From the NCBI GenBank assembly GCA_947650285.1, contig CANTFL010000090.1:930001-994000 (forward strand): a DNA stretch of 64,000 bases, read 5' to 3'. The position numbers and the translations under genes are program-made. Under the pieces are notes generated by a model. It had not been told where the DNA came from. It saw only the letters and a list, made by a program, of their open reading frames with translations, and did no database searches. Source of the stretch: Hyaloperonospora brassicae. Lineage: Eukaryota > Oomycota > Peronosporomycetes > Peronosporales > Peronosporaceae. Shown one piece after another: positions 1-64,000 of this stretch. Numbering within the stretch: position 1 is the stretch's first letter; each line of letters opens with the position of its first letter.

Positions 1-3000
1 GATCCGCGATCAGAATGATATTTAAAGTCGACAATGTCATGTAAAAATACGATCGGCCAGTTACGACGACACATTGCTACATATCCGAAGTCTCTTAAAG
101 AATAGTCATACTTAGGTAACGGATCGGTTAAGCATTATACCGGATCAAATTTGTTTTTGAAAACACTTGTGTAATTTCTTATTCTGATTAAATTGCTTGT
201 TACCCGATGTCAGGAGACTCGCATGCTTTGATCACGTGATATCCCCAAACTTTTGACTCACAAACCAAGTACTACCAATAAATACAATGTCTGCGATCAT
301 ATTAGGCAACACAGTAGCTTATAAGTTGTAACATCGTGAGACCATTTAAGTGTTGAAATATTTAAGCAAATTAAGTATCGACGTTTTGCTTAAGTGAATC
401 TTTTATAAGATCTGTGTGTCTGATACATATTAACCTGAAAGTATAGCCGTGATCGTGTTAAAACTTTATCACGGTCATGTTAAACATCTTTAAAAAGGTC
501 GAGTATTACATTGACACAGAACCACTTCGATAGTTTGCATCCCATCATACAAACGTGTAATCAAGGGAAAGAAGAAAACGTATCACACGAGATAAAAGTA
601 TTTAATCCGATAAACGATCGTCTGGACATCATTGAATAGTCAGATTTACAGGAATCTGTGATCGCTACTTCATCACATTATTGATACCTTGATTTTGCAG
701 CATATAATTAAACAAAAATTTTATCAGAATTACGTATCACATCTAGTTGTGCAGAAATATTATGATAGCAACATGATCTAATCGATGTACAATTCAAATA
801 AAATATCATAATGCACGCTAAAGATATACAAAATGTAAATGAGCTCGAGAATGTGACAATCATTCTGTCTCCCGCGTCAGAAGCACAGAAAGAGAAACGC
901 GGAATTGATGTACCATTTCACGTAAGTTACCATATTATCATATAATTAAACGCATAGGTGCGCATACTTGCTAGTTCGCTATGAAATACATAAAATTACC
1001 TCACAATATAAACAACCAGATCACAAATTCTTGATAGCCTCTACGCAAGCAATATATAGATGGTATCTGTATGTCGACGTGTAACGAAACATTGCAAAAA
1101 CTTGATCTGCGAACCAATAATCAGTCTGTATTATAAGGAACAACATCGTGCTAGACTATCATCATATTATCATAAATACGTAAACGAACTTGCTATACAT
1201 TTATAACGTAACTGAACATTTTCTCTCGCACGATAAGACTTTAAGACTTCTTTTGATTTGCTATATCTATAATCCGTTCATATATTTAGTGTCTATAGTG
1301 CAACTTTTCTCTTCATTTTACCATCTTATAACATACGTTCGTTGCTGTTTCGTAGATAGGACATATGATTAGTTATGATTTCTATTTTACAGTTTCACCA
1401 TTAAAAGATAGGCGTTTTAGTTACAGGGTGCAACTCGATACATTTTACATGTAAAGACAGCCTAGAAGATATAAATTTGGTCAATTATTCTAGTCATTTG
1501 CATATGTATGACTCGCATACTTATATTTTTGTATTCTATTCAGCATTGACGAGCAGCTTAACTAAAAACATTATGTATCTAAATATATTTAAAAATGGCC
1601 ACAGTCATTCATACGAGTGTACCAGAAGTTACCTCGTTTGTTTGATGCATTGTGACCTGATACTCTACTTCTCACATAAAAAGTGGAAATAGAGAAAATT
1701 TAAAAATATACATATACAAAAGTATATAGGATAATCGTTTATATAAAATTTGAAATAAATGGACGGTAAAATATCTCGACGTATAAGCAATAGTGATTAT
1801 CATTTTTCGCACAACCCATGATATGCCGATGCGTTCAACGCCGCAAGGATTGTGAGCCTAAGGGCGATTCAAAAATGTACAATTGAAACATTAAATTTTT
1901 GAAATATCAATTTTTTAATTAAAATGTTTAATTTGGAGGGAAAAAAGTAGGCCCGCACTGAAAGACATTAGTTCAATATCGCATCACTTTTTCTGCTCTT
2001 TATGATAGCATTTGCGATTCTATTCGTTTAAACATTAAGGAAGTTTGAAAGGTATGCGATATTATCATTTAGTAATGGTAATAAACAAATGTCTCTCTAT
2101 TAAAAAATAGTAATTCCTTTTTTACATTTACTAAACCAAATATTAACATAAATGATAAAGAAAGGCTTCAAGTGGGGTAAGAAAGATTGTTTCTACAACT
2201 TCGGCAACTCTAGACTCGATAATTAACGAAAATGTATGTTTATATATAACACGATCAATTAATCATGCACCGGAATAGCAGCTTTGTCAAATTGGTTAAA
2301 ATTGTTGACATTTATATGTCTGAACTTTAGCCAAATTAAATTGGATGTCGACAAATATCATGTAGTGCTAGAAAAATAGCGGCACGGTAAAGCTTAAACA
2401 AATTAGCTTTCCAATCGATAAACAATATGATCCAGGCAAAATTTAATAATATTCTAGTAACGATTTGCCGATTACAATCGCTACACTTGGGCTTTATCGA
2501 TACTTAAATATCGATATATTTTGTACAATCTGATGTGCGCTTTATTTTCGTCGTATAAATTGCGCGTGGAACAATTAATGAGTTAATGATCTCGAGCCGA
2601 GGCCAATTTATTCTTTTGATCAAGGACAAATGGGATAGACACCATCAATGAAGTCAAAACAGTTTACGCTTACGATCACTACTATGATATTGATGCCTTA
2701 GAGAACGAAAGCAATGTCATCTCAATAGGGCAAAATAAATTGTATAAATTGGGGTGGTTGTTTTTTACAACTCAAATTTTAGTTGATCGTACACTGGCAT
2801 TTGTATGTGAGCTCATCCTGTAAATAAATGATTGTTGAATATCGTTTAGTCAAATAATCCATATATGGAACACGTAGGCTGACTGAGAACGGCATCGCAA
2901 TATGCATGTTAAAGTGGAAATAAGGCTACCGTCTATAATATACATTTATATATTTTAAGATTTCCTAAAATATTGTAGATGAATGATCACAGTTTACTTG

Positions 3001-6000
3001 TGAAAGGTCATATATTCTGACGCAAAAAATAGGTATACCGCTTCGACCTGATCACCAGTTTATTAGCACTTCTGACCATATCATACAATGTCATTGCCCA
3101 TATATGCTTTGAACCTTATAGCATATATTTAAGCTCAAGAAACTTAAGTTGCTTCGAACGTCAACACTTTTTTGAATCCTTCCCTTATTGCAAAGACGAT
3201 ATTCACCCTAATTTTTATTTGATTTAATGGAATGATTTATTCATTTAACCCTATTAGCTATTGTATGTGTTGGAACTCCCCAGATAAGAATCAATAAGCA
3301 AATGTTAAATATAATGAGCGATCAGCTTCTAAAAGACATTCTTTGAGGCGCCTGTAGGTCCCGTCCTTTTAATAGCTGCGCATGCTATCATCGTAAATGC
3401 TGTATATCTTACAACGCCAATGTGATCGGTAAAAACAAGTTGAGGACCTGTATATTTATAAAAGTTGCTTTTAATGTAACTCATCAGTGAGTTTTATCTA
3501 ATGAATTTTAATCTAATAATGATGTATTTGACTTCTTTATACACAAGTTAATTTTTTTAAATTATATTTTATAGAGTGCAACGATAATCTACAATCCCAC
3601 CTAATTTAAAAAAATTTGGGCACGAATGCATTAAATTAGAATTGGTTTACGATTATAACCTGCTGGAACGTAGCAAATGTTTTAGTATTTAGCCATTTAA
3701 TTTACGTACATAATGACAGACCCATTATTCCTTTTTAATAGGCTATACTGTCAATGGGCCATAAAAAAAGTCGGAGGTGAAACAGTATAGAGATATAAAT
3801 ATAAGCTTAAAATTAGGTGTGTTATTGCCGAGAAATCCTTACGGAGCTACACTTCAATCCTTTATCCATTAGCGGGTCAACCTGTTTGAACTTTTCGCTA
3901 CGATCAAATATGTGGTGATATTAGAATTGAGTTCTGTAACGTTTTACGGTTTCAATTTCGCTTTTTGTTTGTGACAGAAAAATCAGTATTATCGTCCGAG
4001 ATTAGATCTGAAGTGTTCAGGCTACACCTATACGGTAAGCTTTTTATGATGATAATACTCCGGTAGATCTCATTTACCCCAAACATGAAAAGATACGCTT
4101 AAATTACTCTTGTAGACGAATATAGTGTGCAAGGCAAATATTCTAAGTGCATAGTCATGCACTTAAATCGTTTTTGGTGTGACTTAAAGCCAACATTTTT
4201 CTCTGTCAGACAAGCGATTAAGCTTATGTGTGGAAAGCAGTATATCTATAGCTTAGCCTTACATAAGAAGTATTAAACTTCATACAGGTATTACAATCGA
4301 CCTCTTTAGTTTTGCTACTTATTCAACTTGTTAATAAATAGAACGAAGATCATTAGCTGGTGCATAAGTAAGGTGCAAATTAGACCGTTAGATAGCATCG
4401 ATTGAACAGTGCGTGAAACATATTGTAGTGATGAACATTTCAAAGTATCATGATGGATTATCGTTATGGGTATTTAACATACTAGGGTCAAACTTATATT
4501 GGCCTAATCAACCTATCGTAATTAAGGTAAACAATATACGTCAAGAATAACATTATAATGGGGGTCTAGGACGATGTAAATTGAAACAAAAATTCATAAG
4601 GAGTTGGCCATCCTTTCTTGCTGGTTGGATAAATTTCTTGCACGGTATCGATACAAAGTAGAACCGATCAAAATAGGTACATCGTTTTTTTAAAAAATAA
4701 TCCGCACCGCGAAGATTCAATCACGACGTGGACTCCATTTGTCGTATTTGTACGAATCCGAAAAAAGTCGCTAATTATACTTTTGATTATCGATATGGGA
4801 AAGTAAAATGACGAATCAACAATATGTCCGTATAATCATCACAAATGATTAAGTATATATAATAAACCTTTTCAGATTGATGCAAGCGCAAATATTCATT
4901 ACAGCTAACTTAGTATTTAGAATAATCAATCATATCATTTACATATAAAAAATACAAAGGACTCAAGATGCAGATTCACTTCGTGACCGATAAAAAGATG
5001 AATGCTATCAGAATTAGGTAATTGTACCATCGACGCGCTAACAAAATTTGTAGTAGATGTTTGCGAAGTCACTTCTTTTCTCTGCAGGATAGGACAGCTT
5101 CTATCTTAATTTTAAGTTGATATCATTGCATAGGCGACTTACTTTTTGTAAAGTGGGAACCATATGGGCGATACAGTATTGACAAAATATTTTTTTATGG
5201 ACGCAAGAAGTTTTCGTTGGGGTTTATCGAAACTAGTCCGAGCCTGAAGTGGGACACATTCACTTAACATCTGACGAATGGCGTTCTGTATGGTATATGT
5301 AGCACCAAAAATACTGAAATTAGCCATAACCATACGTATTTTTGAAGCAAACACTGTTAATAGCTCTTTCCTTGTAAGGTCGACGTTAATTACGAAGATC
5401 TCGGTAAGTGCAACTTCGTTTATTATATATAAAGTTGATACAAAAAAGAAAGGTTCTTACACTACACAGGTGAGAGGATCGGTCCAGGCTTAAATTGTAT
5501 AATAGACGCAGATCCATTCGTTCAAGTACTTGTATTAACAAAGTGAGAGCCTTTGCTACATGATAGGTTAATTCTAAAGCTAAAAAAACATTGATCTTGA
5601 ATCACAGGATAGTGCTTCTGTCAATGACTGGTCGACTTAATGAAGGCGAGTTTTACAGTCAATAATATAAGACTGGATAAAAATAGTTGTTTATTACAAA
5701 TGACTTATGTAGGCTCAATAGGCATTAATACCAGTCGCTATGGTGCAAAATATTACAAATATTAATGGCAAGGTCAAAATCAACGTGCTATTTAAAATCG
5801 GTACCGTGAAGATTACTGAAATGGAAGATTATTTGTGATAAGTTAGCTGAAGACAAACTAACACGAATTCAAATAGGAAGAGTACAACATGTTCATGAAA
5901 TTAGCCTTATCATGCAAGCCTAATTTGTTAAATGACGGATCGCTTGCAATTTTTAAAGCCTTTCTAGCAAGACGAAAATTAGTTAATTTTCTAAGTAGTA

Positions 6001-7066
6001 TGCACATTGATTAATACTAAGCACCACGAGTGAAATGGAATCTTTGGAAGAGGAGAAGAAGTAAGAAATACTAACCAACAAATCTATTGAACCTTTACGC
6101 AACCGAGCTTGATCAAATGCCACTTGTGTATTTCCACAATTATACAAAAGATAGTGTAGATCAGTAAACGAGAACAGAGTAGATTAGCTAAACGCTGTAT
6201 TACATATTGATGAATACATGAAATGAACAAAATGAGAATATTAAACTTTTAAAACTGACTCATACGTTGGGCACTGTACTATATTGCTGGCCACAACCTT
6301 GCCTTAGAAGATTAATTACACAAACCTGGACTTCTCACAGAATTTCATGCAATCGTATGAATTTATGAGCAATGTGCGCATAACGAAAGCAATGCAGTAT
6401 ACGAAAGAATATCTTTTTAAATACACGTACACGGCATTTTTGCAGTACAAGAAAAGGGAATTGAAGTGGTGGAGATCAGTCGTATTGATAGCATTACTTT
6501 ATTGGTGAACATGAATCTAAATATAATCGTATCCATACTATTCTTTAAGCTTTTTAGATAAAATATAATGGCGGAATAATCACTTAATGCTCCAGTCCAT
6601 CATTGGACGATGTTAATGACTGAAGATGCAGTCCACATCTACCAACGGGTGGTGGGTTCGCAATCGCTGGTAGGTATAATGCTTTGGCTAGTTATCGAAT
6701 AAATTGTTCTCTGGAAATGATGTCATTGATCTACATAGGAAGCAAATTTAAAATAATCACAAAATAAATGATCAAAATAAGTAATGCGCAACAAAGAAGA
6801 GATGTTGTCAAACATGTAAAAAATGTTATGAAAAAAATGCAAAACGGCAGAAGGCAAATGAACAATATGGTTTGCGCAGCAACGACAAAATAATGATATT
6901 GACGCATTACATGCTCGAGTCCATTAGGGAATTACGAAAGTTGGCGTTTATTCGCATATGTATGTGCCAACCCTATATATCAGAGATGGTGGATACGGTA
7001 GTGTTTGCTCGTTTTTTGTAGTTTTGTGTTCCTTGATCTCTAAATGTTCATATCACAGGATTTTGT
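1..7066. other. AT-rich, ORF-poor block, nothing recognised
   Basis: The stretch is visibly AT-rich. Open frames are no longer than about 71 codons, overlap on both strands and show no domain I recognise. I saw no RNA gene, no long terminal repeat and no tandem array. It ends where the GC-richer inverted-repeat arm begins. Confidence 0.6.
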
Positions 7067-8623
7067 TGTCATTCAAGAACCTTTGACATATCGTTCCTTC
7101 AATCGTCGACGGGCAAAAGTGCAGTAGGATCAAGACAGCTCATTGGCTGCCTCTAACAACGTTGTGCTTGGTGTGTGACAATGCACCACACCGGTATTGA
7201 TACACAACCGTGGTACTCCAGGCCGCCTCGTCGAACAATTCTACAGTTTTGCAAGATTGATGCAATCAAGGAGTCTACTGACCTCATCGACCCAAATATC
7301 CAGAGCAAGGGCTTTCTATAGATGGCCGTGGCATGGGCGCCACAAGTCACTGGAGTAATTCTGCTTCGAAACACGCAGTTAGACATACCAATAGCAAGCT
7401 TTACGCGCTGCCACTGGCCAGCGTCTACATCTTTCCACAGAACTCGAGCCACCGGCTGACTCGTGCGGGTGTTCTTCACAGGCTGGAAACAATCTTGCAG
7501 ATACGCACACACACGGTCTGACATAGTAGTCAACGATCGCATGTAGTGAGTGTCGCGCGTCTCTAGAAACGTCTCTTGACTTTCGCGCGTGAGGTCAGCT
7601 CGAAAAGCAGAAGAGTACAACTGGGAGGGGGACGGTCGGTGGTCAATGAGCGTTCCACTTGGGTCACCTCCAGCCAGTGCTTCTTCATGCACGCCCACGC
7701 TAAGACGGCACAAGAAGCTTCGATTGTCACCTGCTCAAGACGTACTCAATGGCTTTAATACGCTACACTCGTAACGTCATCGTATCCGCTGAAGATGCAT
7801 GACATCTCCTTCTTCATCCCGAGCGCTAAACACGACACTGCAAAGATCAGCCAACGCCAACAACGAGCTGTTGTCAAAGCACGCTTACGGCACAAAGACG
7901 CTCGGCCTCAGCAGTCGCATCAGCGTCGTCGGTCTTTATAGCATGCTCTTCGCATCGTGTTACCACGAAGCAACCGTAAAGCGGTCAACCTTCACTGCCC
8001 TCTCACGCCTACTGCTTTGGACTTGGCCCGAGCAGATGAGTTGACGTCGATGCACTGCAGCTTGGGTGAAACGCATCAGCTTTACAGGCGTGCACAGACC
8101 AGACGAAATGGCGTTCCAGCACAAATGCCCGCGCTCATCAGTGTACGCAGAGGTTGAGCGGAGCGTACGAGAGGTGAACTGCTCGCTGCCACGCGTATAC
8201 GAAGATACTCCTGCGGTCTACAGGCCACGGCATTTGCACACAGGGTACTAAACACGTTTGCAGCCACTTGGTGGGCAAGTAATTCACTACTTAGAAGCCG
8301 GACTTGTTCGCATCAAGATAAAACAATCAGATGTCGCCCGTGCTTTCGAGAGTCCTTGCTTCATTGTTCAAGGCATCAGTTACTTACTTTGCGTGATTGC
8401 GCTTCAAGACGTCGGCTCATTATACTCTTTCCGGGTGTCCGACGCGATATTAGGACTCGGTTCGGATGCAGGCGCACTTAGCAGTTGATCCAATGGCTAT
8501 TCCTCGAGCATAACGAAGCCGTCAATTGTTCGTTTCACAGCATGTTCCTACTTTGACTCATATACTTACTTGCTAGCGACCTCATGGGCTGTCCTAGAGC
8601 CCTCCTCGGTGTCTCCCAGAGGT
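7067..8623 (+). repeat. Long inverted repeat, arm 1 (1557 bp)
   Basis: The whole segment reappears in reverse complement at 21531-23087, same length, with only scattered substitutions and a one-base difference in a G run (five G here, six in the other arm). Homology stops abruptly at both ends: before TCATTCAAG at the left and after CCCAGAGGT at the right. I see no terminal inverted repeats or target-site duplication, so this looks like a segmental duplication or a recombined transposon body rather than a simple insertion. The arm is GC-richer than the AT-rich sequence on both sides. Confidence 0.9.
7153..7713 (-). pseudogene. Unknown ORF, frameshifted copy (arm 1)
   Basis: This open frame of 186 codons is the arm-1 counterpart of the 192-codon frame at 22424-23002. 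From about residue 30 onwards the two proteins are nearly identical, with a single Asn/His difference. A one-G deletion in a poly-G run near 7625 puts the N-terminal 30 residues in another frame. I recognise no domain, signal peptide or membrane segment. It could be a gene fragment carried in the duplication or a chance open frame; nothing else in the arm supports function. Confidence 0.25.
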
Positions 8624-11600
8624 AATATGTATGTCTGCACAGGACGGTATACTAAGTTTGCGTAGAGATTGGGGACACCGCGCTACAACACACATAGAAC
8701 GGGTGATCTTGAACACCACGCAAAGCACAATGTCTCACTATACTTAAGGTTCACAGTTTGCTAATTGTTCGGCCCATAAATTGAACCGGCTTGGCCCAGA
8801 AAAGCATTCAATGGTGCCTCTTATGGATCACCGGGCCTTAATCGACGAGACTGGAACTTTGCCTGGCGGCATTTGTTGCCCACACGGGTTCGACTTCATA
8901 TCTTGACGACAGTGTTCGAAGCCACTACAAGATTTTATTCTTAGTAACGATTCGCCTCTTTCTTTCTACATAGGACATTGTGGAATGATATACGCTTATT
9001 TTATTTTCTAAGCTCTGTATTGCATGAATCTATCGCAACCTTCTTCGTGATTCTCTCAGCAATTAGTTGTTTAGCAGATTCCTAACTTATATATACACCG
9101 AAGAAATCGCATAATGATAAAAAGGCAATGGACGAAAAGCAGGTGCTTGATATCGACAAGTACCAAATATACACATAAATACCGGTCTATATTGGCCTCA
9201 ATAATTTTCAACCTTTAATGCTTTCCACTCGCAAATATCGCATGAGATTTATCGAATCGAATCAGACAATAATGACATTTGCTATCAGGAGCGATGTCTA
9301 TACTGCTTATCAAATCGTTATACAAAATGAACCAACGAGTGCGTTCCTAAGCGCCTCTCATACAACGTCAGTTGTCATCTGCGATGCGTAAAAATGCTCT
9401 TTTAAATTTTTTGTCCGAATGTCAAGTTATTTTATACGGCTCAGCGTACGTTTATTTGCTGCAGACCGGCTTCAAATTGTCAATTATCGGAAATTTCTTG
9501 GGTGAAAATACATGAACGTCGAAGGCGATGGTAAATATTGCTGCTTGTCGATATCGATGGTCCTATTAGATCACAAAAATGATAGGGGGAACAGCGGTCC
9601 AATCCGGCAGGTAATTATCAAACGATTATAATGCCTGGATGGGCGTTATTTAACAAAGGCTAAATCAATAACAGCGTAGTCATTAGTAATTTTTATCAGT
9701 GGTTGATAAAGCAAACCTTGCTTAGCTATAACACATCAAGTGCCAAGAGTTGATATAATAGTGTAGCTATATTTATACTCGCTGAGAAGTTTAGTGTTAT
9801 GATATGCGCAATCCATTACGCAGAGAGTCACTCATAATAGATAGTAACGTTTTATACACTTTTTGAGAACCTGTTTGTATTCTTTTTCTCATTTTTAAAA
9901 ATAAATAGGTCAAGAACGTGATAGTACTACGGTAATATCAGTTTACTCAAATAAAGATTCCCTTAAGTGGCTTTTAAGATGGTGAGAAATTATGTAAAAA
10001 TATCTTCTTGACCGCAAATAGAATATCGCTAAGCAGAAATTATAAATAGGTTTCATTCTACGTCAATTATTTGCAAACCCACAGCACCTCCCAGTCTTTT
10101 CATATTGTCATGTAATTAAAACCTGTAAGGTACACCTATTCTATTGATGGGAAAATATGCTACGTAGGTTGCGTTGCACACAAGGATAGTGGCCGCCACC
10201 TTTTAAATCTCAAGTGGCTTTAAGATCACGCAATGATCTATTTCAGTGCTGCGGTCTATATGGCTGCCATGTGTCACCTAAGTTCAAAACATCCTAGGAT
10301 GTTCATACCTACAAACCATAATAGCTTTTTATAGAGCTGCTTGTGTACAACACCTTGCAGCGAGGTAGATACGCCGAGTATCTTTTTAAATATTTTCTTG
10401 AATGCCAGATATGTACCTATATAAATATATTTAAACACTGGGTGGCTTTGCGCTTTCGGATCATTATTTCATTTAGTGTTTTTCACTAACAACTAAAAAA
10501 TGGAACTAGCATAGGTTGTTGAAAACACAATGATACCTTTTATAAATTATAAGCATATCCAGTACTTTCAAAAGACATGTTAAATACTTACTTACAAATT
10601 GTATTTAACTTTTTCGCTGATATTCACACGATGAGAATTCGATCAAGTATGTTAATAAATTTTTGAACGATTTTCTGCTAGATAGAATGCTGGTAGAATC
10701 AAAGTCGAAACAAAATAATCTGAACAACTTGCATTGGTTCACGAAAAATTAGGTCTTTAAATAAATGTGCTCGTGAAGTGAAATATCAAATGCATTGAAA
10801 TAAAGGTGAATGTGAATAGTTAATCCAGTTTGATATTACATTTTTCACACAATCTAACGGATTAATCAAGGTCCACGTTTAATTTCATTTCATCCTTAGT
10901 ATTGTACCACAGCAAAACTGTTAGTATACCATCTTTCATCGCACAAGCACCTCTATCCCTAAATACGACGTAAATTAAGATAAATTTCTTATCTTTTACC
11001 GAAACAATTTTGGTCCGTCAATTACGTACCTTTATTAAGGCCAGATCGAAAAAGATGCCAACTGGACAAATAGATTAAATTGCAATTATTATGATGAGAT
11101 AGAGATATCTAATATCTTTCTTGTTTAATAAAATGCTTTGTATATATTTAGATAAATGGGTAAGAAAGATATATGTATATTCATACACGGGAGCTTCATC
11201 TCGGCGTATCCATATCTTTTCATCTGTAAAAATGATTTTGTTTTACTTAATCAGACTTATGAGATCATCAGAGTTTTTGCTCATGCGATCATCATTAAAA
11301 GGAGAAAAATAAAGGCGTATTGGCTGCCATGTCAGAGTTGGTGATAGTTTCGCGCAAAAAAATATCTTTAATGTGTTACTTCCATCGATGCACATTTCAA
11401 TAGATATATATGTATATAATAATGCATATAAAGCTGCTTTTACGACTTTGTACTAGACGTGTTGTTTATATTTTTTACTGAGTGCGAGCCCACTGACACA
11501 AGCTTTTGTTGCAACCTCGAACAAATTGTTCTTTTTTAATTATAGAAAGGCCCAAATATAAGCTGTTTTACCGTGTATTATTATGTAAAAATTTAATTGT

Positions 11601-13960
11601 CATACATACAGTTGATTTGATATAATTTTGATTTTTAATCATGACACGTGTTGCGCTGTCGTGACATCAGAACAGCATATGTAAATATCTAACGGAACAA
11701 CAATGAATATTTGGAATTCTTACAGTCGCATTGCCCTTTAATAATGTACGGAATTGCTAAGTCGTCTAGGTGAAGAAGAAATTTATTTATATGCTTGAAC
11801 CTTCACGTGAAAAGATTTACTTTATCATATTTTTCAATGAATTAAAATTTTTAGGCTAATGTGGATCGGTTATCATGGCGAAATGGACAAAATACAATTG
11901 AACTCGATATGTGATTTCTGAAATACATTTGTGCACAAGCCTAAATGAAATACGCAAGGTAGAGTTGCTGAAGGTTAATGATCTTCGATAATTATTTAGC
12001 AACTGACAAGGGATAAACCAATGCAACCAAGAAAATAGGACCATAACATTGTCCGGAAATAAAAGTTTGGCCAATTTGGGATAGCTCGACAAAAATGCAC
12101 GCTTATTTTTTCAGATGGTGTGTTCAACGGACATTAAGGAGATACAGCATGCACTTAGATATAAAAAAGCATAAGCTGAGACGGTAAAAAACGCAGGACG
12201 ACGTACTGCAATACAATATTACATACAATGAAATGAAGACGAGTGGAAATCCAGCAATGTCAATGATATTCTAAAATTCGTTCTTGTGTTTCATTTTTAG
12301 TGTTTTAAATAGTAGATAGATAGTTGATAGGCAATGAAACTAAATCGAGAGATAAATAGTCATTTTTGAATAATTATAAGAGTTCAGTTGTCGTAAACAT
12401 ATGTACATCTTTGTTCGTAGTCAACTTTAAGGAGATGGTGCATCACTATCGACTGCAGAGTATCGGATCGGCCATTGATCTATAATTTTCTGCGTAAAAA
12501 AGTGAATAAAAAGATTAATGACCGATCTAATCTCCATACTGTGCGTGGCATGCTTGATTACTAACCGCGATATACGTATTGCTAATAGAGCGTACATTCA
12601 AACATGTCGCGAGCAAACATTTTCATCTTCGAGGACTATCTCGAGATACTTGTTCTACGCAGTAGATTGGTCCGCCCGCATGTTGTCGGCCCTGTTGAAA
12701 TCCCATGGTCGACGCGCGTTGCACAAACACTATCGTATCGCATTTCGCGTCTATGCGTTCCTCAATCAGTGATAAGCTCGATTGCACCATCATGTAGACG
12801 CAACATTTGTTGTACTTTTGACGTTGCAGTTCGGATGATAAGATTAGGATAGTAATTTAGTTAAGATCGACAATACACATTTTGGTGGAGTCAATACCGT
12901 TTCTTCAACCTTAACAGTGTCTTCGTCTACAAGCGTATGTCTGTCTTTCCGTTGCTACAATCTAGGCGCTTATATTACGCCAAACGTTTCTGAGTATTGT
13001 TTTTTTATTACATAACTTAGTCCGAGCATGATAGTATTGATATTTTAAATAAGTACAAACATCTGCATTGCAGCCAGCAACGTCACTGACGATACGTAGG
13101 CACTTCGTATGATGTATGCTTTTGCGATCTACGATTATTCGTCATTTAGTGCTGCAAGAAGCCGCTCTTTGAACATCATTTGCATCTTTATAAGCGAGAC
13201 ATTAACACCACGCTGCCTCATGCTCTGTGTATATGTCGATACCGCCAAGGCGAAAGGTACATATTATTACAACGTTAATTAATAAGGTATATATATTATA
13301 GAGATGCAAGGGATGTGGCCATATAATCATGTATTACTTAACGATGTCACGGTTATATTTAGGCGTAAATTGTCTCTATTCTTCTTTTTCAATGACTGTT
13401 GCGAGGATCAGATGTAAAGGGCCTAATTGATGAATGAAAGAGGGAAGGACGAAGATATGCGTGAGTGCATGCAAACAATCACAGATATGTTTATAGTCGT
13501 TCGAATGGTATTTACATGTCGCACATTTATTCTTTTTGTTTCTTCATGCATCATCAATGTTACTTCATGCCACAATATTGACTTTAAATCTGGTGTTTCA
13601 AAATTTACAGGAATAGGTGCAACGTTTCGATGCTCTTATCTCGTAATTCTTCGTATCGTTTTTTTATCATTTCCCTATTATGTTTTACCCGGACACTAAC
13701 ATGTTTTTATGCCTTTCGGAATATGTCGCTTCGCTGGATTCAACGAAGTTTTCTGCGATTGTTTTACAAAGTCTACCGCGAGCTTCAGGTCAGTCAATGC
13801 GTTCCATATTCCTACACAGTCTCGACTTTTGATGATGTCACGGTCAATGATTTGATGCCGTGTACGCTAATCTAAATTGTGGTAGGGGTGACGACTACCT
13901 GGTGTAAAAATCGTTCTTTTACGTTATTTTTGAACCTCCATTATGAGATCTAAAGATGCT
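8624..13960. other. Mostly AT-rich intergenic block, nothing recognised
   Basis: The first few hundred bases keep the GC content of the repeat arm, then the sequence returns to AT-rich DNA without credible coding frames. The short frames near 12518-12852 and 13427-13875 overlap one another in different registers and match no family I know. Confidence 0.5.
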
Positions 13961-13981
13961 ATAGCAACAGCTACAACCCTC

Positions 13982-14140
13982 AAGTTTGCGCTTACATAAT
14001 GCTTAATACCCAAAAGTCTTTGGTTCAGGAGAGGGCAGATCAACCAATAGCGATAAAACTCAGGATAGCGCTTACAATATGCTTAGTACCTAAACGTCGT
14101 TGATATATGAGACGACAGATCTAGAGCGGTGTTGATATAC
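13982..14140. repeat. Two-unit imperfect tandem repeat (about 80 bp unit)
   Basis: Two adjacent units share the series GCGCTTACA, ATGCTTA, TACC, AAA.GTC, TTG and AGACAGATC or close variants in the same order (13982-14062 and 14063-14140). They lie about 0.7 kb beyond the 3' end of the effector candidate. No function is evident. Confidence 0.5.
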
Positions 14141-14831
14141 GAATCCAGCGCTGTGAATGCGTCGGTGTTCTATAGTATGTTCGCAGTAGAGAGTGACTGA
14201 GATGAAAGAAGTTTTATAGTAAGCACAATTGATGGCAATAGCTACCAATGATATTATGTATACTTACGTAGATCTTGATGTCGTCATGCTTAGACCACGA
14301 ACAACACGATCATGAACTGCCTGACTCGATTTGTTAATATGCTTTGAGCTCATGCGATATGGTGCACTGTGAACATCGTGCCGCAATGCTATCTACAACG
14401 TGTATAGGGTTTAAACATTGCCTCATTCATAGCACAAATATTGCTGCGACATTGAATCGATGAGTAGGATGCATCAAATCGATCGCGTATCGACGTAACG
14501 GTGGTGCTGATGGACACCAATGCAGCAGTACCAGGTGACGTTTGCGTTGCTGTATGAACACCACGGTGTGCGACTTCACTTGGGCGCCTATATTATGTGC
14601 GGTCATTTCTGATACGTAGCCATTCCAAGGTGTCATCCAGACGCATATTTCCCTTGAGCCAGGTCTCTCACTCAGCCATCGCGTAGCACTAGAGCATCCC
14701 TTTGGTCGCCATTCTTCATGGCTATGTCTACTGTGCGAGCTCCAAAATCGTGGTTTTGGTTTTCGTGACGACCGGGTTTGTAGTCGACTTGTTCCTAAGC
14801 GGTGTCGTCTTGTCCAGATACTTGTCGACAA

Positions 14832-16094
14832 TCAACTTGGCCTTAGGGAGAGGTTTCGTAGTAACGTTTTGATCAATTCCGCCACTGTCATGATCGCGTT
14901 CGAAATCTTTTTTCCAAACTCCTCGATCTTCGTCCTAATTTTCTTCACGGTACGATCGGCAGCCTTCTTCTCCTGGTGCGGGTTTGACCTGCGAGCGAAG
15001 TTCTTGATCTTCGCCTTAAATCTCGATCTGCGTTTCTTCAGTCTTTTCTTGACTGCCGATTTCGTGGCTGTCGTCACCACGTCGTTGACCCTATCTGTCA
15101 GCTCCGCAAATTTCGTCTTGGGAGCTATGATTGAGCCGATGGCTACTTTCTTCCGGTCCGGTGCAAAGTTACCCAAATGCTTATCGATGTTTACATTGTA
15201 CCTTTTTGCGCGCCTCTTGAGTACAACTTTGGTTGCCTTAACCGCAACTTTTAGCGCGGCGTCGGTGAGCTTCTCTGCAAATCTCGTACGCTTGGTCTGG
15301 ATTTCCACGGCCGAATCAGCGGCAATCCTTTTCCGATGCGGCGACATCTTGTTGAAAAGACGGACGATGCCATTCTCCAGCCTCGATGCCTCCTTTTGAA
15401 GTGTCACTCGAATGGCCAAATTCGCGGCCGTCATTACCAGGTCTGCGACCAGCCCACGAAGCATCGTATTGACTTTCACGACAGCCGGACTACCAGCCAG
15501 CGTCGTCCACATCGATGCCGACTTGCTTGACAGCCCATTCATAGCCGCCTCGTAGTTCAGTGCGAGCGCTTCAAGGGACGTCTTACCCTTGGTCGCACCG
15601 GTCATCATGAGGTCGGTGGCCGTCTGAGAGAGCTCCGTAATCTTGGTCTTCATCATTTGCGAGGTCGGATTGTTGCCCAACTGGGTCCAAAGTGGTGCCG
15701 CCGCTGCCAGAGACGTGTCGATGATTGCCTTCAGTTGCGCAGCGAGATTCGTAGCTTGCACCTTAGCTGTATCCGTAGCTGCCATCGCTACGTTCGTGGC
15801 TTTCGCCACCACGACGCTTTGCGAAGCCTTCGTGAATAGCGACTTGGCTTTGTCAGCGAAGCCAATTTGCCTCTCCTCACCGTCGACTTGTACCGCTTCC
15901 GAGTCGCTGTGCACAGGAGGAGCCTCTTCCAGAAGCGTCTTCGTGCTTAATTCGTTGACGCGGCCATCCACCACGAGGTCCACGCGAGCAACACCGGACC
16001 GAGCAACAGCCTTCGGGTCGACCGCGGACGAGATGGCGTCGCTCCAAGCCAACAGGTTCGCCACAACCGCCACGATGACGTACGCGAGACGCAT
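14832..16094 (-). CDS. Secreted effector candidate, degenerate RXLR with GEER
   Basis: A single intact frame encodes 420 residues. I chose the ATG at 16094 rather than the upstream in-frame ATG at 16157 because it begins a clean signal peptide (MRLAY, hydrophobic core, likely cleavage after Asp19-Ala20). Residues 51-55 read TKTLL where an RXLR motif would sit, followed by GEER at 72-75, so this is a degenerate RXLR-EER protein. The body shows two internal repeat sets: two units of about 55 residues (around LWTQL and MWTTL), then three Lys/Arg-rich units of about 55-60 residues at the C-terminus, each with a basic PHRK, PDRK or PHQEK start and an amphipathic helix pattern. The basic clusters resemble nuclear localisation signals. 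In this family proteins are secreted and delivered into host plant cells; that role here is inferred. The N-terminus is homologous to the protein at 44427-45284. Confidence 0.75.
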   Translation of the reverse strand: MRLAYVIVAVVANLLAWSDAISSAVDPKAVARSGVARVDLVVDGRVNELSTKTLLEEAPPVHSDSEAVQVDGEERQIGFADKAKSLFTKASQSVVVAKATNVAMAATDTAKVQATNLAAQLKAIIDTSLAAAAPLWTQLGNNPTSQMMKTKITELSQTATDLMMTGATKGKTSLEALALNYEAAMNGLSSKSASMWTTLAGSPAVVKVNTMLRGLVADLVMTAANLAIRVTLQKEASRLENGIVRLFNKMSPHRKRIAADSAVEIQTKRTRFAEKLTDAALKVAVKATKVVLKRRAKRYNVNIDKHLGNFAPDRKKVAIGSIIAPKTKFAELTDRVNDVVTTATKSAVKKRLKKRRSRFKAKIKNFARRSNPHQEKKAADRTVKKIRTKIEEFGKKISNAIMTVAELIKTLLRNLSLRPS

Positions 16095-16155
16095 GTTTTC
16101 GTGCGGGTTCAGTCCAACCGGCGAAGCGCAGTTGGTCGTGCGGACGCTTAAAGGC

Positions 16156-16162
16156 AAAGTGA
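16156..16162 (-). promoter_or_regulatory. Oomycete initiator-like motif before effector 1
   Basis: On the minus strand the sequence is TCACTTT, a full match to the oomycete initiator consensus YCAYTYY, about 62 nt before the chosen ATG. The flanking-promoter element is only a weak match. The position agrees with a short 5' leader and supports the ATG at 16094. Confidence 0.4.
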
Positions 16163-16199
16163 GGTGCCCGCCGCCGCGTCTGTAGCTCTTCGGCCAAGA

Positions 16200-19023
16200 C
16201 TGGAGCCACTGTATGCAGCAGGGGCCAATCCTGAAAACGCTCGTGGACCGGCTATGGGGACGTCAAAGACGATGTGACGAGCGCTTATTGAGCTGGCAAC
16301 TAACTGGACGTTTGGATGCGATGAACGAGTTGCAAAACACGTACTTTTCTAGGTGCTGATACCGAATTATAGTCAGGTTCGTCAAGAAGCAACGAGACGA
16401 AATCGGGGGATTTCTCTCGTAGAGCTAAATAGCGTGCGGCAGATCGCTCGCTGGACGTTGCGTCGAGAGAACCTGCGTTAGCTGGTACAGTACCAATTCT
16501 GAACGCCAATCTTTACATCTTGACTGCCATTACATGATGGACTCGTCTGGAACCCATACCATAGAAAAGCCGACATATCTCCGTGATGTGTAGTGAGACA
16601 AATTTGTCATTGGCATCACAAATGCCTGTTTTTTGTGAGCCTTTCATCTGGGCTGCTCAGATGAGGGTCGTCTCTCTAAATTATCTTCTGGATCATCTGG
16701 TGGACTGCAAGGTCCCCAATTGTGTCCCACATCGCTGCACAATTGTCATCGTGCAGTCCCGGGGGGCTCTATCCACCCCTGCTGCACTGAGCACTCTCCG
16801 AGCGCCTAAAGTACCTGCTACACCTCACCAGCCAGAATGGGTGGAACTGCTTCATTGTGGACCCGTCTCACAGTTGCATCTGTAAGCCCCCATAAAATGT
16901 AGAGTGACCTCGTCCAGATCGTATAGAAACGTTGTCTTTGCCCTTCCTGGATCGTTAGAGGCTCACAAAAGTCCTATGGTTTGATACAGCGGGACTGCCG
17001 GATCGTGTCTTTGATGCCCTTCTGATCCAAAGGTTCTACTTCGGCAACGATGTCTTTTGTGGCGGTGGCTTCCTCCCCTGTAGTGAATGGTAGTTGCTGA
17101 TTTTACAGAGCGCATAAAGCAACATTTCGGTTCCAAGAGTGCCTCAAGCAGTTGTTGGTGATCATTTCGTTAGCACATACTTTAGTAAGCCACAATTGCA
17201 AGCGTAATTACTAGTAGACTTTTTCGTGTCGCCTCCGGCGCGATATCGTATCTCGCTTCAGGGAAGGCAATTGAAAGATTGCCGATGGACGCCTTGCATA
17301 CTACGGTCCATCTCAGCATCGCGAGACTTCATCTTCGTGGTGGTGCTTCGTTGGAGTTATATGACCGACGTGCTTCTACACCAAACGCTATCACGAAGCT
17401 CGACCTGAGGCACACGGACACTGTATAAGGTTTGTCTGAGATAGACTATCTGTCATTTGTACGATGATTTTCTGCCTTGCTGCATTGACGGAAAACAAAT
17501 TGTGTACCACGTAAGTGTTTCGTTGACCCAAATCGTGCAATCAGATTGCTGTCATTGACGTGATGGCGGTGCGGAGGTCTGTACGACAAATGTCGTGTAG
17601 CCCGCCACAGTCGTAAATTTATCTGCTGTGAAGTGCTGCGGAACTATCGCAACCGATTCGTACGCACAGGAATGCATATGTTTGGTAGCGCGGGCAGTTT
17701 CCGAACGAGTTCTGCTATCCGCGCTACTTTTGGTCCAACGGGGGTCACCAGTTACAGTCGACAAGCACTGCTTCGTTCTCCCGACTGCCAGAACCAATCG
17801 GTGATACAGCAGCTTGATTTGATAGACGATGCCAACGATGGTCCATACAAGTTGGCACTGTCGGGTGGCGAAAGTACGACTAGCCAACGACGACAAAGGA
17901 GGGAAGTGACCTGCATGTTGAATGTAAGTGTCATCCACTTTTCCAAACGGGCGATACAGACGGCCGTCCGTTGCGGAGAGGTCGCTCGCTGGGCGCGATA
18001 TCGATGTTGACGTAGGCTTAGCAACGAGCATCCCTATCATTGACAATTATCAATCGAAACGTATATATCGATGTTACTACGCAAAATAAGCTGCCGTTAA
18101 AATACATGCTAGATCTTCGTCAATACATTCTCTACGACCTCCTAAGGCTATCTGCTCGCGACATGCAGGAGCAAGTTTTCCAGGTACTTGTCATGCACGC
18201 TGCAGCAACTGGGCTATGTCCAGAGGGGTGACATAGATGATGAAAACGGCATTTACTCTTCATAAGCCGACAACATACGGTGACTTGCACAACATTACCG
18301 GTGAAAGTTCTTCTGCAAAAACCATAGGATTTCCAGAATCAGCTGTAGATCGCGACGAATGACATTGTTGTCGAGCAGTCGACCACAACGCCTGCGCGAA
18401 ATGATGTGCCTGAATAGCTAGCGAATAACTAGATAGCGTTGTCAGTAAATACTAACGCTGAGTTTGTCACAAAACATCGCTGTATACGACTTGAGCTACC
18501 TATCTTGAGGTACATAGCAGTATGGATTGCAATGCTTTATACTAAGACAATTGGGTTCCATTCACTGATCCGAAGCATTGCCATGCTTCGAGTCGACAGG
18601 CGCATCAGGCTGACAGCTGTTGTCTGCCGATCTGATCGTCCTTCACCTTACAACCTGGTATCATCGTCTCTGGAAGGATAGGCGTATCACCGTGATATGA
18701 CGCCCGCAAGGGCATGCCAAGCCACAGCCAGCTAGACCAGCTACGACTTGTTCACATCGACGGTCGAGCCACTCTACTTGCACGCTCTAGTTCTGTTCCA
18801 TGTTCGTCTCAGCTCATACCACCGACACGAATCACTTGTCGTGTTTTCGACAGGCCTGTGCTTTGTCAAGTGGGCAAGGAAATTTCTCATCTGGTCTCGT
18901 CTGTTTCGTGGCTGTCTTTGTCCCTTGTCCACAATACCCACGTTTTTGTCAAGTTGGGCACAAAAGCATATTTCCGTCTCGTCTGTGAGTGGCCCTCTCT
19001 ATCCAAGAATTAGCAAACTCCTC
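16200..19023. other. Intergenic stretch with no supported gene
   Basis: GC content is moderate. The longest frame (17552-18046, minus, 164 codons) has no start context, domain or repeat that supports it and is overlapped by frames on the other strand. It could hold decayed coding sequence, but I cannot name any. Confidence 0.4.
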
Positions 19024-20282
19024 GGGAGAGGCGAGACGGCAGCAAGTGAAACATTCAATGGCAGCAAGTGAGGAAGCAAGTGAGTTAAATATACGTTACC
19101 AGCCCTTATGTGCCCAATGTCAACATACTAAATAGCTACCAGCTCCAACCGTGCCTCTATCGAATCGTCTTGTTTTGCAGCTAAAATTAGAGTCTGGCAC
19201 AGTCCTAGGGAAGGATCGATTCAAGCAGCTGGCGAGACGCCTTCGGGAACATGCGCGGGTGGATGCACTGGACCCATTTCAAACGGGTCTGCGTTCATCA
19301 TCGGCTATTTCTGCTGTAGCGGTGCCATTGGCTGCAGCTGGAAGTGCATTAGTGGCGGCAGTGGCTGCTGGAACGCAACTGGGCCTTGTTGAGCTACGGC
19401 CGCGTTAAATGAGCTATTAAGTAGATCCATTCCAACCTTCGCGCAATGCTGTTGTGGAGGTGGAGCTTATTTCGTCGATGCTTGGGCTGGAGGAGTCTGC
19501 TGCTACTGCTGGTCGCTCCAGATCGATGCACTATGCGTGGAGTACGACTTGTATGACGGATAGCACAAATCGTGGAGCGTGCGTTCGGCCCGACTCGTCA
19601 AGCCCCAGGCATTGGGGCCCGTGCACCAGTAACGCCACTTGAGATAGCCGAAGCTAACATCTGCCACTCGTAGACGTTTCCATTCGCTTATTCACCGCCC
19701 GGAGACTCGTCGTTGGCGTAGTTGCTAGGGCTAGCGTACTCTTGCTGCGGTTGTTGTTGGGTAAATTGGGGAGAGCACGGTCCCTAGCCGCCATAGGCAG
19801 ACTGCGTGACGTAGCCACCTTGTTCCCCGTAGATACCCTGGCCGCCTTGGTTGTACGGATCGGTCGATCCAGTGCCCACAAGTATGTCAGCTCCAGGTGG
19901 AGCAGGTGCGGGGTTGTCTGGCGTGGTCAGACCCATAGGGCCTCATACGTTGTTGAAAACTATGCGCTTTCCTGCACCGAAGCCTCCGAGAGGTTCTGGG
20001 CCAGTAGAACTGCCGAGCCTAGGCGCGCCGCCCTGACCACCGTTGCTACCCCACTTGTTGACTCCAAACGGTCCTTGCTGGTCCACAAGTGGAAGCTTGG
20101 TCGGAAACGGAATGTCAGGCTTCTATAGCTGCAAAACAAGACGATTCAATAGAGGCACGGTCGGAGCTGGTAGCTGTTTAGAATGTTAACATTGGGCACT
20201 AAAGGGCTAGTAATGTATATTTAACTCACTTGCTGCTATCGTCTGTTGCACTTGCTGCCGTCTCACCTCTACCAAATTTCTC
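19015..20282. mobile_element. MULE-like DNA transposon with captured gene fragment
   Basis: Long terminal inverted repeats lie at 19024-about 19184 and about 20124-20273. They share blocks such as GAGACGGCAGCAAGTG, GAGTTAAATATAC and CGTCTTGTTTTGCAGCTA, with scattered mismatches. Flanking nonamers AAACTCCTC (19015-19023) and AAATTTCTC (20274-20282) match at 7 of 9 positions, as expected for an old 9-bp duplication typical of Mutator-like elements. No transposase is visible in the roughly 940-bp interior, which instead carries a decayed glycine-rich coding sequence. This combination fits a Pack-MULE-like non-autonomous element. Confidence 0.65.
19500..20117 (-). pseudogene. Broken glycine/proline-rich gene inside the MULE-like element
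   Basis: Read on the minus strand from about 20117, one frame carries a coherent low-complexity protein: a segment with PFPTKLPLV and PFGVNKW, then Gly-rich stretches, then GGQGIYGEQGGY and a Gln/Pro-rich piece. It is interrupted by in-frame stops (one after FNNV near 19937, another after AYGG near 19790, a third after SPGGE). I cannot assign a family. The coding-like composition inside terminal repeats suggests a captured host fragment that has since decayed. Confidence 0.4.
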
Positions 20283-20696
20283 TCCATGGCATGACATTCA
20301 TGGCTTTTTCAAAACCATATGGAGACGTGCCCGCCACCTTTCTTTTCTAGAATAGTGGCGCCATTCCAGGGCCGCCAAACACGCACGAGTAAAGCTCGAA
20401 TCGATGAATACACCGGTATGTATTTTATTGTCATTCTGTGGATCATTATCCTCTTCCCTCTGCCCTCGCAGTCGTAGCAGGTGCTATGAAGAGACCAGAA
20501 AAGGACAAAAAGATGAACAGGTTTGATCAGAGGCCGTTGCACCAAACGTACGCTAAAGAAAACATGAACGCCCGCACATGAATCACCTTCTCCACTAGAT
20601 CTCCATTGCGACCAGTCGTGTCGCTGTTTCGCAATCGCCATGTGAACTTGTTATCGACGTCCACCCGTATAATTACGATGGCTTTGCCAGACGGAC

Positions 20697-21250
20697 TCGT
20701 GAGTAAAGTTCTGAGCTACTTCGTAGTTTGCGCCTCCGGGCAACAACGTCCAAGCGACGAAGGTCTTTAAAGAGCCGGGCAACCGACCCCTTCCCTGGGC
20801 AGGAGTCCTCTATAGTGGGATCCAGGCTCGAGGGAAGAGGCCTTCTTGTCGCCGCCTGCGCTACCGGAGACAGCGCAGCGCGCAAACCGAAAGGGGGGCA
20901 ACAACTAAGACGTACCGGGTGAGGGGCACAAAGCCAGCGATTGTCATTTCAACCATGTTCAAACTATGCTATGTCAGCCCGCAAGGTCTCGGACCGCCCA
21001 TGATTCTCGATCCCACGCATCGAATGCGTCTAGAACTTGCTCGACTCGGATTCAGCCAGATGCGCCAGCGACCCATCGGGGGTGATCGGAGTACTCCTGA
21101 CGTTTTCCCGCGACGTCAGCGCCCTGTCTGCACTCTGGACTGGATACCGGATTCCACGTACCCTGTGCGGAGTGTCTTTTGTAACGCCCGCTTCTCGAGC
21201 CAGCAGACTCAGCCAGCGAGGAGGAGAACGAAGTCGTCTCGGTAGAAACA
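20697..21250 (+). repeat. Diverged repeat shared with 43480-43985
   Basis: This segment aligns with 43480-43985 in the same orientation. Shared blocks include GACAGCGCAGCG, GGCCTTCT, GTGAGGGGCA, TTTCCCGCGAC and CACCCTGTCTGCAC or its close variant GCGCCCTGTCTGCAC. Identity is moderate with indels. Neither copy has a long intact frame, so it may be a decayed gene or an old transposon. Both copies lie on the 5' side of an effector candidate, 4.6 kb away here and 0.4 kb away in the other. Confidence 0.5.
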
Positions 21251-21530
21251 CACACACGTCGTGTAGTCATAAGCACTCAATCGACATTCAGGTTTTGTCT
21301 TCTGAGGTTCTGGCATGCATCGACTCTACATAGGTGTAAGACCTTGACGGGTGAATGGCTGCCGATATATGCGCCCGTCGAACGAAAGAGGCTATGCGTC
21401 CTTCGTCGCGTGCATGCTGCGGCATCGGCGGTGCTCGTGGCCCTCGTCGGCAAAGTGCATGGTCAAGATGTCAGTTTCCAGGCGTAAGGCCATTTCGTAC
21501 GGACAGCCCTCGGTTCGTCGAGGATCTGGG

Positions 21531-23087
21531 ACCTCTGGGAGACACTGAGGAGGGCTCTAGGACAGCCCATGAGGTCGCTAGCAAGTAAGTATATGAGTCA
21601 AAGTAGGAACATGCTGTGAAACGAACAATTGACGGCTTCGTTATGCTCGAGGAATAGCCATTGGATCAACTGCTAAGTGCGCCTGCATCCGAACCGAGTC
21701 CTAATATCGCGTCGGACACCCGGAAAGAGTACAATGAGCCGACGTCTTGAAGCGCAATCACGCAAAGTAAGTAACTGATGCCTTGAACAATGAAGCAAGG
21801 ACTCTCGAAAGCACGGGCGACATCTGATTGTTTTATCTTGATGCGAACAAGTCCGGCTTCTAAGTAGTGAATGACTTGCCCACCAAGTGGCTGCAAACGT
21901 GTTTAGTACCCTGTGTGCAAATGCCGTGGCCTGTAGACCGCAGGAGTATCTTCGTATACGCGTGGCAGCGAGCAGTTCACCTCTCGTACGCTCCGCTCAA
22001 CCTCTGCGTACACTGATGAGCGCGGGCATTTGTGCTGGAACGCCATTTCGTCTGGTCTGTGCACACCTGTAAAGCTGATGCGTTTCACCCAAGCTGCAGT
22101 GCATCGACGTCAACTCATCTGCTCGGGCCAAGTCCAAAGCAGTAGGCGTGAGAGGGCAGTGAAGGTTGACCGCTTTACGGTTGCTTCGTGGTAACACGAT
22201 GCGAAGAGCATGCTATAAAGACCGACGACGCTGATGCGACTGCTGAGGCCGAGCGTCTTTGTGCCGTAAGCGTGCTTTGACAACAGCTCGTTGTTGGCGT
22301 TGGCTGATCTTTGCAGTGTCGTGTTTAGCGCTCGGGATGAAGAAGGAGATGTCATGCATCTTCAGCGGATACGATGACGTTACGAGTGTAGCGTATTAAA
22401 GCCATTGAGTACGTCTTGAGCAGGTGACAATCGAAGCTTCTTGTGCCGTCTTAGCGTGGGCGTGCATGAAGAAGCACTGGCTGGAGGTGACCCAAGTGGA
22501 ACGCTCATTGACCACCGACCGTCCCCCCTCCCAGTTGTACTCTTCTGCTTTTCGAGCTGACCTCACGCGCGAAAGTCAAGAGACGTTTCTAGAGACGCGC
22601 GACACTCACTACATGCGATCGTTGACTACTATGTCAGACCGTGTGTGTGCGTATCTGCAAGATTGTTTCCAGCCTGTGAAGCACACCCGCACGAGTCAGC
22701 CGGTGGCTCGAGTTCTGTGGAAAGATGTAGACGCTGGCCAGTGGCAGCGCGTAAAGCTTGCTATTGGTATGTCTAACTGCGTGTTTCGAAGCAGAATTAC
22801 TCCAGTGACTTGTGGCGCCCATGCCACGGCCATCTATAGAAAGCCCTTGCTCTGGATATTTGGGTCGATGAGGTCAGTAGACTCCTTGATTGCATCAATC
22901 TTGCAAAACTGTAGAATTGTTCGACGAGGCGGCCTGGAGTACCACGGTTGTGTATCAATACCGGTGTGGTGCATTGTCACACACCAAGCACAACGTTGTT
23001 AGAGGCAGCCAATGAGCTGTCTTGATCCTACTGCACTTTTACCCGTCGACGATTGAAGGTACGTTATGTCAAAGGTACTTGAATGAT
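21531..23087 (-). repeat. Long inverted repeat, arm 2 (1557 bp)
   Basis: Reverse-complement copy of 7067-8623 with abrupt ends at ACCTCTGGG (left) and CTTGAATGA (right). The arms bracket 12.9 kb that includes the first effector candidate and the MULE-like element. The high identity implies a recent duplication or ongoing conversion between arms. Confidence 0.9.
22424..23002 (+). CDS. Hypothetical protein, 192 aa (arm 2)
   Basis: This is the longer of the two paired frames in the inverted-repeat arms. It begins with MTIEASC and ends with TQRC-like residues HQAQRC. No signal peptide, membrane segment or known motif is visible. The arm-1 copy has a one-base deletion in the G run, so at most one copy is intact. 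No splice sites or promoter support were found; a chance frame cannot be excluded. Confidence 0.3.
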   Translation: MTIEASCAVLAWACMKKHWLEVTQVERSLTTDRPPSQLYSSAFRADLTRESQETFLETRDTHYMRSLTTMSDRVCAYLQDCFQPVKHTRTSQPVARVLWKDVDAGQWQRVKLAIGMSNCVFRSRITPVTCGAHATAIYRKPLLWIFGSMRSVDSLIASILQNCRIVRRGGLEYHGCVSIPVWCIVTHQAQRC

Positions 23088-23305
23088 AATTACTTCGATT
23101 TATATAGATAAAGAGATTGTTAAATACAAAATAAACTCACATAAAAACTACCACGCCTTCTGTAGTAATCTATGGCTAGCACATTAACTCCTCAAGAGGT
23201 TATATGACAAACCTTCTTATTTTTTTCAAATACTCAGTTTTTTTATAAAGTTCAGTATACCGTTTGGATATCAAATTTATTTTATATGTAAGAAACGCCT
23301 ATGAT

Positions 23306-24790
23306 TGTTTTAGGGACCCGCTATTCACCACCCACTTTTCGATAACCACCACTCACCCCCATTCATCCAAGAACCTTCATACTTTATCTCGCGCTGTGAT
23401 TGGCTAAATGTAGATTAATAAAAAGAATTTTGATTAAACGCAAATTTAACGCGAAACTAAATCGTCGTTGAAAAGGTGCTGTGCTCTTCAAGCTTATCCG
23501 GTCAAGTCATAGCCATAGCTCTCCTTCTACCTTTGGCCAGAGGATACCTCTGTCTCCGCCTCCTACACCATTTCATTTGAACCAGTGTTCTCGAAAGACG
23601 ATAAAAATGTGCTTTACGATCTCTAGGTGAGATTCGACGACAAATCCCCGAGTCCGGTATCGTTAGGTCAATCATCTCCTACAGGCAGACAGAAACGTAC
23701 GCCACCGTGATGTTTCGCCAAAAGCGTAGGCGTCTGTGTCTGAACTCCTTGCCAGGCGAACACCGGATTTAGCTTATCAATGCAATTGTCCATGGCCTCA
23801 TAGGTTTCGAGATCGATGGATCTAGCGCCAATGCTGAGTGCTTAAAAGGGTACAATATCGAGTTCGGCGAATAGTCTTTGGTGCGTATATTACTATTACT
23901 GACAGCATCCATACGAGCAGTGGAGACAGCATGTACCTGAACGTGACTAATTTCTACAGCGCGTTTGTGGCGACGAGCGGCGGTGTAAATACTGGATGTC
24001 CGCGGGTGGGGAAGCGAATTGATGTGACGAACGGCTCTTGGCAAGTAAGTATTGTTTCCTTGGCTTTGGGACGAATCAGCCCTTTTCCGGGATCAAGAAG
24101 TCAAAATGTTCGCGATCGGTTGTGGTGAGCATTAACGAACTAGTCTTTCCACTACGTACCAATTTCAAACAACTTGTTGCTGCTTTGTTGTTGTTTTATT
24201 CGGTTGGATGTATATGAACAACATTAGCTGTGTTTGACCAGGGATCTTTTACGAAGCGTTTCTTGTGTAGGGTACCGGAGATTCCTCGACATCTCCATCA
24301 AACGTTGTACAGGCGGAAAGTGTGTCGCCATGCCGACAATACATTGCACTGGAAGTCAGTGACGCGTTTTAACATAATGCGGACAGTCAATGAGCTCGTG
24401 TGTTAAATGCGGCAGCTGCCGTCACTTTTGATGCGCACGAACACTACAAAGTAACAGCTTTGATGTCACCTTCTTTCTTATTCCCGACTCGCCCAGTGTG
24501 CAGAGCAGTCATAATATAGCCTTTATCAGCAAAAAATGAGTTAAGAGCAGCCCACGCATTTTCTAGACTAGCATAGCTGGTGTTGAATGTACATGGTAAC
24601 GATCCATGCCGGCGGGGTGAGCGGTGTTTCGAATGTCGATGGCGGTGCAGCTAAAAAGAATTGTGGGTACTGAGTAAGAGCGGTATTACTGTTTCTAATT
24701 CTTATTAAATTGGCCAATCACAATGTATATTAATTCGGATGGAGTGGTGGTTAGAGAAAAGTGAGTGGTGAATTGAGGCTCCCTTGTTTT
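23306..24790. mobile_element. DNA transposon with about 100-bp TIRs and TGTTTT duplication
   Basis: Terminal inverted repeats of about 100 bp start AGGGA and share ATTCACCAC, CACTTTTC, TAACCACCACTC and GTGATTGGC (left from 23312, right ending 24784). The element is flanked by an exact 6-bp direct repeat TGTTTT at 23306-23311 and 24785-24790. The 1.2-kb interior has no transposase I recognise and only short frames, so it is a non-autonomous or decayed element. A 6-bp duplication does not settle the superfamily; hAT-like (AGGG ends) is one option. Confidence 0.65.
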
Positions 24791-27451
24791 ATATCCTAAT
24801 TTATAAAAATCTAGGGGGTGTCACTCGCACCTTAATAATTGAATACTGCGACATAGCATATTTTACAAAATGGCATACATTTATATATATATAATGAAAA
24901 ATTTAGGCTCGATGTATTTGTGTCTATGTATGGCAATCTTCTCGACAACCATAATGCAACTTTACGGCATCGAGCGAACAAAAAGCACAAGTGTAGCAAT
25001 AGAATTTACATCATGTTTTGCAGTTAGCTCTGTCATCGTACTTGAAATGAGCTTGAATTGTAGTTTCATTATCGTACACCTACATGCTAAAAATTTCCTC
25101 AAATGTTTGATAGGGTAGACATTGATGACTTCAACGGCCGTTTGAGGCACGTAGATTCCATCTTCCAGGAAAATTGCCGGCTATGATGTAAAACCTGTAT
25201 GCGTATGCTTGCTCTATCCTGCTTAAATATTAATGTCGGTAAAATAATCCAAATTTACAAACAAAGGAGGTATTTACACACGGAATACATGCAGTCGCCC
25301 AATTTTTGCCTCCTATTCAGTACAATAACTTGCGACTTGCCACGGGCGCTAAAAGAAACTAATACTTTAAAAAACCTACATATGGCTCGACTTCACTCCG
25401 TATAAAAAATAGGCTGGAGATGACCTTGATAGCAGTGCTAAAGCCCTCAGGTTCGGCGAAAAATTCCATTTTTAATCTTCCAACAGAAAATGATATTTTA
25501 AAGGGTCCCGTCAAACGCGATGTAGCATGTCGTTGGATCAGAGTTTGCGCGCAACCATGACCGCGTCCGTATTGATAACTTGTTCTCCATCGTTAGGTGC
25601 ACGATCCCGTCGGGTTCGTCAAACTGATCTGCACTGAGCGGACCGATATCGACATGCTTATCGTAACTTTGATCTGTGCGTCAGAAAGGTAACCCTGTGT
25701 AGAGGTGGTCAATGTATCAAACGTAACGCTTATAGAGGAGGTTAATGGGTACTCAATATTAATCCTGTAGACGAGATACAGGAGAGGTCACTTTACGCTT
25801 AGTTTGCAGGATATGTGTATATAAATCTTTGGATATTACGCATGCCCAGGCGGACCTCATAAATGTTCGTTTGTCATTTCCCTCTTGTGTTCGGTAAGTT
25901 TTGGCCATCTGCTGCCATCCCGTTTATGTTCGCCGCTGAAATCGGGTCGTCAACTACCGCGTGCCAAAAAAAATCGGCCTAATGTTGCAAAAATTCCATC
26001 TAATTGTACAAAAATTGTAGACTGATAGGAAAGGATTTTTATATTTATCCGTCGTTAAACCAGTAGGCTAAACCTGAGACCCTCTTACATTCGCATAGTG
26101 AAAATAATTGTTAAATGAAGGACATTTTACCCATAAAAATACACATTACGTCCTTTTTGGATTATACTTATTAAGATCAACTGAGAAATTGATTATTGTG
26201 TATATTTGCAAAATTTAATGACTCAGATTATATTTGTGCGACTAGCAACAACAGCGCACTTCTGCATAGTCTAGCGCATCTCATCTGTGCATAGATTGTA
26301 AATTATATGCTGTCAATATTTTTTATAAATAAGGTGTGATGTGCACATCGGTCATCTAACAATTAATACCGTTTAAATTATGTACGGTAATAATGTTTCC
26401 GTCCGAATTTATTTGTCTTGTATTTTTACACCAGCAATTTATTTTTCATTTTGATTAATATGCACACGTAAATGCAGTATGTTTTGACCATTCTTGCCAT
26501 CGGTATCATGTTTTTTCAAATAATTAGCATTTAGCACAATATTACACATAGACCGCGCAGTCACTCTTATAAACAAACAATGATGGGCCAGCGAAAGGAA
26601 TACTCCAAAAACAAATTTGGCATTTAAACTTTTTTTAGTAACCAAAATACATAAGGTCCAATTTCTTTTAATAAACTGTCGAATTCATAAACGGGAATTT
26701 GTTTTACGATTATGAACTATTTATAGGTGGATGTATCTTCTTCTACTTCATTGTTGGCGTAATTGTTAATGAATAAAGTTGAATTTGACCAAGTACTTAA
26801 ACTTATGAGATAACATATTACCCGTATTGTAAAACCCTCGATATTTAGTCTATTAGGTAAACCTGTTGATAGCCTTATATTACAAAGACCAATAGCTGTT
26901 TTGTATATTGACGTCTTTCGCGATGCGCTCATATTTACTTTTTGGACTATTCTACACAATGACAACGATAAAGCCACGTATTCTGCCATCGCGGATAATT
27001 TTTTGCTGCCAATACAAAGTACAGAAGTGCGCCGAAGATTGTGTCACACTCAAATATAAATCTAAGTTTAACAGAGAAACTTTGTATAACACACTTTAAT
27101 CTCATAGTCGGCGTTATGATTTCTGCCTGAAGTCGATAATAATAAGGTACTAAGCGGCAAACGACAATATGCATCAGCATAATTCCGTCATATGTAATTT
27201 AAGTTGTGATCGGAAATGATGCGGTACATGCGATATAAGCTTGCAATAAAAATGATGAATCCTAGAGAAATTGCTGCGTCTTCTATATTCTATACCTCTT
27301 TAATCTTATTGTTAAGAGTAGATCATAAAAATGAGAGTTATATGATTCGTATTTTGAAGTGCTTATTTCTCACCCTTGGCAATTAAAACCAAGTGAAGGT
27401 ACGTTCTATCAATTAAATTCCGTATCTCTTTTTTTATTAGATATTACATAA
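24791..27451. other. AT-rich block, nothing recognised
   Basis: Short overlapping frames only. No domain, RNA gene or repeat structure could be supported. Confidence 0.45.
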
Positions 27452-28069
27452 AATAGGACACGTTTTATCGGAAATTCGTAGAAAAGGACACCTATTATTT
27501 ATAAACAAAATAGGACGTTTTTTATTCTTTTTAATCTGAGACATGCGAGCGACGCAAGGAAACCCCTTTAGTCCTCCCTCGCAGTCTCGAAAGATTATCT
27601 CCGGGGCATCACCCCTAAAGATCACTCTTCTTATCTCTCCAAACCTGCTTCTTTTACACGATCCTCAACTAACCGTCATGCCACCTACCATCACTCCCGA
27701 CGTGCCAGCGTTAAAAGGACTATCCTTCGCTACTATGGATGAAGCAATGATGGCCATTCGATCACAGGCAGCAAAAGATCACGTCACCTACAAAGTCTCC
27801 GACAGAGACAAGACCAGAGCCTACCTCAAGTGTTCAGGAAATAATGTAAAGTGGTTGAGGATCCTGTAAAAGAAGAAGGTTTGGAGCTATGGGAAGAGTG
27901 ATCTTGAAGGATGATGTCTCGGAGATGATCTTTCAATACTGCGAGGGAGTACTCAAGGGACTTCCTTGCGTCGCTCGCGAGGCTCAGACCAAAAGGTTGA
28001 AAATTTTCAATCTTGTTAATAAATAAAAAGGGTCGTATTCTACGAATTTCCGATGATGTGTGTCCTATT
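27452..28069. mobile_element. Foldback/MULE-like element with about 218-bp TIRs
   Basis: Left (27452-about 27670) and right (about 27854-28069) ends are inverted copies: AATAGGACAC, CGGAAATTCGTAGAA, GCGAGCGACGCAAGGAA, CTCCCTCGCAGT and CTTCTTTTAC recur in reverse complement. Nearly 70 percent of the 618-bp element is therefore terminal repeat, leaving about 180 bp unique, which encodes a short zinc-domain-like peptide. I could not find a convincing target-site duplication. Confidence 0.7.
27678..27869 (+). pseudogene. Truncated MULE/FAR1-type DNA-binding domain ORF
   Basis: From the ATG at 27678 the frame runs 63 residues. The pattern F-A-T-x-D-E-A, then A-I-R, A, and finally a basic stretch ending LKCSGN resembles the N-terminal FAR1/FLYWCH-like DNA-binding module of Mutator-like transposases (F-x-S-x-x-E-A ... 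R-x-x-L-x-C). The rest of the zinc ligands and the catalytic domain are absent; the frame stops where the right terminal repeat begins. It is probably the remnant left after an internal deletion of an autonomous element. Confidence 0.45.
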
Positions 28070-29408
28070 CTGTATATTTTTTCACTTTTATTGATAACTT
28101 AATATTCAGGTATTGAATCAATCTGTCGAATTCAGTCGATTAACGACAGAAACAAATACACCTGAACAGTATTACATCATTAAACACTTGAACCTGATAC
28201 AATACCTATATATACGTAATCTTATCATGTACTATATTTCTATGTAATATACGTGTCTAGACTTTAATGTAGGTACGTTGTAGTAAATATGATCCTCGGG
28301 TGTCCCATTCAATCATATATAAACCATATCGGTAAATAGAAGCTTTTAGTCCCATATCCATTGATAATAATGTAGTTAACTGTTGCCCATTGTCGATAGA
28401 CCTGCGATGAAAGTCGGTCTTGCAAGGTAAGGAATATAGTAGTTTGAGATATAAACATAAATGGTTGCTACATTCGATCAGTACTTATGTGTTACACAAC
28501 CCTTCTGTTTTCTAATGCATTATAGAATGATGGCGAAGCCCTAAAGGTTAGCTAGTGATGTAAATATTTTTTTCAATTTCTTGCAGCACTTGATCGTCTG
28601 CAAAAGCAACCTTTCATGGACCTATAGTCTACACTCTTTGCTGTTTACTAATTTTATATATTTTTATACTTAAGTCAAGCTGAGATTTTCCAAGTCCATT
28701 GCAATAAAGTTTTAAATGCTGAGCAATCCCCGGATAAACCAATACATATAGTAATAAGTCCGCTTATCATACGTACTAATTGACAGCTTTTATTGACACA
28801 ACATGAATAAATGTTAAGATAAGTCTAAACATATTTATCGCTCTTCATTTAGATTTTTTTCATATTCTCCAAATCTAGATTTTTAGAAAACTCGTTATAT
28901 TGGAGGTGCATAATATTGATATTCTCATTAAATATAATGAGTTAATGATTGGAAACACAACACCTCTATATACTTGAAGATAATATCTAGTCGTAGGTTT
29001 ATATTACTGCTTGAATTAATATTTTCTGATACACATGTCGTTACGGAACTCTGCGTCTTTGATCGAACTATACGACATCAATTCCAATCGGAACCATTTT
29101 GGATTTTTATTCGATCAAGGCATACATTATTGTGATTTTAAAAGGTTGCAATGTGCAAAATATTAACTCTTTATGCCCACCTTATCAGCAAAGTGTTTTA
29201 AATAATAAACAAAGATATCGGCGCCTGGCTAATGAATGAAGAAACAGAACCAGAAAAGACCAAGCTGCTGATACAGTGCGCACTTTACAGATATAAAGCC
29301 ACTTCGTGCCGCTAGATTCATGTATATATAATCTGGCTGCACAAGGTGGCAGTTGCCAATATTTGTAATTCTGTACGAAATATTAAGGTAAATCGTTCAA
29401 TTATCATA
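28070..29408. other. AT-rich block, nothing recognised
   Basis: No credible coding frame, repeat pair or RNA gene seen between the foldback element and the pogo-like transposon. Confidence 0.45.
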
Positions 29409-31485
29409 TACAGTAGAACCTGTCTTAAGTAATATCGTTAAGACCGAGGTCTTAATATTACTTTACGGAGATTACTACGTTATGTAGGGACAGGATATTT
29501 TTAAGTTTATTTATAAGTGGGATATATATTGCGATCGGCTTTGTTTACATTTTTGATTATTGCTGCAGCCGCCACCCCAGTCAACCCCTCACCTATATAA
29601 ACAAGGAGTCCCCCGTCGTTCCCCCAGCTTTTCTCCCTCCAATATGCCTCCGAAAGGCGCTTAGTGCACGACAATGACAGATAAGATCCGCATAGCTTTG
29701 TGTGAGCACCATGATAAGACTCCTCAGCTCAGCCAGAAGGACCTTATCCAGTAGCTAGAACTGAGGCACAAGGTGAAAGTCAGTCAGCCTACAATCTCAG
29801 GCCTTTTCAACAGGAAAGCGACAATCTTGGAGAAGGCCGACAACAGCATCCTTGACGCAAAACGTCAAAGGAATGTTAAGTATCCTCAGATGTAATCTGC
29901 TCTCGTTGAGTAATTCCTTAGCCATCAGGATCGCGTCAACGTATGTGGGGATCTTATCCAAGAGAAAGCAGTCCTTTTTCTTGACCACCTCTACCCTGAG
30001 CATGATGTGTTCGAGTTTTTAAATGGCTGGCTGGAATCATTTAAAGACCGGCATGAAATCAAGTCCTTTCGCCGATTTAAAGAGAGTGGTTATGTTGATA
30101 TGACACTTATCGAGGAATCACTCCCTGACATCCGCGAGACGCTGGACAAGTACTAGTGGTAAGATATCTACTACATGTATAAAACAGGGCTATTCTACCG
30201 GCTGCAGGTTCGTTGGTACAAGTGGTCTTGTTTGAAACACATTGTGACACTTTGTGCTTACGCGAACTTATTCACAGGCAGATAATATGCTGGCAACCAA
30301 GCAGCTGGAAGGCCGCAAACAAAACAAAGAGCGTATCACCTTGACAGTGAGCTGCAATGGCAATGGAAGTGACAAGCTGCCGCTATTAGTCATACGAAAG
30401 TCGAAACTTCCGCGTTGCTTCAAAAACATCAACCTTGACACCATCGGCTGCAAGTACCGAAACAACAGTAAAGCATGGATGACACAGGCCATCTTCAACG
30501 AGTGGCTGAAGTCTTTTGATGCTCGCATGGCCGGAAGCCAAGTTCTTCTAATCATGGATAGCTGCGGTGCGCATGTACCGCTTGCACAATTTCCTACAGT
30601 TATCCGGTTGCGCAATACCACGGTTTTTTACCTTCCACCAAATACGGCTTCGAAGCTCCAGTGTGCGAAGCAGGCATAATCAGGAATTTGAAGGGCTATT
30701 ATCGCAGGCGATTCAATCGATTGCTTCTTCAACGCCTCGAGAAAAATGTGGAAGATCCTAGGAGGATTGGTGTTCTTCAGGACATTCGGATGGCTGTAGC
30801 AGCTTGGAACTCCGATGTCAAGGCGGAAAATATTTCGAATTGCTTCCTTCATTGCAAGATTCGCTCGGTTGCTTTGGAACTCCTAAACTTACTACACAGC
30901 AGCTAGTCGACAATGAGGTCATCGAAGATCTTCAATTGCAGATCCGTCAGTTGCGGTATCAGAACCCAATAGACATCAGATTCCTTCTGAACAAACCTGC
31001 TGAGGAGGAGGTCGCCTACACACCAGATGAAGATGATATCATTGCTGAGAATCTTCGATCTGATCAAGTGGAGGTACAGGAAGATGACACGGAAGAACTT
31101 CCTCGTGTCATGTCATCTCAGGCACTCGATGCCACGCAGACGCTTAAATACTTTTGGTTGCAGCAGCAGACCTGAACCGGTACTTCCTTATTAGCCTCCA
31201 GCAAATGAAGGACAAAATTGGGACGATCAGGACTAACCGACTGGTGCTGAAGCCCAACTTGGAATTCTTTCCTAAGGCCCATTAACTGTTTTGCACTTAA
31301 TTTCAAAGTCCTCAATATAGTGAGTATTACTTTTTATACGTTTCGGGACCAGTATTTGGCTATGAAGTTTTAGTTTAGGGATGTTTATTACATTTAATAT
31401 GGGTCCCAAGTCGGGACCGGAAAAGAATATTACCTTAGGCAGGTTATTACATTAGGCAGTATTACTTTAGACAGGTTCTACTGTA
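29409..31485 (+). mobile_element. pogo/Tigger (Tc1-mariner superfamily) transposon
   Basis: The ends are inverted repeats CAGTAGAACCTGTCT (29411 onward) and its complement ending at 31483, with one mismatch shortly after. They are flanked by TA at 29409-29410 and 31484-31485, the duplication used by this superfamily. The 2073-bp body carries a decayed transposase on the plus strand with CENP-B-type DNA-binding and DDE_1 regions. Confidence 0.85.
29644..31290 (+). pseudogene. Decayed pogo/Tigger transposase
   Basis: The series is recognisable despite stops and frameshifts: a CENP-B N-type HTH (MPPKGA..., IRIALCEHHDK, LSQKDL, SQPTISGLF) from 29644, a Tc5-type HTH (GDLIQEKAVLF, FLNGWLESFKDRH, KSFRRF) near 29935-30090, then a DDE_1 domain. 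The first catalytic Asp is gone: the usual MDETGLF reads MYKTGLF near 30175. The second is kept in LLIMDSCGAH (about 30547). The reading continues with the conserved LPPNTASKLQ and a stop, then the DDE_1 tail in another frame. Early stops begin within a few codons of the start. The protein cannot be active. Confidence 0.8.
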
Positions 31486-34400
31486 AATTGATTGCGCACA
31501 CACAACTAAATTGTGACATCGCGGCAATAAAATATACAATTAGACGGGAAATGTATCAACACGGCAATTTTAAACAATTTCCTGTAATTGGCGGGGCCTA
31601 TATGTCTATTTGCAGGGATTCTTGTCTACACGGCATTACAAACAGAAGGATTTTTTGAGTCCTTATAAGGACCTACCGTGATCCGATGCGAGTAGAGTAT
31701 TGGCCTTATACAAATTTGTTCCATACAATTATATATACAATTGGATTGAAAAATTATCTACAGTACAAATCGCGCATGTGCTATAAAAGTCAATAGTGAT
31801 AATTTACTTTAAAATAGTAGGATATCATTTACTCCAACATTTAAACGAAAATCCAGTCACCACATATGAACTTGGTATAAATTACTATAATGGATACGTA
31901 TATTCTGGTCTGATGTCATGTTGTTGTTCGGTTTTTTAGGTTACAATAACAAATAAAGTGATGATATCAGATTCTAATTCTGTTCAGGTACGAGAACCCC
32001 CACTCGGAAGGCTTGATCTACTTGAAACTTGCTCAGGCCATCGACCGGTGCTTCGCGGCATCCGTCAGTTTTAAATGGGACCTCTCCCTACAAACACATG
32101 TGTCTTACCGCTCTCCTCCCAGTCGCCAGCTAAGCCGCCAGCTAAGCCGTCGCAATGTACGCCGCCACGCCAGACGCCCCGAAGTCCCGGCAATCTCCTC
32201 TCAGGTACGCTTGCTTCATCCATTTTTTCGATTGCAAGCAACAGGGAACTTACCTACGTCTTGTTGACAAGATAGACATTCAAGGAATTATAGCAAGAAA
32301 CTAGCCGCTGGACACCGCCGTTGACTGGCCCCATCCCTGTACTTCCTATACCATTGTGAACAGGATCGTGCGGCCTGGAAGGCCATCAGCGTGGGGCTTA
32401 TAGCGCGTACCGCTTCATGGACCATGTCGAGAGTAGAGAGAAATGTAGCGATGGAGAGATGACCCGACGCATGCGGTTGTTGTGGAACGTGGTGGCACGA
32501 CTGCAAGACGGCTCGCGTAACGCGTTCACAATGCATACAATACAATTATATGCTAGTTTTGATATAAAAACGTAATATCTATTAAGAAAATAGAACACAA
32601 TAAGGCAAGTTTGTCATTCAAATACGCAAGAATTAACATAAAATGAACAATATTATTATAAACATACTAATATATTGTTAACGCTATGACCCATTCTTGT
32701 GTTAGAAAAGGTTTTTTATGTATTTCAATTTGTATATTTATCATCCATGTAATCATGTAAGTCTTCATTATAATTCTTACCATAAAACCTTATACGGTCT
32801 GACTCTTTTTTTCACCTAACGACTGAAACCACGTACATAATTGACCCGAATTTAAGCCGATTATAGTTTGGTCAACTCAAGTCTACTAAACGTATACATC
32901 ATGAATTGAGATAGGAAGCAGCAACGAATACAAGGACTGCATCGACAAGGTCGAATAGCTTATTACTTAATTATTGCGTAAGGAAGATGATGTTGTATTT
33001 GAGTCCAAAGGACGAAGCAAATCAAATTAAATTGTTGGGAATGACCAGTTTTGCAAAATTGAATTTGCCGTTAAAGATCACTTCAAGCAAGACAATAAAT
33101 AAATATGTGCGATCACGTGATACTTATTTCGACCAAGCACATATAGGCCGGAGCACCTCTGAATTGGAACTTCTTGGTAACTTTAACCACGATCGCACCT
33201 TAAATCTACCTATTAAAAAATGACGATACAAATGCAGCATCGTCCAAGTCAACATCTTGCCTTGAGCGAGACCAACGTTTTCCAAATTAGATACAACGAG
33301 CCCGACATAGACCAACCAAAGGGTACACAAGATGCGTTTTAATTTTCGAGCAGCAGACCCAGATTGCAAAGAGATGTTTAGAGAAATGTATAAACGTCAG
33401 CTTACGATGTCCAGTTGGATGGAATGTCAGCTGTAAGCAGACCATCTCAACTGCTGTGAATCGTACCACTCCTCCACGGTTATTAATCCGCCTTCCTCCC
33501 GGTTCTAGAAACACAGAGATTATAATACCGGCGGTGAATCAAAAACCTATGTGCCGTGGCAACTAGTCACAAAATACATAAATCTCAAGGTCATTACCTT
33601 TCCGCGCACCTACCATGAACAGACAGAGACCATAAACCATATTGAAGATTCTGCTTAGTAACCGCCACCTGCTCTCGAGCCTCGTCAAAATGGAGTCGAG
33701 CGTAGCCTAGCTATCATAGGATACAGTAAGTGAGAAGGGGATGTATACTTATCTATTACAGTGTATGTAGACTCTACCTTCGTCATTTGATCAGTAAAGG
33801 GAGAAATAACGAATAACATTCACCATCATGATCAAGCAGGATCGCAGATGCAACAAGTATAATGCTTAATCGTTTTTCCTCTAATATCAGTCGGAGTAGA
33901 GCCTCGACCGGATATCGACCGTTAATGAGCGATGGCAATTGCTACGGCGTAGTCAAAAGAAGTATAGTAGTAGGCTTGGAAAGGCAAAAGAGGTAGCGAG
34001 CTAAGGACCATCGTATATTTTTGCACAACGAGTAACGGGTGCCTCGACCACCAAATGTAAATGAACAGTCGATTGACGTTACAATCAAGATTATATCAAG
34101 CCTGTAATTGATTTGCACATTCACCGATCCGAACAGTTGAAAATATCTTCATTGTCTGATAAAATCTTGTTAGAGCACCTTCGTGTATTCTGCGCAAATT
34201 TGTTTCATTACAATAATAGTGTGTCACACATACCGGATCGATGTCGGTCACGTTGCAGATGATCAAGCTCCGCATAGTAAGGCGTTTGGCGTAACCAGAA
34301 CCGCTCGTCGAATCCTTTCTCTACGATATCTGTTCTGCAACGTCCAGTCCCCCATATGGCTGTTCGTGGACCGGTTGTTCAGCCGAACGTGGAAACGCAG

Positions 34401-34847
34401 AGAGTGGCGTGCTTCATTACCCTTCTTGGTCGTTTAGCAATGCAAACGCGACATTTCTTATATCGTCTACTTATGTAGACCACTGATGGTGCGAAGATAC
34501 CTGATAGAGAGAAGCAGACTGCATTTTGCCGTTACGGGGTTACACAAATCCTCAAGAGTCTTTGGTCATTTTAGTACACCCGAAGATGGCTCGTGTCGCC
34601 TACTCGTTGTACCACACTGGCTTGCAATTAGGTATACTATTCGGATGCATCTCTGTAGCGAGGCGTGAAAGTGCAATTGTACCCTCCCCCGCCTACTGTT
34701 GTTCCTTTTTCGCAACAACAAGTCGCAGCTGTCGAACGAGATTGTGCTGAACTTCCACTTTCTCTGGTCAGTGGTCGTTCACAGCTGTTCATTTATCCGC
34801 CCGTCGCACCGAGTCCTGAGCGTATTTTACGTACGGACAACCAACCC
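31486..34847. other. Mixed-composition intergenic stretch
   Basis: AT-rich DNA interrupted by small GC-richer islands (about 31990-32560, 33100-33730, 34250-34840). One frame at 34665-34886 contains a proline-rich run and PPVAPSPERIL just before the Gypsy insertion and might be the end of a host exon, but nothing after the element continues it. No gene can be supported. Confidence 0.4.
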
Positions 34848-35238
34848 TGTAACGGGGCAGCCCGTTACATGAAATTGTCACTTTAAGGAAAGTGACAATA
34901 AAGAATATAAAGATGGATATTCTTTAAACAATATCACCAAAGTGGTGATATTGAAGGGTCGACCAAAGGGTCTGTTCATTGGTTGATATCGTGATGATAT
35001 CAACCCACCAATCGCCGCAAGACGCGCGCAATGAGTGGTGACGAGACGTCACCATACATGCAGTTATATTAGTATAATTGAATTAAGTCAAACGAAGAGA
35101 CAGTAGTTTAAAGACTTAATTATATTAATATAACAGTTCTACTTTTACCCTACCTACGCTTCCTCGCTTGCCACGTGTACGTCCGTCGGGGCACCCAAAA
35201 CCCTTGCGTTAAGTTACGCAAGGGTGTGCCCCGTTACA
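34848..35238 (+). repeat. Element A 5' LTR
   Basis: 391 bp, starting TGTAACGGGG and ending CCCCGTTACA, so its tips are inverted repeats of each other. It contains a chain of perfect hairpins, among them 10-bp arms at 34875-34884/34889-34898. Confidence 0.95.
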
Positions 35239-35240
35239 CC

Positions 35241-35250
35241 TGGTAGCACT
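35241..35250 (+). other. Element A primer-binding site
   Basis: TGGTAGCACT starts two bases after the LTR. It resembles the complement of an initiator-methionine tRNA 3' end (TGGTAGC...). The same site sits at the same spacing in elements B and C. Confidence 0.6.
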
Positions 35251-35282
35251 TTGTAGTCCTTCCAAGGACCACATCATCCAAC

Positions 35283-36438
35283 ATGAACATGTTGGATGAA
35301 GAAGACACCTTTCACGCCACGCGTGAAGGGTTTACCCATTTGAGTGACATCGAATGGGGTGCGGTAGAACGAATGAGTTCTACCGTAGGCGAACTCGTCG
35401 TTAGCACCATGTTGGAGTCTCTAGACAGAGACCAACAACATGCCGCTATTGCCAAGTTCATTCAGAATGAACTTGCTCTCGAGAGGGAGAAAGTAGCCTT
35501 GCTTCACCAGCAAGGCTCTCAACAGGCCGAGCAGTTGAGAGAACTCGGTGCTCAACAGACGGAGCTGTTGAGACAGCAGCAATTCCATGCTGCTGTGGGC
35601 GGGACGGCGCATGCGCGTCGTCCCGAAGTCATGAAAGTTGACATCTCCAAGTACAGTGGAGTCCCGGAGGACTCCCTGTTACTATGGTTTGTCGAACTCG
35701 ACAGAGCCCTAAGGGCTCGTCGCGTCGAAGATGAGCAAATGAAACTCACATTTGCTCAGACCCACTTGGCAGGGCGTGCCAAAACTTGGTCCCTGAGACT
35801 CGAGAGTAGCGACCCAAACGTGTTTATCTCGCTAGATGACTTCAAGTCCCGTTTCAGTCAAAACGTTTGAGCCGCCACGGGCTGAGTTCAGGGCTCGTTT
35901 AGAGCTCCTGAAACTCAAGCAGGGTAAGCGTGATGTGCACGCTTACGCACAACATATACGACTCCTTGCGAGTAGTATAACTGCTAACCCAGTACATGAA
36001 CACACGTTGATTACGGTGTTCATGCAAGGGCTCGCAGAAGGGCCCGTCAGGAGCCATCTGTTCCGCCTTGAGCTGAATACGCTTGAAGAAGCGATATCAG
36101 CCGTGGAACAGGAAGACTTTAGCATGAGACAGGCTCATGCTAGCTCAAACTCTTACCGTCCACCGAGACGACAAGAGATCGGAGGTCCAGAACCAATGGA
36201 CCTCTGCTATGTTGAGAGCGAGAGACCTCGCTCTTCAAACAACAAGCGATTGCAGAGGTGCAATCGCTGTCAGAAGTTAGGGCACAACGCATATGAGTGT
36301 AGTGCTCCACGACCAGTACCAAACAGTACTGAGCGAAACGGACGACCATTCGCCAGAAAGGGCAATGGGCGTGGATCCAGCGCTGTTGCGAAGCCGCAAC
36401 AGCGAGACGGACCATCAAAAAATGGTCGGGGTCAGTAG
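35283..36438 (+). pseudogene. gag: Element A gag, split by a +1 frameshift
   Basis: The 5' frame (35283-35870) holds the capsid-type retrotransposon gag region, with LLLWFVELDRALR and LAGRAKTWSL as family signatures. It stops just after SQNV. The protein resumes one base ahead (35836-36438) at FEPPRAEFRARL, and continues through TLEEAI to a CCHC zinc knuckle, CNRCQKLGHNAYEC, and a basic tail. Element B has one continuous gag across the corresponding point. The same break is present in remnant C, so it is older than element A's insertion. Either the family tolerates it through trans-complementation, or the ribosome skips a base in the A-run before ACGTTTGA. Confidence 0.85.
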
Positions 36439-36457
36439 GGGCGGAGCGCCCTACTGA
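36417..36457 (+). promoter_or_regulatory. Element A -1 ribosomal frameshift signal
   Basis: The heptamer A AAA AAT (36417-36423) is in register with the gag codons. An 8-nt spacer follows, then a 9-bp perfect stem, 36432-36440 with 36449-36457, closing an 8-nt loop. The gag stop TAG lies in the stem. The -1 frame is open from here into the protease. The arrangement is conserved in elements B and C. Confidence 0.75.
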
Positions 36458-39400
36458 TCCAGCAACCTCAAAGAAAATTGCAAATCTCTTGACGAAAGTT
36501 GCTCCAGATACACAATTATTGTGTGTCTCTGCACCTGGTGATGAGATATCACTCATCAACTTGAAGCTAAGAGTAACACACAGTATGTCACTTCGTGCCC
36601 TAGTAGACTGTGGGGCGTCGAACAACTTTGTTCGTCGCCAGTCACTAGAGGGTTGTAGGCTCAAGTTCGTTGAGCGCGACATTCCCCTCACAAGGATGAC
36701 GGTGCGCCTTGCAACAGGCGCATCGATAACCGTTGAGAAACGTGTAGTAGGAATCCACTACACGTTAGAGGGCGAACAGTACGATGATGAATTCATCGTA
36801 CTAGATCTGGATGACAAATTCGATGTCATCCTGGGATTACCTTGGCTCAGAAAGTACGAGCCAAGGGTGAGCTGGCAGCATCGATCCGTGAAGATGCCTG
36901 CCGCTTGTTCATCAGATGGCCATCTGATGAACATCTTGGAGCGTCCACAAGCGTGTGGATGTTCTGCGAGTGAGTGCGATGGCCTCACTTGCGGTACGGT
37001 CGTTAGCACGACTGCACAAGATCACAGCGTAGTTGATCACTACACTGTGGAGCAAGCTCCCGGCGGCTGTACAGATGTACAGGCTGCGCCGAAGGTCCAC
37101 CACTCGAATAAGTCAAGTGGACCGGGACATGGATGCATGCCTAGCGGGCAGAATCTTAGAGGAAAGAAACCTGTTGCCCCCAAGGGGCAACATGAAAACC
37201 CTAGGTCGACTGGAGAGTCGACCGTAGAGGATCGGTTCCTGACTGTGGTTGCACAGCCACAGTCGGAAGACGTCGAGGGAATAAGTCCCCACGTACTTGA
37301 GGAAGGAATTCCTCAAGAGTCGCTTGCTGAGGGACTAGGCCTTCAGCAACCTGTGGAAGCAAGTTCTCAAGAAGAAACAGAGACGTTGAACGTCTTGGTT
37401 AATGACGGATCAAGCGTAGGCGCTTATACTCTTGATGTGATTGTGCCTCCGAAGTTGACTTCGGAGATAACTCAGTTGCCAACGCTAGAACCGAAACGGT
37501 TCTTGCGTGATCTGCGTAGTGGCAAAGTCAAGCAGATCTGCATACTCGTCACAGAGGACGAGTATGTGACCGACATTCGGTCGGCAACAGTATTTGCTGA
37601 GAACGAACGGGTTCTCAGCAGCTCATCGATGGACGAAAGTGTCCTCGATGAGAAGAATCGGATTGAGCGATACGCGTCCCAATCCTGGGAGTCACTTCAG
37701 GCAAATCCTTTGTATAAGGATTTGATCGAATTCAGGGATGTGTTCCCTGAATCCGTACCTTGCGAGTTGCCTAAGGACAAAGGCACTCGACACGAGATCG
37801 AGCTCAAACCGGGCTCGAAGTACTGTGTCATGAAGCAGTGGCCACTGCCTCGTGAACAAGTACTAGCGATCGACAAGTTCTTTGCCGATCGCTTAGCAGC
37901 GGGACATGTGAGGGAATAAACATCCCCTCACAGCTCTCCGACCTTCTGTGTGCGAAAGGCCACAGGAGGGTGGCGGATAGTGCACGCATTAAACAAGTTG
38001 ACTGCTGCAACGGTACCGGATCAGACGCCGATACCGAGGAAGAACGTAATAATAGATGGTATGTCAAAGAGTACCATCTTTTCGTCCATGGATCTGATGG
38101 ATGGATTCTATCAGATCCTGATGCGTGAACGGGACGTCCCGTTCACGGCAGTGAGTACCCCCAGCGGGATGCTGTGGGAGTGGCTAGTGATGCCACAGGG
38201 GCTGAGTAATGCCCCTGCAACATTCAACAGATGTGTAACAAATCTGTTGAGACCGGTGCGAGACTTCGCACCGAGTTACTTCGACGATGTGTTCGTCCAT
38301 AGCCGGGCTACGTACGGGAAAGACGGACGTTGAAGTTCACAGAACTCACGTTCGTCAGGTTCTTCAACTTATGCGCAAGTATAAGTTGTACGCCAACCTC
38401 AAGAAGTGTATATTCGCGGCTAGCGAAATACCACTTCTTGGGTGCATCGTGGGTAAACACGGCGTACGCCCTGATCCCGAAAAGATCAAGGCGATCACCG
38501 ACTGGCCAGTGCCAGTCGATGTCAACGGACTAAGGAAGTTCCTTGGTCTAGCGGCGTACTTGCACAAGTACTCGCGCAACTACGCCGAGATGACTGTTCA
38601 TCTTTCTTGTCTGCTCAAGAGACATGTCAAGTGGCCATGGAACGCTGAGTGCCAGCGTTCCTTTGAAGGTATCAAGCAAAGCTTGATGCAATCGCCGATC
38701 TTGGCGATTGCAGATCAGGACAGACCATTTCATGTGGTCTGTGACGCCAGCGATTTCGCAATCGGCTGTGCGTTAATGCAGTTCGATGCAGATGGCGCGG
38801 AGCGCGTCATCTGTTATCAGTCGCGTCAGCTGCAAGCAGCTGAGCGTAATTACCCAGTGCATGACAAGGAACTCCTTGCCATGAAATACGCACTGGCTAA
38901 GTTTCGCGTCTATCTCTTGGGAGATAGACCGTTTGTTGTCTACACGGACCATGCGTCATTACGCACGGCCGTAAACAGCCCACACCTCTCGCAAAGAATG
39001 GCGAGGTGGCTGTCTTTCTTCGCGGAGTATAACTTCTCCGTGGAGTATATACCGGGACGACTCAACGTCGTCGCGGATGCGCTTTCGCGCCGGCCCGATT
39101 TCGAGCCGGACGCACAATCCAACAGTGAGGATAAGCCCACTGTTGCGACACTGTCAGTCAGTGTCCCGTCGTCAAGCTTACTTGACGACGTACGAAAGGC
39201 ATACGCGGAAGATAAGGATCTTCTGCGATTGATGGATCATCTGGTGAATCCATCCAGTAAATCCATGAGGGATTTACCGGCTTTGTACCGATCCTCATCG
39301 GATCGGTATAGTACACGCAACGGATTGCTGTACTATACAGCTGTTGCCGACGACACGCCTCGTGTCGTCGTACCCGCTCATCATGATTTGCGTTTGCGCA

Positions 39401-41333
39401 TCATGTATGAGTGTCACGATGCCCCAACAAGCGGCCATCGTGGTAGAGAAAAGACTTACCTCACGGTAAGTCGCGACTTTTACTGGCCCCGCCAGTATCA
39501 GTTTGTTCGCAAGTACATACGTGCTTGCGAAGTTTGTCAACGGGTGAAACCTAGTCCTTCATCCCGTGCACCATTGCAGCCTCTGCCTGTTCCGACAGAG
39601 TGCTGGCAGTCCGTTTCAATGGACTTCGTCTTCGAATTTCCCGAAGACGCTCACAAGAATAATGGTATTCTTGTGTTTGTTGACCGATTCAGCAAGATGG
39701 TCCATCTTGCTGCTGTCCCTGAGTCAATCAAGGCTCAAGGTTGTGCTCGTGTCTTTCTAGACACGGTCTTTAGACTCCACGGGTTACCCCGTGAACTCGT
39801 ATCCGACCGTGACCCTCGGTTCACGGCGGAATTTTGGCAAACCGTGTTCCGTACTCTCGGAACACGATTGAAGATGTCCACTTCTGACCATCCAGAAACA
39901 GATGGTCAGACGGAACGTGCGAACCGTGTCCTCGAAGAGATTCTTCGAGGATATGTCCACTCGTTTCCGAGTTGGAGCGAATTCCTGCCCATGGTGGAAT
40001 TCGCCATCAATAATTCGGTGCATGCTTCAACACAGCACACACCGTTTTACGTGAATGGCCTACGCCATCCACGAGTGCCCACCCTTATAGAGTGTGACTC
40101 TTGGATAAGGGGGGAGGGACTCGCTCGAGCAAAAACCGTTTTGGCTCTTGCTCATCACGTGTCGACGCAAACGTCGTCACGTATGATGCCGATGTCGATC
40201 AAGTCGACATCGATGAAGAAGATCATCTCAATAATAGCGACGACGCTATTATTGATTCGGATGATGATGACGATGCTGGTATATTCAGCATCGCCAACGA
40301 TTATGTCAGCGAGGAAGAAGACAACCTCGCTGAAGAAGAGAGCAATCTCTTAGCAGTGCGCACGAAGCGCACTGAAAGACAAAACAAAGAGTCGGCAGAG
40401 GACTTCCTGCTGACTCGAGAAGCGGTAGTCCGTTTCGCTCAGGACTCCATCGCAAATGCGGTGGACCGTCAGAAACGGAACGCAGACAAGAATGGAAGAG
40501 CAAATGTTCTTTCATTTAAGGTTAACGACCTAGTACTACTGTCTACGATAAACTTACCCGGACATTCAGTCACTAGTGTCGGCAGTAGTAAACTACTGCC
40601 GAAATACATTGGGCCATTTCGAGTGTTGCATCGCAAGGGCAATGCATACACACTCAAATTGCCACGTAATATGCGCACGCATCCTACGTTTTACGTGGGG
40701 AGGCTCAGGCCGTACCGTCAGTACGAGCCTTCTTCTTCCGATGGAGATATCCCCCACGTTCAAGAACATCCATCAAGCTGTTGCGTTCGCGCTCCAGACG
40801 ACCAGTCTGCTCGCGCAGATATGATACCTCGGAACTCAACCGAGATATCTCCCCGCGAGCTGTCGCCAGCTCGCCGAATAGGGAGCGGACATCCCGCTCG
40901 ACCTGTAGCTGCGCTGTGGCATAATCGGCGCGATCCCTCGCCCGATCAGCCTCGTGAGCCTTGCGGTTCTTCCGCACGGTATCGGTCAAAGCGTAGCGCC
41001 GGTCTCGCTCGTGCTTCAAGTCATCGCGCAATTCATCGATTGCGCGATCCATCTCGTAAGGGTCGAGATGGTGAACCGAATCATCTGGAGGAGGTCTTTC
41101 CTCCTCCACCACATCCTTTGGTGGATGCTCACGGTGATCAAAGCTTTCTATTGGAGCGTATCTTGAATCACCGTGACGATTCAGGATCAAGGACGAGCTA
41201 CCTCGTCCAGTGGCGGGGGTATGCACCCTCTTGGAACAGCTGGGAGCCCTGCTCTCAGCTGTTGATGGAAGTTGAAGGTCTCGTCCGCCAGTATGACGAG
41301 ACCCATCCGATGAGTCCTGTGGCCCATCGGTAA
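36432..41333 (+). pseudogene. pol: Element A pol: PR-RT-RH-IN-chromodomain, broken
   Basis: Protease shows the active-site variant DCGASNN (near 36610) and the ILGLPWL flap-side motif. The frame hits a TAA at 37917-37919 at the start of RT (after HVRE). It resumes in the same frame with SPTFCV and [11 protein letters not shown] and reaches the catalytic YFDDVFVHS near 38277. A +1 shift near 38310 leads to the rest of RT, RNase H ([17 protein letters not shown]), and the integrase HHCC finger and D-D-E core ([25 protein letters not shown]). A -1 shift at an A-run near 40130 leads to an Asp/Glu-rich insertion, the GPY/F module (KYIGPFRVLH) and a chromodomain (from 41121, [21 protein letters not shown]). 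Four lesions make a full Gag-Pol impossible without recoding. Confidence 0.9.
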
Positions 41334-42309
41334 ACACGCGCCCTAGGCGCTTGTAGACGGATTGCAAGTTTGCAATCGCGTCACGCATCTCAGCCGAGAT
41401 GTGTGCCCTTCCCCAGGGCGAATTTAGGGAGTACACATCCCTATGTGCACGCTGCGAGTTGTCAACACAACTCGCACAAGGGTCTCCCCATGTGAGGCAA
41501 GGAATGTCTGCCTCACTCGATAAACAATGCAACCGGTACCTAGCACCGGTTGGCGTTCGCCTTTCGAACCTGAGGCGTGTCGCCTCAAGTTTCTTGAGCC
41601 ACCCTTCTCGTCCGAAATTCTTTACGTTTTGGACGAACGCGTTCCACGCAGCCAAAAGCGATGTTTTGTCACGCTTTTGGTTGCTGTTGTACCATCGATG
41701 TCTAAGAAAGACATCGAGATAAAAATCTTCTTCAGCGCGAAAGTTCTTCGCGCTGGAACTCAAGCCGTGAAGCTCGGTTGCATCGAATAAGGGTATTCGA
41801 TGGTGTTGGCCTGTCTCGTGAGACAAGCTATTGATGAGCCGTTCGGGCAAACGCCACGGCTTCAACTCATCACGCTTCACAGTGGTACCCTTGTCGGTAC
41901 CACGGCTCCCAGATTGACGACGACTCGCGCCATCGTCATCACGCTCGTGCGAAGACGCACGAGCCGGCGGTGGTGAGGAATAGAACTCACCACCCTGATC
42001 ATCGTCATCACTGCCGAACAGACTGTGATGCAAATCACGAGTCCGTTCGTTCGGCAGTGGTCTTGGCGAATACTGAGGCGTCGCCGGTGAGCGAGACGCC
42101 TCTGGAGCATTGCCCGAGTCAGACACGTCTGACTCGCCAGAGTAGATGACCTCTACATCAGGGTCATCGTGCGCACGCGGTGTGATACCGCGTGCACCTG
42201 CAGCACCTGTTGCTGCAGGCGAAGAAGGGGCGGCAGACGACGAAGCGTCTGCCGCAGAGGCTTGCACAGCACCAGGCTGTGTGGGTCTTGAGTCACCTCG
42301 CATAGACAT
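40705..42309 (-). CDS. Antisense ORF of element A (aORF), 534 aa
   Basis: A single intact frame runs against pol. Residues 1-160 are disordered, rich in Ala/Ser/Pro and acidic runs ([16 protein letters not shown]). Residues about 165-325 look folded, with aromatic and Trp positions ([33 protein letters not shown]) and a Cys cluster [20 protein letters not shown]. Residues about 435-520 form a long heptad coiled coil ending with a basic KKKART tail. The C-terminal 209 residues lie antisense to the pol end: the coiled coil opposes the GPY/F-chromodomain linker. The start codon lies 131 bp inside the 3' LTR, inside a hairpin loop. The frame is intact while pol is not. Function unknown; a transposon-encoded nucleic-acid or coat-interacting accessory protein is one guess. 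Confidence 0.6.
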
Positions 42310-42428
42310 GTTAACTATGCGAGGTCAAGCGGAAAGTGAATGGAACGGACCCAACAAGTGCTCCCTGTCCCAATGGTGGCCAACGGGTGGCCTCCATATT
42401 TTCGATAGTCACACGGTGACTATCAGTT

Positions 42429-42439
42429 AAGGGGGGTGA
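42429..42439 (+). other. Element A polypurine tract
   Basis: AAGGGGGGTGA directly precedes the TGTAAC of the 3' LTR, the expected place for plus-strand priming. Remnant D shows a similar GGTGGGGAAGGA on the minus strand. Confidence 0.75.
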
Positions 42440-42830
42440 TGTAACGGGGCAGCCCGTTACATGAAATTGTCACTTTAAGGAAAGTGACAATAAAGAATAT
42501 AAAGATGGATATTCTTTAAACAATATCACCAAAGTGGTGATATTGAAGGGTCGACCAAAGGGTCTGTTCATTGGTTGATATCGTGATGATATCAACCCAC
42601 CAATCGCCGCAAGACGCGCGCAATGAGTGGTGACGAGACGTCACCATACATGCAGTTATATTAGTATAATTGAATTAAGTCAAACGAAGAGACAGTAGTT
42701 TAAAGACTTAATTATATTAATATAACAGTTCTACTTTTACCCTACCTACGCTTCCTCGCTTGCCACGTGTACGTCCGTCGGGGCACCCAAAACCCTTGCG
42801 TTAAGTTACGCAAGGGTGTGCCCCGTTACA
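42440..42830 (+). repeat. Element A 3' LTR
   Basis: 391 bp; I found no difference from the 5' LTR on reading through both. Because the antisense ORF begins just upstream, an antisense promoter in this LTR is the likeliest driver of that ORF, but no motif was pinned down. Confidence 0.95.
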
Positions 42831-44352
42831 CGTACGGATAGTACACTTAAATCCTAATGGGGGGCTGCTTGGTAGCATACCCAAACATTGTTATCTGTCA
42901 ACGCAGGTCGGTATGCCCAGGCTTCGCTGGCAACGTTGGCGTCGGCAGGTCACCACGTCTTGCGAGCTCGTGATGGAGTCTCGTAAGCACTGCCGTCGGT
43001 GCTGGTTGTTGCGGCAAAGTGCTCGGTGAAAACGTTTTGTTGTAACGCCTTATACATATGTCGATGTCGTCAGTGACAGATTTTTTCGGCGCGATGGACG
43101 CCATGTGGTGTCGGGAGCGCAGAGAGCACCAGCGCTCAATTGCGTATACGGAGCTGCAGGCATTTGAGCTCCTGTTCACCGTCGTGGGGGACATTAATCT
43201 TGCGATCGATTATCCGGTAAATACCGGAAGGTGATGGTTGGAGGGGAGTACTGTGCGGTATGCCGCTCAATGGTACTTGACGCTGCCTCACACGTAATTT
43301 CTGACGGCGCATAGGTAGGAATGTACCGAAAAGGCTCTGCACAGCAGACTTCGCGCTCTTACCAATAAAGTGCGTCGTTTGATCGGACTTGCGTATGTCG
43401 CGGCGTTGTCGTCGTCGTCGTCGTCATTTCGTCCATGAGCGTATCATGCAATCAGACCTGCTCGCTTCTCGTGTTGGGCTTACTTCCCAAATTTGCGCCT
43501 TTGCGTAACAACAGTCAAGCGACGGAGATTTATTATGATTCGGGCGATTGGACGCTTTTCTGGGCGATAAATCCCCCTCCGTGGGGTCCAGATCAAAGAA
43601 GGAAGGCCTTCTCGCCGCGCATGCGCTAACAAGGACAGCGCAGCGTGCCCAAACGGAAGAATACCAGCAACCAAGACACTCTGGAGTGAGGGGCATGGCA
43701 ACAGCCGTTGTCATACCCACCTGATTCCTGCTCTTTTACGTCTGCCTTCAACTCGCAGACCCCGACATGATACCTGGTCCACCGAAGCGAATTTGCCTAA
43801 ACCGCGATTTGATCGGACCCGTCCAGGTGCGTCAGCCGCCGTCGGGGTTGGTAGGAGAACGGCCCAGCGTTTCCCGCGACTTCAGCACCCTGTCTGCACC
43901 CGGATCGGAACCCCGATTGTTCGTGCCCTATCGGAATGCCTTCCGTGCCCAATGTCTCGAGCCAGAGAGACGGAGCATGAAGTCGATTCAGTAGAAACAC
44001 ACCAATATATTAACTATCTTTGAGCACCTGCTCGACGCTCTGGTTCAATCTCTCTCCCCGAGTCGGGCTTCGGGGCCACAGCTACCAAAGGACAAAGATC
44101 GCGCAAGAGTCGGCAGACTGGGCTTTTGAACTCGGCTGGAAGGTCCAGCTCGTCGTCTTGAGCTGGCAGAAAAAAGCCAGCGAGGAGGCGAGCGATGTAG
44201 CTTTGCTTGAAGAAGAGCGAAGCAAATCTCCGTACAGACCTCTTGGTCGTCATGATGCGTCGTAGCCAGTCCGATCCTCTCTTTGGGTGAGACCTGCTCA
44301 ATCCGATAGCTAAAACATTGGTCGAGAAGCTCCAAGCGCTGCTCCCAGCACG
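42831..44352. other. Host DNA between element A and effector 2
   Basis: Contains the diverged repeat at 43480-43985 and no frame with a recognisable product. A CGT/CGTC microsatellite run lies near 43405-43425. Confidence 0.5.
43480..43985 (+). repeat. Diverged repeat shared with 20697-21250
   Basis: Second copy of the segment described at 20697-21250. It ends about 370 bp before the initiator motif of the second effector candidate, so part of it could lie in that gene's regulatory region. Confidence 0.5.
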
Positions 44353-44369
44353 TCATTGTCCAAATTGAC
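44353..44369 (+). promoter_or_regulatory. Oomycete Inr-FPR-like core promoter of effector 2
   Basis: TCATTGTCCAAATTGAC combines a 6-of-7 match to the initiator YCAYTYY with an adjacent AAATTGAC, 7 of 8 to the flanking-promoter consensus MAWTTTNC. It lies about 60-70 nt before the ATG at 44427. Confidence 0.5.
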
Positions 44370-44426
44370 GGGTACCAGCACAACCTCAACTATACATTTG
44401 TCGATCAATCAGACCGGCTAGACAGT

Positions 44427-45284
44427 ATGCGTCTAGCCTACACCGCAGTGGCAGCTCTGATCACCGTCTTCGTTTGCATCGACGCGGTCCCCAAGGCTGT
44501 CCGTGAGTCTAGTGACTCTCCTGTGGTTCGTAGGACGAGCGGCCGCGTCAACGAAGTGAACACGAAGAGGCGTTTGGGCGTAGCTGATCTGCACGATGGC
44601 GGACCACCGCTGGCCTCTGACAAGGAGGCCAGAAATGGCCCCACCTCTGGCGTCGGTGAAGGTCTTGTTCAAGCAAGCAAGCCAGTTACCAGCGTCTTAG
44701 AAAAAGGCTTGTTTGGCACGACGACGAAACAGGCGAGCCAAGCTGTGAAAGCAGTAGCTGCGATGAAGGCGAAGGCAGCTGAGGAACAAATGTCGACGCT
44801 CGTCGAGCTCCTTCGAAGTCAAGCGCTCACGACAAAGGTGAAGCCCCTCCGAAGTAAAGCTTTCAAGGAGAAGGTGAAGCCCCTCCAAAGTAAAGATTTC
44901 AAGAAGAAGGCCAAGCCCTCCCAAAGTAAAGCTGCACAGAAGAACGCAGAAACGGTGGAAGATGCGGCGAAGGCGAAGGCAGCTGAGGAACAAATGTCGA
45001 CGGTCCGTAAGTACGAGCGAACACTGTCGCTCCAGAAGAACGCCGAAACGGCGGACGACTTGGCGAAGGCGAAAGCGAAAGCAGGGGCAAGCGACATGAT
45101 GAAGACATCACTCACTAAGAAGATTACGAAGGTGTTCAAAACCTCCATGAGTCAATTGAGACGGCAAAGCACATCGGAGAAGGGTGTAGCGACCGCGTTC
45201 AAGGGGTTCATCGATCAGCTGCGCGCATTCTTCAAGCGTGTGCTGAATAACCTGAGACAGAAGGCCAGTAGCGTCTTGACCTAG
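44427..45284 (+). CDS. Secreted effector candidate with RXLR variant TKRRLG and Lys-rich repeats
   Basis: 285 residues. The N-terminus is a signal peptide (MRLAY, hydrophobic core, Asp19-Ala20), followed by GRVNEVNTKRRLG at 39-51. The aligned region of the 14832-16094 protein is GRVNELSTKTLL, so the two are paralogs and the RRLG occupies the RXLR position with the last Arg lost. The GEER of the other protein is not present. The mature part is Lys/Ala-rich: three tandem units of about 13 residues built on KxKPxxSK (near residues 140-178) and two copies of KAKAAEEQMST, with the rest predicted helical and basic. It would be secreted and might enter host cells; that is inferred from family resemblance. 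The ATG fits the initiator motif upstream. Confidence 0.7.
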   Translation: MRLAYTAVAALITVFVCIDAVPKAVRESSDSPVVRRTSGRVNEVNTKRRLGVADLHDGGPPLASDKEARNGPTSGVGEGLVQASKPVTSVLEKGLFGTTTKQASQAVKAVAAMKAKAAEEQMSTLVELLRSQALTTKVKPLRSKAFKEKVKPLQSKDFKKKAKPSQSKAAQKNAETVEDAAKAKAAEEQMSTVRKYERTLSLQKNAETADDLAKAKAKAGASDMMKTSLTKKITKVFKTSMSQLRRQSTSEKGVATAFKGFIDQLRAFFKRVLNNLRQKASSVLT

Positions 45285-46060
45285 AACAAAGGTAATGCAT
45301 GTTGTTGAGCCAGTAGCAAGTGCGAGCGTGTACCTCGTATTGTTCTTTCTGCTTAGCTCGTCCATATTGTTTTGTCGTCGAGACACGAGCGACTAGTTGC
45401 ATGTTTGTCTACTCTACAACGCCTGCAATTGCGGGGTACGGTGTGTCGATGATGCAAGACGTTCAGAATAGTGACTGCATACCTCAACATGTTGAGCCAA
45501 CACACGCGCGCACTGTGCAGTAGTGTATCGTAGATGATGACATAATGATTTCGTTTGCCCTAACCTGACTATTGTCTAACAAAGCGAAGGATAGACACGC
45601 TGCGTCTGCTGCATGTCCCTATTGCTGCCGCGCCTTACTGTCATGGCTGAAACAAATGTCTCTTCTGTTCGCATCTGCGCCTGTCACCTGATTGTCAAGG
45701 TGCCATACTAGAGAGAGGTCAGATCGTCTATCAGAGCTACTTATCACTCGTAAGGTGTATGTCAGGTCTCAAAGATGACATGTCCGATCTTGTGGTCATT
45801 CGCCCCGACCCTGAGCTAAACTCATCATTTCTCAAGAATAAGGGAGAGGCTAAATACACCGGGCATTATTGCTAAATACACCGCGCGCCTAACCATTAGA
45901 CTTAATGTTCAAATTACAACAGTGGTATCACATCCAGACCACGTCAATTCGAATAATAACGTATAAGCCAAGTAGAAATGCACCTGAAACATAGCCAAGC
46001 TACGCTAATTTAAAAAAAATACTTAATAAGGTAACTGAAAATGCACCCGCGGCTTAACAT
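45285..46060. other. Intergenic stretch, nothing recognised
   Basis: Short overlapping frames only; a run of A near 46011 and AT-rich sequence follow the effector gene. Confidence 0.4.
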
Positions 46061-46471
46061 TTAATCACATATCGTAGGTTGAGGAGTACGGATAACTGCG
46101 ATGTCGCAAGAGGAAGTTGACGCCGTGTCAATGGTACCTGGGGCATCAACGGAGACTTTACGGTCTAAAAAGGCTGAAATGTCCGACAAAAAAAGATAAT
46201 CACCTGCTGTATGTGACTTCAACACGCACACATATCCGTAGAGTAGCTCCATCTTGATGCATCTGGACGACCTTAAAATTAATATTGTCAATCTATCCCG
46301 TCGCGCCGCCGGTAGCGCTGAGAGCATGGTCTTGATGATACAACGGAAGTGACCGGTCGGGGAGTTGCTCACACAAAGCGTTGACCAGGCACTTTCTTCT
46401 GGGGCGTACTCGTCATACATGGTCACGAGCTCGTATGAACGGCCGACCTTTTTTGTTCCGCGATCTCGCAT
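46061..46471 (-). CDS. Hypothetical ORF next to an LTR, 136 aa
   Basis: An open frame with protein-like composition (MYDEYAPEESAW, LTILILRSSRCIKMELLYGYVCVL) but no family I recognise. It starts 15 bp from the proposed LTR edge at 46486, so it could be the 3' part of a host gene cut by that insertion, or chance. Confidence 0.2.
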   Translation of the reverse strand: MRDRGTKKVGRSYELVTMYDEYAPEESAWSTLCVSNSPTGHFRCIIKTMLSALPAARRDRLTILILRSSRCIKMELLYGYVCVLKSHTAGDYLFLSDISAFLDRKVSVDAPGTIDTASTSSCDIAVIRTPQPTICD

Positions 46472-46485
46472 TGACGTGAAACGAC

Positions 46486-47019
46486 TGTAGCGGAGCTACA
46501 CAGCTCCTCAAGTCAGAGGAAGACTTAACGCTCTTACGAGCAACTTTGGTTCTACGAACCTGACTCAAAGAGTCAACAGCTCCGAGAGCTAAGGTTTGGT
46601 TCAAAGAACCCGACTCAAAGAGTCAACAAGCTCAAAGAGCTTACGGTCCCTGTTCCAGGGGGACCAAACGATTCAAAGAATCAATCGCACTAAGTGCACA
46701 AGGAGTAGCTGCCTTATCAAGGCGTTGCTACTTCCTTACGATCGCAAGACGCCTCAGAGAGGCACGTGTCTTTTGTTGACCAAAATGGGAACTGAATTTT
46801 ATTTCTTCTTTTGACCCAAAACAACACCGTAAAACAAAGTAAATAACCTACTCACTTATGTCCTAAATAAACCTATTATAAGATCTTGTAATCAATTGTT
46901 GACAGACATCAGTCTTCAACAATTGATACTTGTATTCTACTATTATTTTAAAGAGGATCCCATACCTTGTGTGTACCAAACATATTGTCGACTACCAGTC
47001 GACGTGTAACCCCGTCACA
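46486..47019 (-). repeat. Remnant D 3' LTR (proposed limits)
   Basis: On the minus strand the sequence after a purine tract begins TGTGACGGGGTTACA (tip at 47019). A matching terminus TGTAGCGGAGCTACA on the plus strand at 46486 gives 534 bp. The tract is filled with short hairpins such as GACTCAAAGAGTC, GATTCAAAGAATC and GCACTAAGTGC. The second copy is absent, so the 46486 edge is inferred. Confidence 0.5.
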
Positions 47020-47128
47020 TCCTTCCCCACCAGACTGACGTTTCCACAAAACGTCACTCGAACTCTTTCCTCGAAGAGGACGGTGTGTGTGCGCTTCAAC
47101 CTCACGGTTGGCAAAACACAAAACACTA

Positions 47129-48305
47129 TGGCATCGCCACCCCATGAGTCCTCGACTCTCTCGTCTTACCTCGGCATCGATGTAAAGGTTAATTATGGTA
47201 TCGATACCGATATCGATGGTGACGAGAGGACAATGTCCGACGCTTCAGTGCAAGAGGCAGCGCCTCATATTGCACCAAACCCATTTGACGAGAGTGGCGA
47301 AGCCAACGCGCCATCGGCGCCGCATCAAACACTTCTTGTGGGCGATGCCATAATTTACTAATCCGCTTGATGAGCAACAAGAGTTGGATATCCAGCGAGA
47401 GGAGAGCGCTCAGCGCCGTATGAAGCTTGCTGCAACCCTTGAGGGTCGTCTTGACTATCTGTTCACACCACTCAGTGGGGAAGAGCGTATTCGTCAAACG
47501 ACGGGTCGTTCTTTCGCAACGTGGGCCATTGGCGCTGAGCCAACATCTAATGATAAAGTGGCGAGTCGACAGGCACTTCGTGAGAGGTACCTACAACCCC
47601 ACTTGACGACTCAAAGTCAATACAAGTTGCGACTTGACACGCAAGCACGGGGTGCACCGGTTCTACCGATGAAGGGTATACCCATCCTCTTATTCGCAGG
47701 CGAATCTCGGGAGGAAGAAGACAACGCTTTTGTTCGTTGGGTGCATCGGAAACGACACCTCAGCAGCGTGTTAGCTCTCAGAGCAAGTGCCGATGTGGTA
47801 GATGTTCGTCTAGAACGAAAGCTTCGAAAGATGACGCCAAGCTTAAGGCCAGAGGTCATTTGCGAACTCGCACACGCTATGCCCCGGCTGTGCCGATTGA
47901 GTGGGTGTTGGTCAAGCGGGACCCAACAACCCACCTGCCTCCACCACTATTGGTGAGAAGCGCTCTCGGTCGAGAGATGACCCCTGCCACGATGTTCAAA
48001 ACCATCAACGGCGTATGGGCAATCCTGCCGCAGGGGTGTCTCAAACTCCCACGAGTTCTCCGACTCCGGGTACCCTCGCCACTTCACCAGATACTGGTAT
48101 TGACCCTGACGACGACGTCGTTTCAGGAGTCGCTCCACATGGAACTGGCGGTTCCCTTGCTCATCGAGCATCGTTGGAGGTGGTCGGTATACCGAAGGAG
48201 GAGCATGAGAAGATGCTTCTCGAGCTGATTGGTCTCCGTGAGACATTGGGTAAGCGCCAGAGTGCTTTTGACGCGATGCGAGACCGTGTCCAGGCGTCGG
48301 AGTAG
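47129..48305 (+). pseudogene. Antisense ORF of remnant D, in three frames
   Basis: Begins MASPPHESS close to the LTR, as in element A, with an acidic, disordered N-terminus. The frame changes near 47360 (after GDAIIY) and again near 47900. The middle part (47384-47956) has charged helical sequence (GESREEEDNAFVRWVHRKR). The third part ends with a coiled coil (EKMLLELIGLRETL, FDAMRDRVQ), again opposite the linker before the chromodomain. Similar layout to element A's 534-aa protein, with little direct sequence identity. Confidence 0.5.
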
Positions 48306-48885
48306 GGCCAAGCCCGGATGGAGGCTCAGCTTGACCTCTTGATACGGATTCAGCAACCGATGGCAAGGCCAACCTACCCGGCGCAAGCGCCTCTAAGTTC
48401 ACGTGAGAAGGATCCCGATACGGATTAAGCAATCCAACGTAGAACACGGGGTGTGTGCGCAGTTTGCGCGGGAGGTTGAGCGTATACGCAAGTCACTTCT
48501 TGGCGAAGACCGTTAATGGTCCAATGAAGCGCGGGCGCAACTTTGTTTGGAAGACGGCGGACAATACATTTGTAGGTAGGTTTTTAGCATTGAGTAGAAC
48601 TTGGTCTCCGACCTCATAACTTATAATACAATTTCTGCCTTTAGCATCAGCGTGTTCCTTCTGTTTGTCTTGGCTATCAGCCAGTGCGTCACGCACAAGT
48701 CGTAAGACATTCAATTGCGTTGCGAGAAACTCGCTTACCTGTTTTTGAACAGTAGAAGGGCTGATATCAGCAAGCCGATCGGCAACTCCTCCCCCACCAA
48801 GCTCTGAACCACGCAGTGGTAGCGTTAATGGAACGCGAGGGTGTGTGAGACCATTCACATCAAATGGTGTGTAGCCGGCCGTGGG
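47947..48885 (-). pseudogene. pol: Remnant D integrase C-terminus and chromodomain
   Basis: From 48885 downward: YTPFDVNGLTHPRVP of the integrase, then a helical region and the GPY/F module RFIGPLTVF (48493-48858). A frameshift follows, and then the second frame (47947-48447) gives HPVFYVGLLNPY, a proline-rich linker, and a chromodomain FHVERLLKRR...YLVKWRGYPESENSWE. All upstream pol is missing. Confidence 0.8.
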
Positions 48886-49290
48886 TTAAGGGAAGGGGAA
48901 TAGATTGAACGAATACCGCTTGTCTCTTGCTTACGCATTACCGCACACGCCTTTACGTTTGATGCCGATGTCAACAATGTCGACATCGAAGAAGGCGAGC
49001 TTAATAGTAGCGATGAAGGTACTGCTTTATCAGACAGTGATGAAGATGCTGGTATGCTAATAATCATTAATGACTGTGCCAAAGAGTTCAATTATACTAT
49101 CGCTTAGAAGAGAAAGACCTCTTAGTAGTGCGGAAAAAGCTCACTGAAAGACAAAGTGTTAAGTTAGCGGAAAACTTCCCATTGTTGACATCGGCATCAA
49201 ACGTAAAGGCGTGTGCGTTAATGCGTAAGCAAGAGAAAAGCGGTATTCGTTCAATCTATTTTCCTTCCCTTAACCTATTTTCATTCTGTA
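48885..49290. repeat. Snap-back inverted duplication of integrase linker
   Basis: Arms of about 105 bp at 48885-48990 and 49187-49290 are reverse complements with a few mismatches (shared GAACGAATACCGCTTGT, CACACGCCTTTACGTTTGA, CCGATGTCAACAATG). Between and including the left arm the plus strand reads element-A-type integrase linker, while the surrounding remnant C reads on the minus strand. Confidence 0.85.
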
Positions 49291-49299
49291 TTAGACCGG

Positions 49300-50861
49300 G
49301 AATACCTGAGTGGCGTACGCTAATCACGTAAAGCGACGTATGCGTTGTAGATGCATGCACGGAGTTGTTCATGGCGAATTAGACGATCGGCGAGAAATCA
49401 ATTCAACTCGAAAACGAGTGGACGTATCCTCAAAACATTTCTTCGAGGACGCGGTCGGCACGTTCTGTCTGACCATCTGGTTAAAGATGGTAAGAAGTTG
49501 ACATCTTTAACCACTTTTTCATTGTGCGAACACGGATTGCATAAAAATCGCCGTTGAACCGAGGTATTGATCCGAGACTAGTTCACGGACTAAGCTATGG
49601 AGGCGAAACACCGTGTCGAAGAATGCACGCACACATCCGTATAAAACGACCTGCTTGGGGGTAGCAGATAGTGGCTTCTTTTTGCTGTAAAGATCCACTG
49701 ATAGCGAGAGTTGTAGCTGTTTATGGCCCTGCGTAATGACGAATAGTCCGTACATATGATAAACGGTCTATTTTTCAGATGATAGACGCGAAACTTAGCC
49801 AGTGTGTACTTCATGGCAAGGATTTCATTGTCATGAACTAAATAATTGCGCTCAGCTATTTGCAGCTGACGCGATTGATAGCAGATGACGCGTTCCGCGC
49901 CATCTGTGTCAAATTGCATCGACTCACAGCCTACGCTTGATCCGTCATCTCCAAATACGTGTAACGTCTCGGTTTCTTCCTGGTATTTTAATTTTACAGG
50001 TTGCTGAGGTCCTATTCCCTCAGCATAAGACTCTTGAGGAGTTCCTTTCTTACGCACGTGGTGACTTATTCTCTCGACGTCGTCTGACTGTGACTGTGCA
50101 ACCACAGCCAGGAACTGTCCCTCTACAGTCAACTTTTCAGTCGACCTAGAATGACCGTGTTACCCTATGGCAACAACATGTTTCTTACTTCTAGAATTTT
50201 TTCCACTAGGCTCATATCCATTTCCCGATCACCTCGACTTATTCGGGTGGTGGACCTTCGGTGCTGCCTATACATCTGCACAGCCGCCGGGAGCTTGCTC
50301 CACAGTTTAGTATTCATCTTCACAGCCATCTTGAGCAGTCTTGCTTACTACCTTACCGCAAGTGAGGCCATCGCACTTACTCGCAGTACATCCACACGCT
50401 TGTATACGCTCCAAGACATTCATCAGATGGACATCTGATGAACAAGCGGCAGGCGTCTTCGCGGATCGATGCTGCCAGCTCACTCTTGGTTCGTACCTTC
50501 TGATACAAGGTAATCCCAGGATGACATCAAATATGTCATCCAGATCCAGTAACAAGGTAGTGGTCATCGTACTGTACGCCCTCTAACGTGTAGTACTTCC
50601 TACTACACGTTTTGCAACGGTTATCGATGCGCCTGCGGCGAGGCGCACTGTCGTCCTCGTTGAAGTGATTTCGCGCTCAACGAACTTGAGCCTACGACCC
50701 TCTAGTGACTGGAGACGAACAACTTTGTTCGACGCCCCACAGTCTACTAGGGCACGAAGCGACAAATCATTTGTCGCTTCCAAATTCAAGGTGATGAGCG
50801 AAACGTCATCACCAGGTGCAGAGACACACAATAATTGTGTATCTGGAGCAACTTTCGTCAA
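49300..50861 (-). pseudogene. pol: Remnant C pol with RT deleted
   Basis: Protease is in two frames (50583-50861 with DCGASN; 50307-50567 with LGLPCIRRY). The linker frame (49590-50132) runs through DDGSSVG and then jumps straight into RNase H at MQFDTDGAERVICYQSRQ. In element A these points are 1.36 kb apart, so the whole RT is missing without loss of frame. Integrase fragments follow (VFRLHSLVRELVSDQ; a decayed TERA..VLEE region near 49450). Confidence 0.8.
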
Positions 50862-50892
50862 GAGATTTGCAATTTTCTTTGAGGTTGCTGGA

Positions 50893-50933
50893 TCAGTAGG
50901 GCGCTCCGCCCCTACTGACCCCGAACATTTTTT
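50893..50933 (-). promoter_or_regulatory. Remnant C -1 frameshift signal
   Basis: Minus-strand A AAA AAT (50927-50933), 8-nt spacer, 9-bp stem 50910-50918 with 50893-50901. Arms match those of element A. Confidence 0.7.
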
Positions 50934-52066
50934 GATGGTCCGTCTCGCTGATGCGGCTTCGCAACAGCGCTGGACCCACGCCCATTGCCTTTTCTGGCAA
51001 ATAGTCGTCCATTTCGCTCAGTACTGTTTGGTACTGGTCGTGGAGCACTACACTCATATGCGTTGTGCCCTAACTTCTGACAGCGATTGCAACTTTGCAA
51101 TCGCTTGTTGTTTAAGAAGCGAGGTCTCTCGCTCTCAACATAGCAGAGGTCCATTGGTTCTGGACCTCCGATCTCTTGTCGTCTCGGTGAACGGTAAGAG
51201 TTTGAGCTAGCATGAGCCTGTCTCATGCTAATTTCTTCCTGTTCCGCGGCTGATATCGCTTCTTCAAGCGTATTCAGCTCAAGGCGGAACAGATGGCTCC
51301 TGACGGGCCCTTTTTTGAGCCCTTGCATGAGCACCGTATATAACGTGTGTTCATGGACTGGGTTAGCAGTTATACTACTCGCGAGGAGTCGTATATGTTT
51401 GGCGTAAGCGTGAACATCACGCTTACCCTGCTTGAGTTTCAGGAGCTCTTAACGAGCCCTGAACTCAGCCCTTGTCGGCTCAAACGTTTTGACTGAAACG
51501 GGACTTGAAGTCATCTAGCGACCTAAACACATGTGGGTCTCTACTCTCGAGCCCCAGGGACCAAGTTTTGGCACGCCCTGCCAAGTGGGTTTGAGCAAAT
51601 GTGAGTTTCATTTGCTCATCTTCGATGCGACGAGCCCTTAAGGTCCTGTCGAGTTCGACAAACCACAGCAACAGGAAGTCCTCCGGGACTCCACTGTACT
51701 TGGAGATGTCAACTTTCATGACTCCGGGACGACGCGCATGTGCCGTCCCGCCCACAGCAGCATGGAATTGCTGCTGTCTCAACAGCTCTGTCTGTTGAGC
51801 ACCGAGATCTCTCAACTGCTCGGCCGTTGAGAGCCTTGCTGGTGAAGCAAGGCTACTTTCTCTCTTTCGGCGACAAGTTCATTTTGAATGAACTTGGCTT
51901 TAGCGGCATGTTGTTGGTCTCTGTCTAGAGACTCCAACATGGCGCTAATGGAGATTTCGCCGACGGTAGAACTCATTCGTTCTACCGCCCTCAATTTGAT
52001 GTCACTCAAATGGTTAAACCCTTCACGCGTGGCGTGAAAGCTCTCCTCCTCATTTAATATGTGCAT
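50912..52066 (-). pseudogene. gag: Remnant C gag
   Basis: Three pieces: 51812-52066 (MHILNEEESFHATREG), 51480-51815 (capsid region, ending SQNV at the same stop as element A) and 50912-51334 (TLEEAISAAEQ, CNRCQKLGHNAYEC knuckle). The stop after SQNV and the +1 resumption match element A exactly. Confidence 0.85.
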
Positions 52067-52116
52067 GTTCGATGAAGCAATTGCGGTTGTTATACGGACT
52101 AAGAAGAGCTACCAGG

Positions 52117-52570
52117 TGTAATGAGGATCTGGAACAGGGCACCCGAACTACGCACTTACAGCAGCGCGTAGTAAGTTCTCATTGAATGCAGTGAGAACTA
52201 GTGACCTGTCAACGTACGTTCACGCACGCGTCCATAGCAAGACTAGAAACCAAACAACTTTGTTTCATTGAGGGGAAGTAAAACTGTTATTTTATATAAC
52301 TAAGCCATGTAGCTCTAGTTTCTCTGTTTGTCCTGGCTTATTTATATTAATATAACTAAACTCATGATGTCGTCTACTCACCACCCATTGCGCGCGTCTA
52401 GCATCAAATGGTAGGTCGGTATAACCACAATATCAACCAATAAGTAGACTTTTGGGTCATCCCAACAAAATCACTTTAATTATTAATATTGTTTAAAGAA
52501 TATTCAGCATTTAATTCTTGATTACCATTTCGCACAATGGTAATTTCATGTAACGGGCTACCCCGTTACA
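52117..52570 (-). repeat. Remnant C 5' LTR
   Basis: 454 bp between TGTAACGGGG (tip at 52570) and ...TTACA (52117). It aligns with the element A LTR at both ends and in TTTAAACAATAT but differs in between. The primer-binding site TGGTAGC follows two bases inside. Confidence 0.85.
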
Positions 52571-52770
52571 TAGTCAGCCAGCATTCATTCTCTGATATGA
52601 TTGCACACGTTCTTGTCACACTAGTCGCAATCACAGACGCGAGCAATTTCTTTTGCCACAATTAAAATTCCATCCGAGTCGAATGATGGCATTGGACTTT
52701 CTTTTTCTGCTTCGTCACGAATCGGCAGCATAAATAGACGCTTCATCATTCAGCCGATTGACGCTTTTGC

Positions 52771-53216
52771 TGTAACGGGGCACACCTTGTGTCAATTCAA
52801 CACAAGATTGTGTGCACCCGACATCACGTACACGTGGCGTGAGGAAGCGCAGCGAATTAGGCAGAAATCGAAAGTTCTTTTTAAAGGAAAAAGTAGAACT
52901 ACATTTAATGTAGTTATGTTTCTTAATGAACCATCTTTTGTCTTGAGCTAACTATATCGAACTACAATCTCCTATGTGGGTTCTTGATCACCGCCCATTG
53001 CGCGCGTCCAGCAGCGATTGGTGGTTTATCTGGTTAGTGTACCGTGAACATCAACCATCAGATGGGCAACCCATCAATGGAATATTACCCTCGAGGGTAA
53101 TATTTCTTCAACCTTACTCCTAACGAGTAACGTCAATTGAACATTATCTAAATAGATAATGTCCAATCTTTGATACAAAAATATCAAGATTAATGAAACG
53201 GGCTCACCCCGTTACA
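52771..53216 (-). repeat. Solo LTR with TTTGC target duplication
   Basis: 446 bp, tips TGTAACGGGG and CCCCGTTACA, minus orientation judged by the ACGTGTACGT...GGGTGC block at the 3' end that all these LTRs share. TTTGC precedes (52766-52770) and follows (53217-53221), a perfect 5-bp duplication. Formed by LTR-LTR recombination. Contains a 24-nt perfect palindrome at 53081-53104. Confidence 0.9.
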
Positions 53217-53221
53217 TTTGC

Positions 53222-55115
53222 GAAACTTGCATGCTTACCAATAGCCATCATGTCGGTATAGTATAGAAGGCTTATGCCACGCTTTCCTATGACACACTGA
53301 GGGCGACTGCATGACTTGCATGACGCATTTCGTAAAGGAGTGAGCATGCTACAGCATTGACATTCATATTTAATCATATAGTCAGGCAAACGAAAAAAAA
53401 CATACAAGGGTCATGAGATTCGGCATCGTCAAACTTAGCGAAAGACAATGTACCCTTGTGTCAGCACCAGATCTAGCGTATGATGGTCTGAAGCGCTTCT
53501 AGTAGCTTAACCGGGTGCTGGAGTGCGGCAATTGGCGAATGTGGAACGTCGGGATTTAAAGTTGTTCACATGTCGTGAAAGTCTATAGCCAACAAGTGAA
53601 GAATGTGGGATCAAGATTGAGCGAATCGGCTTATACTTATGTTACTTTATACTTCAATGTCGTCATCGTGTAGCGGTGATCGAAGCAATTTCATTTTCGA
53701 TGTTGTATGTGCCTTCTCTTCGTTCTAGATGACGTTGCTGCATGACGAATATTCATTTCATCACTGGAAGGCAGCATCTGGTTCCCAATCACATTGAGTC
53801 AGTTCATGACTGAGGAGAATTGGAATAATGAGTCAGTGTAGGCATCTGATTAGAGCATAACGGAGGAACGAGATGACAAGATAATCCCTTGAGAAAGTAC
53901 AACGAGGTAGACAGACTGCAAATCTCGTAAATGCAGGGCACTGAGATGCCGCTATGATACTTGAGGAAAGCGCTGAATAAATTGCCGCTTGATTGTCTAG
54001 CAACACCTCCACATCCGAGTCTTGCCCTTATAATGAATGTGTTGCGATATCACACGGATGGAAGCAGATACAACGTTCTCAAATTCAGCAAGCGACGCAT
54101 CGGGTGCATCGCTGGATAACTTCCTCATTACTCAGTCAAACTGGATCAGAAAAAAATCGAAGTTTAGCCTCTGCGAATGAGGGTCTTAATGCCTGTGAGA
54201 CTGTGACGGCAATAGCTCAATAAAGGTAGAATATGTTGCGCACGCACAATGCTTCGCGTAAAGAAGATGTACTCAATCAAATGACGCACACATCGCAAGC
54301 GCTGCGCACGTTTCAGGGTGTACATGACAGTCTATTCAGCAATGATGAGCTGAAAAATTGCGCTTCTTAGTATATGCGAGAGACAACAACTACAGCGACT
54401 GCACGTCGCCATTTTTACAGCATGCAAGCTCACTAGTTGATTTTGTCTATAAGTTGCCCACTTGTGGTGTCTCGCTTTTATAGCCATCCAAATGATTGCT
54501 GCTTCTCGTAGGATTCATGCGACATTGGCGATTTATAGCCTCTTTAAAGCTTGTGTTGTTCGACTTGTTGCCTTTCCATAGTACTATACCAGACGGCGTC
54601 AAAAGCTGGGACCTTTAGACCTACCAAACACAATGTGGACGTATCAGGATGAGAAGTCGTCGCTGTTTAGCTATGCCTAAGCCGTGAGTGAAGATTTAGC
54701 CAGAAAGACATAACCTAAGAACTCACCGCGTCAAAGCAAATTTTGCATAGATCTACGGGTAAGAGCCACCAAAATGTGTCCAAGCTTTACGTCAAATAGG
54801 TGACCCATTGTGCAGCAAGGCTGTTGTCCCTATAACTATAGTGCTACCATGTTTTATAAAACGAACGTATGCTATTTGACTGTGCGCAGAGGGAAATTCC
54901 CTATTATCGCCATGTGTTTTTTTTTCAGTATGGCTGTTGTACTTTCGAGACTTATATCGGTGTCCTTTAGTCCTCGTTGTACGTGAGTCTTGACCGTCAG
55001 ACAATATACAGCATGAGAAGAATCGTATTGAGTCGCACAAAGCTGCATGAATCGCTGCTCTTGTGAAACACACGTGAAACACACTTTGGCATTATTACAC
55101 CTGATGGTCGTCAGC
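53222..55115. other. Intergenic stretch, nothing recognised
   Basis: Several short frames, including a Cys-rich 67-codon one at 53204-53407 that runs into the solo LTR. None has support. Confidence 0.4.
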
Positions 55116-56178
55116 CTACAACTTGGACGGCCCCACACAGGTCTCCATTGCGTACACTTGACCACCGTCTGAGGCAATCACCATACCAGTGATCCACCCC
55201 GACGCCTTCGACGACAGAAAAATAGCGAGCCCAGCCATATCAGCATCTTCGCCGAACCGCTCAATCGGAATGCTGGTCGCAACTTCGTCCAGAGTCTGAT
55301 CGGTAACCATTGAAATACTGTTCGACATCTTAGACGGCACCAGCCCCGGGGCAATAGCGTTCACAAGAATATGACCGCCGTTCGACCGACGTGCCAACTT
55401 CGCCGCCAGTACGCGCGTCATGTGGTGGATGGCTGCCTTGGATGTATCATAGGCAATGGTGTCGAGCCGCTGGGGTACGAGCCCAGCCACGGAGCCAACG
55501 TTTATGATGCGGGCAGCATCCGAAGTCGCGGCAGCGGCGTCCAGTAGTGGCAAGAGGTACTTGATCAGATAAAAGGGCGCCGTCACGTTCACTGTCAACA
55601 CTTTGGTCCAAGCTAGCAGCACGTCGATTTCACACACAAACAAGAAGCAAGCAAGAAAGCATCTGTGTCAGCCCAAACCCGTGTGGCAAACACTCGTTCT
55701 CTTCCACTATCAATCGTTGAAAAGCGGTACCGGATTCTGGATGGTGGTCAAAGTCCCCACCCCATACGACGCCCGAGTTGTTGATCAGGACATCGACTCG
55801 GGACTCTTGTTTCGCGATCGCTGCTGCGAGCTGCTTGCACCCCCTTTCGCTCTGCAAATCTGCTTCCAGCTAAACGGTAAATAGTATAGAAATAGGCACA
55901 ACGTCGTCACGTGAGCGCTAAATGGCCAACGGGGCCATTGGCGGAAGAACTTTTGCCAGTTCCGCGTATCGTACGGCAATGCAGTGGCCGGAGCCTCTCG
56001 CCGTGAGCTCTTGGGCCGTGGCAGCGCACCCTTTCAAGTCGCGAGAGGCGATGTACACTCGAGCTCCGTTCTGCACGAAGCCGTCGGCCATCATCTTGCC
56101 AAGGCCGCGACCTCCGCCCGTGATGACCACCACTTTGTCCTCCACGCTAAAGAGATTGTGGAGACTGAGGGGCGTCAT
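55116..56178 (-). CDS. Short-chain dehydrogenase/reductase, RhlG-like, three exons
   Basis: Exons 56178-55975, 55869-55731 and 55612-55116 join in frame to 279 residues. Introns of 105 and 118 bp have GT..AG ends (GTACGA...TTTAG; GTACCG...GCTAG). The cofactor motif TGGGRGLG is at 20-27, NNSG at 98-101, catalytic Ser155 (INVGS), Tyr169 and Lys173 (YDTSK), and a C-terminal SDGG. The pattern TPLSLHNLFSVEDKVVVITGG and the IAPGLVPSKM loop resemble the RhlG-type beta-ketoacyl reductases (NADPH-dependent 3-oxoacyl reduction), but substrate cannot be told from sequence. No signal peptide, so probably cytosolic or organellar. It is the only ordinary metabolic gene in the window and is complete. Confidence 0.88.
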
Positions 56179-56861
56179 GGGGCAAGCAATCGGTGCACGA
56201 GAAGACGGACGGTGAGAGGGGTCACGTGTGGAGGAATCCGTGTGAGACGATCGCGAAAGAGGGCCGACGACCGGTGGGTCGATGTGAGGTGTGCAGCGCT
56301 CGAATTAGTTGATGGTGTGGCGAGAGAGGGGCAGAAAGGTATTATCGACGTGAGTATGTCTTACAAAGCACAACACGGCGTTGAAGTCGTTTGGTGGTTT
56401 GAGTGTACCATTGGTGAGTAGTCCGTTGTGCTTGACTATGAATGAGGCAAGAAAGGAAACGATGACTCTGGCGCTATCATGAACATCCAGTCCAGTAGCA
56501 CACGCTTGTCATGCTCGTGAGTGTCCACGTTTCCAGCTCAAATGTAATCGAAGGCTGACCGAAATCATTGACACACAGCAGCGGTACCTGACGGCAAAAA
56601 GGTATGCGCAAGAATCGCCCTTTGTGATCACTCACCGAGGGTCACCTAGTCGATCATAAAAGCTATGTGGACAATGATTTAAATGAGTGCATATGTAACG
56701 GTGTGAGCCTGTTCGATGACATGGACATGAGCGAATGTGTAAGCGAATATAATCTTAGCGTATAATTTTCTATATTGCCCAAAAAGCGTAAATTCAGGAC
56801 CTATATTAGCCTTTTATGAGGCATCAGAGTATCCGATCGATGATGAGCGCTCGATAAGCGG

Positions 56862-56989
56862 TAATTTTAGCTATGAATAGTCGATATTACAATGTCAAAG
56901 CTTATCCGTGGGATCTAGTTATGGCCGGTAAAACAGATCGCATGGATAAGCTTTGACATTGTAATATCGACTATTCATAGCTAAAATTA
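56862..56989. repeat. Perfect 46-bp inverted repeat with 36-nt loop
   Basis: 56862-56907 and 56944-56989 are exact reverse complements (arms begin TAATTTTAGCTATGAATAG). No terminal duplication or ORF. A transcript would form a long perfect hairpin; it could also be a tiny foldback element. Confidence 0.9.
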
Positions 56990-57442
56990 ATGAATGTGTT
57001 CCGTACCGAATCTACGTGCACTTTCGTGGCACCTGCCTACACTGACAACATTGCAGGACAGCTTCTACTGTGTGCGCTATACATGTGTCCCGACGCACCT
57101 GGGCAATGCTTTATAAGGCCTACGAACGAGTGCGTCCAAGTAGCCTACACATTACTGGCTACTGGCATGAGCCAGCCGTGCTGAGTAGTACAAGAGTATA
57201 CTTTGGCGTGTGACTTAAGGATAATCTTCTGTGTAATTAAATGTCGTAAAGCAGTTCTTGTGGCGCTTCATCGATCGTTAACCGCTTATACAGGTTTATT
57301 AATGAGGGAGTGTCAATTTTCCAGCTTCTTGTCAGAATAACACATGCTCGCCGTTTGTCGGTTGTTCATGATACTCGTCGACATCGCTACGTGGGGTCAG
57401 CATTGCCGTTTTTCGGCTCGATGAACTTCGAATCACATACAC

Positions 57443-57769
57443 TGTAATGGGCCACCCCGTTACATAAGTAGTTTCGATTAAGTTTACATGTTACTTAAGT
57501 AGGGGTGTTACTTTCGAAGTAGCGAAAGTAGCACGTCGTACATTTTAGCTGGTTTAATGGGCTCAGTACCATTATTAGCCAGTAAGATATAGACACGTAG
57601 ATTGAGTGGCTCCCATGAGTCCAAGGGAACCATTCGTACTTAGGATGATTTTAAAAGACAAAATATAAACAGAGTTAAAAATACTTAACACCTAAGACTT
57701 GGGCTTTGAGCTTCCTCAAAGCGTTAGAAATAGTGTACGCTGAGTACGGGTTATTCTAGCCCCGTTACA
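57443..57769 (+). repeat. Element B 5' LTR
   Basis: 327 bp from TGTAATGGGCC to CCCCGTTACA. Includes hairpins such as TACTTTCG-CGAAAGTA. The 5 bp before it are TACAC, to be looked for after the 3' LTR. Confidence 0.85.
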
Positions 57770-57771
57770 CC

Positions 57772-57781
57772 TGGTAGCACT
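57772..57781 (+). other. Element B primer-binding site
   Basis: TGGTAGCACT two bases after the LTR, identical to element A, so the same initiator-type tRNA is the likely primer. Confidence 0.6.
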
Positions 57782-57795
57782 TAGTAGTCCTTCCC

Positions 57796-58845
57796 ATGCT
57801 CGAGTTTGGGATAAGCGATTCGTCGTACTTTGACGCTCCAGACGTGAGTCTGGAGCACGCGACTTTTCCTCATCTCACTGGTGTTGAGTGGGATGCCCTA
57901 AATCGCCTCGCGGCGATATCGGGAGAGGCATTTGTTGTGTCGCTGATGAGATCAGCGACTCCTGATGAACAGCGTCTCGCCATACACGACTACATGGCTC
58001 GCGAGCTCGCCGAATTCCATCGGCGAGGTTTAACTCCCTCGCGGACTTCACGGAGCGATGCCGTGAAGATGGAGACCTCCGCCTATTCTGGCGAAGGAAA
58101 AGAACGCTTGTCGTTGTCTCGTTGGTTTCGAGAGGTCGACATCGCTATCGCCTCGAGACTTCTCGAGGCTCCTCAAGCGAAGGTCAATTTCCTTCTTTCC
58201 CGTCTCACTGGGAAAGCCAAGGAGTGGGCCTTGGGAAAACTCGTTGTTGACGAGTTTGCGTTCCCCACTCTGGAAGCCATCCAGAGTGACCTTCGACTCG
58301 CCTTCGAGCCGCCCCAGGAAGAGAAGTTGGTGCGTTCAAGGTTCCTGTCCCTGCGACAGGGTAAGATGTCCATGCGCGACTACGTGCAGATGGCTCGACA
58401 TCTGGCGTCTTGTATTGTCACGCATCCCATGGACATGTATACACAAGTGAACGTGTTTGTCGATGGCATGCGTGAAGGGCAGACTCGCCTCTCGCTGGAA
58501 CGAGCAGAGCCTGCCACGTTGGAGGAGGCTTTCGCTATCGCTCTCCGTGAGGATTTCAGAGTCACCAAGGCCTATACCAAGCCTTCAGTTGTTACCGCTG
58601 TCAGATCAGCGGGCCCGGAACCTATGGAGATCGATGCAATTGAGTCGTCGGGTGACCGACGACGCGCTACAGCCTACAAGGGCGACGTCCGAGGCGGACG
58701 TCAGATGATCTGCTTTCGATGCCGAAAGCCGGGACATCGCGCGGCTGAATGCCGCGCGCCAGCACCGATGTCGGTGCATGCGTCGGACACCCATCATGAG
58801 GGAGGTGCTCCGATCAGTCGTCCAAAAAACGGACGAGACCAGTAG
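57796..58845 (+). CDS. gag: Element B Gag, 349 aa
   Basis: The first ATG after the primer-binding site opens an uninterrupted frame. Residues about 95-235 are the retrotransposon gag capsid region ([35 protein letters not shown]). A CCHC zinc knuckle [14 protein letters not shown] lies near 311-324, after a PEPMEID motif also found as PEPMDLC in element A. The last codons overlap the frameshift signal. Gag would form the particle and bind the RNA through the knuckle. The +1 break that splits the element A gag near LAFEPPQ is not present here. Confidence 0.93.
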
Positions 58846-58865
58846 GTGCAGGGCGCCCTACTGGT
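58824..58865 (+). promoter_or_regulatory. Element B -1 ribosomal frameshift signal
   Basis: A AAA AAC (58824-58830) is in the gag register (CCA AAA AAC). A 7-nt spacer follows, then a 9-bp perfect stem 58838-58846 with 58857-58865 and a 10-nt loop. The gag stop TAG (58843-58845) is in the stem. Slippage by -1 enters the pol frame, which has no start codon of its own nearby. Confidence 0.8.
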
Positions 58866-61800
58866 TTGAAGGGAGGTCCGGGTCCACCGGTGGCAGCCCG
58901 ACCTCCCAGCCCATCTGTGCTGCGTGCACGGTCAAATGCCACCACTACGAGTGGTGATTCACGCCTGATTATTGTTAATCTACATGTCGCCGGTATCCGG
59001 CGACCCCTACGAGCGCTCCTGGATTCAGGAGCGACAAACAATTTCTTCCGTGAATCTTGCGTGTCAATGCTGCCACCCAGCATCCAGGTCCACGAGGGAC
59101 CTGGCCAAGTTGTTGTCAAGCTCGCTGACGGGAAACCACGCCGCGTATCGCGGCGCGAAGTGTCGTTGCCGTACACGTTTGACGGCTTTCGCAGTAACGA
59201 CAACTTCTTGGTGATTGAAATGAATTATGCATTCGATTGCATCCTGGGCATGCCATGGTTGGCACGCTATAAGCCCCAGATCGACTGGTTAGCCAGATCA
59301 GTGAGACGTCGAAGCAAGTTCGACGTCAGCGAAGTGTTCACCCATCTCTTGGTGTCTCCAAGTGATTGGCCGAACGTTACAGTCGTGGATCGTACATCCA
59401 CGACACCGGCGGTACACAGAGTGAGCGATGGCCCTCTCTGTACCGCTTGTTCCGTGCCCCTACGCACGAGTGATGATGCCTCCTCGCTTTGCAGCGAGGA
59501 GTCCGACGTGGACGAGCAGTGGCTCCCACGTAATGACGACGCGGACGAGCAGTGGCTCCCGCGCAACGACGACGCGGTCGAACAGCGGTTCCCGCACGAG
59601 AGAGCAGTGGTCGAACACGAACAGGTGTTCCCACCTGTACCCATTGTGGTCGAGCAGAGGCTCCCACAAGGGCAAGACGTGGCCGAGCAGGGGCTCGCCA
59701 CCGAGTGTGACGTGGATGGACAAGAGTCCCCACGTGCGAATATGATGGTCGAACAGGGGTTCCCATCATCGCCTACTGTGGTCGAACAGAGTTTCCCACA
59801 TGAGCAAGACGTGGTCGAGCAGGGGCTCCCACACGAGTTTGTGGCGGTAGAGCAGGGGCTCCCGCATCATGCGTCGACGGACGAGTATGGAATACTCCCG
59901 TCGCGCGATTTCGACGTCCTGGATGAGGACATCCAGCGTCTAGAGGGGGGTGCAGATTTAACACCTGACTGCGGTTCGCCAGCTTCGAGCATGGACTCGA
60001 GGCACGATGGGGACGCAAGCTACGAGAACTCAGCGTTGGAATGTGTTCACGCTATTGTGTACGTGGACGGGAGTCCACAAAGGCGCCAATACATTGCGGT
60101 CGCGAGTCCACCTCGCGACGCGTCATCTATTACGAGCCTTCCAGGACTCTCCTGGAAGCATTTTCTACGCGACCTCAAGGGAGGCACGGTGGAACAAGTA
60201 TGTCTGGTCACCAACGAGGTGACTCATGAGCCGAATGAGGAGCTAATGACGCGCCCTCGAAGCGCTGAAAAGAAATCAGCGCGCGAAGAAAGATTTGCGT
60301 CGCAATCTTGGGAGGCTCTGCGCGAGTCTGGTAACCCTGTTTACGACATTGCACGAGAGTACGCCGACGTGTTCCCGGACAAGATTCCGGCCGAACTCCC
60401 TGCCGATCGTGGCGTGCGGCACGAGATTGATCTCGTGCCAGGATCGAAATATTGTGTGACACGGCAGTGGCCGTTGCCTCGAGACCAAGTCGAGGCTATT
60501 GATGCATTCTTCGAAGGTCGTCGCAAGGCCGGTCATGTGCGTGAGAGTGTCTCTCCCCATTCGAGTCCAACCTTCTGCGTGAAGAAGGCTACGGGAGGCT
60601 GGCGTATAGTGCATGCGTTTAACAAGCTCAACGATGCCACTATTCCTGCCCAAACGCCTATCCCCAGGAAAGACATGGTTCTAAACTCCATGTCAGGTAG
60701 CGTCATCTTCAGCGCCATCGATCTGACCGATGGCTTCTACCAGATCTTGATGCGACAGAGTGACATACCACTCACTGCGGTGAGCACCCCGAGTGGTATG
60801 CTTTGGAAGTGGCTGGTGATGCCACAAGGATTGAAGAACGCACCAGCCACTTTCAATCGCATGGTATCTCAAGTGTTGAGACAGCTTCGAGACTTTGCTA
60901 CTAGCTACTTCGATGACATCTTTGTCCACAGTCGCGCTGAGGGCAATCTCAGTGCTGTCCAAGTTCACCTTCAACACCTGAAGCAGGTGTTTCAAGTCAT
61001 GCGAGATAACAAGTTATATGCAAACTTGAAGAAGTGTGTATTCTGTGCACCGGAGATTCCGGTGCTGGGCTGCTACGTGAGTAAATCGGGTGTTCGAGCC
61101 GATCCAGAGAAGGTGTCGTCAATCTGTTCTTGGCCCACACCCAAGAACCCTACGGAGTTACGTCAATGGCTCGGTCTAGCTAATTACTTGCATAAGTACA
61201 CAAAGGATTACGCCGGTTCTATACAGCCCCTGTCGTCACTTCTGAAGAAAGACGCCACGTGGTCGTGGCGTCCCGAACATCAAGCAGCCTTTGACGCAGT
61301 GAAGAAAAGCCTGGCGTCGGCGCCAGTGTTGATACTCCCTGACGACACCAAACCGTTTCACGTGGTGTGTGATGCAAGTGACTTTGCAATTGGTTGCGCC
61401 CTCATGCAGTTCGATCACGAGGGCCGTGAACGAGTCGTGAGCTATCAGTCACGACAGATGAAGCCGGCAGAGAAGAACTATCCGGTTCACGATAAGGAAC
61501 TGCTAGCGATGCGCTACGCACTCATCAAGTTTCGTGTCCACCTACTGGGCGAACGCACGTTCGCCCTGTATACTGATCATGCATCGCTGCGGACAGCAAT
61601 GAAGAGCCCACATCTGTCACAGCGGATGGCACGGTGGCTCTCTTTCTTCTCCGAGTACAACTTCGTCGTGCAATACAAGCCAGGCAAGACCAACATTCTT
61701 GCTGACGCACTGTCACGACGCCCAGATTACGATCCTCGTATGGCACTGAGTCGTCAGGCAACTGACGACGACGATGAAGACGATCGATGTGCGACGTGTG

Positions 61801-64000
61801 TGTCGTTGAATCTAACTCGGGTCACACCCAAGTTATGCCTTTTCGATGAAATTGTCGCGGCTTACGCGAACGATCCAGATTATGCGGACATTATTGCCTA
61901 TCTGCGCGCTCCCAGCGATGCTGCACTGGGAGCTCCATCGCGAACGAAGCGTGATCACATTCAACGATACAGTATGGACGGTGATTTGCTGTTATATAGC
62001 ATCGACAAATTCGATGCGCCTCGAACTGTGATTGCGAATGACTTGGATTTGCGTGCTCGTATCATCCACGAGTACCATGATACCCCAATTGGCGGTCATC
62101 TGGGCCGCGAAAAGACATTCGCGGCTGTCTCGCGCGACTTCTTCTGGCCCCACATGTACAAGTGGGTTCGCAACTGGGTTCGCACCTGCGAATTATGTCA
62201 GCGCGTGAAGCCATCACCATCGTCGCAGGCACCCCTGCGACCCCTGCCAATTGCAGCTGAGGCTTGGAGCTCAGTCTCAATGGATTTTATCTTCGGGCTT
62301 GCACCAGATGGCCAAGACCGATCGGGTATTCTGGTCTTTGTCGACAGATTCAGCAAGATGACACATCTGGTGCCTGTTCATGCAACGATCACCGCGGCTG
62401 AGACCGCGGTGCACTTCATTGACACTGTGTTTCGCCATCACGGTCTTCCAGACAACATTGTCTCGGACCGTGATCCTCGTTTTACATCTGCTTTTTGGAC
62501 GTCATTGTTCGAGTTGCTTGGCACAAAGCTGCAAATGTCGACAGCAGCCCATCCGGAAACGGATGGGCAAACAGAGAGAGTTAATCGGGTCCTCGAAGAT
62601 GTTCTTCGAAGTTACGCAACGTCCTTTACAAGTTGGAGTGCGTTTTTGCCACTCGCGGAGTTTGCACTCAACAACGCGGTTCACGCGTCAACGGGGTTGA
62701 CGCCATTTTTTGCAAATTCGGCCCGTCATCCTCGTGTACCTACCCTTCTTGCCGTGGGTCAACCCACGGCTCTTCGTGGCTCCACTCTGGCGGGGGGTGA
62801 TAACGATAAACAACGATCGAGTGAAGCTCACGGTATTCTGAGCGCGAATGTTGTCAACCATTCCAAGGCGAAGTCTTCTGTTTCGACGCCACGTGACGTG
62901 GCGTCCCCGATAGCTCAATGGACTACACAGACGCTGATCGACCCTTCTTCGAGTATGCGAAACCCTAAAGCTAACTACGCGCCGATTGAATCGGCGCGAC
63001 CAATTGATGACATGGCTGTGTCAGAGTTTATACTCCAACGTCAAGCCATCACGAGGTTTGTACGCGATACTCTTCGATCTGCAGTGGATAAACAGAAAGC
63101 GAATGCAGACAAACGTGGAAGAAAGAACACGAGTACATTCAAGAAAGGTGATCGTGTATTGTTATCTACCGAAGGCCTACGAGATTCAGCAGTAACCAAT
63201 CTAGGCGCGAGCAAACTCGCGCCACGTTTCATCGGACCATTCACGGTACTCAAGGCAATCGGCGACGCATACACACTGGCCATCCCTTCGTCACTGCGAC
63301 TTCACCCGACGTTTTACGTCGGGCGGCTCAAGGAGTACCGTCCAGCTACGCTTCACGGGTTGGCTCCGTCCTCGGAGTCAAAGGCTCATAGGTCGACCTT
63401 CCCTCTCGCCTTGCTCGATGCACCAGCGACATCGGACGCGGCTGCGTCCCAGCCTGCGCGTGCCCAAGAACCTGGCGTTCCAGGTTCCGCATCCGTTCAA
63501 GCAGCTCGCGGTTCGACTGTCGAATCTCGTTCGCTGTTCTCTCAGCCCGCGCAGCTCGGTCAAGGGCAGCTTCAGCCTCCAGCTGGGCATCGACAGCCTT
63601 GTTCACAGCCGCATCTACATCGTCCTGGGCAACCAGGACGCCAGCAGTACCATCGTGAGGGTCCACCACCGCTTGTGGACGCGGAAGGCCAGAAGCGCTG
63701 GATTGTGGAGCGTTTACTGGGTCACGAGGACCCTCGTCGTGAAACGACATCGTCGCGACACCATGAGCGCGCGGTTCCAACCGCGCGCAAGTATCGTGTA
63801 CGTTGGCTCGGGTTTCCACCCGAGCAGGATACGTGGGAACCGCGCTCTTCGCTTCTTCGAGACGTTCCGGACCTCGTTCGGGCTTACGAGTCCCTGCACA
63901 CGCTTGGTGTAGACTTGGTCGACGACCTGTGTGTTCTAGCGGTGAGCGAGAACGAGATGCACGACGACGGTGTCGTGGTGAAGTGTCACCACGACTACGA
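58830..64000 (+). CDS. pol: Element B Pol: PR-RT-RH-IN-chromodomain, intact, runs off window
   Basis: Over 1720 codons in the -1 frame with no stop. Order: aspartic protease DSGATNN (59022); a linker with eleven V/D-E-Q repeats (59505-59870); RT with [14 protein letters not shown] and catalytic YFDD (60906-60917); RNase H (CDASDFAIG from 61368, YTDHASL); integrase HHCC finger (from 62067) and D-D-35-E core (Asp 62283, Asp 62466, Glu 62574); GPY/F module (FIGPFTVLK, near 63232); Pro/Gln/Ala-rich linker; chromodomain (about 63675-63880; [20 protein letters not shown]). All catalytic residues expected are there. The chromodomain would guide integration to heterochromatin. The stop lies beyond 64000. 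Confidence 0.93.
63346..63819 (-). CDS. Antisense ORF of element B (C-terminal part), 157 aa
   Basis: Runs against the linker and chromodomain of pol. An internal ATG at 63750 gives [11 protein letters not shown]. Central residues form an Ala/Glu/Leu heptad coiled coil ([33 protein letters not shown]) followed by a basic tail. Position, coil and basic tail match element A's antisense protein, but sequence identity is low. The N-terminal part may lie beyond 64000 or in another exon. Partly a by-product of the pol codons is possible. Confidence 0.4.

What the first reader, a model, noticed from the sequence alone, without database searches (positions are those of the whole stretch)
34848..42830. 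Gypsy elements are saturated with short perfect hairpins, coding regions included
Read at the scale of 15-30 nt, element A is an almost continuous chain of perfect inverted repeats. In the linker between 37381 and 37760 I count nine with arms of at least 7 bp: 37381/37389 (7), 37447/37458 (9), 37487/37497 (7), 37509/37532 (7), 37541/37557 (10), 37596/37611 (9), 37622/37645 (8), 37703/37716 (8), 37730/37744 (9; pairs give arm starts). With equal base use and loops up to 16 nt, about 0.4 would be expected in 380 bp. The pattern continues through gag, pol, the antisense ORF region and the LTRs. Element B shows the same (58046/58061, 8 bp; 58150/58161, 9 bp). It is not apparent in the dehydrogenase gene or the AT-rich blocks. 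Codon choice is evidently bent to make local stems. Possible causes: selection for RNA or ssDNA folding, defence against or use of small RNAs, or repeated quasi-palindrome correction by a template-switching reverse transcriptase.
Basis: seen in the sequence. Interest (0 to 1): 0.93.

Follow-up and report, generated by a model that had tools for sequence, protein, structure and literature searches.

The report
Hairpin-saturated Gypsy retrotransposons in an oomycete
Some jumping genes in this genome are written so that a small perfect hairpin can fold every 40 to 70 letters on average, inside their protein genes too and far beyond chance, with a hairpin size typical of each family, which points to a second, structural code laid over the protein code.

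Summary
Confirmed and extended. All eleven stems checked are exact; element A holds 128 non-overlapping perfect stems (arm >=7, loop 0-16) against 6.8 in shuffles, and codon-preserving shuffles do not explain them. Outside Gypsy copies the window is near chance, as is one Copia piece. All four Gypsy families examined carry hairpins of family-typical size: A about 9 bp, B and F about 8, E (with D) 5. A and B share almost no stem positions. Arms change less than loops or surroundings in A and E. In A, C, D and one E copy longer stems are poorer in GC and folding energies narrower than permuted; B lacks this. Best reading: natural selection for local foldability, resembling genome-scale ordered RNA structure of RNA viruses. 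Template switching leaves footprints (four private loop inversions) but predicts paired changes that are rarely seen. Against: no consistent G-U preference, an antisense strand that folds as well, and near-neutral recent changes in B; the folding molecule is unsettled. My open-access searches found no earlier report.

The parts
34848..42831 (+). Element A: Ty3/Gypsy LTR retrotransposon with chromodomain, long-stem class (arms mostly 7-10 bp, loops mostly 3-6); frames of this copy are interrupted
   Evidence: (128 stems vs 6.8); 64 other scored places in G000 at 97-99% pol identity (a capped list)
34848..35238 (+). 5' LTR, hairpin-rich as well (6 stems of arm >=8 in 385 bp vs 0.0 in shuffles)
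35283..36438 (+). gag region, two overlapping frames in this copy; gag domain, and a CCHC-knuckle match below Pfam's cut-off; 16 stems of arm >=7 vs 0.8
38287..40353 (+). pol frame: RNase H, integrase H2C2 and core; 31 stems of arm >=7 vs 1.7 (dinucleotide) or 1.98 (codon shuffles)
40101..41333 (+). integrase C-terminal part with SH3-like domain and chromodomain; 13 stems of arm >=7 vs 0.9
40705..42309 (-). antisense ORF, 534 aa, no Pfam family, 11 protein relatives; its sense-free part 41334-42309 has 18 stems of arm >=7 vs 0.9
42440..42830 (+). 3' LTR, identical to the 5' LTR
49187..52852 (-). Element C: rearranged, decayed A-type copy (88.7% to A over 2.2 kb), long-stem class; 25 stems of arm >=7 vs 1.6 in 49590-52700
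57759..64000 (+). Element B (begins at or before 57759, runs off the window): gag 57796-58845 and pol, long-stem class (about 8 bp, GC-rich arms)
46000..49000 (-). Element D: Gypsy fragment with chromodomain, related to the E family (88% aa over 205 residues), short-stem class (5-6 bp arms)

Best explanation
The hairpins are a selected property of these Gypsy elements: natural selection keeps the single-stranded form of the element (most simply the genomic RNA) folded into a chain of small local hairpins, mainly through choice of synonymous codons, without caring which bases pair. Shown: the excess, its absence from the non-Gypsy sequence examined, the family-typical size, the lack of shared positions between A and B, the slower change of arms than of loops in A and E, and (in A, C, D and one E copy) the trade-off of arm length against GC. 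Inferred: that selection and not mutation is the cause, that RNA and not cDNA is the folding molecule, and the benefit (compaction for packaging, or shielding from host RNA sensing and small RNAs).
For: Codon- and dinucleotide-shuffle controls. Loops peak at 3-6 nt and not at 0-2, as folding needs. RNA folding of 901 nt of A: -403.5 against -290.3 kcal/mol, z -11.3; two 400-nt pieces of A 46% and 50% beyond shuffles. Variants shared by two or more of 30 A copies fall in pooled arms 19 times of 131 where 31.2% of sites are arms (p 1.7e-5), singletons 57 of 217 (p 0.12). E: pooled arms 7.6% changed, loops 12.6%, elsewhere 11.8% (L063 vs L064, p 5.6e-6; three further, partly overlapping pairs p 5.4e-7, 0.0086, 6.3e-5). 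Compensatory pairs exceed every permutation in 2 of 6 E comparisons at arm >=5 (6 vs mean 1.0, maximum 5; 7 vs 0.8, maximum 5). Some stems survive saturation of synonymous sites: 6 of 20 F stems are fully paired in B, 5 of 32 the other way, four-fold identity 0.31. Arm length against GC: rho -0.35 (A), -0.26 (E copy L063), -0.41 (D), about 0 in shuffles, -0.67 (C); energy spread narrower than permuted in A, E L063 and D (0 of 500 each), in L065, C and L062. Positions not shared: 0 of 84 A stems fully paired in B, 2 of 32 in reverse.
Against: G-U is not clearly preferred over A-C. One-mismatch windows: A 26 vs 22; E copy L062 favours G-T (102, expected 53.5, vs 49, expected 44.9), L064 likewise, L063 does not (76/58.5 vs 59/45.5); B 3 vs 12 and F 2 vs 17 lean the other way, though windows can count one stem several times. 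Counted per stem, A copy L007 has 8 G-T and 19 A-C. The antisense strand folds as well or better in all but one F piece. B shows no energy tuning: rho +0.08, +0.38, +0.45 in three overlapping sets, spread ratio 0.91 and 1.10, and its recent changes are near neutral for stems (arm >=6: 7 gains vs 3.8 expected, 14 losses vs 18.2 expected). The GC trade-off is not significant in L062 (rho -0.15, p 0.12) or in A copy L007 at arm >=6 (rho -0.13, p 0.26), and one control, codon shuffles of the A frame, also had a narrow spread (ratio 0.72, n 42, p 0.01), so part of it may be compositional. At synonymous third positions alone shared and singleton variants of A do not differ (p 0.44). In 4 of 6 E comparisons compensatory pairs did not exceed the highest permutation.
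Confidence: 0.58

Rival explanations
1. Mutational origin: the element's reverse transcriptase (or a host polymerase) folds back on short imperfect inverted repeats and rewrites one arm from the other, so that stems accumulate and are repaired without selection.
For: Stems are perfect and pairing seldom resumes directly beyond them (7 of 132 A stems, 2 of 66 B stems). Both strands are alike. Four private loop inversions, the footprint of switching between arms: B copies L060, L054, L057 and A copy L028. With reference copy L007 all 10 shared arm variants of A lie in the 3' arm while singletons are 23 and 26; 7 of 7 pair-making changes of the B core lie in the 3' arm; A against C in gag is 10 to 22: what rewriting in one direction would give. 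A few E stems differ by three or more bases between subfamilies.
Against: Copying should turn about half of arm mutations into paired changes, so arms would change as fast as elsewhere but in pairs (my inference). Instead arms change more slowly and paired changes are few: one compensated pair among 117 differences between A1 and the single A2 copy L067; 2-7 of 439-601 stem pairs in six E comparisons at about 12-13% divergence outside arms; 0 of 49 arm singletons of A compensated. Imperfect stems with one mismatch are also in excess in A (42 vs 7.0). The arm bias shrinks with other references (7:3, 7:3, 9:3, 8:2), is absent in B against its old copies (72:75) and in deep comparisons, mixed in E and reversed in L065 against A gag (5' 11, 3' 5). 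Dependence of arm length on GC is not expected from copying.
Confidence: 0.17
2. Dispersed packaging sites: each hairpin is a landing site for Gag, whose preference sets the family-typical stem size.
For: Family-typical stem class; gag domains in A and B, with a zinc knuckle over Pfam's cut-off in B and below it in A; hairpins in LTR and coding sequence alike.
Against: No recurrent loop or stem sequence; A and B have the same mean hairpin energy (-12.4 and -12.3) although their gag regions are only 28-42% identical in translated matches; antisense is equally structured.
Confidence: 0.13
3. DNA-level function: hairpins in single-stranded cDNA, or cruciforms in the integrated DNA, are what matters.
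For: Strand symmetry and no clear wobble preference; loop inversions need the hairpin to form as DNA at least sometimes.
Against: Five-bp stems of E and D have a mean DNA-parameter energy of only about -3 kcal/mol; E copies L062 and L064 tolerate G-T more than A-C.
Confidence: 0.11
4. Artefact of base composition, codon usage, assembly or reader bias.
For: None found.
Against: Dinucleotide and codon shuffles; many copies on many contigs; non-Gypsy sequence of the same window near chance.
Confidence: 0.01

Closest known systems
[quoted passage not shown] 12 passages seen by term search, one of them from the abstract)
   Same: Many short consecutive stem-loops through coding sequence, excess folding energy over shuffles, pairings poorly conserved in position between relatives, paired sites less variable.
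   Different: The carrier is an LTR retrotransposon. Energy excess in three pieces of A is 39-50%, against about 15% for the SARS-CoV-2 genome and 23.4% as the highest genome value given there; but the same paper gives local values of 35.8% and a peak above 50%, and I folded pieces, not whole elements. Here stems are perfect with a family-typical size and antisense is equally structured.
Template-switch mutation at inverted repeats (PMC8794818, abstract and Discussion read; PMC8604942, abstract read)
   Same: Loop inversions between arms, seen four times here.
   Different: Paired or multi-base arm rewrites, expected if it maintained the stems, are rare here.
Dispersed packaging signals of RNA viruses (PMC6281560, search listing only)
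   Same: Many dispersed stem-loops along a packaged genome.
   Different: No shared loop motif seen; Gag binding not tested.
Ty3/Gypsy elements with chromodomain in oomycetes
   Same: LTRs, gag, protease, RNase H, integrase, chromodomain; protein relatives in Peronospora, Phytophthora, Globisporangium.
   Different: Hairpin saturation was not found described in the searches made; DNA of relatives in other species could not be examined.

Membership tests
GORS | Folding energy of native sequence clearly beyond shuffles | tested here: met
   Sense pieces: A 39, 46, 50%; B 13, 16%; E 11-17% (four pieces); F 4 and 20%; Copia 6%. Pieces only, not whole elements
GORS | Pairings not conserved in position between relatives | tested here: met
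   0 of 84 A stems fully paired in B, 2 of 32 in reverse, though paired bases in A-to-B are somewhat above null (213 vs 188.3, sd 9.4); 5 of 32 and 6 of 20 stems kept between B and F
GORS | Paired sites less variable than unpaired | tested here: met
   for A and E; weak in B
GORS | Positive-strand RNA virus genome | tested here: not met
   LTR retrotransposon, many copies in a 100.56-Mb assembly; hence 'works like', not 'is'
GORS | Structure formed in cells | not testable with these tools
   needs SHAPE or DMS probing
Template-switch generated hairpins | Spacer inversion between arms | tested here: met
   four private events, three in B and one in A; none in 1426 E copy-by-stem comparisons (600 with differing loops)
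Template-switch generated hairpins | Arm homogenisation: paired or multi-base changes in stems | tested here: inconclusive
   paired changes rare; a few E stems differ by three or more bases and could be such events
Dispersed packaging signals | Common recognition motif | tested here: not met
   loops and arms not recurrent by count; no formal motif search was run
Dispersed packaging signals | Capsid protein binds the stem-loops | not testable with these tools
   needs cross-linking
Ty3/Gypsy with chromodomain | LTRs, gag, protease, RNase H, integrase, chromodomain | tested here: met
   the RT domain itself was not hit in the pieces scanned, this copy's frame being interrupted; many listed relatives carry PF00078

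The most novel reading that the evidence does not exclude
A lineage of oomycete Ty3/Gypsy retrotransposons carries a second, structural code: each family is held at its own hairpin set-point (near -12 kcal/mol per hairpin in A, B and F, near -4 in E and D), reached by longer AT-rich or shorter GC-rich stems, with individual stems turning over freely. If whole elements behave like the pieces folded here, it would be among the strongest genome-scale folding known in coding sequence, and the first found in an LTR retrotransposon as far as my searches reach.
Probability: 0.45. Interest if true: 0.92.

Novelty: new variant of a known kind. Interest (0 to 1): 0.82.

Why it matters
If selection holds thousands of bases of coding sequence in perfect small hairpins, something in the life cycle of these elements reads foldability itself. 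The families differ in hairpin size but live in one genome beside sequence that lacks it, so the cause (packaging, escape from silencing, reverse transcription) can be tested by comparison within one organism. It also makes the old question whether RNA stems are kept by selection or by template switching testable, since hundreds of stems exist in many copies of different age.

Tried and rejected
Composition and codon usage: rejected by shuffles. Directional rewriting of the 3' arm looked strong at first (10:0 and 7:0) but weakened with other reference copies and was absent, mixed or reversed elsewhere; kept only as a lead. Arm conservation measured from one copy's stems is biased (a stem must be intact in the reference), so it was repeated with stems pooled over copies. 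The B alignment mixed strands and was discarded and redone with oriented loci. Regular spacing of hairpins: none seen (CV 0.67-0.82). E was first taken as hairpin-free because arms >=7 were counted; one search corrected this. L069 and L070, fetched as other families, proved to be E copies, so only families A, B, F, E and one 1.8-kb Copia piece were examined; a random survey of the genome could not be made. Relatives in viral contigs and genome contigs: none. No relative's DNA from another species was seen.

Full report
Observation. In 37381-37760 nine non-overlapping stems are found against 0.37 in 500 dinucleotide shuffles; element A has 128 against 6.8. Bins of 1 kb show 8-19 stems in A, 8-11 in C, 5-13 in B, and 0-4 elsewhere. 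Codon-preserving shuffles keep protein and codon use and still lose the stems, e.g. 24 against 0.57 at arm >=8 in the frame 38287-40350. The SDR frame, two effector-like ORFs (labels by eye) and AT-rich bins are near chance; 15-23 kb is mildly up at arm >=7, 10 against 5.4.

The same genome. G000 (100.56 Mb, 898 contigs) holds the window. The A pol query scored 65 places, the window's own included, of 8719 candidates, at 97-100% identity. A B-family RT query scored 147 places of 5259 candidates: B copies, relatives at 76-93%, an E family at 66-67% and A at 65-66%. Between B and F, RT protein identity is 85-86% but four-fold sites agree at only 0.31-0.32: synonymous sites are saturated while both families remain hairpin-rich.

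Family-typical hairpin size. With loops of 3-8 nt and codon-shuffle expectation, A has arms 8, 9, 10 at 12/0.4, 10/0.2, 12/0.1; B arms 8 and 9 at 12/0.3 and 7/0.2; F arms 7, 8, 9 at 5/1.1, 4/0.3, 6/0.2; E copy L063 has arm 4 at 128/71.7, arm 5 at 93/21.4, arm 6 at 18/5.6 and arm 7 at 2/1.5; a Copia piece, the SDR frame and one effector-like ORF show no excess. L069 and L070 repeat the E pattern but are E copies. In the window the Gypsy fragment at 46-49 kb, related to E at 88% aa over 205 residues, has 14-17 short stems per kb against about 3 and no clear excess of long ones (0, 2, 0). Loops peak at 3 in E and at 3-6 in A and B.

Turnover and constraint. A and B share almost no stems (0 of 84, 2 of 32; 0 of 34 and 1 of 20 in two pol pieces), although paired bases overall are somewhat above null (213 vs 188.3); B and F share 5 of 32 and 6 of 20. 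Within A, variants found in two or more of 30 copies fall in pooled arms 19 of 131 times where 31.2% of sites are arms (p 1.7e-5); singletons 57 of 217 (p 0.12); the contrast between both has p 0.011 over all sites but 0.44 at synonymous third positions, where numbers are small. In E, pooled arms differ by 7.6%, loops by 12.6%, other sites by 11.8% (L063 against L064; three further, partly overlapping pairs agree). Compensatory pairs are few; they exceed every permutation in 2 of 6 E comparisons. In B recent fixed changes are near neutral for stems.

Energy. In A, E copy L063, D and C, longer stems are poorer in GC (rho -0.35, -0.26, -0.41, -0.67), which shuffled stems do not show; in L062 and in L007 at arm >=6 the trend is not significant. 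The spread of folding energy is below permuted values in A, E, D (0 of 500 each), L065, C and L062; not in B, where rho is positive in all three overlapping sets, significantly in two (+0.08, +0.38, +0.45), and not significantly in F (15 stems, p 0.07). Controls from non-Gypsy window parts and E codon shuffles have ratios 0.88-1.06, but A codon shuffles had 0.72, so I hold this as support, not proof. Mean energies are -12.4 (A), -12.3 (B), -11.1 (F), -4.3 (E), -3.9 (D) kcal/mol by RNA parameters; the floor on arm length used for the two classes (7 and 5) contributes to the gap, but the arm spectra show two classes without that floor.

Which strand. Sense and antisense of A fold about equally well against shuffles (z -11.3 and -12.2; mean gain -39.6 and -41.1 kcal per 300 nt). 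G-T and A-C defects are equally common in A by windows (26 and 22), A-C commoner when counted per stem (8 and 19); G-T commoner in E copies L062 and L064; A-C commoner in B and F with the caveat of repeated counting. The folding molecule is therefore open.

Template switching. Four loops are inverted in place between arms, each in one copy only: L060, L054 and L057 of B, L028 of A. That is the published footprint of switching between inverted-repeat arms (PMC8604942, abstract; PMC8794818, abstract and Discussion). If this were what keeps the stems, mutations in the template arm should be copied to the other arm and arms should change as fast as the rest, in pairs (my inference). They change more slowly and mostly singly.

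Relation to known things. GORS in RNA viruses shares the chain of small stem-loops, positional turnover and lower variability of paired sites. The cited paper (PMC7642675, passages seen) gives about 15% excess energy for SARS-CoV-2, 23.4% as the highest genome value and local peaks above 50%; A pieces here give 39-50%. It is not a GORS virus; it may work like one. Paper searches covered open-licence PMC papers only, and in their listings I saw no report of this in LTR retrotransposons; subscription papers and preprints are not held.

Noticed in passing
40705-42309 (-): A 534-aa antisense ORF over the 3' end of element A has no Pfam family but 11 protein relatives at 31-87% identity, two named from Peronospora matthiolae; it looks like a real, uncharacterised antisense-coded protein of these elements.
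   Followed up: partly
34830-34837 and 42831-42838: CGTACGGA lies directly right of the 3' LTR and again left of the 5' LTR, there separated from it by ten bases: an odd target-site duplication with extra bases, or a rearranged edge.
   Followed up: no
L060 pos 24, L054 pos 2452, L057 pos 3729, L028 pos 3538 (copy coordinates as printed): Hairpin loops inverted in place in single copies of B and A.
   Followed up: partly
L001-L030, stems of reference copy L007: Shared arm variants fall in the 3' arm far more than in the 5' arm (10:0, or 12:2 with arms >=6), singletons about equally; not repeated in most other comparisons.
   Followed up: yes
7153-7713 (-) and 22424-23002 (+): Two ORFs of about 190 aa on opposite strands with largely identical translations, apparently another repeat.
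   Followed up: no
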